Part shown: positions 1-64,000 of the stretch, piece after piece
Layout: each line of letters begins with the position of its first letter
How positions within the stretch are numbered: position 1 is the first letter of the stretch
Source of the DNA: Antedon mediterranea
Lineage: Eukaryota > Echinodermata > Crinoidea > Comatulida > Antedonidae
Length of the DNA stretch: 64,000 nucleotides
NCBI RefSeq assembly: GCF_964355755.1
Contig: NC_092672.1
Coordinates: forward strand, 12,272,501-12,336,500
Direction: 5' to 3'
Translations under genes and position numbers: made by a program
The notes under the pieces: generated by a model
Seen by the model: the letters and a program-made list of their open reading frames with translations, nothing else
What the model was told of the DNA's origin: nothing
Database searches by the model: none

Positions 1-529
1 TGTTTGAATCAATTGTTATGACCGCTATTATTTGCAGATAGTATATTGAAGCAAAGAAGAAGAAGAAGAAAATAAATAATGACATCACACTTTATGTGGC
101 AGATTTATTTTCAAATCTAACATTATGTAGATTTTTGACATTGAATTTCTATAAGATAATTTTAGAACAGCAGATAATGTATGTTTTGTCATTTAAAAAC
201 AGTTATTTCACACAATAGGAAAGTGATGCACTGTTGTTTAAATCTTTATTTAGAAAAAGAAATAATTTATATATAAGCTATCCTCAGTTGCTTGTTAATG
301 TTCATGATTTAACATGAGTTATTACAATAAATCTTTTCTTATAACATTTTACTATGAAAACATGATATTAATTATATAGTAAATAATAATATGATTATGA
401 TTAATTTATCATACCGAATACCGTAGGCATATTCTACAAAAATAACATTACTGTATCGAGTTTACATTAGCATGAGTAAAACAAAAACGCACATTTTAAA
501 CAACACATAGAAAAACGCATACAACAACA

Positions 530-1390
530 TTGCAAGCAATACCACCAAGTGATAAGAAAATATCAACATTGCAAGCAATACCACCAAGTGATAAGGAAAT
601 ATCAACATTGCAAGCAATACCACCAAGTGATAAGGAAATATCAACATTGCAAGCAATACCACCAAGTGATAAGGAAATATCAACATTGCAAGCAATAGCA
701 CCAAGTGATAAGGAAATATCAACATTGCAAGCAATACCACCAAGTGATAAGGAAATATCAACATTGCAAGCAATAGCACCAAGTGATAAGGAAATATCAA
801 CATTGCAAGCAATACCACCAAGTGATAAGGAAATATCAACATTGCAAGCAATACCACCAAGTGATAAGGAAATGTCAACATTGCAAGCAATACCACCAAG
901 TGATAAGGAAATATCAACATTGCAAGCAATACCACCAAGTGATAAGGAGATATCAACATTGCAAGCAATACCACCAAGTGATAAGGAAATATCAACATTG
1001 CAAGCAATACCACCAAGTGATAAGGAAATATCAACATTGCAAGCAATACCACCAAGTGATAAGGATATATCAACATTGCAAGCAATACCACCAAGTGATA
1101 AGGAGATATCAACATTGCAAGCAATAGCACCAAGTGATAAGGAAATATCAACATTGCAAGCAATACCACCAAGTGATAAGGAAATATCAACATTGCAAGC
1201 AATACCACCAAGTGATAAGGAAATATCAACATTGCAAGCAATACCACCAAGTGATAAGGAAATATCAACATTGCAAGCAATACCACCAAGTGATAAGAAA
1301 ATATCAACATTGCAAGCAATACCACCAAGTGATAAGGAAATATCAACATTGCAAGCAATACCACCAAGTGATAAGGAAATGTTTGTTTCA
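530..1390 (+). repeat. 39-bp minisatellite, about 22 copies
   Basis: A unit of 39 bp (ttgcaagcaataccaccaag, then a 19-base tail with gtgataaggaaatatcaaca) repeats head to tail with few substitutions. Because 39 is a multiple of three and the unit lacks stops in several frames, long ORFs appear on both strands; one plus frame reads a 13-residue unit LQAIPPSDKEIST. The differences between units are mostly non-synonymous in that frame (P/A, E/K, E/D, I/M), there is no splice or start context, and copy B has only a vestige. I treat it as non-coding. Confidence 0.9.
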
Positions 1391-1432
1391 AAAGTCAAGT
1401 GAAGTGTTTTAATTAATAAGAAAATGAAAATG

Positions 1433-2095
1433 GTATCCGACTTATTTTAACTAAGAAAAAGAAATGGTATCATACTTCTTTAAACTAAGAAAATGAAATG
1501 GTATCAGACTTCTTTTAACTAAGAAAATAAAATGGTATCAGACTTCTTTTAACTAAGAACATGAATAGTATCATACTTCTTTTAATGAAGAAAGTGACAT
1601 GGTATCAGACCTCTTTTAATGAAGAAGGTGAAATGGTATCAGACCTCTTTTAATGAAGAAAGTGAAATGGTATCAGACCTCTTTTAATGAAGAAGGTGAA
1701 ATGGTATCAGACCTCTTTTAATGAAGAAGGTGAAATGGTATCAGACCTCTTTTAATGAAGAAGGTGAAATGGTATCAGACTTCTTTTAATGAAGAAGGTG
1801 AAATGGTATCAGACCTCTTTTAATGAAGAAGGTGAAATGGTATCAGACCTCTTTTAATGAAGAAGGTGAAATGGTATCAGACCTCTTTTAATGAAGAAGG
1901 TGAAATGGTATCAGACCTCTTTTAATGAAGAAGGTGAAATGGTATCAGACCTCTTTTAATGAAGAAGGTGAAATGGTATCAGACCTCTTTTAATGAAGAA
2001 GGTGAAATGGTATCAGACCTCGTTTAATGTAGAAGGTGAAATGGTATCAGACCTCTTTTAATGAAAAAGGTGACATGGTATCAGACCTCTTTTAA
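1433..2095. repeat. 34-bp minisatellite, about 19 copies
   Basis: A unit of 34 bp with the core gaaatggtatcagacctctt recurs from the end of the 39-bp array to about 2095. The first four or five units are more diverged (aactaagaaaatg instead of aatgaagaaggtg) and the later ones nearly identical, which suggests growth from the right-hand side. Copy B has only about three or four units at 49300-49430. Confidence 0.9.
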
Positions 2096-2850
2096 TTAAG
2101 ATTTTGTATATAAATTATTAGTTAGGCCTTTACGCATTCTTAAAAATTGCTTTTCCGCTGACATACAGTATACGAATTTTAAATACCATACCGATACTAC
2201 CCCGTATGCCTGTATCTCATCAAACTTGGCTACAATTGAATGAATACTAAGTTTAATATTAAAGGAAATCGTGTTTCTTAATAATTTCCACCTATAAACA
2301 ACGGTCTGAATCTCGCCAAACTTACCACAATTACCAATGACCTAAGGGTACTTTCAAATGGAAAGACCAAACTGCTATTAACTATGTAGTGCGATTATAG
2401 AGAAAAACCTTTTCTTTTAGTTGGATATTTTTATGTAAGAAAATAATACTGTAGGCGGTGGTATACACTCTCGGAGAACCTCTAGTTTGCTTTACAATCA
2501 GCCCCGGAATGTTTGTCGAAAGTTATTGAATAATTTTTCCTTGGCTTTTATAACAGTTTTTCTTTTTTTTTGTTGCTTTTGGTGGAAATTTAAATCAATT
2601 AATATAACATTTACTGGCTTCAAATATCTATCTACATTATTAAACTTTATGTGTCAACAAATTTGATGTACCCATATATGGACATGATGATGTGATATCA
2701 CTACCATATCTGGGCTTATTACACTTTTTTTTTTCAAAAAATACTTTGATAGTGTAGACAGAGCTTTATATTGTTTATATTTAAATATTGAAACCCAAAC
2801 AGGTGATTGATTTAACGACATTAAGTTTGGTAATATACTCGGCATCAATG
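2096..2850. other. 3' flank of gene A, no gene seen
   Basis: AT-rich sequence downstream of the gene A stop codon. It is conserved with 49431-50185 in copy B and probably contains the 3' UTR. The short open frames here are not coding-like. I could not place a convincing polyadenylation signal. Confidence 0.5.
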
Positions 2851-3380
2851 CTAAGCATTATATTCTAACTTTTCAGCAGGAACAGTCATGTTATTCTCCT
2901 TTAAAAATGCAATAAATGATTGCAAGTTATCCTCCCTTAGAATCCCCTTTTGTTCAAGATCTAATATCACAGTCCATTGGTTGTTACTTTGTTTTTTTAG
3001 AACACTTTTCAAACGGATGAGATCTCTTGTATTTTCTTCCGAAAGTGCGTCACCGAACTGAATTAGTTGTTGTCGATATGTTGAAAAGGATGTGATACAC
3101 TGGTTGGTTTTATCAAATGTCTCCTTTAACAGTTTGTTGACCTCCAGAACACCATTGGTACCAGTGACATTAATTGCGTCAACAAGAACTTTAACGTTTG
3201 TACTGGTAAGATGGCCAGATCGTTTCAATAGGTTGAAGAAACGTATGCAGTCAGCATCCTGCAAATCATTGTAAGGTGTTATCAGATCTTTGCATAACAC
3301 CTTTAGTTTATCAATTGAGCCATGTTCATCATACCAGCTTGATATGTTTACCACGATTTTTTCAAACTCTTCGGATGATC
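2851..3380 (-). CDS. Gene A last exon: two death-effector-like domains
   Basis: Terminal exon of about 176 residues; acceptor tttttacag at its 5' end, TAG at 2851-2853. Two helical modules are visible. The first has the pattern LKVLCKDLI, then FFNLLKRSGHL and VKVLVDAINVTG. The second runs from YRQQLIQFGDALSEE through TRDLIRLKSVL to LDLEQKGIL and LQSFIAFLKENN. Both match the order of DED helices 2-6 (LKxLC; LFxxLExxGxL; LxxLL), as in FADD, caspase-8 and FLIP. A plain Death domain is the alternative, but the short LExxG(I/H)L turn favours DED. Having both modules in one exon is compact. Likely role is homotypic recruitment of adaptors or caspases, inferred from the fold only. Confidence 0.65.
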
Positions 3381-6300
3381 CTGTAAAAAAGAAAACCGAA
3401 AACAATTACATTCAGATTTTCAAGTTAAAAATTGTAATAATCATATTGCGCAATATGATGAATACTATCAATTGAATACATGCATTATTTGGTACACAGT
3501 GTATATCGTTTGAACACCATGGACATAAACACATTCAATTCACTAGTATTATTCCTATTGTGGTGCGTTGGTATATTAGTTACCTGGATAAATTGGTGAT
3601 GGCTCCACACTACTTCTGCCTGGAAATGAAATGATAATAAATGATGTTATATTTTAATATCTTCAAAAGTTGTGTAGATATTTTTATTATCATTACATAA
3701 ATATTCACGTACATTTGTCACTGAAAGATATCATTGTTATTTATTTGTAGGTTAAATATGTGTGGGGATTAATCTAATCATGTGATAATTAAATACTGCC
3801 CCCTATAGGTGTTGCTGCCCCCTATAATTGTAACAGTCTTTTTCAAATGATTTGCTTTCTTTTGTATTCATGAACCGGTCAAGGAAGCAGATAGTTTTGT
3901 CTCTTATTTAATTAAAGATCTGATTAAAAGGTAATTACTCTACTTTATACATATATTACTTTGTTATACATTTATAAGATTCTGTTATGTTTAAGAAACA
4001 TTAATGTTGTATTTTAAGATGATTGCATTCATAGGCCTAGACATTTGTTTTGGGTTAACCTTGACTCATGGAATGTGCAGTTAGGAAGCCTATTGAATAG
4101 TATTGTGTTACAATCTTTGAACTAGGATTTTATGCCATATAATGTTATAATATATACTTTTGTGATAAACCTTCTTTGTATTAACAAAATATGTTTAGAT
4201 AGATTTAGTAATGTTTAGTTTATAGAAGATAGTTTCTAGTTAACAGTTTGTATAAAATAGTTCATCCTACAGTTCACACTTGATTAATTTGTATACACGA
4301 GGCTACCATGCTCGTGATAGATCGTCATGTAGTGCGCCCTCTATTTATCATACAAAATGGCTGCGCCCATGGATTTGTTATTGTTTATATATTTTACACA
4401 AACCTAAGATTATAACTCCTTGATTCAATGAATAGACTAAGTTTAGTATTCAAATAGTGTGAGTAAATTCCAACATGCATTTATTCTAGTAATATAATAG
4501 TAATATTCAGGCACTTACGATGCAATTGTGTAGGTAATTAATTAGGTATTTGTATACTCTAACAAAGTATACAGAGGCTGTTTAGGTAGACGTGCCGTTT
4601 GACGTAATAGTCGCAGTCCTCAGAGAGAATCCTTTTTATTAGAGTCGCCTGTTAAGTGAGGTCGTTACTAAGAATTGGCTTGTATTTTAGAATATTATTT
4701 ACTTTTGTTTCTTATTGTATTTATTTTGTGGTTTTCAGGACCATACTGATCTCTATTGTTATGCTAAAAACAAATTAAAACCAAATACACCACCGGACCG
4801 TGGTAAAAGTGAGAAAAGGCGTGTTTTTCCTTTTGTGTTGTCGTCCACATCCTTACATATGTATATAAGTAATATAGTTAGTTGTCATAAAATACATATT
4901 TATTTTGTCATTAAACACAATATTGATGAATGTGTAATCCCACCTTCCAAAAATAAGCGCTTTAAGCGATCAGTTTTCATCGACTTCTCACCACATGGAA
5001 CAGTGCTGTTGTCTTCTTTTAAACACTCTTCCAGATCGTGTAAATGAATGTGCTCTGGATAACAGGCGAAACACAACACACGTAGGTTATAACCGATTCC
5101 TTCATTAGTTTTCAGGACAGTCTTTAGTTGAAGCTGTAAATAGCTTAGTATCTAAAACAAAAAATACACAATAAATAAATTTGAATGAAACGTTTCTTAT
5201 AACTGCATTCAGATAAGCTATTACATTACAATATTAGAATCTTTACCTCAATGCATAAGCTCGGTTTTAGTTCAAATATTTCCTCTGTGTTATTTTCGTC
5301 AACTTTAGTTCGACGGGATATTTCAAGCTGTTAAAAAAGATGTATTGATTTGTTGAATTATTTAACATATTCTATCTCACACTGCTTACGTCTACGTATA
5401 TTCATTACTGTACATTTATTTGGTGAATATAATGTATCATTTAATTTTTAGAATCTTTCAGAGAATTACAAATACCCGTTGGGCAACCTAGATACCAAAA
5501 CATTAAAAACTGTAACACAAAATAGCCTCTATATTAATTTTAGTTATATTATTATAATATTATTTGTTGTTTTATTGTCTAAGTTACTTTTATTCTAAGA
5601 ATCTTAAATGAATACATATTATTAGAATACATAAATTATGTTGTAATCACAGCTTGTATTATTATCCATCCGTGTAGTCATGATCAGACGTACTTAGCTC
5701 TCACTACTGCTAAAACTGATTGAATGTTTAGGAGACCAAATTTCTACATGCAGAAAATGATCGGAAATAATTGATAATTTGATATTTGTTTAAAATCTTT
5801 CTAAAGACATGCTAGCTAATCAACAGAAATAATAAATATTCAAATTATGGTAAATATGAGTTAAATAAATGTTCGTACCTTCAACGCATGCTTGTTTTCA
5901 TTTTGATGGTCGATTTTCATGGGACCTAAACGAACCTCATGATCTCCAAAGTCAAAATCACTACGATTTTGAAATACAACTGGGTCACGTCCTCTACCTT
6001 TAAGCTCCACCAGGTTCAGAAATGCAACAACCAATGTATTGTACACAGAATCAGGAAGGAAGTCCGTAGGTGTAAGATAAAGTGATACCTTCTGTTTCTT
6101 GTCCATTTCAACTTTAAGGCTTTCATCCTTAATTTTCATCCGACATGGAACCAGGAACATCCGGTTATCTTCGCTTTCATGCTAATGTAAAATAAGTATT
6201 TGTAGTGTTATGAACAATATAATATATAACATCGAACTATATTACTAAAATTATCTCAGATTTAGTTAAGAGCAAATTTGTTCAACTTACTTCTAATTTC

Positions 6301-9300
6301 TCATAGAGCAAACCAAATGTTTTCATCACTTCAGTAAAAATATCAAAACGATTTGGATCTTCTTCTAATTCTCTTTTCCATAAATGCCGTAGCAATTTTT
6401 CCTCAAGGATCCCTTCCTTGTTAAGCTTTTTCCAAAGATTTCTTAATTGTTTCTGTTTCCAAATAATAAATACAAAAACTAATTTGTAAACGTATTCATA
6501 CAACCACAATAAATGTTGACAACAAACAACTAACTAAATGTAATCATGTATCCACATGTCAATATTTTAAATCCGTTTTGTGACAATTATTTTGCTGCTA
6601 ACCTTATCTACTTACCACTTCAATAATTGGTTGAACTACTGTGATCACTTTTGTCACCATTTCAATCATCATGTAAAGATTTGTTATCACTGTGTTTCTT
6701 AATTTCTTATTAGTACTTGAATACATGATAACTCCAATGTCATTCAGGTACGCTATGGCAGTGGATAGCCAATCTTTTGAAATTCCACATTCAGTGCCGA
6801 CTTTAGATGTCTAATGCAAATTAATAACAAAATATAATGTACTGAATGTGATGATTAAATATTGTTATTTTCCTCTAAAAAAATTGTAAACAGCTTATTG
6901 TTGATTAAAACATATTTTTATCTAACATTCTTCACTTTGACTAGACATTTTAGAAAGCGCATTGTCGGAAAGGCATATTTCTGGTTAAATGTAACTGTTT
7001 CGTTGCATTTTTTTATATTTATTTTACATTATCTTTGTTCATTTTTCTTAGGAGATAGTAAATGACTTTATTCACATTACGAAATAACCAATTAAATTTT
7101 AGATTTTATTAGTCATCTCAGTTGTTCATGTTTTGCGGGAACAACTGAAACAAGAAAAATAGTACAATAATGATGAAGACTTCCCAAATACTAAAAAATG
7201 ACAAGACTATTGACTATTGTAATATTAATTCACATGGCTGGCTCAAAAAAAGAACTTGTCAACATTACATTGTAGACAGAAATGTGTCCTTCAAATTATG
7301 ACGTTATACATTATAATTGTTACCGTATAGTACACTATTTTTAATAAGATAATACATTATTTTGTACTAGTGTTCTTACTCCATATGTGTTTTATTAATC
7401 TGTGTTTACAGTTGTGACAACATAAAATTCACGGTTATACATTAAAAACCAAAATCTTACCTCAGTAAAAGTAATACACAGTGTTGTTTTTCCAATTTCT
7501 TGCATCTGTTCTTGCAAATCCACCCATTTTAATGGAACACTTCTCACCATGGCCTTCATATAACGACCAACGTTTCTCCTTAGTTGTTTTATACCTTCAT
7601 GCGATTTTACAGTGTTATCAACCATGTACATCTCACGATCTACATGATCGGCATATGGCATTCCTTCCATATTTTTAAACATTTTACGAAACTTATCCTC
7701 CACTTCCTTTAATAAAAAATGTTTTTCATAATTACAAGCTATAACAACAACAAGAATGTAATTATTCTTACAAACTGTTATTTCATTTCTGATTTGAATA
7801 AGTCTAACCAATAATTAAACTTAATACACGATTTAATTTGAGGACCGTAGGCTACGCTATTTAAACTTCATCACTGTATCGGTTTTAACTAATTCAGCTT
7901 TAATTCCGTCCGTGTATACCACATACCGTTGCAAAATTGTAAGCTTGTCTAATGTTAATGTACTTCTGTTACCTTGATCCAATTTTTAGATTTTGACTTT
8001 TTACGAAATGTGTCCATATGTGTAGCAACCAAACAGATAGGAGGTGACTCGATGATCTTGCCATCAATATTAATGGGACTTCCTGGACCATGTTGTGCCA
8101 CAGTATGTTCATAAATGGACCTTATCCAGAACATATTCATTTCCAAATTGGTCATTCCTAGTGTACTCTAAAATCACAAATAAAATGCAATCTTACAAAG
8201 TAAGCTAAAATATTTTCAATAACAAAGATATGCATATTTAATAAAGTGAATTCGAACGAAATAAGTAGGTAGTCAACTTACTGTGGTTGAATCTCGCGGA
8301 TTAGCTGGTTCATCCAAGTTATCACACGCATTAAACGTTACACAGTAGGACACTCTATTTGTGAGGAAAAACTAAACAAAATACAATTGATAATAATAAC
8401 TTTGTTTATACTTCAAGTCATTTATTAGGGATGTGTTAATTGATACATGAAATAATACTTTAGTGAAAATGTTATACCACACCACAATGTCGTCACTATG
8501 AGCAAATCTCTTTATTTTGTAATAATCATTTAACATATGAAACAAAAACTATAGAACAAACGAAAAAATACATAAATCAAATAAAATTTTAAAATATAAT
8601 TTAAATGTCTGTTTAATAAAATAGATACGTAAACAAGCAAATCAAGACCCTTTTTTTAAACATGCACCAATAAATTTATTTTTAAATTTTTAAGACATTT
8701 TTAAGTACAGTAATAGCAAATAACAAAATAGGAACATACCCTATGCGTTATGTAGTAGTCCAGTTGACCTGCGTAGTCCCATATAGTAGTTACGCCACTT
8801 GGAATACTTTCTGAATCATCACTTTTTACAAATTTCCTAAACATTTTCATCGCCCTACTATCTTTCTGTCTTCGCTTTTTTATTTTAGCAACAACTTTTT
8901 TTTTAATTGAGTCGGGAATTGTCAGATTTTCTTTTAGTTGACTCTCTAAATTCAAATAATTACTACAAATCAATGGTGTGTGTGTAAATTAGATATGGAT
9001 ATGGATAGATGGACTGGTCTGAATTTTTGTGATTAGACATAATGAATGTTATAAAGGATAAGTAAGTGTATACAATAAATAAATACATTAGTCAGAATAA
9101 TTAAAGAATTGAACGAGCAGCGAATATTATTGATTGCCCAGTTTTAATACCAATGCAATATTTGCATTTTAATACATTTATATGTTTGCAACAAGAACAA
9201 CCTCACTCTTCCATACATATTATTTTACAAAAATATAAAGAAAACCAAATAATGAGTCCAACCCTTTTTTGCCGAATCCACTGCCAATGACGTGTAATCA

Positions 9301-12300
9301 GACTCTCTGGAATCCGATGTAGAAGCCTCGCATAAAGGAAGTTCGTTGAAAGATGATCTTTCTTTCATCTTTGATGTAATTTCTTCGACTACAGCGTCTT
9401 CAAATATTCGCTGGGTTTGCTTGAATCTCAGGTTTTTTGTCGGCGAAAATGTATAACTAAAAATGATTATTTGTGTCATGTTGCACTCATAACGAATAAA
9501 ATGGTTATATTTTTATATACTAGAACACTGAAATATCACTTATAGGCCTGTATAAGCTCCACAGCTCTAAATTTACTTTATATTAATAATAATGAAACAA
9601 TAATATAAACAACACTCCTATGAAGTTATAGTGTTTATTTCAGCATCAGCATGTAGAATACACTACATTAATTTGTTATTTACATTAAATTGGTTTATTT
9701 ACTTTACAAAACCTAAACAATAAACTAAAATATTAATTTCTTTTCTTGTCATGAAATTAATTTGCTGTTATTAATTCGCGTGCTGACTTGATAGTAAAGT
9801 GATTAAAATGCGAAAAACCAAACTTTATTTATGCAAAATAATCGTCAGTACGTATTATATTATTGATGTTTATTTGAAAACTTTAAAAATATTTAAAAAA
9901 ATAATCAAACCTTCCACTGAATACACAGAGTCAGAAGATATAGAACATTCAAAATCAGATATCGAAGGTGTTGAAACAGCACCTTGTAAATGGAATTTGG
10001 TTTCAGTTGACGTTTGTTTTTCCATCTTTGCTGTGATGTGTTCAGGCGTTTTCTGGGATGTTCCTGCAATTCATTATAATATATTTTTGATACAATATAT
10101 AAAATGTCTAACATTTCACTTTTATGTATGTTTCTATACTGTATGAGTGCATCTTAACTTGATTTTGATCACCAATACAGTTTGTTTAGAATAATAAAAA
10201 TACCCTTGTAATATAAATTGTAGTAGATATTCATCATACCTGTTTTTACTGGATCCAAAGAAGAGATTGCTGATGATTCCAGTTGGGAATCAGATTTAGA
10301 TGTTGACATATCTGAACTTCCTTCGCCATCATCCATTTGTTCTTTTATTAACTGTGTTGCAAGTTTTTCTGCAAGTGCATCTTCCCGTATTTTCTTGTTG
10401 AGCTCCATAACTGTAAAAAAACACAAGGTGAAATAAGGTTGTACGGTACACATCATAGAAAATAAATTAAATACTAAAATTAGAAAAATGAGATATATCA
10501 TCAAATCACCGGTAAATAAAATAAATATAATATGTAGGTCATTTATGTAATTATAGACCAAAATGCATTTTTAAGTATTTATTAAAAATATTATTTCCAA
10601 TGTACCTTACCGGTACTTATTACCTTAATTATGGTACTAATAAATCTCTATACAAAAATTGCCCAAAGCAGGCAAGTATGCGTATGTTGAAGGAAGAGAG
10701 AGTTTCTCTCTTTTGTGGGGACAGCCCACTTTGAACGAACAGTTAATGTGTCATTTGTTATGTTTTAATTCTTCTTTTCAAACTTACCGTCGATATCTTC
10801 CTTCTTCCACTTGTCACAGTCGTTTCCAATTGCTTGAAACAATGTCGTTGTGATATCAATACCATCAGTAGATAGTTCGTTGGATTTAAATCTATAATAA
10901 TGAATAATGAACTCCAAAAGGTCGGATTTAATGAAAGTAGAATGTATCCAATTGTTCATCTTAAAATATTAATATATTTTTTGGTGCATCTTATAAAATA
11001 ACTTGGTTCTTTTGTTACCTTAGTCCAAGCATGGCCTTTACACAGCTAGTTTTTCCAGCACCTTCTTTCCCGAGAAACATACATCTTGAATTTACAACTG
11101 CAATCTCACCATTTTCAAGTTCATTTTGAAATGATCTAACTGCGCTTTCACCTCTAGCTAATATTTCATCTGGAACTAAATTGCAATTAAAATAAATGCA
11201 AAATATACAAAAACAAATGTAAAAATACAAATATTTTACACTTAAGAATCAATTCGAAGCCATAGTTTTAACAATGTCATTATGACTGCTCATCGTTGTC
11301 ACATTCATACAGTTCAAAGGTTCAGTACAATGTTCAATATGTGTCATTAGTAATATACTGTTTTTAAACAGTATATTACTAATGACACATTTTAAAATAT
11401 TAAAATATTCATGATGCAAAAATCAAGAAAAGTGCATTAATACAAACTTACTGTCAAATAACTTCAATATCTTATTTTTCGTCTGTTTGGAGATTAGAAT
11501 ATTTTCCTTCAAAGCAGATGCAGGTGTTTGTCCTCGCTATACAAAAAAATGTATTAAAGTATTATCCACTGTTACTTTACTAATACTAGTAATGTACATA
11601 ATCCGGATTGAAATTAATACATTTATAAGCCAATAACGTGCACACGTTAATATGACACAATCTGAGTATCTTTGCACTAGCCAACACCAACACTAACTGC
11701 TCTACCATTTAATGTTTAATGTGATTGAATACGGTACACTTTAAAAATGCTATTGAACATTTTTATAAAAGAATAGTCGATACTGATTAAATGTACATGT
11801 TAATTATCGCATCTATGAGAATGTACCACCATGCTAACATAATGACTTTAAATAATTAGCGCCCTTTCTGATATTCTTTAGCTCCATGTTAATAACATAC
11901 TCCTAATCACAATAAGAGTATATCTTGGATATAGGCGTAATGGTTTGCTTAATAAGCACAATTTAAAAATGCAAATTCAATTTTGCATTAATTGACGGTA
12001 CCTTGTTTCTTGCTCCAAGTGATGCTCCGTGGGCTATGAGACTGTTCACAATTTCTAAATTACCAATACCGCTAAAGCTGACGTGTTGATGTAGCGGTGT
12101 GTTTCCCTCCTAGAAAGCAGAAAGTTGTATGTATTATAATATACATTTTACACGTTTGATACTAGAACTAAGGTTTAAACACATATATTGTATTATTATC
12201 TTTCAGTAGGACTTCGTTGATCATCCCTGCCAAATCGCCAGGACTTGTCTGGTGGGTGTAGGCCAACTGGAAATGCGTCTGACAAGTGGACAGCAGGGAA

Positions 12301-15300
12301 TGAGTTCAACGGATGTGAAGCATATATGTCTATCGATTATTGAATGAAAGTTAGATGATAAATCTTAATTGGGGTAAAAAATTAACTTCAGTAATGTAAA
12401 CGGGGTCCCATCGTTTTATTATTTTTTATGAAATCATACACATAAGCGCCATTATTGGTTCGGCATCATAGTCCTCAAGGTTTATGGTAAAGAAATTGTC
12501 AAGTAAATGGAGTATGTTGTTAATTTTCTACGATAGACCACAGTATATCATTACTGTAAATAATACAACTAGTTGATTTTAATTGGGACGTGGAGAGGTG
12601 TTAGCAAACATTATTTTGAAAGTATTGGTATTAACGTCTTGTTAAATGCGGCAGCTATATGATGTTTAAAATAATTTAAACTCACTTTGATAAATAAATA
12701 TGACTTTTTTTCTAAATAAAAATAAATTAAACAAATTCAAGGTTTGTTTATACGGGAGCTCATTTAGATTAACTTATATTGTTAATTAATACGAATAATA
12801 ACGTTATTGATTTTTTAATCATTTTGAAAGAGTAATTTACATTGTTTGTTATATAGATACAGACGGGTTAGCACTGAACACATTTTAAAACTATTAATTT
12901 AGCGTCTTGTTCAACGTGTCTATGTAGCGGTGTGTTTCCATTCTTAAAAGTAGAAAGTTAGATTAAACTTGAGAAATTTTTTTAAGAATACCGGTATTAT
13001 TATATTACATATTTATCTTTTTCTATATTAATTTTCTAGTTCATTAAGAGTGACTGTAAATTATATAGAAGAACCTGGTATTAAGAAAATAATACAACTT
13101 GCTAATTTTAATTATTATAATACAGACGGGTTAGCAATGAACACATTTTAAGAAAATAATACAACTTGCTGATTTTAATTATTATAATACAGACGGGTTA
13201 GCATTGAACACATTTTAAAAGTATTAATTTAGCGTCTTGTTCAATCTAAAACCCTACAGCTACACAATGTTTAATATATTTTAAATTGTATTTTTGCTTT
13301 GATAATAACTATACATTTTTCCAATGAAATACACATTAAACGAATCTAGGGTTTGTTTATAACGGGAGATAATGTAAATTAACTTGTAGTGTTAACTAAT
13401 ACAAATAATTACATTAACCCTTTTTAATTCATTGTATGTAAAAGAGTAATTTACATTGTTTGTTGCTGTGATTGGTGCTCCATGGGTTATGAGACTGTTC
13501 ACTATCTCTACATTACCCTGGATAGACATAACGTGTGTATGTAGCGGTGTGTTTCCTTTCTGAAAAGAAGAAAGTTAGATTAAACTTGACGCATTTTTTT
13601 AAGAATACAGGTATTATTATATTACATATTTATCCTTTTCTATATTCATTTTGTAATTCATTAAGAGTGAATGTAAATTATATAGAAAAATCTAGTATTA
13701 AGAAAATAATTAAACTTGTTTAAAAAGTATTGATTTAGCGTCTTTTTCGATCTAAAACCCTACAGCTACACGATTTTCAATATATTTTAAATTTTATTTT
13801 TGCTTTGATAATAACTATACATTTTTCCAATGAAAAATACAATAAACGAATCTAGGGTTTGTTTATAACGGGAGATAATGTAAATTAACTTGTAGTGTTA
13901 ACTAATACAAATAATTACATTAATCCTTTTTAATTCATTGTAAAAGAGTAATTTACATTGTTTGTTGCTGTGATTGATGCTCCATGGGTTATGAGACTGT
14001 TCACTATCTCTACATTACCCTGGATAGATAGAACGTTTGTATGTAGCGGTGTGTTTCCTTTCTGAAAAGAAGAAAGTTAGATTAAACTTGACGCATTTTT
14101 TTAAAAATACAGGTATTATTATATTACATATTTATCCTTTTCTATATTCATTTTGTAATTCATTAAGAGTGAATGTAAATTATATAGACAAATCTAGTAT
14201 TAAGAAAATAATAAAACTTGTTCAAAAAGTATTGATTTAGCGTCTTGTTCGATCTAAAATGCTACAACTACACGATTTTCAATTTATTTTAAATTGTATT
14301 TTTGCTTTGATAATAACTAAACATTTTCAAATGAAAAACACAATAAACGAATCTAGAGTTTGCTTATAACGGGAGATAATACAAATTAATCTGTAGTGTT
14401 AACTAATACAAATAATTACGTTAATGATTTTTAAACGACATTGTATAAGAGTAATTTACATTGTTTGTTGCTGTGATTAGTGCTCCGTGAGCTATAAGAC
14501 TGTTCACTATCTCTACATTACCACGGCCAATCTCAACGTGTGCATGTAGCGGTGTGTTTCCATACTGAAAAGAAGAAAGTTAGTATTATTATATTTCATA
14601 TTTATCCTTTTCTACATTCATTTTCTAATTCTAAGAGTGAATGTAAATTATATGGAAATACCCGGTATTAAAAAAATAATGACTAACTGATTTCAATTAA
14701 GACATGCAGAGGATTTAGCAATGAACATCATTTTGAAAGTATTGATGTTAGCGTCTTGTTTAATCTAAAATTCGACAGCTTTACATGATGTTTAAATATC
14801 GTAAATTATATGGTGATGGTTAATCTATATATAAATTATGGTTAATTCTGACATAGGCGAGCACAATGCAAAAACTTCTCTACAAATCTCCGCCTTGGAT
14901 ACCTACCTTATCTATCCGAGATGTACCGCGAAACGTAGATTTGATAACATTAGTGTGCACGCCGACGCTATTGTTCCATATTTATATCTTAGGAAGATAT
15001 TATAAAGAGTTTTTTAACAACATTTATGATTTCAACATTGGATTTTCCTCTCAATTTCAATTCTTCCCGGTCAAAGTAATTTCCGGGTTTAAGATAAGTT
15101 CACCTTAGTTTCAAATATTTTCTCTCTTTTATACACAAGGGAGCAGTTAAAATAATAGATTTGACCCTAAAGGTGAAACAGGCACTTTCCATCAATCAAT
15201 ACAGTGTCCCTTTGGAAGACGAAAAAAAAATTGGCCATTAATCATAGCCATTTCAGTTTTTTGTTTATTTTAAAACATACCACACATGTGTGAAGGTACA

Positions 15301-18300
15301 GTAGTTAAATAGTAGGAATTATACTGCAAATTAATAAAGATCAAATTAAATATACGCCATAAAGAATCAGAATATATTGTGGGGAATAGTATTATAAAAT
15401 TACATAGGGAGATTTGATAAGACGTTTTTCGAGTGAAATCCCGATAGCTGAGGTTTATTGAGTAAGCTTGCAGGAATAACTGTAGGCTATCTTCCTGTGT
15501 CCCGTTGGGACCGAGATGTCTGCCCATGTTGCAAGCCGTAATGTCTTCTTTCTTGGGCCCACTCTGTCACGGCAGTTAGTTTCAAAAGATGATTAAATAA
15601 AATAATGTATTAATAATTATTAGGATGGTATTCATTTGAATAAACGCCTCTCCAATAAAACATCACTTTGAATAATAACCCCCCCCCCCCCCCACAACCC
15701 AACTATCTAATAAACGTCCATCCACATATTTATAATAACACAATTATACTATTTGTAGTAGAATTCACCGCACTGTTATCTGCAATTTACCAAGCATTTG
15801 TTACTCTTTTTTACCACTTTTCATATCTATGAGATGATTTCATTTGATTATAATTGTTACCATATTATTAGAACTAAAAAATTTAACATATATCCCTCGA
15901 ATAAGCACCTCCCTCAAATGACCTCCGCCTCCCCAAAGGGCCCTACCAAACAATAAAAACTATACTTTAAAATGTTATTAATCATCTAAGACACTGTGAA
16001 ACAAAGTAGTTCAGTTTTACGAATGTCAAGCATTTTCAATAATGGTAACCGACAGAAAATGTATAAGGAGAACATTATCATTCTAAGAACCATCGTCTAC
16101 ACTTCCTAGAGGGGGAGCGAGCGAAGCGAGCTCACCCTCTAGTAACTATAAATAATATAATTTATTAAATTAATAAACATATTCCTACGCCTAGACATTT
16201 CGTTTAGATTCAAGTAAACTTTCATGAATACTGAATTTGTAGATATGTATGTATTTATCAAACCGCCTTCAAAACATAATTGCAAATTCCAACAATACAC
16301 ACTACGGTGAATTCAATAAATATTTTGTTATATTATTAATCTACTATCCATCCCACCTTCATCCTACAATAAAAGAAAATATTACGTAATTCATTTCTCC
16401 CATTTGCTATGAGGCTTTTGAATGCAAGCTATGTGTATGTATCGTGTTATATGACATTTGCCTTTTTGTTATATTTGTTGCATTTGTATTTTATCCTATA
16501 GGTGACGTACTGTCTGTAGTTTACCATTTTTTTTTCTACTACGAATAATAACGTTAATGATTTAAATAATAGTAAATCTCTGTCAACGCTACCAAACTGT
16601 ATCAATAAAGTGTCGTACTGTCTGTATTTTACCAATTTTATCAAAGAATTGAATCAAACAACAATAAAAACAAACTACTATTTATCAACTATGAGATTTA
16701 AATGCATGCTTGAGTTGAGAGCAAGCAAAACCGTCAACAACAACAATGTATCTCGTCACTTTCCTACAAGCCAGCGTTGCCAGCGATAAAATTTAAATTA
16801 TGCCGTATCCTGTCTCAAATAATGCCAGATTGGGAAAAATAATGCCAGATCCCCAAAATGTGGCCCTAAACAGCGCCACCAACGGTTGTATGTCTAATAA
16901 ACGTTTGTAAAACCCCAACTGACACAAAATAGGGCCTAAAATTGTATCCCCATGTCGTACAAAATTTATATTTTTAGTTTTGTGAGTATTAACTAATAAT
17001 TCTAAATATCTGGGGTGCGAAAATGGTAATTGCAAATGACACCAACACCAACCCCTACCCCCCCCCCCCCCCACCCTATAAAATAAAAAAACAGCCATGG
17101 AAATTTATAATTTTTGAGCTGAAATATGAGAGCTGCTCGATGGCCGGGATATTTGCACTTAATTTTAAAAAATGAAAGGATCTTATAGCCACCATAATTA
17201 GAAAATGGAAATTATAATTTAAAATAGGAAATAAAAAAGATTATTTTGAGTGTCTCCAGGACCTCAGCCCCACCATGGTTGATAAGAACATTTGGAAAAA
17301 TACAGCTACTCGATGGCCGGAAATGGCACTTAATTAATATGAAATAAAAATATATTTATTAGTGTCTCCATGATCTTAGCCCACCATAGTTCGAAAATGG
17401 CAATTATAATTTAAAATAGGAAATCAAAATATATATTAATTGTGTCTCCAGGACCTCATGGTTGGGGCTGAGGTAAGAAAATTTGAAAAAATAGAGCTGC
17501 TCAATGGCCGGAAATGGCACTTAATTTCAAATATAAAATAAATTTATTAGTACCTCCAGGATCTTAGCCCATGATAGTTTTGAAAGTGCCAATTATAATT
17601 TAAAATAGGAAATAAAAATATATATTAAGTGTTTCCAGGACCTCAGCCCCACCATGGTTGGGGCTGAGGTAAAACAAATTGGAATAATAGAGCTGCTAGA
17701 TGGCCGGAAATTGCACTTAATTTTAAATAAAAATGTATAAGAGTCCCTAGGACCTCGCCCCATCATGGTCACTGAGAGATGAAGAACATTTGGAAATATA
17801 GGGTTGCTACGACGATGCAAATGGAACATAATTTGAAATATGGAAAACAAATTCTCTAGAAGAAATTCTTTTTAAAATTAGAGCTTCTAGTTACCGGAAA
17901 TTGCCATTTTAAGGGTTGGGGTAGGGGTGTGGCCGCTTATAATTATGAACTGAAAAAACAAAACCCCTTTCATAATGTGTTTTCGTTCAATTGTCTCTAT
18001 ATCTGGGGATCCAATAACCTGCATGGTCTCTGAAATAGAGCAACATAATTGGCCAATAGGTAGCCTCTTCGGATTTGTTGTGCTGCCTATATCGCACACA
18101 CGGTAGTTTTCGAGCAGCCTTCCTATCCGAAGAGCCGATTAAGTCCGAAACGAAAGGATGGAAAAACTATTGTACGGAAAACCCGAACAGATCTGTTTTG
18201 TACGATATGATATTGTGTAGGGTGATATGTATTAACAAAATATTTTATTTTTGTTCTGTGGTATATTATTTTTCTGGTTGTTCAAAAAACACAAAATTAT

Positions 18301-21300
18301 GCCAGATTATGCTAAAAACGGCTAAATAATGCCGCGGCATTATGCCAGATGCCGTGGGCCTCCAAATAATGCCAAAAAGCATAATAATGCCAGAAATGGC
18401 AACTATGCTACAAGCTTGCCGTTAAATAATTATAGAGGGGGTAGTTTCAATAAACTTTGGCAGACGGCAAACATACAATGTATAGAGTGCGTTTAAAAAT
18501 ATTTTCGGAGCTTATTAATGAGATCAGTATTTGTAGTAGACATGAAGACAATATATTTTAATTTAGATTGATTATTTGTGTAAGAGGAAAACATATACTT
18601 AGTTCTACTATCTGAATAAACTAAAGGGAATTCATCTTCAATTGATTGTAGAGAGCATAATTTGCATAGTCTATCATTTCTATTAGGCCTAATACGATTC
18701 CATCTTCCTTTTTCTAGTTATAATATTCCTAGTCTTTGTTTAGTCACAATGTGTCTATGTTTGTAATTTTAATTACGTATTCTTCCGTTCCAACATAATT
18801 TATATTGATTGCGTGTAAAATATTGGAGCTTATAGAGAGTGTAACCTATTATCTCATAGAATTGTGTCGTTCAATAAGCCTCGCCTTTGTTTAAATTTAG
18901 AAATAAAAAATATTGTTGACCTGTTGAGCATGCCATGTTGCCAAACCCATTTATACATAATAAGTTTTACATCATTGACCCAAATTGCTCATTTTGTTAC
19001 GTTTTTCTATGTTGAAAATCATAACATTGTTTAATGAATTTTTAATAATCTATTTGGCTTACTCTCAGCCACTAACGAATTAAATTAATGATAGTTGGAG
19101 TTTGGATAGGGAATCCTCGACATTCTCCTTTCATTACATCACTTGGAGCAGAATTTTCTATTCCTAAAATATATTTTTATTCTAAAATCAAAATATAATC
19201 CGAGTGGTATGAAGAAATTGTTCATCTGCTGGAAAACTACAAGTCAGTCGATGCTACAAACCACAAGGAAAGTCATTATATCTCAGATGCTAGTGAAGTA
19301 GTATGTGGTCAATGCACGTATTTAAGATTGATGACTCACGATAATATTCCTTCTATTTCTCTACTATTACAGTAGCTAACGCCAAAGTTACCCCAGCTAA
19401 AAAAAACAAGATATCAAGTGTATGTAGCTAACCGGGTACAACAAATCAACGATGCAACTTCCATAGAAAACATCTTCTAATCCGAGTGATATAGTCAGTA
19501 GAGCCGTGCGTGCTAACAGTAAGCAATTGATTTCAGATACCGGATGGGTGAGTAGTTCTACACTTCTTCACCAGGTAGTTCTTAACAAACAAAGGCGGTT
19601 GGCCGAAATCGATGACGAATCGAGTATAAGGTTGTTGCTTCAGAACTAAAATATATTCGCTCATTCCACACTAATGTTGACAAAGTTGCTTCAGAATGGT
19701 TTTATAACAGACAGATAAAATGAACTATAAATCACATTAAATGTATTGAATGTTCATTCCCCTTAAAGGAACCAACACGTAGTAAGGCATATTTTTTAGA
19801 TATGCCTATCAATGGTAAACTTAACAGTGATATAAGACAGCAAAACACATGCAATAATTTAATATGAAAAGATTGGTGTAAATATTGCGAGGAGCCATGT
19901 AACGGCAGTATGTGTAACCGAGTTAATGATTATGTAATTGTTGTTGAAGATATGCTCATCGGGAATAATTTGCATAAAATACCATGTTAGCCTACGTATA
20001 TTAGAAATCTCACTAGCTGTGTAGTTAGTTGAGACGATGCTATCGTCAGCTGCACGATTTTTAATATATTTTAAATTGTAGTTTTGCTTTGATAATAAAT
20101 GATTTTAATTATTATAATACAGAAGGGTTAGCATTGAACCCATTTTAGAAGTATTGGTTTAGCGTCTTGTTCAATCTAAAACGCTACAGCTACACAATTT
20201 TTAATATATTTTAAATTGTATTTTTCATTTGATAATAACTATACACTTTTCCAAAGAAAAACACATTAAACAAATCTAGGATTTACTTATAACGGGAGAT
20301 AATATAAATAATTACGCTATGGATTTTTAAATCATTGTATAAGAGTAATTTACATTTTTTGTTGCTGTAACTGATGCTCCGTTGGCTATAAGACTGTTCA
20401 CTATCTCTACATTACCCCTGCCAAACCTAACGTGTTCATGTAGCGGTGTGTTTCCATCCTGAAAAGAAGAAAGTTAGTATTATTATATTTCATATTTTTC
20501 TTTTCTAGATTCATTTTTTAATTCATTAAGAGTGACCGTAAATTATCTAGAAATACCTAGTATTAAGAAAATAATAAAACTTGTTTAAAAAGTATTAATT
20601 TCGCGTTTTTTTTTTATCTAAAACGCTACAGCTACACAATTTTCAATATATTTTAAATTGTATTTTTGCTTTGATAATAACTAAACATTTTTCCAATGAA
20701 AAACACAATAAACGAATCTATGGTTTGCTTATAACGGGAGATAATGTAAATTCACTTGTAGTGTTAACTAATACGAATAATTACGTTAATGATTTTTAAA
20801 TCATTGTATAAGAGTAATTTACATTGTTTGTTGCTGTGATTAGTGCTCCGTGAGCTATAAAACTGTTCACTATCTCTAAATTACCACGGCCAAACTCAAC
20901 GTGTCTATGTAGCGGTGTGTTTCCATCCTGAAAAGAAGAAAGTTAGTATTATTATATTTCATATTTATCCTTTTCTACATTCATTTTCTAATTCTAAGAG
21001 TGAATGTAAATTATATGGAAATACCTGGTATTAAAAAAATGACTAACTGATTTCAATTAAGACATGCAGATGATTTAGCAATGAACATCATTTTGAAAGT
21101 ATTGATTTTAGCGTCTTGTTTAATCTAAAATTCGACAACTGTACATGATGTTTAAATATCGTAAATTATATGGTGATGGTTAATAACTATAAATAATATA
21201 ATTTATTAAATTAATAAACATATTCCTACGGCTAGACATTTCGTTTAGATTCAAGTAAACTTTCATGAATACTGAATTTGTAGATATGTACGTATTTACC

Positions 21301-24300
21301 AAACCGCCTTCAAAACATAATTGCAAATTCCAACAATACACACTTACGGTGAATTCAATAAATATTTTGTTATATTATTAATCTACTATCCATCCCACCT
21401 TCATCCTACAATGAAAAAAAATATTACGTAATTCGTTTCTCCCATTTGCTATGAGGCTTTTGAATGCAAGCTATGTGTATGTATCGTGTTATATGACATT
21501 TGCCTTTTTGTTATATTTGTTGCATTTGTATTTTATCCGGTGACGTACTGTCTGTAGTTTACCATTTTTTTTTCTACTAGGAATAATAACGTTAATGATT
21601 TAAATAATAGTAAATCTCTGTCAACGCTACCAAACTGTATCAATAAAGTGTCGTACTGTCTGTATTTTACCAATTTTATCATATCTTTACTATATTTATT
21701 TAATATGTGACAAGCAGGACAATTTGTTTTACATTTCTCAGAGCTTGTTGGTATATCATCATAATTACATTTTTCACAAATTAAAATATTGTGGTTTAGG
21801 GCCTACATAGTTATTATCAAACATTCTCATATACAGTACTTCATTGCCTCTTTGTACTGTATTTCACCTTTCCTAGCTGTGGATGCTTGCCAACGTCGCA
21901 TAACATACTCGTTTAACTATCATTAATAACCAATAAACAAGTTAGCAAAATCTGTCTCACTACATTTGGCCAGTGCCATTAAAAAAACTTCTTGGAAGAG
22001 AGATGAGGATCTCAAAATCACAATAAATGCGTTAAAATTGAATCAAACAACAATAATAACAAACTACTATTTATCAACTGTGAGATTTAACAACAACAAT
22101 GTATCTCGTCTCTTTCCCTCAAGCTTGCCGTTACATAATTATAGAGGGGGTAGTTTCAATAAACTTTGGCAGACGGCAAACATACAATGTATAGAGTGCG
22201 TTTAAATATTTTCTGAGCTTACTACTAATGAGATCAGTATTTGTAGTAGACATAAGGACAATATATTTTAATTTAGATGGATTATTTGTGTAAGATGATC
22301 GAAAACATATACTTAGTTCTACTCTGAATAAACTAAAAGGAATTCATCTTCAATTGATTGTAGAGAGAATAATTTGCATAGTCTATCATTTCTATTAGGC
22401 CTAATACGATTCCATCTTCATTTTTCTAGTTATAATATTCCTAGTTAAGTCACAATGTGTCTATGTTTTTAATTTTAATTAAGTATTCTTCCATAATTCC
22501 AACATAATTTACATTAAATGCGTGTGAAATATTGGAGCTTATAGAGAGTGTAACCTATTATCTCATAGAATTGTGTCGTTCAATAAGCCTCGCCTTTGTT
22601 TAAATTTTGAAATAAAAAATATTGTTGACCTGTTGAGCATGCCATGTTGCCAAATCCATTTATTCATAATAAGTGTTACATCATTGACCCAAATCGCTCA
22701 TTTTGTTGCGTTTTTCTATGTTGAAAATCATAACATTGTTTAATGAATTTTTCATAATCTATTTGGCTTACTCTCAGCCACTAACGAATTAAATTAATGA
22801 TACTTAGAGTTTGGATAGGAAATCCTCGACATTCTCCTTTCATTACATCACTTGGAGCAGATTTTTCTATTCCTAAAAGATATTTTTATTCTAAAATCAA
22901 AATATAATCCAAGTGGTATGAAAAAATTGTTCATCTGCTGGAAAACTACAAGTCAGTCGATGCTACAAACCACAAGGAAATTTATTATATCTCAGATGCT
23001 AGTGAAGTAGTATGTGGTCAATGCACGTATTTAAGGTTGATGACTCATGATAATATTCCTTCTATTTCTCTACTATTAGCTAACGCCAACGTTACCCCAG
23101 CTAAAAAAAAACAAGGTATCAAGTGTATGTAGCTAACCGGGTACAACAAATCAACGATGCAACTTCCATAGAAAACATCTTCTAATCCGAGTGATATAGT
23201 CAGTAGAGCCGTGCGTGCTAACAGTAAGCAATTGATTTCAGATACCGGATGGGTGAGTAGTTCTACACTTCTTCACCAGGTAGTTCTTAACAAACAAAAG
23301 CTGTTGGCCGAAATCGATGACGAATCGCGTATAAGGTTGTTGCTTCAGAACTAAAATATATTCGCTCATTCCACACTAATGTTGACAAAGTTGTTTCAGA
23401 ATGGGTTTATAACAGACAGATAAAATGAACTATAAATCACATTAAATGTATTGAATGTTCATTCCCCTTAAAGGAGCCAACACGTAGTAAGGCATATTTT
23501 TTAGATATGCCTATCAATGGTAAACTTAACAGTGATATAAGACAACAAAACACATGCAATAAATTAATATGAAAATATTGGTGTAAATATTGCAAGGAGC
23601 CATGTAACGGCAGTATGTGTAACTGAGTTAATGATTATGTAATTGTTGTTTAAGATATGCTCATCGGGAATAATTTGCATAAAATACCATGTTAGCCTAC
23701 GTATATTAGAAATCTCACTAGCTAGTGTAGTTAGTTGAGACGATGCTATCGTCAGCTGCACGATTTTTAATATTTCTTAAATTGTGGTTTTGCTTTGATA
23801 ATAAATGATTTTAATTATTATAATACAGAAGGGTTAGCAATGAACACATTTTAAAAATATTAATTTAGGCTCTTGTTCAATCTAAAACGCTACAGCTACA
23901 CAATTTTTAATATATTTTAAATTGTATTTTTCCTTTGATAATAACTATAGACTTTCCAAAAGAAAAACACATTAAACAAATCTAGGATTTGCTTATAACG
24001 GGAGATAATTCAAATAATTACGCTATGGATTTTTAAATCATTGTGTAAGAGTAAATTACATTGTTTGTTGCTGTGACTGAGGCTCCGTTGGCTATGAGAC
24101 TGTTGACTATCTTTACATTACCCCTGCCAGACCTAACGTGTTCATGTAGCGGTGTGTTTCCATCCTGGAAAGAAGAAAATTAGTATTATTATATTTCATA
24201 TTTTTCTTTTCTATATTCATTTTCTAATTCATTAAGAGGGAATGTAAATTATATAGAAATACCTGGTATTAAGAAAACAATGACTAACTGATTTCAATTA

Positions 24301-27300
24301 AGACATGCCGATTATTTAGCAATGATCATTTTAAAAGTATTGATTTTAGCATCGTGTTTAATCTAAAATTCGACAGCTGTACATGATGTTTAAATATCGT
24401 AAATTATATGGTGATGGTTAGTAACTTTAAATAATATAATTTATTAAATTAATAAACATATTCCTACGCCTAGACATTTCGTTTAGATTCAAGTAAACTT
24501 TAATGAATACTGAATTTGTAGATCTGTATGTATTTACCAAACCGCCTTCAAAACATAATTGCAAATTCCAACAATACACTCTACAGTGAATTAAATAAAT
24601 ATTTTGTTATATTATTAATCTATTATCCATCCCACCTTCATCCTACAATGAAAATATTACGTAATTCGTTTCTCCCATTTGCTATGAGGCCTTTGAATGC
24701 AAGCTATGTTTATGTATCGAGTTATGACATTTGCCTTTTTGTTATATTTGTTGCATTTGTATTTTATCCTATAGGTGTCGTACTGTCATGTATTTTACCA
24801 TTTTTTTTTCTACTACGAATAATAAGGTTAATGATTTTAAATAATAGTAAATCTCTGTCAACGCTACCAAACTGTATCAATAAAGTGTCGTACTGTCTGT
24901 ATTTTACCAATTTTATCATATCTTTACTATATTTATTTAATATGTGACAAGTAGAAAAATTTGTTTTACATTTCTCAGAGCTTGTTGGTATTTCATCATT
25001 ATTACATTTTTCACGAATTAAAATATTGTGGTTTAGGGCCTACATAGTTATTATCAAACATTCTCATACACAGTACTTCATTGCCTCTTTGTACTGTATT
25101 TCACCTTTCCTAGCTGTGGATGCTTGCCAACGTCGCATAACATACTCGTTTAACTATCAAATAACAAATAAACAAGTAGCAAAATCTGTCTCACCACATT
25201 TGGCCAGTGTCATAAAAAAAAAAAAAAATTGGAAGACAGATGAGGATCTAAAAATCACAATAAATGCGTTAAAATTGAATCAAACAACAATAATAACAAC
25301 CTACTATTTATCAACTGTGAGATTTAAATGCATGCTTGAGTTGAGAGCAAGTAAAACCGTTAACAACAACAATGTATCTCGTCTCTTACCCTCAAGCTTG
25401 CCGTTAAATAATTATAGAGGGGGTAGTTTCAATAAACTTTGGCAGACGGCAAACATACAATGTATAGAGTGCGTTTAAATATTTTCTGAGCTTACTAATG
25501 AGATCAGTATTTGTAGTAGACATAAGGACAATATATTTTGATTTAGATGGATTATTTGTGTAAGAGGAAAACATATACTTAGTTCTACTATCTGAATAAA
25601 CTAAAAGGAATTCATCTTCAATTGATTGTAGAGAGCATAATTTGCATAGTCTATCATTTCTATTAGGCCTAATACGATTCCATCTTCCTTTTTCTAGTTA
25701 TAATATTCCTAGTCTTTGTTTAGTCACAGTGTGTCTATGTTTTTAATTTTAATTAAGTATTCTTCCATAATTCCAACATAATTTACATTGAATGCGTGTG
25801 AAATATTGGAGCTTATAGAGAGTGCAAACTATTATCTCATAGAATTGTGTCGTTCAATAAGCCTCGCCATTGTTTAAATTTTGAAATAAAAAAATATTGT
25901 TGACCTGTTGAGCATGCCATGTTGTCAAATCCATTTATACATAATAAGTTTTTCATCATTGACCCAAATCGCTCATTTTGTTGCGTTTTTCTATGTTGAA
26001 ATCATAACATTGTTTAATGAATTCTTAATAATCTATTTGGCTTACTCTCAGCCACTAACGAATTAAATTAATGATACTTGGAGTTTGGATAGGGAATCCT
26101 CAACATTCTCCTTTCATTACATCACTTGGAGCAGAATTTTCTATTCCTAAAAGATATTTTTATTCTAAAATCAAAATATAATCCAAATGGTATGAAGACA
26201 TTGTTCATCTGCTGGAAAACTACAAGTCAGTCGATGCTACAAACCACAAGGGTTTGGAGAAGTCAAGCAGGCAGAAATTCATTATATCTCAGATGCTAGT
26301 AAAGTAGTATGTGGTCAATGCACGTATTTAAGATTGATGCCTCATGATAATATTTCTTCTATTTCTCTATTATTAGCTGACGCCAGCTAAAAAAACAAGA
26401 TATCAAGTGTATGTAGCTAACCGGGTATACAACAAATCAACGATGCAACTTCCATAGAAAACATCTTCTAATCCGAGTGATATAGTCAGTAGAGCCATGC
26501 GTGCTAACAGTAAGCAATTGATTTCAGATACCAGATGGGGTGAGTAGTTCTACACTTCTTCACCAGGTAGTTCTTAACAAACAAAGGCGGTTGGCCGAAA
26601 TCGATGACGAATCGCGTATAAGGTTGTTGCTTCAGAACTAAAATATTTTCGCTCATTCCACATTAATGTTGACAAAGTTGTTTCAGAATGGTTTTATAAC
26701 AGACAGATAAAATGAACTATAAATCACATTAAATGTATTGAATGTTCATTCCCCTTAAAGGAGCCAACACGTAGTAAGGCATATTTTTTATTAGATATGC
26801 CTATCAATGTTAAACTTAACAGTGATATAAGACAACAAAACACATGCAATAATTTAATATGAAAAGATTGGTGTAAATATTGCAAGGAGCCATGTAACGG
26901 CAGTATGTGTAACTGAGTTAATGATTATGTAATTGTTGTTGAAGATATGCTCATCGGAAATAATTTGCATAAAATACCATGTTAGCCTACGTATATTAGA
27001 AATCTCACTAGCTAGTGTAGTTAGTTGAGACGATGCTATAGTCAGCTGCACGATTTTTAATATATTTTAAATTGTAGTTTTGCTTTGATAATAAATGATT
27101 TTAATTATTATAATACAGAAGGGTTAACAATGAACACATTTTTAAAATAATAATTTAGGCTCTTGTTCAATCTAAAACGCTACAGCTACACGATTTTTAA
27201 TATATTTTAAATTGTATTTTTCCTTTGATAATAACTATACACTTTTCCAAAGAAAAACACATTAAACAAATCTAGGACTTGCTTATAACGGGATATAATA

Positions 27301-30300
27301 TAAATCATTACGCTATGGATTTTTAAATCATTGTATAAGAGTAATTTACATTGTTTGTTGCTGTAACTGATGCTCCGTTGGCTATGAGACTGTTCACTAT
27401 CTCTACATAACTCCTGTCAGACCCAACGTGTTCATGTAGCGGTGTGTTTCCATCCTGAAAAGAAGAAAGTTAGTATTATTATATTTCATATTTTTCTTTT
27501 CTACATTCATTTTCTAATTCATTAAGAAGGAATGTAAATTATATAGAAATACCTGGTATTAAGAAAATAATGACTAACTGATTTAAATTAAGACATGCAG
27601 ATTATTTAGCAATGATCATTTTAAAAGTATTGATTTTAGCATCTTGTTTAATCTAAAATTCGACAGCTGTACATGATGTTTAAATATCGTAAATTATATG
27701 GTGATGGTTAGTAACTTTAAATAATATAATTTATTAAATTAATAAACATATTCCTACGCCTAGACATTTCGTTTAGATTCAAGTAAACTTTAATGAATAC
27801 TGAATTTGTAGATCTGTATGTATTTACCAAACCACCTTCAAAACACAATTGCAAATTCCAACAATACACTCTACGGTGAATTAAATAAATATTTTGTTAT
27901 GTTATTAATCTATTATCCATCCCACCTTCCTCCTACAATGAAAATATTACGTAATTCGTTTCTCCCATTTGCTATGAGGCTTTTGAATGCAAGCTATGTG
28001 TATGTATCGAGTTATGACATTTGCCTTTTTGTTATATTTGTTGCATTTGTATTTTATCCTATAGGTGTCGTACTGTCATGTATTTTACCATTTTTTTTTC
28101 TACTACGAATAATAAGGTTAATGATTTTAAATAATAGTAAATCTCTGTCAACGCTACCAAACTGTATCAATAAAGTGTCGTACTGTCTGTATTTTACCAA
28201 TTTTATCATATCTTTACTATATTTATTTAATATGTGACAAGCAGGACAATTTGTTTTACATTTCTCAGAGCTTGTTGGTATTTCATCATAATTACATTTT
28301 TCACAAATTAAAATATTGTGGTTTAGGGCCTACATAGTTATTATCAAACATTCTCATATACAGTACTTCATTGCCTCTTTGTACTGTATTTCACCTTTCT
28401 TAGCTGTGGATGCTTGCCAACGTCGCATAACATACTCTTTTAACTATCAAATAACAAATAAACAAGTAGCAAAATCTGTCTCACCACATTTGGCCAGTGT
28501 CATAAAAAAAAAAAAATTGGAAGACAGTTGAGGATCTGAAAATCACAATAAATGCGTTAAAATTGAATCAAACAACAATAATAACAACCTACTATTTATC
28601 AACTGTGAGATTTAAATGCATGCTTGAGTTGAGAGCAAGTAAAACCGTTAACAACAACAATGTATCTCGTTTATAGAGGGGGTAGTTTCAATAAACATTG
28701 GCAGACGGCAAACATACAATGTATAGAGTGCGTTTAAATATTTTCTGAGCTTACTAATGAGATCAGTATTTGTAGTTGACATAAGGACAATATATTTTGA
28801 TTTAGATGGATTATTTGTGTAAGAGGAAAACATATACTTAGTTCTACTATCTGAATAAACTAAAAGGAATTCATCTTCAATTGATTGTAGAGAGCATAAT
28901 TTGCATAGTCTATCATTTCTATTAGGCCTAATACGATTCCATCTTCCTTTTTCTAGTTATAATATTCCTAGTCTTTGTTTAGTCACAGTGTGTCTATGTT
29001 TTTAATTTTAATTAAGTATTCTTCCATAATTCCAACATAATTTACATTGAATGCGTGTGAAATATTGGAGCTTATAAAGAGTGCAAACTATTATCTCATA
29101 GAATTGTGTCGTTCAATAAGCCTCGCCATTGTTTAAATTTTGAAATAAAAATATATTGTTGACCTGTTGAGCATGCCATGTTGTCAAATCCATTTATACA
29201 TATAAAGTTTTACATCATTGACCCAAATCGCTCATTTTGTTGCGTTTTTCTATGTTGAAATCATAACATTGTTTAATGAATTTTTAATAATCTATTTGGC
29301 TTACTCTCAGCCACTAACGAATTAAATTAATGATACTTGGAGTTTGGATAGGGAATCCTCGACATTCTCCTTTCATTACATCACTTGGAGCAGAATTTTC
29401 TATTCCTAAAAGATATTTTTATTCTAAAATCAAAATATAATCCAAATGGTATTAAGACATTGTTCATTTGCTGGAAAACTACAAGTCAGTCGATGCTACA
29501 AACCACAAGGGTTTGGAGTAGTCAAGCAGGCAGAAATTCATTATCTCAGATGCTAGTGAAGTAGTATGTGGTCAATGCACGTATTTAAGATTGATGCCTC
29601 ATGATAATATTTATTCTATTTCTCTATTATTAGCTGACGCCAGCTAAAAAAACAAGATATCAAGTGTATGTAGCTAACCGGGTATACAACAAATCAACGA
29701 TGCAACTTCCATAGAAAACATCTTCTAATCCGAGTGATTTAGTCAGTAGAGCCATGCGTGCTAACAGTAAGCAATTGATTTCACATACCGGATGGGTGAG
29801 TAGTTCTACACTTCTTCACCAGGTAGTTCTTAACAAACAAAGGCGGTTGGCCGAAATCGATGACGAATCGCGTATAGTTGTTGCTTCAGAACTAAAATAT
29901 ATTCGCTCATTCCACACTAATTGTTTCAGAATGGTTTTATAACAGACAGATAAAATGTATTGAATGTTCATTCCCCTTAAAGTAGCCAACAAGTAGTAAG
30001 GCATAATTTTTCACGCTGCTGCTTTAGCCCGCTACATCCCAGGAGGATGACACATTAAGAAACCGAAAGTAAAGCAGCAGTTATATATCCAAGGTTGACA
30101 GTTTTGCTAAAATGCATACTCGACTGTAATTTATAGGTACCACCAAAAAATGTCTGGGAAAAAGTCTAACGGTTGAATGACAAATCCTAAAGCATTTGTG
30201 GTATTTATGAGTCCCATGATATTATATAGTTCGTTGTCATACATTATTCAAAGGTTTTCTTGTTTTTCATCCTTGAGTTTACCGTAAACATGGTGATGAT

Positions 30301-30656
30301 TTATATCATATTCAAATTCAAATAAATATAGTTTCTATACCTTATCTATGGAGTTCACAAGATGTGGTTATGTTTTACATATTTCTTCAATTTTTTCCAA
30401 ATTTCTATATCTTACAGCTCTTAGCAATACGTTTCTGAAAAAAAAGAAAGATAAAAATGAATCATGGCTAGAATACTCGGTCGATGATGTTAATATGTTT
30501 ATTTGTCATGTTTCTAAACAATAATAAATACAATTTTCTTTGAACTCTTTATAATATTAAAAGTTTGTTGGATATAAAATGTAAAGCTTACTTCTCCATT
30601 TAAAAAATGCAGTCAGTTTGAAGAAATAACTTACTCATCCATTGAAAGAGTGGTTG
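2851..30656 (-). CDS. Gene A: ankyrin-Roc-COR-tandem DED protein (ROCO family), spliced, with an early in-frame stop
   Basis: Spliced minus-strand gene with 27 inferred exons: 30635-30656, 30341-30434, 27350-27454, 24060-24164, 20823-20927, 20354-20458, 14460-14564, 13957-14061, 13455-13559, 12002-12109, 11452-11536, 11019-11175, 10788-10891, 10240-10410, 9911-10063, 9263-9456, 8740-8945, 8282-8371, 7973-8167, 7461-7706, 6616-6810, 6291-6452, 5879-6181, 5247-5327, 4944-5151, 3584-3619 and 2851-3380. They total about 4.06 kb, or about 1350 residues. Order is ankyrin repeats, Roc GTPase (P-loop GKEGAGKTS, DYAGQ, THMD), COR, and two DED-like domains. Roc-COR proteins are GTP-regulated switches (LRRK and DAPK1 are relatives); death-fold tails recruit like domains. 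A TAA at codon 25 and one unresolved phase between 9911-10063 and 9263-9456 leave it open whether the locus is functional. Role in death or immune signalling is inference. Confidence 0.8.
3584..3619 (-). CDS. Gene A hinge exon (36 bp)
   Basis: A 36-bp exon (acceptor catttccag, donor gtaac) that joins in phase to its neighbours and encodes the Ser/Pro-rich linker GRSSVEPSPIYPG between the post-COR segment and the DED exon. The copy B equivalent at 50866-50901 has the same length and flanks. Confidence 0.75.
3761..4857. mobile_element. Candidate solo LTR in a gene A intron
   Basis: This 1097-bp block is absent from the equivalent intron of gene B (189 bp, against 1324 bp here). It begins TGTGGGG, ends CTTACA, and is flanked on both sides by TATG (3757-3760 and 4858-4861), fitting the TG...CA ends and 4-bp target duplication of an LTR. 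A TATA-like tataaaatag lies near 4251. No retroelement coding sequence is present, so I infer a solo LTR. The boundaries rest on the A/B comparison and a short TSD. Confidence 0.55.
4944..5327 (-). CDS. Gene A post-COR exons (4944-5151, 5247-5327)
   Basis: Two exons, 208 and 81 bp, join in phase after the COR segment. The upstream one encodes 27 charged residues beginning LEISRRTKVDENN. The downstream one encodes about 69 residues with four cysteines (VLCFACYPEH, EECLKED, VPCGEKS) and an acidic HLHDLEE stretch. I do not recognise a named domain; it may be the C-terminal part of COR or a separate small fold. Both exons keep their lengths in copy B (51091-51298 and 51386-51466), and three of the four cysteines are at the same positions. 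Confidence 0.75.
5879..6810 (-). CDS. Gene A COR domain exons (5879-6181, 6291-6452, 6616-6810)
   Basis: Three phase 0 exons of 303, 162 and 195 bp encode about 220 residues matching a COR (C-terminal of Roc) dimerisation domain. The N-terminal part has AYLNDIGVIMYSS, the usual 'FLHDLGxILYF'-type strand. The middle part has LWKKLNKEGIL followed by LLRHLWKREL, the family's 'W..L..eGIL...lL..lW' block. The C-terminal part has RMFLVPCRM and TDFLPDSVYNTLVVAFLNLVE, the 'FLVPcrm ... lP...f.rLvv' block. COR lies directly after Roc in the ROCO family and mediates dimer-dependent GTP hydrolysis. All three exons are intact and equal in length to copy B. Confidence 0.8.
7461..8945 (-). CDS. Gene A Roc GTPase, G3-G4 and C-terminal exons (7461-7706, 7973-8167, 8282-8371, 8740-8945)
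   Basis: Four exons encode the second half of the Roc domain. Exon 8740-8945 begins with a basic stretch (KKKVVAKIKKRRQK) and ends with TTIWDYAGQLDYYITHR, giving the G3 motif DYAGQ and the ROCO-typical YYxTH. Exon 8282-8371 continues FFLTNRVSYCVTFNA. Exon 7973-8167 contains ICLVATHMD, where THMD replaces NKxD as G4, as is common in Roc domains. Exon 7461-7706 has VDNTVKSHEGIKQLRRNV and SVPLKWVDLQEQ, the usual Roc-to-COR transition. Every junction keeps the frame. For exon 8740-8945 the acceptor used is ttgaatttag, because it alone restores phase. Confidence 0.85.
9263..10410 (-). CDS. Gene A Ser/Glu-rich linker exons inside Roc (9263-9456, 9911-10063, 10240-10410)
   Basis: Three exons (194, 153, 171 bp), about 170 residues of low-complexity sequence, lie between switch I and DYAGQ. 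They contain an acidic Ser-rich tract (DDGEGSSDMSTSKSDSQLES), a second Ser cluster (ISDFECSISSDSVYS) and a third (EASTSDSRESDYTS), so many phosphorylation-type sites. A small G domain normally has only a short loop here. The last two exons do not join in frame with the splice sites I can see: the phase is off by one base in both gene copies, so a short exon of 3n+1 bases may be missing. A 7-base candidate at 9521-9527 would fix A, but its acceptor is not conserved in B. Confidence 0.7.
10788..11175 (-). CDS. Gene A Roc GTPase, P-loop and switch I exons (10788-10891, 11019-11175)
   Basis: Exon 11019-11175 encodes a lead-in helix (FQNELENGEIAVVNSRCMF), then LGKEGAGKTSCVKAMLG, a full Walker A / G1 motif (GxxxxGKT/S). 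Exon 10788-10891 continues with NELSTDGIDITTTLFQ, the switch I 'T(D/V)GIDI' signature of Roc domains, then a Trp-containing stretch DKWKKEDID. The 127-bp intron between them is short; the copy B intron carries a 0.6-kb insertion. Acceptors atttgcaatttag-type and donors gtaacaaa/gtaagt are canonical, and phases match on both sides. Confidence 0.85.
11339..11390. repeat. 52-bp near-perfect palindrome, copy A only
   Basis: Arms 11339-11363 and 11366-11390 are exact inverted copies around a central TT, so the DNA or RNA could form a 25-bp stem. Copy B has the left half (near 58067) but not the inverted right half. The right arm is therefore a new inverted copy of its neighbour, as a template-switch event would make. 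Confidence 0.9.
11452..11536 (-). CDS. Gene A ankyrin C-terminal cap exon
   Basis: An 85-bp exon that follows the last ankyrin repeat in phase 0 and ends in phase 1 before the P-loop exon. It reads RGQTPASALKENI and ends ILKLFD, the usual degenerate final ankyrin half-repeat ('G.TPl..A...... k.iv.lL'). Copy B has the same length at 58137-58221. Confidence 0.8.
12002..12109 (-). CDS. Gene A ankyrin exon nearest the GTPase (108 bp)
   Basis: Ankyrin repeat of 36 residues: EGNTPLHQHV, a five-residue variable tract SFSGI, then GNLEIVNSLIAHGAS and LGARNK. It is one residue longer than its relatives. Acceptor ctgctttctag, donor gtaccg, phase 0-0. The ending ARNK is shared with the equivalent copy B exon 59164-59268 and not with the cassette exons, so this position is orthologous between the two genes. 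Confidence 0.85.
12190..12340. other. Unidentified GC-richer island in a gene A intron
   Basis: A stretch starting after tatctttcag (about 12206) is richer in G+C than its surroundings (gccaggacttgtctggtggg and neighbours). It has stops in all plus frames I read and no pol III boxes. It is probably a short repeat fragment; I cannot name it. Confidence 0.3.
12913..12942 (-). pseudogene. Truncated ankyrin exon
   Basis: Only the first ten residues of a cassette exon remain (NGNTPLHRHV, minus strand). They then run directly into intron sequence of the gcgtcttgttcaa type. The acceptor side (cttttaag) survives but the rest of the exon and its donor are deleted. It marks a cassette lost by an internal deletion. 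Confidence 0.8.
13455..13559 (-). CDS. Gene A ankyrin exon, cassette type (variable tract T / MSIQ)
   Basis: A 105-bp exon in phase 0-0, 35 residues. It has the constant frame GNTPLH-x-HV-xxxx-GNVEIVNSLI and ends ITATNN. Position 1 is K, position 8 is T and positions 11-14 are MSIQ. Acceptor tcttttcag, donor aat|gtaaatt. The intron on its acceptor side is nearly identical to that of 13957-14061, so the two cassettes (502 bp apart) are a recent duplicate pair. Confidence 0.85.
13957..14061 (-). CDS. Gene A ankyrin exon, cassette type (T / LSIQ)
   Basis: Twin of the 13455-13559 exon. It differs mainly at HV to NV, M to L at position 11, and P to S at position 29. It is 105 bp, phase 0-0, with the same splice sites. 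Intron sequence around both twins is so alike that a short ORF in each (about 13535 and 14037, plus strand) is the same shadow. Confidence 0.85.
14460..14564 (-). CDS. Gene A ankyrin exon, cassette type (A / EIGR)
   Basis: 105 bp, phase 0-0, position 1 Y, position 8 A, positions 11-14 EIGR, end ITATNN. Upstream of it on the minus strand the cassette intron runs into a junction (about 14811, gtgatggtta) that is also seen at the ends of the larger LINE-bearing units. Confidence 0.85.
14820..16105. other. Intron of gene A, no exon seen
   Basis: About 1.3 kb with no ankyrin-type or other convincing exon. It holds an 80-codon plus-strand open frame (14866-15108) without similarity I recognise, a poly-C run near 15680, and repeat-like text ('aataaacgcc', 'ataagcacctcc') typical of decayed DNA transposons. 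Confidence 0.4.
16106..16142. repeat. GC-rich palindrome at a cassette boundary
   Basis: Imperfect inverted repeat: outer arms ctagaggg / ccctctag, inner gagcgagc / gcgagctc. It sits immediately before the left end of the first LINE-bearing unit. It resembles the tip of a MITE, but a partner copy is not visible in the window. Confidence 0.6.
16772..18407. mobile_element. Non-autonomous hAT-like element with 8-bp target duplication
   Basis: A 1636-bp insertion absent from the equivalent site in units 2-4. It is flanked by an exact 8-bp direct repeat CTACAAGC (16764-16771 and 18408-18415). Ends are CAGCGTTGCCAGC and, inverted, CATAGTTGCCATT, which share the GTTGCCA core typical of hAT termini. 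It has many 'aatgcc' repeats near both ends and no transposase ORF. The open frames inside (for example 16793-17098 and 17593-18099, minus) are low complexity and unconvincing. Confidence 0.8.
17110..17830. repeat. Subterminal tandem repeats of about 170-200 bp inside the hAT-like element
   Basis: Four to five diverged units, each with a core like gctgctcgatggccggaaat (about 17129, 17301, 17492, 17688, and a weak one at 17800) and a block reading gacctcagccccaccatgg. Two of the blocks are followed by ggggctgaggt, making a local inverted repeat. Confidence 0.75.
18430..19150 (-). pseudogene. Dead LINE reverse transcriptase, C-terminal part (unit 1)
   Basis: Reading the minus strand with several stops and shifts gives CRGFPIQTP, NLLCINGFGNM, GRWNRIRPNRNDRLCKLC followed by IEDEF, and VLMSTTNTDLISKLRKYL. 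That is the order found in C-termini of animal non-LTR retrotransposon polyproteins: 'GRFPI...', 'GFG..w', 'GRW.r..r..R.C..C...ieDE.Hf' and 'll...n...l..la.yl..a...R'. Catalytic RT motifs are not present. The family (jockey/CR1-like) is inferred. Confidence 0.65.
19200..20000 (+). pseudogene. Plus-strand coding remnant with CxxC pairs (unit 1)
   Basis: Broken open frames on the plus strand, opposite in direction to the LINE. One reads HLLENYKSVDATNH and later VVCGQCTYLRLM; another ANSKQLISDTGWVSSSTLLH; a third IKCIECSFPLKEPTRSKAYF, then DWCKYCEEPCNGSMC and NDYVIVVEDMLIG. The cysteine pairs suggest a zinc-binding domain of a transposon-borne protein, but I cannot name the family. Several stops and frameshifts. 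The same remnant recurs in units 2, 3 and 4. Confidence 0.4.
20354..20458 (-). CDS. Gene A ankyrin exon, cassette type (E / RFGR)
   Basis: 105 bp, phase 0-0; position 1 D, position 8 E, positions 11-14 RFGR, ending SVTATKN. Canonical acceptor cttttcag and donor aat|gtaaatt. The SVTAT ending and IANGAS core group it with 24060-24164 and 27350-27454. Confidence 0.85.
20823..20927 (-). CDS. Gene A ankyrin exon, cassette type (R / EFGR)
   Basis: 105 bp, phase 0-0; position 8 R, positions 11-14 EFGR, core GNLEIVNSFIAHGAL, ending ITATNN. Its closest relative by eye is exon 14460-14564, including the flanking intron text (tctaagagtgaatgtaaatt), so this two-exon block and the 14.5-kb cassette share a recent ancestor. 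Confidence 0.85.
21183..24420. repeat. LINE-bearing ankyrin unit 2 (3.24 kb)
   Basis: Tandem copy of the unit, carrying one ankyrin exon (24060-24164), a LINE C-terminal remnant (about 22140-22860, minus) and the CxxC coding remnant (about 22910-23680, plus). It lacks the hAT-like insertion, so it preserves the empty site. Confidence 0.9.
24060..24164 (-). CDS. Gene A ankyrin exon, cassette type (E / RSGR)
   Basis: 105 bp, phase 0-0; position 1 D, position 8 E, positions 11-14 RSGR, core GNVKIVNSLIANGAS, ending VTATNN. It lies at the 5' side (minus strand) of unit 2. Acceptor ctttccag, donor aat|gtaattt-type. Confidence 0.85.
24421..27713. repeat. LINE-bearing ankyrin unit 3 (3.29 kb)
   Basis: Tandem copy closest to units 2 and 4. 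It holds ankyrin exon 27350-27454, a LINE remnant (about 25410-26135, minus) and the CxxC remnant (about 26190-26980, plus). Units 3 and 4 share a 20-base stretch near 26250/29508 (gggtttggag and following) missing from units 1 and 2. The hydrophobic 139-codon plus-strand frame at 24528-24947 is repeated at 27818-28237; it looks accidental. Confidence 0.9.
27350..27454 (-). CDS. Gene A ankyrin exon, first repeat after the N-terminal cap (E / GSDR)
   Basis: 105 bp, phase 0-0; position 8 E, positions 11-14 GSDR. The normally fixed GN at 15-16 is SY here (RSYVEIVNSLIANGAS), the most diverged repeat core in the array. It is the exon nearest the start exon, so it would be the outermost repeat of the stack. 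Confidence 0.8.
27714..30004. repeat. LINE-bearing unit 4, truncated (2.3 kb)
   Basis: Starts like the other units and runs through the LINE remnant (about 28672-29397, minus) and the CxxC remnant (about 29450-30004, plus). It breaks off near 30004 before the ankyrin exon, where unrelated sequence (cacgctgctgctttagcccg) begins. This marks the 5' edge of the amplified region. Confidence 0.85.
30341..30434 (-). CDS. Gene A exon 2: ankyrin N-terminal cap, contains in-frame TAA
   Basis: A 94-bp exon with acceptor ttttttttcag and donor aag|gtatag. The first base completes the GA left by exon 1. It reads NVLLRAVRYRNLEKIEEICK, then T and a stop (TAA, 30368-30370), then PHLVNSIDK. The text is a standard ankyrin N-cap ('LLrAVr.gnlekieel...p.LvNs.Dk'), and IDK joins directly to DGNTPLH of the next exon. 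The frame is therefore not in doubt; only the stop breaks it. Confidence 0.75.
30635..30656 (-). CDS. Gene A start exon (MDE)
   Basis: A 22-bp exon between acceptor ttttcag and donor gtaagtt, CAACCACTCTTTCAATGGATGA. The ATG at 30640-30642 gives Met-Asp, and GA plus the A of the next exon gives Glu. I chose this start because the split codon fits exactly and the following residues form a capping helix. A 5' UTR exon further right is implied by the acceptor but was not found. Confidence 0.6.
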
Positions 30657-32039
30657 CTGAAAAATGAAACGTAAACTTAATTTATTAGGTGATCATTTAG
30701 AATAAAATGATCACATATTGTTATTGTATGAAATCTTTAATATTATTGTTTCTGTACTCTTTTTGTGTAACAATTATCTCAAAAAGTTTAATGTCAATGA
30801 TCACAAAAATTTCACCATGTCAAATACTTTAACTTAGTCCAAATAAGCTTTTCAGCGTGATCACTCACCCGTGACGTCATTTATACGCCATTTTGTGAAA
30901 TCACATTATCAATCATATCTCCATAAATTCATTATCACAAATTAATGAAATTCACTACACGTAAACTTCAGGTCAATGTAAAGATATTAGCAAATCGTGA
31001 AATCGCGCGTTAAAAATTGAAAAAGCTCAAAGTTAAGTTTTGATCAATGATTTGAGCATGAATTAGGATGTACGTGTTTCAAAATTTACTGCGCTTTTTG
31101 CGCACGCGATTCTTAGAAAGCGTAAAAAATTAAATTTGATGTATACATCACATTCTACTCACAATCCTTAGTACATTCACTTATTTTGAGTCCATTCCGA
31201 CTTAAAATTACGCTCTACGAGCACGTTAAAGATAACAAAATGCGCACATTAATTTCACAAAAATTCCGAAAATGGTGAAAAATAGGTCTTTTTTAAAATG
31301 GAAGAAACTCTTCAGAATGCAAGATGACCCCACTTATACGGGAAGCCATTGAGTTGTAGATATGAATTCATGTACACATTTGACGTACAAAATGTTGTTA
31401 CGTCACCAAATGGCCACTTGAATTTAAAAATTGGGATTTTTTGCTAAATTAATTATCTTTATCATGACTTGCCACTATTTTTGTTTGATGACGTCATCAC
31501 GCGTAAAAACTTGAGTAACATTGGTCGAGTAATTTCACCTTCAGCGTATATTTGAATATCTCACAGCTCTTCAGAATTAAAGGTGACCTTGATTAATTTA
31601 ATTTATTGTGAACAGCTGATGAAATTTAGATTAAACAATTAAGCCGATCGAATGTTGTGACGTTATGATATGGCCAGTTGAATTTAAAAAGTAGTTTTTC
31701 ATCTCTTTCGTCACATTTATAACAATTTTAAATAGCGCGCACTGCGAAATTTTCTTCCAAACCTTATATTTTTTTGCTCAATTCATTATCTTTCGAAATT
31801 GTCATCTTCAAGTTTATTTTATGTGGGTCCCGTAAGTGCATCTATGCTACACTGTATATGGATATACAGTATACTGTACATATTATATATGACACATAAT
31901 ACTGTAGGTACAACTCAGCACTAAAAGTGTATAATGCATCATGTCATAGGATGGCGTACATCAACTTTTTACGATCGTATGTTAACGTACATGCATGTTT
32001 AAAAAAATTTAATTTCATTAAAATTATAAAAATGATCCC
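30657..32039. other. Gene-poor sequence 5' of gene A
   Basis: AT-rich with short scattered GC-containing motifs (gcgcac, acgtcac). It includes a 10-bp inverted repeat at 30689-30714 (gtgatcattt / aaatgatcac). It may hold the promoter and 5' UTR of gene A, but no core promoter can be pinned down. No coding exon seen. Confidence 0.4.
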
Positions 32040-32600
32040 GTATAATTCGTCAAAGTGACGAATTAAGAGCCATTGTCTGTAAGAATCAAAGAAATATAAA
32101 AAAGAGTGGCAGACTAAAAAAAAATGGATTTCTTTCAAATTTTGCACATGGCTATATATGTGTTGAGAGAAATCAAATATGAAGTATTTTTTATTTCACA
32201 CGTATATTTCCATGGCAACGGCCAAATTTGTGTTTTTGACAAATTTTTTCCTTTTTTAAGGTTTTTAAAAATGGATATTGGTACTATTTTGATGAACGAT
32301 ATTTTTGTTTTGTTCATTTAATTATAAAAAATAATTAGTGAATGCATAATAACAATGCATTGTGTACCTGTTTCAAATTTTTTTATTTTTTTTTATTTCA
32401 TACTTTGGGAGATAGCATTTATTTAAAAATGGGTGTTTTTCACTTTTTTTAAATTGTTCAATGCAACTAAACTTTACTTCACCATAACGCCCAAAGTGGT
32501 GTATTTTTTTAGCTGATTTATTACAAATAGGTAGTTCTAATGTTTAATAATTGATTTCTAAAATAAAATACTGGGTTAAATTTAAAATCTACAAGCAGTT
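32040..32600. repeat. Left arm of a diverged inverted repeat
   Basis: Inverted, its text matches 36610-37130 in a collinear order: the 'acccagt' block, 'acaccactttgg', 'cacccNttttta', 'ccgttgNcatgg', 'gagaaatccatttttttt' and 'acagacaatggNtcttaa'. Similarity is partial, with many indels. Confidence 0.6.
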
Positions 32601-33929
32601 TTACGAGAAACATAGGCATTTTTATTTTTAAAAAAAACATGGTATGTTAGTAAAAACATTTTATTTTCTTTGATTATTTGATTTGAAACGCATTGGTCAG
32701 AAAAATTCTTAATGTTTTATATAGTTCTAGTTGTGTTGCGAGAAAAAAAACCCAATATTTTTAATTATAGATTCTGTAATTCCCAGTTTTAATGTCATTT
32801 TATAGGTTATATCCTCTGGAAATTTGAATAAATTATCAGATCAATTTTAATCCTTGCAACATTACTCCTCACTTATTTTGAAGCTCCTCTTTCATTTGTT
32901 TACTTCTTTTATTTGCTAACATAAGCAGATCCCACGTGCCCATCCACCACCACTTTTGACTACCCCCCCCCCCCCACCCCGACAATAACCACAAACAGAT
33001 AAACTGCAACACTGGTCGATCATCCACTATAGAGTGTCAAATGCATGCACTCAAGCACCACCCACACTGCCGCTACCATCGCCCCTATGAATAGACGGAT
33101 TCAAACTCCTCCAACCCACCCCCTTCCCCTTTCTCCAAGCCCCCATCCACCCAAAGTTCAAAATTGCAATGCAAAAGATAGGACATAAAGTTAAGTTTTT
33201 AGACCCTCGCCTTCAACCCCCTAACTATTTAAAAGTCCTGAATCCACCACTTTCCCCTCCCCAAAATAGAACCAATCAAAAGTCAATGATATAGGCCTAC
33301 TCAGGTATGTTAATGCTACATAACAAATATTGAAGCCCTGATTTGAAATTTCATTTCATTTAAGGTCAGCATGTAAAATATCACACTTTATTATTAAATA
33401 TTGGTTTTAAATTCTGTATTTTTTTTACTGTGATGGTTGGATTCAGTATTAATTATTAATTAATAATTATCTGATAATTATTTAATTTCCCTTAGTTATG
33501 CATAGCAACAGTTACTATGGTAACTAAAAATGAGATATTCTTTAGATTTTGCATATTTATCTCATACAAATTTTCAAATTACCGTTTCACAATGTCATAT
33601 TCGTAAGCATTTTCTTCTGTGATTATTTTTATTCATGAAAACCCCATATTTCATTTACAGTGGCCACCTCCTTTAACGGACGCACTTTGATAAGCCTGTT
33701 TGTTCTTCTTATCTAATTAGTGCATTTGGTGCTTACCGTAAGCAGCTGCGGGCACCTTTTTATATTAGAGAGTTTACGAAACACGACGGAGAGGGACGAC
33801 GACGGATTACCAGTGCGCGCTGATGCGTGAAAAGCTGGTTGTCGTCCACTTTAAAAAGTTCGTTTACGATACGCGATGGGACGACGTCGTCGCGTCACGC
33901 TCGGCTTGCTATGTTTGTAAACAATCATC
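32601..33929. other. Gene-poor sequence with a poly-C run
   Basis: No exon seen. A C-rich, pyrimidine-rich tract lies at about 32930-33290 (poly-C at 32966). A 'gcaacagttactatggtaac' type motif near 33506 recurs in the 35.4-36.1 kb repeats. From 33770 the base composition shifts to CG-rich (acgacg motifs) ahead of the Harbinger-like exon. Confidence 0.4.
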
Positions 33930-34105
33930 ATGGCGTTCGTACAAGATGCATTAAATATCGCACTTTACGATGATATAATTGACCCCGAGGAGTATTTACT
34001 TTTGTATGATTTTAATAAATGCAATAATATAAATGTACAGTACAAAGATTACAATAATTTTAATCTTGCATCGTACAATGACGACGAATGCAACGTGTTT
34101 TTCAG
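33930..34105 (+). CDS. PIF/Harbinger-like transposase first exon, orphan
   Basis: ATG at 33930, open for 58 codons to a strong donor CAG|gtaagt at 34106. The residues DDIIDPEEYLLLYDFNKCNN and, at the end, NDDECNVFFR fit the N-terminal region of metazoan Harbinger-type (HARBI1-like) nucleases, which typically begin '..eEelLLLyd...' and reach '..D(D/E)ECxxxFRF' just before the helical domain. The catalytic DDE domain is not found downstream, so the element is incomplete. The upstream CG-rich stretch (33770-33920, ggacgacgacgg, gacgacgtcgtcgcg) may be its terminal region. Confidence 0.5.
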
Positions 34106-34249
34106 GTAAGTCACCACCAACCAATCATTAGTAGGGCCTAAAGCCTAATCTAGTAAAGCCTATATTTTATGAAAGCAAATAGCTGATAGTAGGTCTAAAT
34201 GCAATTGAATTTACGTCAATAAGTTCATTACTAACAAGGCCAACAGCCA

Positions 34250-34372
34250 TTAAGTCGCGTGCTACAATGCATAGTGATACCTGACCGACAGACAGACCGA
34301 CCGACCGACCGACAGACCGACAGACCGACCGATATAGTGAACTATAGAGACGCGTCCACGCGACTAAAAAGG
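34250..34372 (+). repeat. (GACC/GACA)n block with paired flanks, copy 1
   Basis: A tetranucleotide run (gaccgaccgaccgaccgaca) preceded by gcatagtgatacc and followed by gatatagtgaactatagaga. The outer edges, ttaagtcgcgtg and cacgcgactaaaa, are inverted to each other, giving it the look of a small mobile or hairpin element with an internal microsatellite. Confidence 0.7.
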
Positions 34373-34905
34373 CATAATCTTGACGAATTTTTTAACTTTT
34401 TCATCAAAACGTGCGCAAATTATCCAATTCGACGTGCTGGTATGACGTAATTTTAAGTCGAAATTGTTTAAAAGTTGGTAAAATTATTAGAAAAGGCTGC
34501 AAAAACATAAATCACGCGAAAAAAGTATGTATTTAACGCTACGTGCGCACCACGCACGTAAACATTTGCGCACGTATGGGAATTTTTGACATGCTCAAAA
34601 TGACAAGAAACGCGTAGAAAGTTGATTAAAAATTAATTGTGCGCATTTTAAAATTTTAAATGCGCGTGCGCGCGTAACTTTGTGTAAAACACACTAACAG
34701 AAAGTTAGCGCCTGATATAAATTAAACTTTTGCAAAGTTTCAATTTAAAATGTTATTTGGTTTTTGACCTATGTTAAATACGAGAAAATCGTTAAATCAC
34801 GCGTAAATCACGTTGCGCAACTCTAACGTCATTCACAATAGCACAATTTCACGTAAATGCCCACATGTTGACATCAAAACAGTTCAAAAAGTACAGAAAA
34901 GATAT

Positions 34906-34982
34906 AAAACGCATAGTGATACCGGACCGACAGACCGACTGACCGACATAGTGAACTATAGAGTCGCTTCCACGCGACTAAA
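34906..34982 (+). repeat. (GACC)n block with paired flanks, copy 2
   Basis: Same order of motifs as 34250-34372 in the same orientation: gcatagtgatacc, short GACC run, catagtgaactatagag, cacgcgactaaaa. The microsatellite is shorter here. Confidence 0.7.
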
Positions 34983-35309
34983 AATGAGATTTTTTGTAAG
35001 CGGCCAATCGAAAAATGTGATACTTATTGCATGAACCTATGAATTAGAGGTGCATGTTTATTGTATTTCTTTATATATTAGCTTTATTTTGAAGAGGTTT
35101 AAAAACATTACTGTGAAGAGATGAGAAAACTACACAGATTGTGACCGACCATTTTTCATATGATAAAAGTTTTTAAAATTTGTCTGAAAATGCTAAAAAA
35201 TACTAAACCACCTGATTATAAATAATAATTAGCTGGAAAATTGAAAGGCTCGTTTCGTTAAGAATATCGTATATAGCCATAATAAGTGATTTTGGCCCTT
35301 TATCGGCAG

Positions 35310-35383
35310 AACCTCCCGTAAGGGATCACCGCCCGTAAGCGGCCACTTTTCCAGGTCCCAAGGGTGGCCACTTACGGGAGGTT
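35310..35383. repeat. Short inverted repeat (MITE-like)
   Basis: Perfect 13-bp arms aacctcccgtaag (35310-35322) and cttacgggaggtt (35371-35383), with a GC-richer loop containing 'gtaagcggccac' and 'ggtggccac', itself partly inverted. Confidence 0.75.
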
Positions 35384-35389
35384 CAACTG

Positions 35390-36290
35390 TATTAAAAAAA
35401 ACAATTATCCTTAGTTATGCATAGAAACAGGTTCTAAGATAACATAAATAATACATTTTGACATAACTTGACCCAACAAAAATGACCCTTTCACAAGGTC
35501 AGACATTTTCTGGGATTCAGTAGATAAGTAAATTTGGGAAAAGGTAGTAAAGCTATGTAATCAATTGTTTGTAGTCATGAAACCCCATATTAAAAATATT
35601 GTACTTAGTTACGTATAGAAACAGTTGCTACAATACACTATAGGTAAAATGTTGATGTCATTTGACCTCAATATGTAATTTTTTTTTTTTCATGAAAACT
35701 CCATATTTAATTTTTTTTTTTAAATATCATTTAAGTTACGTAAACAGGTTTAAGATAACACTAAAGGTCATTTTTTTACCTTTATTCAGATTTCTTTCTG
35801 AGATTATTAGGATTCAGTATTTAAAGTAAATTTGGCAAAAAGTAGAAATGTAAAACTATGTAGAAAAAATGTTTTGTATTTAGGAAAAACCCCTTATTTT
35901 TTTTAAATTTTCGCATAGAAACAGTTACTATGGTAAAATTTTGACCTCAAAATGAATGAATTTACAAGGTCAAGTTTGTCATTAATGGAATGCAGTAGAA
36001 GTAAAATTGAGAAAAATTACAAATGCAATAAATTCTTTGTATTTATAAAAACGCCATTTTTTACGTTTTTTAAAAATTACTTTCCTTAGTTACACATAGA
36101 AATGGTTGCTAAGGTAACACTATAGGTAAAATATGAAAATTGTTGAGAATTGTTATGAACTATCTTGTAAATTTTGATCAAATATTAATAGTTGTAGTAA
36201 AGTGGGGACCTGTCCTGTTTTGCATTCTGACCCCTTTTGACCTCAAATGACCTATTTACCAGGTCAGATTTTGTTGGGAGATCTTTCTGT
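35390..36290 (+). repeat. Degenerate tandem repeat, period roughly 180 bp
   Basis: At least four diverged units, each with 'cttagttaNgNatagaaacagNt', 'taNggtaacacta', 'tttgacctcaaaatgaN' and 'aaggtcag' motifs (near 35410, 35605, 35735, 35915, 36095). Units also carry 'gaaaaccccatatt'. No coding potential. Confidence 0.6.
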
Positions 36291-36609
36291 ATCTCTTTAC
36301 ACAAAATAGATTTTAACATTTATAAAAACCATTGACGCAATTATTTCCAAGTTTAACATTATTTTCCATCAACTAAATATTTCAATGCAAAATACTGTTT
36401 TTCTGGCAATTAATTGAAATAAACCTGGCAACACATTCTCCTATTTTATCTAAACTATTCGTATGACTCTAGTAGCATTATGACAAGCCACATATACATT
36501 TTATTATTGGATTAGCCATATTTAAATTGTGTTTCATGTGTTTTGTTTGTTGATATTTTGTTATATTTTTTGTATTTTTCGTATTTTCGTGGCAACACAA
36601 AACCTATGT

Positions 36610-37130
36610 ACGAAATTTACCCCAGTGTTTTTTTCGTGATTATTGTTGAAAAACCTATTGACTATCAAATTAAAAAACCTCATTGATTTAAAAACACCAC
36701 TTTGGAAGTTATAGGTACGTTTATGAGGTATACTTTAATAAAAAAAATTTTTTTTTAAAACACCCCTTTTTAAAATAATGGTATCAACCAAACTCCATTT
36801 TGTAATTTTTTTTTTCTACATTAATGGAACTCAATACATGTTGTTTACACTGCTATAAACAAAAACTGTATACTGTAAGTATTTTTGGTTAAAATAAGTA
36901 TACAAGTTTGTACTTTTTCACTATAGAAAATCTGTGAAAAATGGCAAAAACATCAAAATTTGGATAATTGACCGTTGTCATGGCAACGGAGGTTAAAAAT
37001 TGAAATGAATGTTGTAGATATGCTTTTTATTGAAATGTCTATTCTTGGTAAAAATTTGAGAGAAATCCATTTTTTTTACATCTGCCACCAAATCTTTGAT
37101 TTTTACAGACAATGGTTCTTAAATTCTAGT
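36610..37130. repeat. Right arm of a diverged inverted repeat
   Basis: Partner of 32040-32600 in opposite orientation. The Harbinger-like exon and the GACC blocks lie between the arms. Either both are copies of one family that landed in opposite directions, or they are ends of a large decayed element. Confidence 0.6.
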
Positions 37131-37439
37131 TTTTATTATTTTTATTTTGCTGTTCATTTTTCAATATTTCAATATTTTTCAATACTAGAAATTCTTCTTC
37201 TAATATTTTAAACTAAATTGAAAAATGAAGAGAAAACAAAAATAAAATACATTTGTATATATTAGGCCTAATTGTCTTTAGATGAAATTACAAGAATTGA
37301 TATTTATTCGAGCAGACCAACCAAAAACGGTTTTTTTTCTAGTATATCATTTACTGTCAATTTTAGTATTTTTGTCAAAGCATTGTACCAATAATTTAAT
37401 AAAAACATGTTAGGATTTATATACATTTTTCAAGTTTGT

Positions 37440-38300
37440 ATTTTAACATAAATTATATAATTCTCGGTGGGAGCTAATAGATAAACTGCTAATATCAGAT
37501 ATAAGAAGTTTCTTCCCAAAGATAAGAAACATATCATCTCTACTCGCCTTAAGTGAAGTAAGACACTGCTTTGGTCCTGCCAGACCATAAAATAAAAGTT
37601 AGACTAGAAACCCAATTACATTGTAATTAATTACAAATGACCTTAAAGATCTATACATATACACTGCTTTGGTTCTTCCGAGAACCACACTCCAGAAGAT
37701 AGACATCCCCTACCTATTGCTGATAGAATGATCTAGCACATTGTAAGGAATATAAAATAAGCTATTACAGACTACCTACTTTGCATAGTACTGCCTTAGT
37801 TCTATCATCCCCATCTGAATATAGGGTACAATATCTCATCTGAGCTATCTTTTAGTACCAGAATATAAATACCAATATTCCCGCAAGAAATAAAAACAAA
37901 TTTAATTGAATAAAGTTGATGTATATCAGTACATTCATCTATTTGCAAGTTAGAGTCATTAAAATGATCATAAACAAAAATAGATTAAAGACATTAAGGG
38001 GAAACTTGTTTAACAGTTTCTTTTAAAATGTATAAGCTAATAAGAAAATCTCAGTTTCCAACGTATGATGAGGTTGGAATCCACTATCTAACATTTAAAC
38101 ATATTCACTGACCAAACTCAATTTTACAGAAAATAACTTTAAAATAATAGTTTTGTTTAGGTTCAGTATATATATATTTATATTAAACCGATGGCAACCA
38201 TAAAATCGGTATATGAGAGAAATATGGGTTATTCTGTAAATTTACACGATTAGATGGTTACCTAAAAACAGTATATTTTTACATTTAAAGTTGTCCTGTC
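37440..38300. other. Non-coding stretch with weak 100-130 bp repetition
   Basis: Phrases 'cactgctttggtcctgcc' (about 37565), 'cactgctttggttcttcc' (37662) and 'tactgccttagttctatc' (37790) recur. Otherwise AT-rich with no exon seen. Confidence 0.4.
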
Positions 38301-38304
38301 CTAG

Positions 38305-38377
38305 TCATTGCTCAGAACTTGTATCATCTTTACTGTTTTCGGTCACAGATACATCTTCAAAAAGGTTGTCTGAATGC
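38305..38377 (-). CDS. Possible terminal coding exon, unknown gene
   Basis: After an acceptor-like gactggtttag the minus strand is open to a TGA at 38305-38307, reading HSDNLFEDVSVTENSKDDTS and SEQ, an acidic Ser/Thr-rich tail. Codon use looks more coding-like than its surroundings. No partner exon was found upstream, so it may be chance. Confidence 0.2.
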
Positions 38378-38567
38378 CTAAACCAGTCAGACATATAAGC
38401 GAATTAGAAAGCTGTATTTTACAGTATTGAAACAGTATATATAGTAGAAACTCACACACGTCACTGCATTATAGTAAATGTATATGTACTATTCATTATG
38501 TATTCATGTACGAGATCCTAACATTGGTAGCCGGTGGCATATGCAATACTCTATCTAAGGTAGGCTC

Positions 38568-39083
38568 CATGGGTCCAGGGGGCGATTTTTTTTTCGTACA
38601 GAAGTTGGGGACCCCATGTGAAAGATAGCCGAACGACTTCCTAAATATAACTAAACCTAACCCTCTAAATAATCTCTCTCACTATGTAATCATTTATTTA
38701 TTTGGAATTACACCTTTAGATCGGTGGCACACTTAGCACAAATGTGCATCCTTCACAATAACAATATAAAATATAACAATTAACAGAAAAGTAAAAAGCC
38801 AAAAGTAACTATCAACCCCTATACTATACTATAAAGTAAAACAAATAGCTCATGGGAGTCGAACCCCATACATCGGCATGTAAAGTCCATAGTGTTATCC
38901 ACTCGACTACACAGACGGCTCGACAGAAATCGTTTGCATTAGCGAATTGTAGTTATCTTAATTCTTACGTCACACCTTATGGATATGACTAATGAATATT
39001 CATGTTTATTTTGTGACGTTTCACGAGGGGTCCTCCCCCCCCCCAACTTATGTACGAAAAGAAATATCGCGTCCGGGGGTTTG
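38568..39083. mobile_element. TIR element (MITE-like) containing a nested SINE
   Basis: Left end gggtccagggggcgatttt, then cgtacagaagttgggg (38568-38615). It is inverted at 39027-39083 as cccaacttatgtacgaaaag, then gtccgggggttt. The two arms are similar but not identical. About half of the interior is the SINE at 38690-38921. Confidence 0.6.
38690..38921 (-). mobile_element. tRNA-derived SINE
   Basis: On the minus strand a pol III promoter is visible: box A-like TAGTCGAGTGG (38909 to 38899) and a consensus box B GGTTCGACTCC (38865 to 38855), 33 bases apart. A body of about 150 bases follows and an (AAAT)n-type tail, ccaaataaataaatg, ends near 38690. The head resembles a tRNA but lacks a proper acceptor stem, so this is a SINE, not a tRNA gene. 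Confidence 0.8.
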
Positions 39084-42000
39084 TAATCGAAATTAAGCGG
39101 GTCCTTTGGTATTCCAATGTGCTAGATCATAATGGTTTCTGATGCGATCTACAATAGAATAGCTTAGTTGGGAGAAAGGGGGTCTCTATAGTCAAATTAT
39201 AGAGCGTCTGGTACTTGCGGTGCCGTGGACAATTAGTCTGTTGTTACCCATTTAGTACTGTATGAACTCTACTTATTTATTTTACATTAATTGTGAGTGG
39301 TATCTTACTCATATATACTGCCCATTCTTTAGGTCCTCCTTAGGGGATCTGGCGGGCTTATTGCAAGAGATAAAATTTCTGTCGTTCGTGAATTTGGTAG
39401 GAAAATGTCATAGTATATAGTGATGAAATTACAGTAGGTGGTATCTCTCTTATCTCACTGGTACCGATTCGGGGTCCCCCACGTCTATACGCAGCAGGGG
39501 ATACCCGACAGGGCATAGGGAAATACGTAATAAAAAAAAAATACATATATAAACAAAAAAGTTAATTGTCTACAATTTATTTGACAAATTTGCGCATAGC
39601 AAGATACGATACCTACCCAACCATGTAGCATAGCATTAGCCATCAAATAAATTTAGCGATTCAATATTTAATAACATTAGAGCAATTTTAAGCTGTGGAT
39701 ACGAAACTGCATTATGGAATATTTAGATTATTTTGTATACCAAACTAATAATATTTGAAAATTTGATTTCGTATTATTTACATAATAAGTAGTGTTTACT
39801 TATTTACTACATTGGTCGGAGATTTTTTGGCGATTTTCCTCCTCTAAATCTCATTTCTTTATGTCTCAAGTTATTCTGCATTTGAACCATTTTATTGGAT
39901 TGTCATAATTCAAATTCAAATTCAAATAAACATTTATTTCTTTCATTCATATTTGAGTAAAAAAACATTATAATTTCTGATATTTTATAAATAAATATTT
40001 TTTTTTTTTTTTTTTTAGAGATAAATACAGTAAATCATAATGTATAAAAAGATGATTCAGTAATATACAAAATGAAAGAGGCAAAAAACCCCAAGAAAGT
40101 ATCGATCAATTGGAAACAAAAATCCAATTGAAACTTGTATGTTGGGAAGCCATGTAAGAAGATTATATACTTATATATATAAATGTAAACATATAACTAC
40201 ACATACACAAAAAGATCAACAGACACACACACACACACCAACAATAATCTTTTTCCATTGTATTTATTTTATTTAGTTTTATTATTTATGTTTTATTTGT
40301 TTTGGTAATTAGCTATCGTTCTAAACGGTAGTATCCTAAATGTATGCATAAATAAATCAAGACGATTCATACACATTATATTTCTGTTATATTTTTGGAT
40401 CTTATGAATGTATAGCCTGATAAGACAACAGCACGGTCGGTGCCAGACACTAGTATTATATACGGACGGTGGTGGTATTATTATTCACGAAAAGCGTGGC
40501 ACAAGCTTCGACATGATAGCAAACTTAATTGTTGTATTGTATAAACTTGGATGTTAGAATATGTTCCATTGTTTCCAACTGATCGAAACGTGTATTTATT
40601 AATAAACCCATGATCGGTTATTTGATAAAAATGTTATATTTGTGAAGGTACCTTCCCGAATTCATTAAGTGTCAAGACAAGAAATCGGTTAGAACCATGT
40701 TACAATAAGTAGAATTCGTTTCTTCTTTGACTTAATTTAATTCAATATTTGGATTCAATTCTCTCGATATGTCATTCCCGGAGTGACAATTCTATTTTAC
40801 TATATATCAACATCATGCCTGTATCTGTCATTCCATGTGGACGATATGTATCTAGCTTACAACATTTATTTTCAAAGTTGTGAGTACATCTGTGGGAACT
40901 TATAAAAGTTATTTTTAATTTCGTAAACATTTCAAAACATTTAGGGCAGCCTAAGAATTGGGCGATGATGTAATATACCCCAGTTATTAATATGTTGCTA
41001 ATCTATAGTAAATAATACGTTATGTTAACTGTTTATTGTAATTCATCATTACATTTTCAAAACGGTAATTATAAATCACAAATTTAAAATTGTCGGTAAC
41101 TAAATTATATAACCAACCGTACCAATTGCTATTTTTAAAGACTGTGTCATTTACAATCAATTGTATTTGTTTTTAGAAACAATTTAAATATTATAATTTA
41201 ACTCTAAACTATAACGAATATCCTGTGGGATAATTTAAAGTTCATCTACTGTAAAATTAAATATATTGTGATTTATTTATCATTATAAAATTGTTTATAA
41301 AATATATTGATTTAGTGTTTTGAGAAATGTTTTTGTCTAACGAATCTGTAAAAATTACAGAAGTTTATGAGAAGTTTCACCAATTAGTAATACATTGTTT
41401 TGCTCTATTTTGAATTTAGTAGGCCTATAACATTATGTTCAAAACAGGTGGAAATTCACTTTTTATATATTTTATAAACATTTAAATTACGTTTATTCAT
41501 TCTTTCAAAACGTAATATATAATGTATTGATGTGTTCGTCGTCTACGCATCCTGTCTTTATCTGCTTACAAAGGAATGCAAAATGGCTAGCGTATTCCTA
41601 ATTTAGGTCAACATTAAGACTTGTTATCGTACATAATAGAGTGTGTAATCTTACAGTAATCTCTCATGATTATATGTTTACGGTACTACAGTATTTCAAT
41701 AAAATAAATACTTACAATTCATCTTATAAGTAAATATGATTATTCCTTATTTCAAATCCTTTATTTCTCCATAAGTTGCCGTGTATGTGTACAACTTGCA
41801 CAATATCAATAACATTGTTTGTGACTAGATTGGTACAGAGAATACCGAGTATATGTTTTCGCTCAAAAACTTAAAAGCGACTGGAAATGGCATGCTGAAT
41901 AAAAACAACAGGTAGTAGATCTGAATAACAATAATTCCATAATAGGGGTCGAATAACAATATTAGGTACCGAACTATATTGTACTCAATGTATTGTTGAT

Positions 42001-43571
42001 ATTAAAAAGAAGTTTATCGAAGCAGAAAGAGGTAGGTCTACTATGAGACGAATAACTAGAATTCCATTAAAACAGCCTTTGATTTTTAATTCTTACTCAA
42101 TTTCCTGATAGAGAGTACGTTATTATTAGCATTGGTAATAGAGTGCTTGGTTCATTTATTTTAATAGAGAAAATGATGCAAAGGTAACATTTAAAACCAG
42201 TTTGATAATATTATGAGTAGGCCTGATTTAAAGAACATTTAGAATAATCATAATATATTGCTACTTTAAAGTGGATATAACTCAGTGTCAACAATCTATG
42301 TTTTTTTTATAAAATATTGAATATGAATATTTATGAAATCAATTTAATCTATGTTTTCAGTAAAAAGAACTTTGTGAATAAGAAAATTTGTAAAGAGAAA
42401 TATTATGTTTGAGAAAATTAATTTAGTAAAAAATTATAATGTACATAAAAATAAGAAATCAAGCATAAGTACGACCTTAAGAGTATTTAAATGGTTAATA
42501 AAACACTTTTTTAAATGAATCAGTATAGTAATAGCCATCTTGTTAACTAAGGTTACCTATATCTATCCAATCATGTACACATGTACCTCTCATTTAATTT
42601 ACATTTAAAATAGAAAAACATTTTTTACTAACATTTGTTCTTGATCTGAAGAACAAGTTAATATGTCTAGTAACAAAATGTGTCCGTGGTCTTTAAACTC
42701 TACTCTTTATTTATTTAACTCTAACTGTTCTTTATGCCCTAAAACACTCAATTACATATGAGTCGTAACTGCATTGCATTAGCATTCACACTATATAGAA
42801 ACAGATCACAGATCAGCAAACAAGTATTTTGTGCCAATACAAAAGGCAGCAAAACTAATAATATAGGTGAAATCTCAGTGAATCGAAACACACTATTACT
42901 GTGGAATATATTAATTTAAACTCAATGGGTTTAACAAATGACTAAGCTGATATTGTAAAGACCAACATAATTATACAGGAAAAGAAACACAACTGTTTGT
43001 TATAGGTATATTGTTAAATAAGCACCGTTAAATTAAATGTTTGATAAATTTTCTAAGAACATCTATGAAAAACAAAACAATTACTGTGTGTCGGGCGTTA
43101 ACGTGCTATAATCGATTATCATTATCGTTTTATGTGTCAAGTGGTTAAAATAAGAAATTGACAGTTAGTTTAGGTTCAAGTTTAATTTTAATTTTCAAGT
43201 AAAAAGCAATTGTTCTTCAAAATGATACTTCATTTGTGTGAAATACATACCATATTTTAAATATAATATAATAATAAATAGATATGTGTATATTTATTGA
43301 ACATAATTCCAAGACAAATTTTATTTAGTTCAAAAATGCTAAAATTTAATGAATAGTTGGCCATAAACCTACTGTAGTAGGTGTGAGTTATCGTAAAAAT
43401 TAATCAATTGCAATAACTACACTGTAGTCACGAGTCAGAGAAAAGATGTTAGATGGAAATGGTCAGTTAAATGGTTAAAGTTATTCTGCTCTACAATGTA
43501 TACATGTAGGAATTTACTAGTATTCATATGTCTCATTTTTAAAACGTGTGTTGCACTACAATTTCTTCTAG
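39084..43571. other. Long gene-poor AT-rich stretch
   Basis: No convincing exon in about 4.5 kb. Visible items are a repeat-like region with 'aattcaaattcaaattcaaa' and poly-T at 39905-40020, a short (CA)n run at about 40222, and a 62-codon minus frame at 39358-39546 that looks accidental. Confidence 0.5.
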
Positions 43572-43726
43572 AACCAGTAGACAGAGATGCAGTGGAGGAT
43601 GAAAACAATTATGAACCACTCAAACCGAAGAAGCAAAAACAAACAATTAACAGAACAAGCCTGGAAATACACCAGATTAATATGACATACTTAATTAGTT
43701 ACCGTACTCCATTTAACATAATTTAG
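43572..43726 (+). CDS. Possible terminal coding exon, unknown gene
   Basis: After the acceptor-like aatttcttctag the plus strand reads PVDRDAVEDENNYEPLKPKK and then QKQTINRTSLEIHQINM, ending at a TAA (43724-43726). The mix of acidic, NYEPL and basic residues looks like a cytoplasmic tail. No upstream exon was identified, so I give it low weight. Confidence 0.2.
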
Positions 43727-44659
43727 TATTCACATATTAAATCCCTATTTCAACCAACATTGTTATGATAAATAGTGTATAGCATATAACATATAACGTA
43801 ATATATCAGTGTACACTGTTACTATAATAAACACACTATTTGCAGCCGTGACATTACAAGAAGGCACTGATGCCTTATTACAAATAATAAGCCCACATGC
43901 AATACGTCAATCATCTTCGTAACGATAATTATAATTAATTTAAAACTTTAATACAATTTATCAAATTATTAATTAATAATAATTTGTTTTCTTTTTTTTA
44001 TATTAAACAATTTCTAAACATTCAAAGCACATGATTAAAACTATATTCTAATGGTTTATAATTATTTAATTCTACTGTTTTAACTGGTTTATATACATGT
44101 ATTTTATAAACTGATTTGAATTAATTAAATGGACTAATGGATTTATAAAGGTTGCTATAATTTAAATTCGAATGCTAACATTTTTATCATTCTTGTAACA
44201 ATCAAACTATATGTTTCAGCCTATTATTAAATGTACTACGTAAAATTGTATGTACAGAACTAAGAGTAATGTCATTGGTTATTGGTTACCGTCAGTATAC
44301 AGCATAATATTATGATCTGTGGGTACAATCAACCTAACTAAGATGTTTCATGTTAAAAATTAATCCGTTAAGTAATTGAAATTTGGTAAAAAAGTCACAC
44401 AATACAGATTATTTTGCCTAGCACTTGAATTGGTTCTGTGTTGTAACCCGTTATCGATTGTTTGTCGCCTCAAATAGTATAATGTGTTATATTTTGTGTT
44501 TTACTTACTGTTTTGTTAACATTAACATTATTATGCCTATCATCGACCAGGTTTTCTTAGTTTATTTTTTGTAACATAGCATTTGTTAAGAAAGCATATG
44601 TCCGATAAATATGATGGTGACGTAGAATATTAATACAGAGATTAACAATTGTGATGTTA

Positions 44660-44700
44660 ATTATGAATTCGTATTATAATAAGTATTACGAATTCATAAT
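44660..44700. repeat. Perfect 14-bp inverted repeat
   Basis: Arms attatgaattcgta (44660-44673) and tacgaattcataat (44687-44700), with a 13-base loop. AT-rich DNA makes such hairpins fairly common. Confidence 0.7.
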
Positions 44701-45106
44701 ATATAACACATGGCATTTCGCTGCAATATTACTGGCAATAATGGACATAATTATGTTTTTGTTATTAAACAAATAAAACAAATAAAAACATTATTAACAA
44801 ATTCACAGGTAAATATGTATAACAAAAACATTGTGTATAATTGGTGCTGTACACTTAGTAAAAATAATTGTGTGTGTATCACCTATTGTTTATAGAAGAT
44901 GTATTTTAAAACAAACATTAAACTTAAAATAATATAAAAAGATACACCTAAACGTAAAAATAATGTTATGTTTGTTTTTAAAATGTTAAATAATACACCA
45001 AGGTGACAAGAATGAGGACAAAGAGAGCTCGATATCAACATGTGCATTCTTCTTTTCAAAATTACGGTCTGTTAACAATTTTGAATGACATTTCAAAGAA
45101 GATTCA
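44701..45106. other. AT-rich spacer left of the satellite
   Basis: No gene seen; the 61-codon plus frame at 44710-44895 has no recognisable similarity. Confidence 0.4.
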
Positions 45107-48020
45107 ATTACTCATACATGTTGTACCATTGATTCATTAATGTACGTACTGCTGTCAGTAAGGCTGAGCTGTAATTAATTACTCGTACATCTTGTACCAT
45201 TGATTCATTAATGTACGTACTGCTGTCAGTAAGGCCGAGCTGTAATTAATTACTCGTACATCTTGTACCATTGATTCATTAATGTACGTACTGCTGTCAG
45301 TAAGGCTGAGCTGTAATTAATTACTCATACATCTTGTACCATTGATTCATTAATGTACGTACTACTGTCAGTAAGGCTGAGCTGTAATTAATTACTCATA
45401 CATGTTGTACCATTGATTCATTAATGTACGTACTGCTGTCAGTTAGGCTGAGCTGTAATTAATTACTCATACATGTTGTACCATTGATTCATTAATGTAC
45501 GTACTGCTGTCAGTAAGGCTGAGCTGTAATTAATTACTCATACATGTTGTACCATTGATTCATTAATGTACGTACTGCTGTCAGTAAGGCTGAGATGTAA
45601 TTAATTACTCATACATGTTGTACCATTGATTCATTAATGTACGTACTACTGTCAGTAAGGCTGAGATGTAATTAATTACTCATACATCTTGTACCATTGA
45701 TTCATTAATGTACGTACTGCTGTCAGTAAGGCTGAGCTGTAATTAATTACTCATACATGTTGTACCATTGATTCATTAATGTACGTACTACTGTCAGTAA
45801 GGCTGAGCTGTAATTAATTACTCATACATCTTGTACCATTGATTCATTAATTTACGTACTGCTGTCAGTAAGGCTGAGCTGTAATTAATTACTCATACAA
45901 CATGTACCATTGATTCATTAATGTACGTACTACTGTCAGTAAGGCTGAGCTGTAATTAATTACTCATACATGTTGTACCATTGATTCATTAATGTACGTA
46001 CTACTGTCAGTAAGGCTGAGCTGTAATTAATTACTCATACATCTTGTACCATTGATTAATTAATGTACGTACTGCTGTTGTCAGTAAGGCTGAGCTGTAT
46101 TTAATTACTCATACATCATGTACCATTGATTCATTAATGTACGTACTACTGTCAGTAAGGCTGAGCTGTAATTAATTACTCATACATCTTGTACCATTGA
46201 TTCATTAATATACGTACTACTGTCAGTAAGGCTGAGATGTAATTAATTACTCATACATCTTGTACCATTGATTCATTAATGTACGTACTGCTGTCAGTAA
46301 GGCTGAGCTGTAATTAATTACTCATACATCTTGTACCATTGATTCATTAATGTACGTACTGCTGTCAGTAAGGCTGAGCTGTAATTAATTACTCATACAT
46401 CTTGTACCATTGATTCATTAATGTACGTACTGCTGTCAGTAAGGCTGAGCTGTAATTAATTACTCATACATCTTGTACTATTGATTCATTAATGTACGTA
46501 CTACTGTCAGTAAGGCTGAGCTGTAATTAATTACTCATACATCTTGTACCATTGATTCATTAATGTACGTACTGCTGTCAGTAAGGCTGAGCTGTAATTA
46601 ATTACTCATACATCTTGTACTATTGATTCATTAATGTACGTACTGCTGTCAGTAAGGCTGAGCTGTAATTAATTAATCATACATGTTGTACCATTGATTC
46701 ATTAATGTACGTACTGCTGTCAGTAAGGCTGAGCTGTAATTAATTACTCATACATCTTGTACCATTGATTCATTAATGTACGTACTGCTGTCAGTAAGGC
46801 TGAGCTGTAATTAATTACTCATACATCTTGTACCATTGATTCATTAATGTACGTACTGCTGTCAGTAAGGCTGAGCTGTAATTAATTACTCATACATCTT
46901 GTACTATTGATTCATTAATGTACGTACTGCTGTCAGTAAGGCTGAGCTGTAATTAATTACTCATACATCTTGTACCATTGATTCATTAATGTACGTACTG
47001 CTGTCAGTAAGGCTGAGCTGTAATTAATTACTCATACATCTTGTACCATTGATTCATTAATGTACGTACTGCTGTAAGTAAGGCTGAGCTGTAATTAATT
47101 ACTCATACATCTTGTACCATTGATTCATTAATGTACGTACTGCTGTCAGTAAGGCTGAGTTGTAATTAATTACTCATACATCTTGTACTATTGATTTATT
47201 AATGTACGTACTGCTGTCAGTAAGGCTGAGTTGTAATTAATTACTCGTACATCTTGTACCATTGATTCATTAATGTACGTACTGCTGTCAGTAAGGCTGA
47301 GCTGTAATTAATTACTCATACATGTTGTACCATTGATTCATTAATGTACGCACTACTGTCAGTAAGGCTGAGCTGTAATTAATTACTCATACAAATTGTA
47401 CCATTGATTCATTAATGTACGTACTGCTGTCAGTAAGGCTGAGCTGTAATTAATTACTCATACATGTTGTACCATTGATTCATTAATGTACGTACTGCTG
47501 TCAGTAAGGCTGAGCTGTAATTAATTACTCATACATCTTGTACTATTGATTCATTAATGTACGTACTGCTGTCAGTAAGGCTGAGCTGTATATAATTACT
47601 CATACATCTTGTACTATTGTTTCATTAATGTACGTACTGCTGTCAGTAAGGCTGAGCTGTAATTAATTACTCATACATCTTGTACCATTGATTCATTAAT
47701 GTACGTACTACTGTCAGTAAGGCTGAGCTGTAATTAATTACTCATACATCTTGTACTATTGATTCATTAATGTACGTACTGCTGTCAGTAAGGCTGAGCT
47801 GTAATTAATTACTCATACATCTTGTACCATTGATTCATTAATGTACGTACTGCTGTCAGTAAGGCCGAGCTGTAATTAATTACTCATACATCTTGTACCA
47901 TTGATTCATTAATGTACGTACTGCTGTCAGTAAGGCTGGGCTGTAATTAATTACTCATACATCTTGTACCATTGATTCATTAATGTACGTACTGTCAGTA
48001 AGGCTGAGCTGTAATTAATT
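45107..48020. repeat. 71-bp satellite, about 41 copies
   Basis: Head-to-tail units of 71 bp with the core ccattgattcattaatgtac, then gtactgctgtcagtaaggct and gagctgtaattaattactca. Units are highly alike. Recurrent variants are catgttg/catcttg, actgctg/actactg and gagctg/gagatg. One unit has a 3-base insertion (near 46077) and the last is 3 bases short. Each unit contains palindromic taattaatta and gtacgtac. Stops in all frames I checked, so not coding. It separates the two gene copies. Confidence 0.95.
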
Positions 48021-48657
48021 TCAGTCGCCATTGTTAAACCTTCCCATCATCTTCGTTTTTCATTTCAAGCACAAGATGGCGCACTACGACTAATTAGAGT
48101 TGTTATAATAAGTAGGCGTGACTTACTTATCCCTCTACGTTCAAATATCTTATGAACGATCCAGCCCGCAAGAGGACTCTATATAAATTTGATATACCAT
48201 TATGTACTTCATTCAATATGTATTTTTTTGTCGCATAGCGTCTTTTTGTCGAATTTTGTAAACCGTTTGATATTCTTTAAACAGATATTATTGCATCATA
48301 TTCAATAAGCTGGTGATAGCGTCGACAAAGAGGTTAAGCAAACAAAGTGAAAGTAAATAATACAGTATCATACATATACATACATTCTTACATTGTATTT
48401 ATTACCATAAGTTCCATTCTATATAGGATTTCAGAAATAATAGGTAACCGACATATTTTACTATTAAGTTATGTAATATAATAATATGTACAATTTAATA
48501 AATAATACAACTAATTGATTATAATGATAAATAGAAGAAAACATTTTATCTCAATCCGTATTAATAAACAATCAATAGGTGTGAAACCGAACCTGTTATA
48601 AGTTCAATCAGTTCATTGCTAAATAAGCAAAACCAGTTATATTGTTACTCATTCCAT
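48021..48657. other. Spacer between satellite and copy B
   Basis: No gene seen. A short less AT-rich patch at 48020-48190 (gatggcgcactacgac, ccagcccgcaagagg) is followed by AT-rich sequence up to the left edge of the homology with copy A, which starts at base 1 of the window. Confidence 0.4.
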
Positions 48658-49213
48658 GTTTGAATCAATTGTTGTGACCGCTATTATTTGCATAAGTATT
48701 GACGCTTTTTAAGTTATCAAATAAATATTGACATCACACTTTATGCGGCATATTTATTTTCAAATCTAACATTATGCACATTTTTGACAACATTGAATTT
48801 ATATAACATAATTTTAGAACAGTACTGTATAAATGTAAGTTTTGTCATTAAAAACAATATTTCACACAATAAGAAAGTGATTCACTGTTGTCTAAATCTT
48901 CATTTAAAAAAAAGAAATAATTTATAAATAAGCTAGCCTCAGTTGCTTGTTAATGTTCGTGCTTCACAGAAAATTAACAACTATACTAGATATTAAACTA
49001 TTTTACTACAATATATCTAGTTGTATAACATTACACTATGCAAACATGATATTAATTATAATTTATAGTAAATAATGATAGGATTATGATTAATTTACCG
49101 TACCGATACCGTAAGCCTATTCTACAAAAATAACATTGCTGTAACAAGTTTACAGTTAGCATGAGTAAAACAAAAACGCGTATTTTAAACAACACATAGA
49201 AAAACGCATCCAA

Positions 49214-49430
49214 AAACATTGCAAGCAAGTGATAAGAATTATTTTTTTCAGAAATATAAAGTGAAGTGTTTTAAGAAAATAATAATAAGAAAAATAAGAA
49301 AATCAGACTTCTTTTAACTAAGAAAATGAAATGGTATCATATTTCTTTTAACTAACTAAGAAAATGAAAAAAAGTATCAGACCTCTTTTAATGAAGAAGG
49401 AAGTGAAATGGTATCAGACCTCATTTAATT
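49214..49430. repeat. Vestiges of the two copy A minisatellites
   Basis: At the position of the 39-bp array only part of one unit is present (cattgcaagcaagtgataag), followed by three or four irregular units of the 34-bp repeat ending near 49430. This is probably close to the pre-expansion state. Confidence 0.8.
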
Positions 49431-50185
49431 AAAACATTTTTTATATACATTATTAGTTAGGCCTATACGCATTCTTAAAAATTGCTTTTCCGCTGACATC
49501 AGTATACGAATTGTAAATACGATACCGATACTACCCGTATGCCTGTATCTCATCAAACTTGGCCACAATTGAATGAATACAAAGTTCAATATTAAAGGAA
49601 ATAGTGTTTCTTAATAACTTCCACCTAAAAACAACAATATTCATCTGAATATCGCCAAACTTACAACAAAATTATCAATGATCTAAGGGTACTTTCAAAT
49701 GGAAGGACAAAACTGCTATTAACTATGTAGTGCAATTATAGAGAAAAACTTTTTCTTTTGGTTGGATATTTTTATGTAAAAAAATAATACTCTAGGCGCG
49801 GTATACACTCTCGGAGTACCCTCTAGTTTGCTTTACAATCAGCCCCGAAATGTTAGTCGAAAGTTATCGAATAATATTTCCTTGCCTTTTTTAAATTTTT
49901 TGTTGTTGTATTTGGCGGAAATTTAAATCAATTAATATAACATTTACTGGCTTCAAAGATTCAAAGTTTATTAAACTTTATTCGTCAACATTATATGGAC
50001 GTGTTGATTTGATATAACTACAATATCTATACTATATATCACCTTTTTTGATCAAAATACTGTGATAGTGCTGACAGAGCTTTATATTGTTTACATTTTG
50101 TAAAATCTTTAAAAAGATTGGAACCCAAACACTCGATTGATTTACCGTCATTGAGTTTGGTAATACAGTATACTCGGCATCAATG

Positions 50186-50715
50186 CTAAGGATGATATTC
50201 AAACTTTTCAGCAGGAACAGTCATGTTATTCTCCTTTAAAAATGCAATAAATGAGTGCAAGTTATCCTCCCTTAGAATCCCCCTTTGTTCAAGATCTAAT
50301 ATCACTGTCCATTGGTTGTCACTTCGTTTTTTTAGAACACTTTTCAAACGGATGAGATCTCTTGTATTTTCTTCCGAAAGTGCGTCACCGAACTGAATTA
50401 ATTGTTGTCGATATGTCGAGAAGGATGTGACATGCTGGTTGGTTTTGTCACTTGTCTCTTTTAACAGTGTGTTGACCTCAAGAACACCATTGGTACCAGT
50501 GACATTAATTACATCGATAAGAACTTTAACGTTGGTAGTGGAAAGATGGCCAGAGCGTTTCAATAAATTGAAGAACTCCATATAGTCTGCATTCTGTAGA
50601 TCACTGTAGGGTGTTATTATACCTTTGCATAACACCTTCAGTTTATCAAGGGAGCCATGTTCATCATACCAGGTCGATACGTTTACAACCATTTGTTCAA
50701 ACTCCTCGGACGATC
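50186..50715 (-). CDS. Gene B last exon: two death-effector-like domains
   Basis: Same length as the gene A exon (530 bp), TAG at 50186-50188, acceptor tttctacag. Most residues match A. Changes include KVLCKGIITPYSDLQ for KVLCKDLITPYNDLQ and KKRSDNQWTVILDLEQRG for KKQSNNQWTVILDLEQKG. The DED-type helices and the TRDLIRL motif of the second domain are retained, so both copies appear to be under the same constraint. Confidence 0.65.
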
Positions 50716-53700
50716 CTGTAGAAAGAAACCAATAACAAGAATATTAAGATCAATATTGCAAATGGTTACACTTATCCTTTTGTTTACAGTAAATAACTGT
50801 TGAATACCATAGACAAAACACATTCAATTCACTTTCCTATCGTGCATGGTTGGTGTAAAATTTACCTGTGTGAATTGGTGCTGGCTTTACATTACTTCTG
50901 CCTGGAAATGAAATGATAATTGCAACAATAATGTTTTATTTAATATCTTCAAACGTTTTGCAAACATTATCATTATAAGATACTCTATGTATACAATTTA
51001 TATATTTATTTTTAATAATTTATATGATTATTTTATTTTTATTATTTATTATATTTAATACGAAATACATACATGAGTGTGTAAACTAACCTTCCAAAAA
51101 AAAGCACTTCAAGTAATCTGTTTTCATGGACCTCTTGCCACATGGAACAATTTTGTTACCTTCTTTCAAACACTCTTCCAGATCGTGTAAATGAATGTGC
51201 TCTGGAAAACAGGCGATACACAGCACACGTAGGTTATAACCAATTCCTTCATTAGTTTTCAGCACAGTCTTTAGTTGAAGCTTCAAATACTTTAATATCT
51301 ACAACAAATAATAATAAATTTGAATTAAAGGTTTCACATAATTGCATTCAGGTAAGCTATTAAATTAAAATCTTAGAATCTTTACCTCAATGCACAAGCT
51401 CGGGTTTGGTTCATATATTACTTCTATGTCATTTTCGTCAACTTCAATTCGATGGGATATTTCAAGCTGTTAAAAAAGATGTATTTATTTATTACAATAC
51501 TTACATTCTACATCTCACTCAGACTGCTTACGTCTACTGTTGCATTTCATTTCTCGGGTGAATATCATTTGACTTTTAGAATCATTCAGCAAATTACCAC
51601 AAGCTCGACACAAAAATATTAAGGCTTTTAAAAAAATCGCCTCTATATAATAATTTAAACTCTATTTTTCTAAGATTACTCATTATCTCTTTATTTTGTC
51701 TTATTTCTAGGATAATATTTCTAAGAATCTCAAACGAATACATATTATTGGAAAAAAAACATGTTCTAATTTTTGTAATCCCAGCTCTTAAATCTCATTC
51801 TCTGTAGTCACCAACAGATGTATTTGGTTCTTATTGCTTCTATAACTGGATGAACGTTCCTAAAAGAGACTAAACTGCATAACATAATCCGAAATAAATG
51901 ATAATTTTACATTTGTTTAATAAATTACTAATGCTATGCTAGCTAACTTAACAGACATATTACATATTCAAACTGATGGTAAATTATGAGTTAAATGAAT
52001 ATTCATACCTTCAACGCATGCCTGTTTTCATTTTGATGCTCGATTTTCACGGCACCTAAACGAACCTCATGATCTCCAAAGTCAAAATCACTACGATTTT
52101 GAAATACAACTGGATCGCGTAGTCTACCGTTGAGCTCCACCAGGTTCAGAAATGCAACAACTAATGTATTGTAGACAGCATTAGGCAGAAAGTCAGTAGG
52201 TGTAAGATACATCGACACCGTATGTTTCTCGTCTTTTTCAACTTTCAGGCTCTCTTGCGTGTTTTTCATTCGAGATGGAACAAGGAACAACCGGTTGTCT
52301 TCGCTTCGGTGCTGATGCAAACAACAGTTGAATTATATAGTGTTATAAAAAAGTAACATCGATTTGGAATAGGCCTACTATAATAATCTCTGATTTAATT
52401 AAAAGCCAAGATGCTTAACCTACTTGTAATTTCTCATAGAGCAAACCAAATGTTTTCATCACTTCAGTAAAGATTTCAAAACGCTTTGAATCTTCCTGTA
52501 ATTCATGTTTCCATAAATGACGTAGCAGTTTTTCCTCAAGTATTCCTTCCTTGTTAAGCTTATTCCATAGCATTCTTAGTTCTTTCTGTTACCAAATAAT
52601 AGAGAAAATAATAAAAACTTATACATACAGTACACTATAAAAGTGCAATACATTTTCATCAAAACAAGTAATTCGTTTTATATCAACATTGTTTTGTGAC
52701 AATTATTTTGCTAACCTTATCTACTTACCACTTCAATAGTTGGTTTAACTACTGTGATCACTTTTGTCACCATTTCAATCATCATGTAAAGATTTGTTAT
52801 CACTGTGTTTCTTAATTTCTTGTTAGTACTTGAATACATGATAACTCCAATGTCATTCAGGTACCCTATGGCAGTGAATAGCCCATCTTTTGAAATTCCA
52901 CATTCAGTGCCGATTTTAGATGTCTAATGCAAATTAATAACAAAATAGACTGTACTGAATTTGATGATTAAATATTGTTATTTTCCTTTAAAATAATTGT
53001 AAACAGCTTATTGTTGAATAAAACATATTTTTATCTAACATTCTTCCTTTTGACTTGACATTTTAGAAATCGCATTGTCGAGAAGGCCTATTTCTAGTTA
53101 AATGTAACTGTTTGCTTGCATTTTTCATATTTAATTTACATTATCTTTGTTCAGTTTTTTTAAGATGATAACTAGCTTTTTATTAACATTACGAAATAAA
53201 CAATTCAATGTTTGATTTCATTAATAATTTTAGTTGCTCATCTTTTGCAGGAACAACTAAAATAAGAAAAATAGTACAATAATGATGAAGACTTCCAAAT
53301 ACTAAAAAATGACAAGAAATCTATATTTACTATTGTAATATTAATTCACATCGCTGGCTGAACAAAGAACTTGTCAACATTACATTGTAGACAGAAATGT
53401 GTCCTTCAAATTATTACGTTATACATTATAATTGTTACCGTATAGTACACTATTTTTAATAAGATAATAAATTATTTTAGTACCAGCGTTCATACTCTAT
53501 ATGTGTTTTATAAATCTGTGTTTACAGTTGTGACAACATAAAATAAACGGTTATACATTAAAAACCAAAATCTTACCTCAGTAAAAGTAATACACAGTGT
53601 TGTTTTTCCAATTTCTTGCAACTGTTCTTGCAAATCCACCCATTTTAATGGAACACTTCTCACCATGGCCTTCATGTAACGACCAACGTTTCTCCTTAGT

Positions 53701-56700
53701 TGTTTTATACCTTCATGCGATTTTACAGTGTTATCAACAATGTACATTTCACGATCTACATGATCGGCATATGGCATTCCTTCCATTTTTTCAAACATTT
53801 TACGAAACTTATCCTCCACTTCCTTTAATAACAAGTGTTTTCATAATTACATGCTATAACAACAACAAGAATGTAATTATTCTTACTAACTGTTATTTCA
53901 TATTCTGATTTGAATAAGTCTAACCGATAATTAAACTTAATACTCGATTTAATTTGAGGATCGTAGGCTACGCTATTTATATTTCATCACTGTATCGGTT
54001 TTAACTAATTCAGCCTTAATCCCGTCCGTGTATACCACATACCGTTGCAAAATTGTAAGCTTATTTAATGTTAATGTACGTCTGTTACCTTGATCCAATT
54101 TTTTGTTTTTGACTTTTTACGAAATGTGTCCATATGTGTAGCAACCAAACAGATAGGAGGTGACTCGATGATCTTGCCATCAATATTAATGGGACTTCCT
54201 GGACCATGTTGTGCCACAGTATGTTCATAAATGGACCTTATCCAGAACATATTCATTTCCGAATTGGTCATTCCTAGTGTACTCTAAAATCACAAATAAA
54301 ATTCAATCTTACAAAGTAAGCTAACATATTTTCAATAACAAAGATATGCATATTTAATAAAGTGTATTCGAGCAAATAAGTCGGTACTGTAGGCACTTAC
54401 TGTAATTGAATCTCGCGGATTAGCTGGTTCATCCAAGTTATCACACGCATTAAACGCTACACAGTAGGATACTCTATTTGTGAGGAAAAACTAAACAAAA
54501 TACAATTGATAATAATAACTTTTTTTATACTCCAAGTCATTTATTAGGGATGTGTTAATTGATACATGCAATAATACTTTAGAGAAAATGTTATACCCCA
54601 ACACAATGTCGTACTGTCACTATGAGCAAATCTCTTTATTTTTTAATAATCATTTAACATATAAAACAAAAACTATGAACAAAAGAAAAAATACAAAAAT
54701 CAAATAAAATTGTAAAATATAATTTAAAGGTCTGTATAATAGAATAGATACGTAAACAAGCAAATCAATGCCCTTTTTTTAAACATGCACCAATAAATTT
54801 ACTTTTTAATTTTTAAGACATTTTTAAGTAATAGCAAATAACAAAATAGGAACATACCCTATGCGTTATGTAGTAGTCCAGTTGACCTGCGTAGTCCCAT
54901 ATAGTAGTTACGTCACTTGGAATACTTTCTGAATCATCACTTCTTCTTTTTACAAATTTCCTAATCATTTTTATGGCCCAACTATCTTTCTGTCTTCGCT
55001 TTTTTATTTTAGCAACAACTTTTCTTTGAATGGAGTCGGGAATTGTCAGATTTTCTTTTAGTTGACTCTCTAAATTCAAATAATGACTACAAATCAATGG
55101 GGTGTGTGTACATTAGATATGGATATGGATAGATGGACTGGTCTGATATGTTGTGAGTAGACATAATGAATGTTAATTTGGATAAAAAAGTGTATACAAT
55201 AAATAAATACATCAGTCAGGATGATTAAAGAATTGAACGAGCAGTGAATAAACACATTTATTTGTTTGCAACAAGAAAAGAAATCTCACTCTTCCCTGGT
55301 TGGACTAACTTTTTGAGAACAAAATTTTCCAGAATGTTTCATACTAATGGTACAATGCCATACATATTATTTTATCAAATATAAAGAAAACCAAATAATG
55401 AGTCCAACCCTTTCTTGCCGATTCCACTGCCAATGACGTGTAATCAGACTCTCTGGAATCAGATGTAGAAGCCTCGCCTAAAGAAAGTTCGTTGAAAGAT
55501 GTTCTTTCTTTCATCTTTGATGTAATTTCTTCCACTACAGCCTCTTCAAATATTCTCTGGGTTTGCTTGAATCTGGAGTTTTCTGTCGGCGAAAATGTAT
55601 AACTAAAAATGATTATTTGTGTCGTGTTGCACTCATAACGAATAAAATGGTTATATTATTATATACTAGAGCAGTGAAATATCACTTATATGCCTGTATA
55701 AACTCCACAGTTTAACAAGTACTACTTTATATTAATAATAATAAAACAATAATATAAACAACACTCCTATGAAGTTATAGTGTGATAATTTTGTGTTTCT
55801 TTCAGTATCAGCATGTATAATACACTACATTAATTTATTATTTACATTAAGTTGGTTTATTTACTTTTTTTAAGAAAAGAAATTACTATTTTAGATCTTG
55901 TCATGCAATTAATTTGTTGTTTATTAATTCGTGCGAGGACTTGTTAGGCCTATTAGTAAAGTGATTGTATGCGAAACGACCACACTTTATTTATACAAAA
56001 TGATCGTCAAAAATATTTTTAAAAATAATCAAACCTTCCACTGAAGACACAGAGTCAGAAGATATAGAACATTCCAAATCAGATATGGAAGGTGCTGCAC
56101 CTTGTAAATTGAATTTGGTTTCAGTTGACGTTTGTTTTTCCATATTTGCTGTGATGTGTTCAGGCGTTTTCGGGGATGATCCTGCAATTCATTATAATAT
56201 ATTTTTGATACAATATAATAGACTGTATAACATTTCACTTTTATGTATGTTTCAATACTGTATGAGTGCATCTTAACTTGATTATGATCACCAATACAGT
56301 TTGTTTAGAATAATAAAAATACCCTTGTAATAGATATTATAGTAGATATTCATCATACCTGTTTTTACTGGATCCAAAGAAGAGATTGCTGATGATTCCA
56401 GTTGGGAATCAGATTTAGATGTTGACATATCTGAACTTCCTTCACCATCATCCATTTCTTCCTTTATTAACTGTGTTGCAAGTTTTTCTGCAAGTGCATC
56501 TTCCCGTATTTTCTTGTGGAGCTCCATAACTGTAAAAAAAAAAGGTGAAATAAGATTGTACGATAAACATAATAGAGATAAATTAAAATACTAAAATTAG
56601 AGAAATGAGATACATCATCATATCATCATCATCACCTGTAAAATACAATAAATATGTAGGTAATTTATGTAATTATAGACCAAAATGCATTTTTAAGTAT

Positions 56701-59700
56701 TTGATAAAAATATTATTTCCAGTGTACCTTACCGGTACGTTTTTACCTTTATTATGATACAAATTAATCTCTATACACAAATTGGCCAAAGCAGGCAATT
56801 ATGCGTTTGTTGAAGGAAGAAGAAAGAGAGAGTTTCTCTCTTTTGTGGGGACAGCTCACTTTGAACGAACAGTTAATGTGTTATTTGGTATGGTTGAATT
56901 CTTTTTTTCAAACTTACCGTCGATATCTTCCTTCTTCCACTTGTCACACTCTTTTCCAATTGCTTGAAACAATGTCGTTGTGATAGCAATACCATCAGTA
57001 GATGGTTCGTTGGATTTAAATCTATAATAATGAATAATGAACTCTAAAAGGTCGGATTTAATGAAAGGAGAATGTATCCAATAGTTCATCTTAAAATATT
57101 AATATATTTAAAATAAAAACGAAGTGAAGATCACAAGTAAATAAGCATATGCTTCACACCTCTTGGGGATATTTAAAACAAACTGAAACTTTCAGCAGCA
57201 GAATTTGCATAAACATCGTCGTCACCATCACCGTCAATGTCACCATCATCGTCATTATCATCATAATTGCCATTATAATCATCATCATTATTATTATTCG
57301 AAAAGGAATGAAAACCCGTTACTCAAAGACGAAACTTCAGGTATCAACTATTTAAAATAAGAACCTCACTAATACCAATTTTTGTATTTTATTGAATAAT
57401 TACATATCAAAATACTCAGCACCAAACTTATTATAAACAAGAAATCCAAACAACTCGTTAAATGTTGTCAATTGCATTAGAGATACTTATGAAAAAAGAT
57501 AAAGTTTTTTAAATGGTTCAAAAAACAAAAGATTGATTTTAATATATTTTTTGATAAGGAATGTTATGCCATGACTATTATAGAGAACATGAATACAGGA
57601 TTAAAAATAAATGAGCACTTAATCTACTGTAATGGTAAAAACACCATTCAAATTGTATTATAAATACTTTATATTGATGAAGATCATGTATTTTTTTATT
57701 GGTGCATCTTATAAAATAACTTTGTTTTTGTGTTACCTTTGTCCAAGCATGGCCTTTACACAGCTAGTTTTTCCAGCACCTTCTTTCCCGAGAAACATAC
57801 ATCTTGAATTTACAACTGCAATCTCACCATTTTCAAGTTCATTTTGAAATGATCTAATTGCGCTCTTACCTCTAGCTAATATTTCAACTGGAACTAAATT
57901 GCGATTAAAATAAATGTAAAATATACAAAAACAAATGTACAAATACAAATATTTTACATTTAAGAATCATTTCAAAGCCAGAGTTTTAAAACTGTCATTA
58001 TGAGAGCTCATCTTCTTCACATTCATACAGTTCAAAGGTTCAGTACAATGTTCATTGTGTGTCATTAGTAATACACTGCACTTTAATATTCATGATGCAA
58101 AACTCAATCAAAGTGTATTAATTAATACAAACTTACTGTCAAGTAACTTCAATATCGTATTTTTCTGTTCTTTGGAGATATCACTATTATCCTTCAAAGC
58201 AGATGCTGGTGTTTGTCCTTGCTATACAAAAAATGTATTAAAGTATTATCCACTGTTGCTTTACTAATCTATATATAAATTTACGTAAGGAAAAAAATCG
58301 GTAAATCGCCCCTTACTTCTAGAATTTTTATTTGATGGTATATATAGTTGGTTCGTACTTTCGGTACTGATTTTAACCACCTTATGTAACTCTGTTTACT
58401 AATTAAATTGAGTTAGATAATTATTTATTGACGATTAAAGCGAATTTACGATTTGCCCCGAATAGAGATGTTTTTCACAAATTGTTTTACACTAGATGTT
58501 TTACGCTAGATGGTATCATCTAGGTCGTGCCCACAGATTGTTCTCGAATACACAGTAATTTCAGCGTAACAAAACTGGCGATTTCAAATGTACGTACCGC
58601 GGGACTATAATACATTGTCGTTTACAGAAACGAATAAATAGACACGATGATCTAAAACATTTTAATGAAGTATTGGAATAAATCAACACAAAAAGTAGTC
58701 CAATTTGGCGATGCGCTCGGACACAAACTATTACTTTTTGGGTGTATGTTTTCTTTAGACATCAAATTACTGCCATTGTTTGCCTTTTTTGTGTTTATCC
58801 TTAAAAAAAATCAGGAAAGTGAAATAGCCTATCGTGTGCGGCCCATCAATAAACATCAGTGTGCCAAATGTAAGCACGTACCGTTCAGTGGTTTTGGAAG
58901 ATATACATAAAAAAAAATATAGTAGCATTAATATTTAGATGCTAACATAATGTCTTTAAACAATTGGCGCCCTTTCTGATATTCTTTTGCTCCATCAAGA
59001 TGATGATTACTGTGTATTAGTTAACAAAAGATTTGTAATATTTTAAGTTACTAACATACTCCTAATCAAAATAAGAGTATACCATGGATATAGGCGTAAT
59101 GGTTTGCTTAATAAGCACAATTTAAAACTGAAAATGCAATGTTGCTGAATTAATTGACGGTACCTTATTTCTTGCTTTAAGTGATGCTCCGTGGGCTATT
59201 AGACTGTTCACTATCTCTACATTACCATAGCCAACCATAACGTGTTGATGTAGCGGTGTGTATCCATACTGGAAAGAAGAAAGTTAGAATAAACTTGAGC
59301 CATTTTTTTCAAGAATACAGGTAGTATTATATTACTTTTTTTTTCTATATTTCATTTTGTAATTCATTGAGAGTGACTGTAAATTATATAGAAAGACCTG
59401 GTATTAAGAAAATAATACAACTTGCTGATTTAAATTATTATAATACAGAAGGGTTAGCAATGAACACATTTTAAAAGTATTAATTTAGCGTCTTGTTCGA
59501 TCTAAAACGCTACAGCTACATGATTTTAATATATTTTAAATTGTATTTTTGCTTTGATAATAACTATACATTGATTCGAATGAAAAACACAATAAACGAA
59601 TCTAGGGTTTGCTTATAACAGGAGATAATTTAAATTCACTTGTAATGTTAACTAATACGAATAATTACATTAATGATTTTTAAATCATTTTAAAAGACTA

Positions 59701-62120
59701 ACTTACATTGTCTGTTGCTTTGATGGATGCTCCGTGAGCTATGAGACTGTTCACTATCTCTACATTACCATAGCCACCCTTAACGTGTTCATGTAGCGGT
59801 GTGTTTCCATCCTGGAAAGAAGAAAGTTAGAATAAACTTGAGCCATTTTTTTCAAGAATACAGGTAGTATTATAGGGTGTGTAAAAAGCGACGACCTCGA
59901 ATTGGACGACCCCAACGACCCAGGCGACCTCGAATTGGACGACCTAGAATTGGACGACCCATAACACGAAACCGACGACCCCTATAATAGCCTAGCCTAG
60001 CCTAGGCCTAAGTATGGTATAACATCCCGAAGCCGAACATAACCAAAGATCTTTAAACCATACCTTATATAATACTCGCAAGCAAGCAATTGATTGAAAA
60101 AATACAGAAATATCGCCATTTGATACTGAATGTGTCGACACGAACAAACGAACAGATATGGAACGCCAAGAGTGCATCATTAAAACTGCATTCGACTCGA
60201 TTAGCACACGAAATATCATAAACATGGCAAACCAGGCCCCTTTTTCAGCGGCAGGTAAGGTTTGACCATGGAGGTATATTTTACCTCCATGGTTTGACCA
60301 GCTCCATGGTTTGGTAAAAATATTTTTATACCTCCATGGTTTGACCGTATACAATGCATGTGTGAAATGTAAAGCTTTCTTATGGCCCTCCCCCATGCAG
60401 GATTAGGCCAAGTTGAGCCGCCGACAAGTTGAGGCGCCGCCAGAAAAACGTTATTTTCTATGAAACGCCAAATTCTTACTTTCGCCGGTGCTCGTTTCTA
60501 TTTAATAGAAGTTCTATTTATATTAATTATTAGATATAACGATGTATATTCCAAAGTTTATATATCACGGTTTTTAGTATAATTATTATTAAATATTATA
60601 ATTAAAGAGAAATAATTATGAATATCTGACTTGTAGATTCCAAAATATAAGGCCTAAAACATGACCGAAAATGATCGTTTTTAGCCAAAAATGACGTAAA
60701 CATGTTGCCCCCTCAGGCGGCAGTTGAAGTAAAATAATTGCATAAAATCACCGTTTTTTTGGAAAATATTTTGTGTATTAACATTGTAAAATTCAATAAA
60801 ATATGATATTAAAAGATAGTAAATAAAAAATAATAATTATTTAACCTCATTCGAAGAATATCAATACTCTATTAGTCCTGAGAGACAACGTGATTTTACG
60901 TGGTAAGCATACACGCGAGAAAAATATTATGGAGTGCACTGCATTTTTACCTTGAAAGATTAAAAACAATTAAATTATTAAATATGACTACTTTCCTTAG
61001 CTGTTTCAAACCAACAAAATTGTAGTATGTAATTATTATTTATTTTCATGACACAACAAACCTAAAGACCATGAACTTATGTAGGGCCTACTAGGACACC
61101 ACTCTATCACTAGGCGAAATGTCGTAAAAGACGCACTGGCCGTTTCATAGAAATTACCGGCGGATCAACTTGTCGGCGGCCCAACCGGTCATATCCCCCC
61201 ATGCACATGTTACGCTGCTTGGTAGGCCTATAGTGTTCGTTATAAGAAGACGAGATGTAATTATACGTCCATGGTTTAACCATGTATTGTATAATATTTA
61301 TTTCTTTTTAATTTATTTTTAATATGTCGAATGCAGTTTTAATGATGCACTCTTGGCGTTCCATATCTTTTCGTTTGTTCGTGTCGACAGAATCAGTATC
61401 AAATGGCAATATTTCTGTATTTTTTCAATCAATTGCGTGCTTGCGAGTTTTATATAATAAGGTATAGTTTTGATCTTTGGCTATGTTCGGCTTCGGGATG
61501 TTATACCACACTTAGGCCTAGGCTATAGGGGTCGTCGGCTATATGGGTCGTTCAATTCGAGGTCGTTCAATTCGAGGTCGCCCGGGTCGTTGGGGTCGTC
61601 CAATTCGAGGTCGTCGCTTTCTACACACCCTAGTATGATATTACTTTTTTTTCTATATTTCATTTTGTAATTCATTGAGAGTGACTGTAAATTATATAGA
61701 AAGACCTGGTATTAAGAAAATAATACAACTTGCTGATTAGAATTATTATAATACAGAGAGGTTAGCAATGAACACATTTTAAAAGTATTAATTTAGCGTC
61801 TTGTTCAATCTAAAATGCTACAGCTATACTATTTTTAATATATTTTAAATTTTATTTTTGGTTTGATAATAACTATACATTTTTTCCAATGAAAAACACA
61901 TTAAACGAATCTAGGGTTTGTTTATAACGGTAGATAAATGTAAATTAACTTGTAGTGTTAACTAATGCGAATAGTTACGTTAATGATTTTTAAATCATTT
62001 TAAAAGAGTAATTACATTGTCTGTTGCTGTGATTGATGCTCCGTGAGCTATGAGACTGTTCACTATCTCTACAATACCATCGCCAAGCGTAACGTGTTTA
62101 TGTAGCGGTGTGTTTCCATC
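50186..62120 (-). CDS. Gene B: ankyrin-Roc-COR-tandem DED protein, 5' part not found
   Basis: Paralogue of gene A with exons 62016-62120, 59707-59811, 59164-59268, 58137-58221, 57737-57893, 56918-57021, 56359-56529, 56035-56181, 55409-55602, 54858-55069, 54401-54490, 54089-54283, 53577-53822, 52729-52923, 52424-52585, 52009-52311, 51386-51466, 51091-51298, 50866-50901 and 50186-50715. No stop or frameshift was seen in these exons; only the 56035/55409 junction has the same phase problem as gene A. The first exons are missing: exon 62016-62120 starts in phase 0 and needs an upstream exon, either beyond 64000 or lost. Three ankyrin exons are present, against eight in gene A. Expected role as for gene A: GTP-switched signalling with death-effector output. 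Confidence 0.8.
50866..51466 (-). CDS. Gene B hinge and post-COR exons (50866-50901, 51091-51298, 51386-51466)
   Basis: Exons of 36, 208 and 81 bp equal to gene A. The hinge reads GRSNVKPAPIHTG. The 208-bp exon keeps VLCIACFPEHIHLHDLEECL and VPCGKRS, and adds a cysteine near its end (LKCFFLEG). The 81-bp exon reads LEISHRIEVDENDIEV and is more diverged. The intron 50902-51090 is only 189 bp because it lacks the LTR-like insertion of gene A. Confidence 0.75.
52009..52923 (-). CDS. Gene B COR domain exons (52009-52311, 52424-52585, 52729-52923)
   Basis: Exons of 303, 162 and 195 bp, all phase 0, matching gene A. They keep GYLNDIGVIMYSS, LWNKLNKEGIL with LLRHLWKHEL, and RLFLVPSRM with TDFLPNAVYNTLVVAFLNLV. 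The donor of 52424-52585 is gtaggtta, less strong than the gtaagt in gene A. Confidence 0.8.
53577..55069 (-). CDS. Gene B Roc GTPase, G3-G4 and C-terminal exons (53577-53822, 54089-54283, 54401-54490, 54858-55069)
   Basis: Four exons that follow gene A closely. IWDYAGQLDYYITHR (G3), FFLTNRVSYCVAFNA, ICLVATHMD (G4) and SVPLKWVDLQEQ are all present. Exon 54858-55069 is six bases longer than in A, adding two residues in the basic stretch (FVKRRSDDS against FVKSDDS). Intron lengths also match A closely. Confidence 0.85.
55409..56529 (-). CDS. Gene B Ser/Glu-rich linker exons inside Roc (55409-55602, 56035-56181, 56359-56529)
   Basis: Equivalent of 9263-10410. The acidic Ser tract DDGEGSSDMSTSKSDSQLES is unchanged, while the middle exon is two codons shorter (GAAPSI against GAVSTPSI). 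The same one-base phase problem exists between 56035-56181 and 55409-55602, so it is a property of the gene model and not of one copy. The 7-base microexon candidate seen in A lacks its acceptor here. Confidence 0.7.
56918..57893 (-). CDS. Gene B Roc GTPase, P-loop and switch I exons (56918-57021, 57737-57893)
   Basis: P-loop LGKEGAGKTSCVKAMLG is identical to gene A. Switch I reads NEPSTDGIAITTTLFQ, so the Asp of 'GIDI' is Ala here, while the preceding Thr-Asp-Gly is kept. The intron between the exons is 715 bp, against 127 in A, because of the insertion at 57110-57695. Confidence 0.85.
57110..57695. other. Intron insertion with an imperfect (ATC)n repeat, copy B only
   Basis: About 585 bp missing from copy A between 'aatattaatatattt' and 'ttggtgcatcttataaaat'. 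It contains a trinucleotide-like tract (catcatcgtcattatcatca) near 57220-57300, which creates a 68-codon plus frame of Ile and Val only by its repetition. No terminal repeats or TSD found. Confidence 0.75.
58137..58221 (-). CDS. Gene B ankyrin C-terminal cap exon
   Basis: 85 bp, phases as in gene A; reads QGQTPASALKDNS and ends ILKLLD. Several substitutions from A lie in the helix region (DISKEQKNT against LISKQTKNK). Confidence 0.8.
58274..58930. other. Copy B-specific intron segment, possible Helitron-like insertion
   Basis: Not alignable with the equivalent copy A intron (11586-11832). It begins after 'actaa' with TCTATATATAAATTTACG, which fits the 5' TC end of non-autonomous Helitrons. 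I could not find a CTRR 3' end or hairpin. The 81-codon plus frame at 58665-58910 is not recognised. Confidence 0.35.
59164..59268 (-). CDS. Gene B ankyrin exon nearest the GTPase (Q / MVGY)
   Basis: 105 bp, phase 0-0: YGYTPLHQHV, tract MVGY, GNVEIVNSLIAHGAS, ending LKARNK. It is the orthologue of 12002-12109 by its ARNK ending and donor context, but one codon shorter. It has G-Y-T instead of the near-invariant G-N-T at positions 2-4. Confidence 0.85.
59707..59811 (-). CDS. Gene B ankyrin exon, cassette type (E / KGGY)
   Basis: 105 bp, phase 0-0; position 1 D, position 8 E, positions 11-14 KGGY, ending IKATDN. The flanking intron on its acceptor side is almost identical to that of 59164-59268 up to the point where the TIR element is inserted. 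Confidence 0.85.
60265..60293. repeat. Hairpin inside the TIR element
   Basis: 12-bp perfect arms accatggaggta / tacctccatggt around a 5-base loop; 'ctccatggtttg' repeats twice more up to 60345. Confidence 0.75.
60400..61195. mobile_element. Nested MULE-like element with 10-bp target duplication
   Basis: A 796-bp segment inside the larger TIR element, flanked by exact 10-bp direct repeats CCCCCATGCA (60390-60399 and 61196-61205). Both ends carry an inverted gccgccgacaagttga motif (60417-60432 and, inverted, around 61166-61181), followed inward by tttctatgaaacg. A 9-10 bp TSD with such ends fits Mutator-like elements. The interior has no ORF of note. Confidence 0.75.
62016..62120 (-). CDS. 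Gene B ankyrin exon, cassette type (K / TLGD), most 5' exon found
   Basis: 105 bp, phase 0-0; position 1 D, position 8 K, positions 11-14 TLGD, core GIVEIVNSLIAHGAS, ending ITATDN. Further 5' (62380-62420) the intron-side motif gagtaatttacatt recurs but no exon follows, so the next cassette has decayed. Confidence 0.85.
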
Positions 62121-63740
62121 CTGGAAAGAAGAAAGTTATATTAAACTTTAGACATTTTTTTAAAGAATACAGGTATTATTATATTACATATTTATTCTTT
62201 TCTATATTCATTTTGTAATTCATTAAGAGTGAATGTAAATTATAAAGGATTTAGCAATGAACATTATCAAGTATTGATTTTAGCGTCTAGTTAAATGATG
62301 TTTAAAATACTTTTGAGCTCATTTATATTAACTATTGAGTGTTAACTAATACGGACAATGACGTTAATAATATTAATTCATTGTAAACGAGTAATTTACA
62401 TTAATTTACTGTAAAGAAAACCTGGTAATAAGAAAGTAATACAACTGACTGATTTTAACTTACAGGTGCAGAGGTGTTAGCAATGAACATTTAAAAGCTG
62501 ATTTTAATTTTGAACATGTACAGTAGATGTGGTAGCAGTGAACATACATTTTAAAGTATTGATGTTAGCGTCTTGTTTAATCTAAAATTCGACAGCTGTA
62601 CATGATTTTTAAATATCGTAAATGATATGGTGATGGTTCATAACTATAATTAATATAATTATTATTATTTATTAAAGGACGTTTAATTTATTTTATTACA
62701 AAATGTAATGCCAAAACAGGGATAGCCGACCATGTTGGTTCTTAGTGAACGTATTATTATTATTTTGTTTTTACTTGATCTCGAAAACGATAGCTGATTT
62801 AAATTAAATTTTGTACTACGAATAATAACGTTAATGATTTTAATATATACCGTAGTAAATCTCTGTCTACGCGACCTAACTGTATCAATAAAGCATCACA
62901 TGAAATGTGATTGAACAATATCATTAGTAGGAAGGACACCAAATTGGGGAAAGCGATCCCTTGACCAAAGACTAACGTGGACAAAAAATGTTCATGACCG
63001 CGTTGGACCGCAAAAATTAAGATGTGCTGATGTCACACAGCCGCAATTACGGCTCTTTCGGACATGTAATATCTGGTAACCACCGGTAAACAACGGTAAA
63101 TAGCCACAACTGTACACATATAAATGTAAAAAGTAAATTTAATAATAATCTTTGACAAACAATTCTTCCTTCTATAATCCAAACCCCACCTAAAAAAAAA
63201 CCAACAAAAAAACCCAAGCAATTCTCAACCAATGATACAGTATCCCTATTCCCACACAATTTATACACTTTCCCAAATTCCCAATCCTTCCAGACAAAAT
63301 ATCGACAATCTTCTTATTGTCAGATATAAATCCCAGAAACCCCCCTTCCAAATACAATAATATCACAAGATGAATAATACAATAATAAATGTCCACAATA
63401 TCGTTCCTTCTTGCCTTTTCTCCTACGCTGACACAAAACAAATTCGAAAGATAAAAGTTAAAACGATTCCGCAACTAAACAACTCCTCTGCTCCCGTTCT
63501 GCTTGTATTCCCAATTATACTTCTTCTCAACCTGCAACTATCTTCTGACATATAAATAAATGAAATATAAAGTTAAAAATGTTTCTTGAGGTCCTTCTGC
63601 ACTGCAATCCGCTCCCCGATCAATTATTTCTTTCTCCTTTTCCACGTAACATAATATCAGTATCAATAAAGTCAGTCTTCGATACTTTCAACAAAAGCTT
63701 TCTTTAAAAGCAATTAATTCTGCTATTTCCAACAGTTATT
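62121..63740. other. Decayed ankyrin cassette and LINE-unit remnants, no exon seen
   Basis: Text from the cassette introns (gcgtcttgtttaatctaaaattcgac at about 62568) runs into the unit junction (gtgatggttcataactataa, about 62630). A short piece of the LINE-bearing unit follows near 62815-62900 (cgaataataacgttaatgat, atcaataaagc). From about 63100 the sequence is pyrimidine-rich on the plus strand, with only accidental frames. Confidence 0.55.
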
Positions 63741-63744
63741 ATTC

Positions 63745-64000
63745 GATTTATTAACTTCATGTATCTCACTTTATTTCATTTCTGCTCCAGCTCTAGATCA
63801 CCATAATTATTTCCAACTCACAATTTATTAACTTCATGTATATCACCTTATTTCGTTTCTGCTTCAGCTCTATATCACCATAATTATTTCCAACTCACAA
63901 TTTACTAACTTCATGTAGATCACCTTATTTCCTTTCCGCTTCAGCTCTATATCACCATACTTCTTTCCAACCCACAATTTATTAACTTCATATATACCAC
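63745..64000. repeat. 79-bp tandem repeat running off the window
   Basis: Three full units and the start of a fourth. Each begins ttattaacttcatgta, passes through 'gcttcagctctatatcacca' and ends ttccaactcacaattt. The units differ at a few positions. The array is cut by the window end. Confidence 0.85.

What the first reader, a model, noticed from the sequence alone, without database searches (positions are those of the whole stretch)
12002..27454. Modular ankyrin exon array with variation focused on the binding surface
Eleven intact ankyrin exons in the two genes keep 'GNTPLH-x-HV ... GNVEIVNSLIxHGA' almost fixed. Position 8 is E, T, A, R, Q or K, and positions 11-14 read MSIQ, LSIQ, EIGR, RFGR, EFGR, RSGR, GSDR, MVGY, KGGY or TLGD. 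Position 1 also varies (D, K, Y, E). In the ankyrin fold these are the beta-turn and first helix, the surface used for ligands. Being phase 0-0 and 105 bp, exons can be added or lost without harming the frame, a natural combinatorial recognition system.
Basis: partly seen in the sequence, partly recalled or inferred. Interest (0 to 1): 0.85.

Follow-up and report, generated by a model that had tools for sequence, protein, structure and literature searches.

The report
Hypervariable ankyrin exons in death-domain receptors
An animal genome carries clusters of genes built from interchangeable one-exon ankyrin repeats whose predicted target-touching residues change several times faster than the neighbouring introns, joined to a GTPase and a cell-death domain, which looks like an inherited repertoire of recognition proteins.

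Summary
Confirmed. The window holds 11 intact minus-strand ankyrin exons (8 in gene A, 3 in gene B), phase 0-0; 10 are 105 bp, one 108 bp. They belong to a cluster with 11 Roc-bearing genes and 51 intact 35-residue cassettes. In 17 independent close pairs these codons differ 6.2 times more than flanking introns; the rest of the exon matches the introns. Amino-acid changes at third positions are raised too, synonymous changes are not: selection, not targeted mutation. A second cluster repeats the pattern; a third does not. The genes continue into Roc-COR and a caspase-8-like tandem death-effector domain (Z 17). Best reading: germline-diversified intracellular recognition receptors feeding death signalling, convergent with brown-algal LRR-ROCO genes and fungal ankyrin NLRs. 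Variation between individuals, alternative splicing, ligand and species are unknown. New variant of a known kind.

The parts
27350..27454 (-). gene A ankyrin cassette exon (5'-most found), 105 bp
   Evidence: open, AG/GT flanked, phase 0-0
24060..24164 (-). gene A cassette exon, in a 3.3-kb tandem unit also seen at about 20 and 27 kb
20823..20927 (-). gene A cassette exon
20354..20458 (-). gene A cassette exon
14460..14564 (-). gene A cassette exon
13957..14061 (-). gene A cassette exon (0.5-kb tandem unit)
13455..13559 (-). gene A cassette exon (0.5-kb tandem unit)
12913..12941 (-). truncated cassette remnant (5' part only)
12002..12109 (-). gene A 3'-most ankyrin exon, 108 bp, C-terminal cap type (ARNK end, gtaccgtcaa donor)
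30379..30434 (-). candidate N-terminal ankyrin cap exon (peptide NVLLRAVRYRNLEKIEEI) 5' of the array
   Evidence: similar stretches in L046 (E 4e-8), L044 (1e-6) and weakly L028 (0.003); exon ends inferred
11021..11176 (-). gene A Roc exon with P-loop GKEGAGKTS (approximate ends)
   Evidence: Pfam Roc above cut-off on joined exons
10786..10891 (-). gene A Roc exon 2 (approximate ends)
8743..8945 (-). gene A Roc exon with WDYAGQLD (G3-like; approximate ends)
   Evidence: motif name recalled
7993..8166 (-). gene A Roc exon with ATHMD (G4-like; approximate ends)
   Evidence: motif name recalled
7470..7704 (-). gene A COR exon 1 (approximate ends)
   Evidence: Pfam COR-A 55.9 bits on joined exons
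6625..6810 (-). gene A COR exon 2 (approximate ends)
6288..6452 (-). gene A COR exon 3 (approximate ends)
5878..6180 (-). gene A exon after COR exon 3, presumed COR C-terminal part (no Pfam domain of its own)
2854..3381 (-). gene A tandem death-effector domain exon
   Evidence: DED 32.9 bits, under cut-off 35.9; caspase-8/cFLIP tDED, Z 17.2
62016..62120 (-). gene B cassette exon
59707..59811 (-). gene B cassette exon
59164..59268 (-). gene B 3'-most cassette (105 bp, cap-type end ARNK)
57736..57864 (-). gene B Roc P-loop exon
   Evidence: G000:C3:12330236-12330364
53511..53840 (-). open frame holding gene B COR exon 1
52006..52332 (-). open frame holding the gene B counterpart of 5878-6180
50192..50719 (-). 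gene B tandem death-effector domain exon

Best explanation
The exons encode the sensor of a tandemly duplicated family of intracellular proteins with the order ankyrin array - Roc GTPase - COR - tandem death-effector domain. Each 35-residue repeat is one symmetric phase 0-0 exon. Whole genes and single cassettes have been duplicated within a 0.7-Mb cluster (shown) and probably exchanged (suggested). After duplication, codons 1, 8, 11, 12 and 14 of the cassettes are driven apart by strong diversifying selection (shown as a codon-level signal), while the Roc-COR-DED part is kept (shown for gene A against gene B). By alignment to designed ankyrin proteins these sites lie on the beta-turn, helix 1 and the loop after it, the face used for targets (by homology). 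Inferred: the array binds varied non-self or modified-self ligands; binding switches the Roc-COR GTPase module and exposes the tandem DED, which recruits caspase-8/FADD-type partners for cell death or related signalling. Diversity is germline: different genes carry different sets of cassettes.
For: Held-out test: in 41 cassettes outside the window the top five variable sites are 11, 8, 14, 12, 1. Sites 1, 8, 11, 12, 14 each positive at p<2e-3, 35 tests, uncorrected. 12 null simulations gave 0.53-1.16. 17 independent nearest pairs (34 of 51 cassettes): 88 of 306 nt differ in the six codons, 82 of 1479 in the rest, 300 of 6456 in flanking intron; Fisher p 3e-40 vs intron. Third-position amino-acid changes also raised (beta3 3.7 vs alpha 0.38, p 1e-5), synonymous change at those codons not. 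Second cluster, 40 distinct cassettes: sites 11, 13, 14, 12 most variable, w at 11-14 15 vs 2.1; third cluster, 22 distinct, shows none (0.70 vs 0.81). Constant exons A vs B (10 of 11 compared): pN/pS 0.38 overall. Pfam Roc and COR-A above cut-off on joined exons. Tandem DED: pLDDT 89.9, Z 17.2, 164 of 175 residues, rmsd 2.5 to caspase-8/cFLIP. Eleven Roc exons in the cluster. Sites 1 and 11, and 12 or 14, fall on DARPin variable positions 3, 13 and 14 (alignments; positions from passages of PMC10484509).
Against: No expression, splicing, ligand or population data; the immune step is by analogy. w values may be inflated by exchange of short tracts between cassettes (exon more alike than flanks in 6 listed pairs) and by poorly resolved trees. 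In 4 of the 17 pairs the six codons differ at only 1-2 nt, once hardly more than the rest of the exon. In the second cluster the other sites also exceed 1 (w 2.0-2.1), so part of that signal is general. Among constant exons Roc1 and COR2 alone have pN/pS 0.85 and 1.44, on few changes. The DED is below Pfam's cut-off, and the top row of its profile search was an unrelated protein A chain just ahead of cFLIP. The 5' end of the genes is unresolved. Two of 11 Roc exons have no close DED exon beside them in the list.
Confidence: 0.7

Rival explanations
1. A targeted mutation process (hypermutation, templated or editing) hits these codons, without selection on the protein.
For: The excess over introns is large: up to 7 of 18 nt in the six codons against 5 of 398 intron nt and 0 of 87 other exon nt in one pair.
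Against: Synonymous rate at these codons is not raised (0.33-0.38, against 0.66 at the other codons); amino-acid-changing third positions are raised like first and second; the affected codons 1, 8, 11, 12, 14 are scattered between little-affected ones.
Confidence: 0.05
2. Loop positions are merely free of constraint and drift neutrally.
For: They lie in turns, helix 1 and a loop by homology.
Against: They change 6.2 times faster than introns in 17 independent pairs and w=1 is rejected; the C9 cluster with the same repeat type shows no excess.
Confidence: 0.02
3. Exon shuffling and gene conversion among old cassettes generate the present differences between near-identical introns; diversification itself is ancient and slow.
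For: In six listed pairs the exon is closer than its flanks; genes A and B are mosaic (Roc to COR2 pS 0-0.055, COR3 to DED 0.22-0.28). The nearest flank lies in another gene for 44 of 51 cassettes, but about 47 would do so by chance, so this only shows that genes do not keep private cassettes.
Against: Donor exons would bring differences at other codons too; pairs with 0-3 such differences and 5-8 at the six codons exist. Selection is still needed to make the contrast between sites.
Confidence: 0.15
4. The genes serve self/non-self (allorecognition) or recognition of an internal, fast-evolving partner, not pathogen sensing.
For: Fungal NLRs with highly conserved repeats under positive selection include het-d and het-e, which mediate heterokaryon incompatibility (PMC12222747, start of abstract in a listing; PMC4986451, passages).
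Against: Nothing here separates it from pathogen sensing.
Confidence: 0.2
5. Cassettes are alternatively spliced to give many isoforms per gene (Dscam-like), so diversity is combinatorial within one animal.
For: Cassettes are phase 0-0 with near-identical splice sites, so any subset keeps the frame; brown-algal LRR-ROCO genes do this (PMC11378527, abstract and section 11).
Against: No transcript evidence; uniformly strong splice sites fit constitutive inclusion equally well.
Confidence: 0.25

Closest known systems
Brown-algal LRR-Roc-COR (ROCO) genes with shuffled single-repeat exons (PMC11378527; Zambounis et al. 2012 as cited there, not seen)
   Same: Roc-COR core; one repeat per symmetric exon; positive selection on a few concave-face sites; many paralogs
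   Different: LRR not ankyrin; 72-bp phase-2 not 105-bp phase-0 exons; LRR-ROC-COR is stated there to be the only architecture, so no death-effector domain; alga not animal; alternative splicing shown there, untested here
Fungal NLRs with highly conserved ankyrin repeats (PMC4986451, passages)
   Same: Near-identical ankyrin repeats with positively selected sites, with one exception on the concave face; repeat-number change
   Different: NACHT/NB-ARC switch; repeat-number polymorphism shown between strains there, not testable here; the passages I saw do not speak of one exon per repeat
DAPK1 (kinase-ANK-Roc-COR-death domain; PMC6320773, passages)
   Same: ANK then Roc-COR then a death-fold domain
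   Different: Tandem DED instead of a death domain; kinase not found (5' end unresolved); repeats hypervariable and multi-copy
Caspase-8 / cFLIP tandem DED
   Same: Predicted fold of the C-terminal exon (Z 17.2)
   Different: C-terminal to an ANK-Roc-COR protein, no caspase domain in the exon; about 18% identity
DARPin libraries (designed ankyrin proteins)
   Same: Variation at beta-turn and helix-1 positions on a constant scaffold
   Different: Natural; two extra residues in the stretch between helix 1 and helix 2; site 8 also varies; DARPin position 2 (cassette residue 35) does not vary much

Membership tests
ROCO proteins | Roc GTPase domain followed by COR | tested here: met
   Joined gene A exons (two linker exons left out, ends approximate): Roc 31.7 bits (cut-off 27), COR-A 55.9 (cut-off 35.3), in that order; PDB phmmer hits are chains named leucine-rich-repeat protein / Rab family protein (bacterial Roco, recalled) and LRRK2
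ROCO proteins | GTP binding and hydrolysis | not testable with these tools
   P-loop present in sequence
Shuffled-exon ROCO receptors of brown algae | one repeat per symmetric exon, many copies | tested here: met
   51 cassettes, 105 bp, phase 0-0
Shuffled-exon ROCO receptors of brown algae | LRR repeats | tested here: not met
   Ankyrin (Ank_2 1e-36 on five joined cassettes)
Shuffled-exon ROCO receptors of brown algae | positive selection on ligand-face sites | tested here: met
   the face is assigned by homology
Shuffled-exon ROCO receptors of brown algae | alternative splicing of repeats | not testable with these tools
   no transcripts held
DAPK1 class | C-terminal death domain | tested here: not met
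   Tandem DED instead
DAPK1 class | N-terminal kinase | tested here: inconclusive
   5' end not resolved
NLR / STAND receptors | NACHT or NB-ARC NTPase between sensor and effector | tested here: not met
   Joined core gives Roc and COR-A, no NACHT/NB-ARC up to E 0.1; two linker exons were not in that scan
Tandem death-effector domain proteins | two packed DEDs | tested here: met
   AlphaFold pLDDT 89.9; Z 17.2 to a caspase-8/cFLIP assembly over 164 of 175 residues; profile hit to cFLIP E 0.003
Tandem death-effector domain proteins | Pfam DED curated cut-off | tested here: not met
   32.9 bits vs 35.9
RAG-type somatic rearrangement | heptamer-nonamer signals with 12/23 spacers near cassettes | tested here: inconclusive
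   0 sites with up to 3 mismatches in 11.9-30.6 kb, and 0 in shuffles, so no power (consensus recalled)

The most novel reading that the evidence does not exclude
An animal has evolved an inherited, antibody-mimetic recognition repertoire: at least about a hundred single-exon ankyrin cassettes (51 and 44 examined in two clusters) diversified on the face that engineers randomise in DARPins, spliced to a ROCO switch and a caspase-8-type tandem death-effector domain, convergent with brown algae and fungi, and possibly expanded further by alternative cassette use or by exon-number polymorphism between individuals.
Probability: 0.5. Interest if true: 0.9.

Novelty: new variant of a known kind. Interest (0 to 1): 0.77.

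Why it matters
How animals without rearranging receptors generate recognition diversity is an open question. Here the introns give a neutral yardstick for each cassette, so diversification can be measured site by site. The same logic (one repeat per symmetric exon, selected ligand face, Roc-COR switch) in brown algae and now with ankyrin repeats plus a tandem death-effector domain in an animal would be strong convergence, and the natural arrays are a ready-made set of ankyrin binders to test against ligands.

Tried and rejected
Targeted hypermutation: rejected by unraised synonymous rate and raised third-position amino-acid change. Neutral drift of loops: rejected. Generic property of ankyrin exons in this genome: argued against by the C9 control. 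RAG-type signals: none found, none expected by chance, so uninformative. N-terminal exons: nucleotide similarity between upstream regions and a 71-bp satellite swamped the protein comparison; only one candidate cap exon was found. Organism: no COX1 match in G000, so no mitochondrial clue; a bryozoan guess from genome size was looked up (listing and start of abstract: Membranipora membranacea, 339 Mb, 11 pseudomolecules) and does not equal the 354 Mb held, so the species stays unidentified. That it is an animal rests on the tandem DED and caspase genes and recalled knowledge that such domains are animal. DED-caspase genes: caspase-family matches exist (33), but I did not show a DED exon joined to one.

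Rows dropped: 3 of 54 PSSM hits (36-aa caps) before counts on 51; 6 further caps and 4 truncated remnants were seen only by nucleotide search; 207 of 1275 cassette pairs with short flank alignments; in the C11 set 5 candidates without AG/GT at the expected places were rejected before the 44 kept, then 1 misaligned copy and 3 identical copies, leaving 40; 2 identical C9 copies of 24, one of the 24 lacking an AG acceptor. One of 11 constant exons was left out of the A-B comparison because it aligned with gaps.
Full report
WHAT IS THERE. The window is G000:C3:12272501-12336500 of a 354-Mb assembly in 18 contigs. On the minus strand gene A carries eight intact ankyrin exons (27454 to 12002) and gene B three (62120 to 59164). 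Ten are 105 bp; the 3'-most exon of gene A is 108 bp and belongs to a cap type with its own donor sequence. They begin and end in phase 0. A protein search of the whole genome (150 of 234 candidates scored) put its 59 best matches (E up to 6e-6) in one stretch, C3:11.93-12.62 Mb, all on the minus strand. I fetched those arrays and found 54 rows, of which 51 are 35-residue cassettes with an AG acceptor. A nucleotide search of the fetched cluster loci gave 64 hits: the 54, six more caps with one-codon length differences and four truncated remnants. None of the 60 complete copies has a frameshifting indel. In 17 pairs the flanks have 99 gap events per 6456 aligned bases, so about 27 would be expected in as much exon; because the 51 were collected without gaps, the nucleotide search is the fairer check, and it agrees.

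THE VARIATION TEST. In 41 cassettes outside the window the five sites of highest entropy are 11, 8, 14, 12, 1, then 3; mean entropy is 2.52 bits at the six sites and 0.48 elsewhere. There are 50 distinct combinations at the six sites among 51 cassettes; the one repeat is two identical neighbouring exons.

A codon model of my own (MG94-type, tree from exon plus flanks) gave w 7.9 at the six sites and 0.80 at the other 29 for all 51 cassettes, 8.2 and 0.77 for the held-out 41, and 9.1 and 0.74 without two divergent copies; w=1 at the six sites is rejected each time (2dlnL 177-196). Of 35 sites tested singly, without correction, 1, 8, 11, 12, 14 are positive (p from 1.6e-3 to 3e-6), 15 weakly (p 0.016), 13 not (p 0.20); 23, 25 and 26 are under purifying selection. 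Twelve null simulations with trees re-inferred gave w between 0.53 and 1.16.

Introns supply the neutral yardstick. In 17 non-overlapping nearest pairs with intron divergence under 10%, 88 of 306 nucleotides differ in the six codons, 82 of 1479 in the other codons and 300 of 6456 in the flanks: 6.2 times and 1.19 times the intron rate (Fisher p 3e-40 and 0.16). The sharpest pair has 7 of 18, 0 of 87 and 5 of 398. Four of the 17 pairs differ at only 1 or 2 of the 18 nucleotides, so the effect is not uniform. The scaffold looks fixed mainly because copies are recent, while the six codons have run ahead. Over 1068 usable pairs of 1275 the difference at the six sites barely depends on intron distance (rho 0.07), i.e. 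it is soon saturated.

SELECTION OR MUTATION. Synonymous change at the six codons is not raised (alpha 0.33-0.38, against 0.66 at other codons). When first/second and third positions get separate non-synonymous rates, the third-position rate is 3.7, not different from 5.2 (p 0.15) and far above the synonymous rate (p 1.3e-5). What is favoured is a new amino acid, not a base change at a particular place. That argues for selection on the protein.

REPLICATE AND CONTROL. That the other sites also exceed 1 there means that part of the signal is general. Arrays at C9:14.27-14.46 Mb, also one repeat per exon, show no contrast: 0.70 against 0.81 in 22 distinct copies. The feature is therefore specific to some clusters. 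It was not tested with the codon model in the clusters on C1, C3:19-25 Mb, C4, C5 and C8.

THE REST OF THE GENE. Downstream exons of gene A, joined approximately and without two linker exons, score above Pfam's cut-off for Roc (31.7 bits) and COR-A (55.9); the closest solved structures by sequence are two chains named leucine-rich-repeat protein and Rab family protein (bacterial Roco proteins, recalled) and LRRK2. The last exon scores for DED just under the cut-off (32.9, cut-off 35.9). A profile of 22 genomic sequences finds cFLIP tandem DEDs at E 0.003, just behind an unrelated protein A chain at 0.002. AlphaFold2 gives pLDDT 89.9 and the model matches caspase-8/cFLIP tandem DED structures (Foldseek best E 2e-4; Z 17.2, rmsd 2.5, 164 of 175 residues; helical bundles can reach Z about 13-14 by arrangement alone, and the top rows here are tandem DEDs throughout). 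Across the 10 of 11 constant exons that align without gaps, A and B have pN/pS 0.38, and the gene A exons have no stops as I bounded them; Roc1 and COR2 alone give 0.85 and 1.44 on few changes. Roc to COR2 have pS 0-0.055 and COR3 to DED 0.22-0.28, a mosaic that suggests gene conversion. The cluster has 11 Roc exons and nine close DED exons; two Roc genes lack a close one in that list. Cassettes per Roc gene range from 1 to 7, plus one orphan; the gene limits were set by me from the Roc positions. In 44 of 51 cassettes the nearest flank lies in another gene, close to the 47 expected by chance, so genes do not keep private cassettes. In the window itself 0.5-kb and 3.3-kb tandem units carry cassettes.

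WHICH SURFACE. Four joined cassettes align to DARPins and ankyrins over nearly their whole length. Cassette site 1 falls on DARPin repeat position 3, site 3 on 5, site 8 on 10 and site 11 on 13. The two extra residues are placed either at 12-13 or at 14-15 in different alignments of that call, so position 14 is matched by site 14 or by site 12. Positions 2, 3, 5, 13, 14 of each repeat (45, 46, 48, 56, 57 and +33) are variable, concave-face positions of DARPins (PMC10484509, passages; conversion to repeat numbering is mine). Either way three of the five selected sites are DARPin library positions and a fourth lies in the insertion.

HOW IT WORKS. Shown: modular exons, recent duplication, diversifying selection on the predicted ligand face, conserved GTPase and death-fold parts. 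Suggested: exchange between genes. Inferred: binding of variable ligands by the array switches Roc-COR and releases the tandem DED for caspase-8/FADD-type assembly. Caspase-family genes are present in the genome (33 matches). The immune or allorecognition role is analogy. That the exons are joined in one mRNA is inferred from order, strand and splice signals, not from transcripts.

WHAT IS KNOWN. The nearest precedent is brown algae, where ROCO genes have one LRR per 72-bp phase-2 exon, four positively selected concave sites and alternative splicing (PMC11378527, abstract, passages and section 11). Fungal NLRs have nearly identical ankyrin repeats with positive selection, mostly on the concave face, and repeat-number polymorphism (PMC4986451, passages). 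Roc-COR proteins with immune-type domains are known in sea anemones and Aplysia (PMC5094078, PMC9334734, passages), there with TIR, LRR, kinase or death domains. I found no description of hypervariable single-exon ankyrin cassettes in ROCO-DED genes in the listings of searches of the held open-access library; most subscription papers are not held. I file it as a new variant of a known kind.

Noticed in passing
window 45106-48020: 71-bp satellite, 41 copies at 96%, between genes A and B; the same unit recurs upstream of other cluster genes (L044, L046).
   Followed up: partly
window 525-1380 and 1413-2101: 39-bp (22 copies) and 34-bp (20 copies) minisatellites 3' of gene A; the first is open in several frames.
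   Followed up: no
window 2854-11176 vs 50192-57864: Genes A and B are mosaic: Roc to COR2 exons nearly identical at silent sites, COR3 to DED 22-28% different.
   Followed up: partly
G000 genome-wide: Tandem-DED-like exons number at least 150 (150 of 427 first-look candidates scored), a very large death-fold expansion.
   Followed up: no
G000:C3:19-25 Mb, C5:12.4-14.4 Mb, C9:13-15 Mb, C1:8.6-8.7 Mb: Further megabase-scale or smaller clusters of single-exon ankyrin repeats, some next to Roc exons; the C9 copies are scarcely variable at the sites studied here.
   Followed up: partly
window 60.0-61.4 kb: Similar peptide stretches on opposite strands (about 60179 + and 61343 -) suggest an inverted-repeat element in a gene B intron.
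   Followed up: no
window 19-29 kb: 3.3-kb tandem units in gene A introns carry stretches that look like LINE C-terminal fragments (e.g. 28651-28956 -); likeness recalled, no Pfam match above cut-off.
   Followed up: no
G000:C5:22.03-22.14 Mb: Eight caspase-family matches in tandem; a weak Roc-exon match lies beside one of them (C5:22076138, E 0.004).
   Followed up: no
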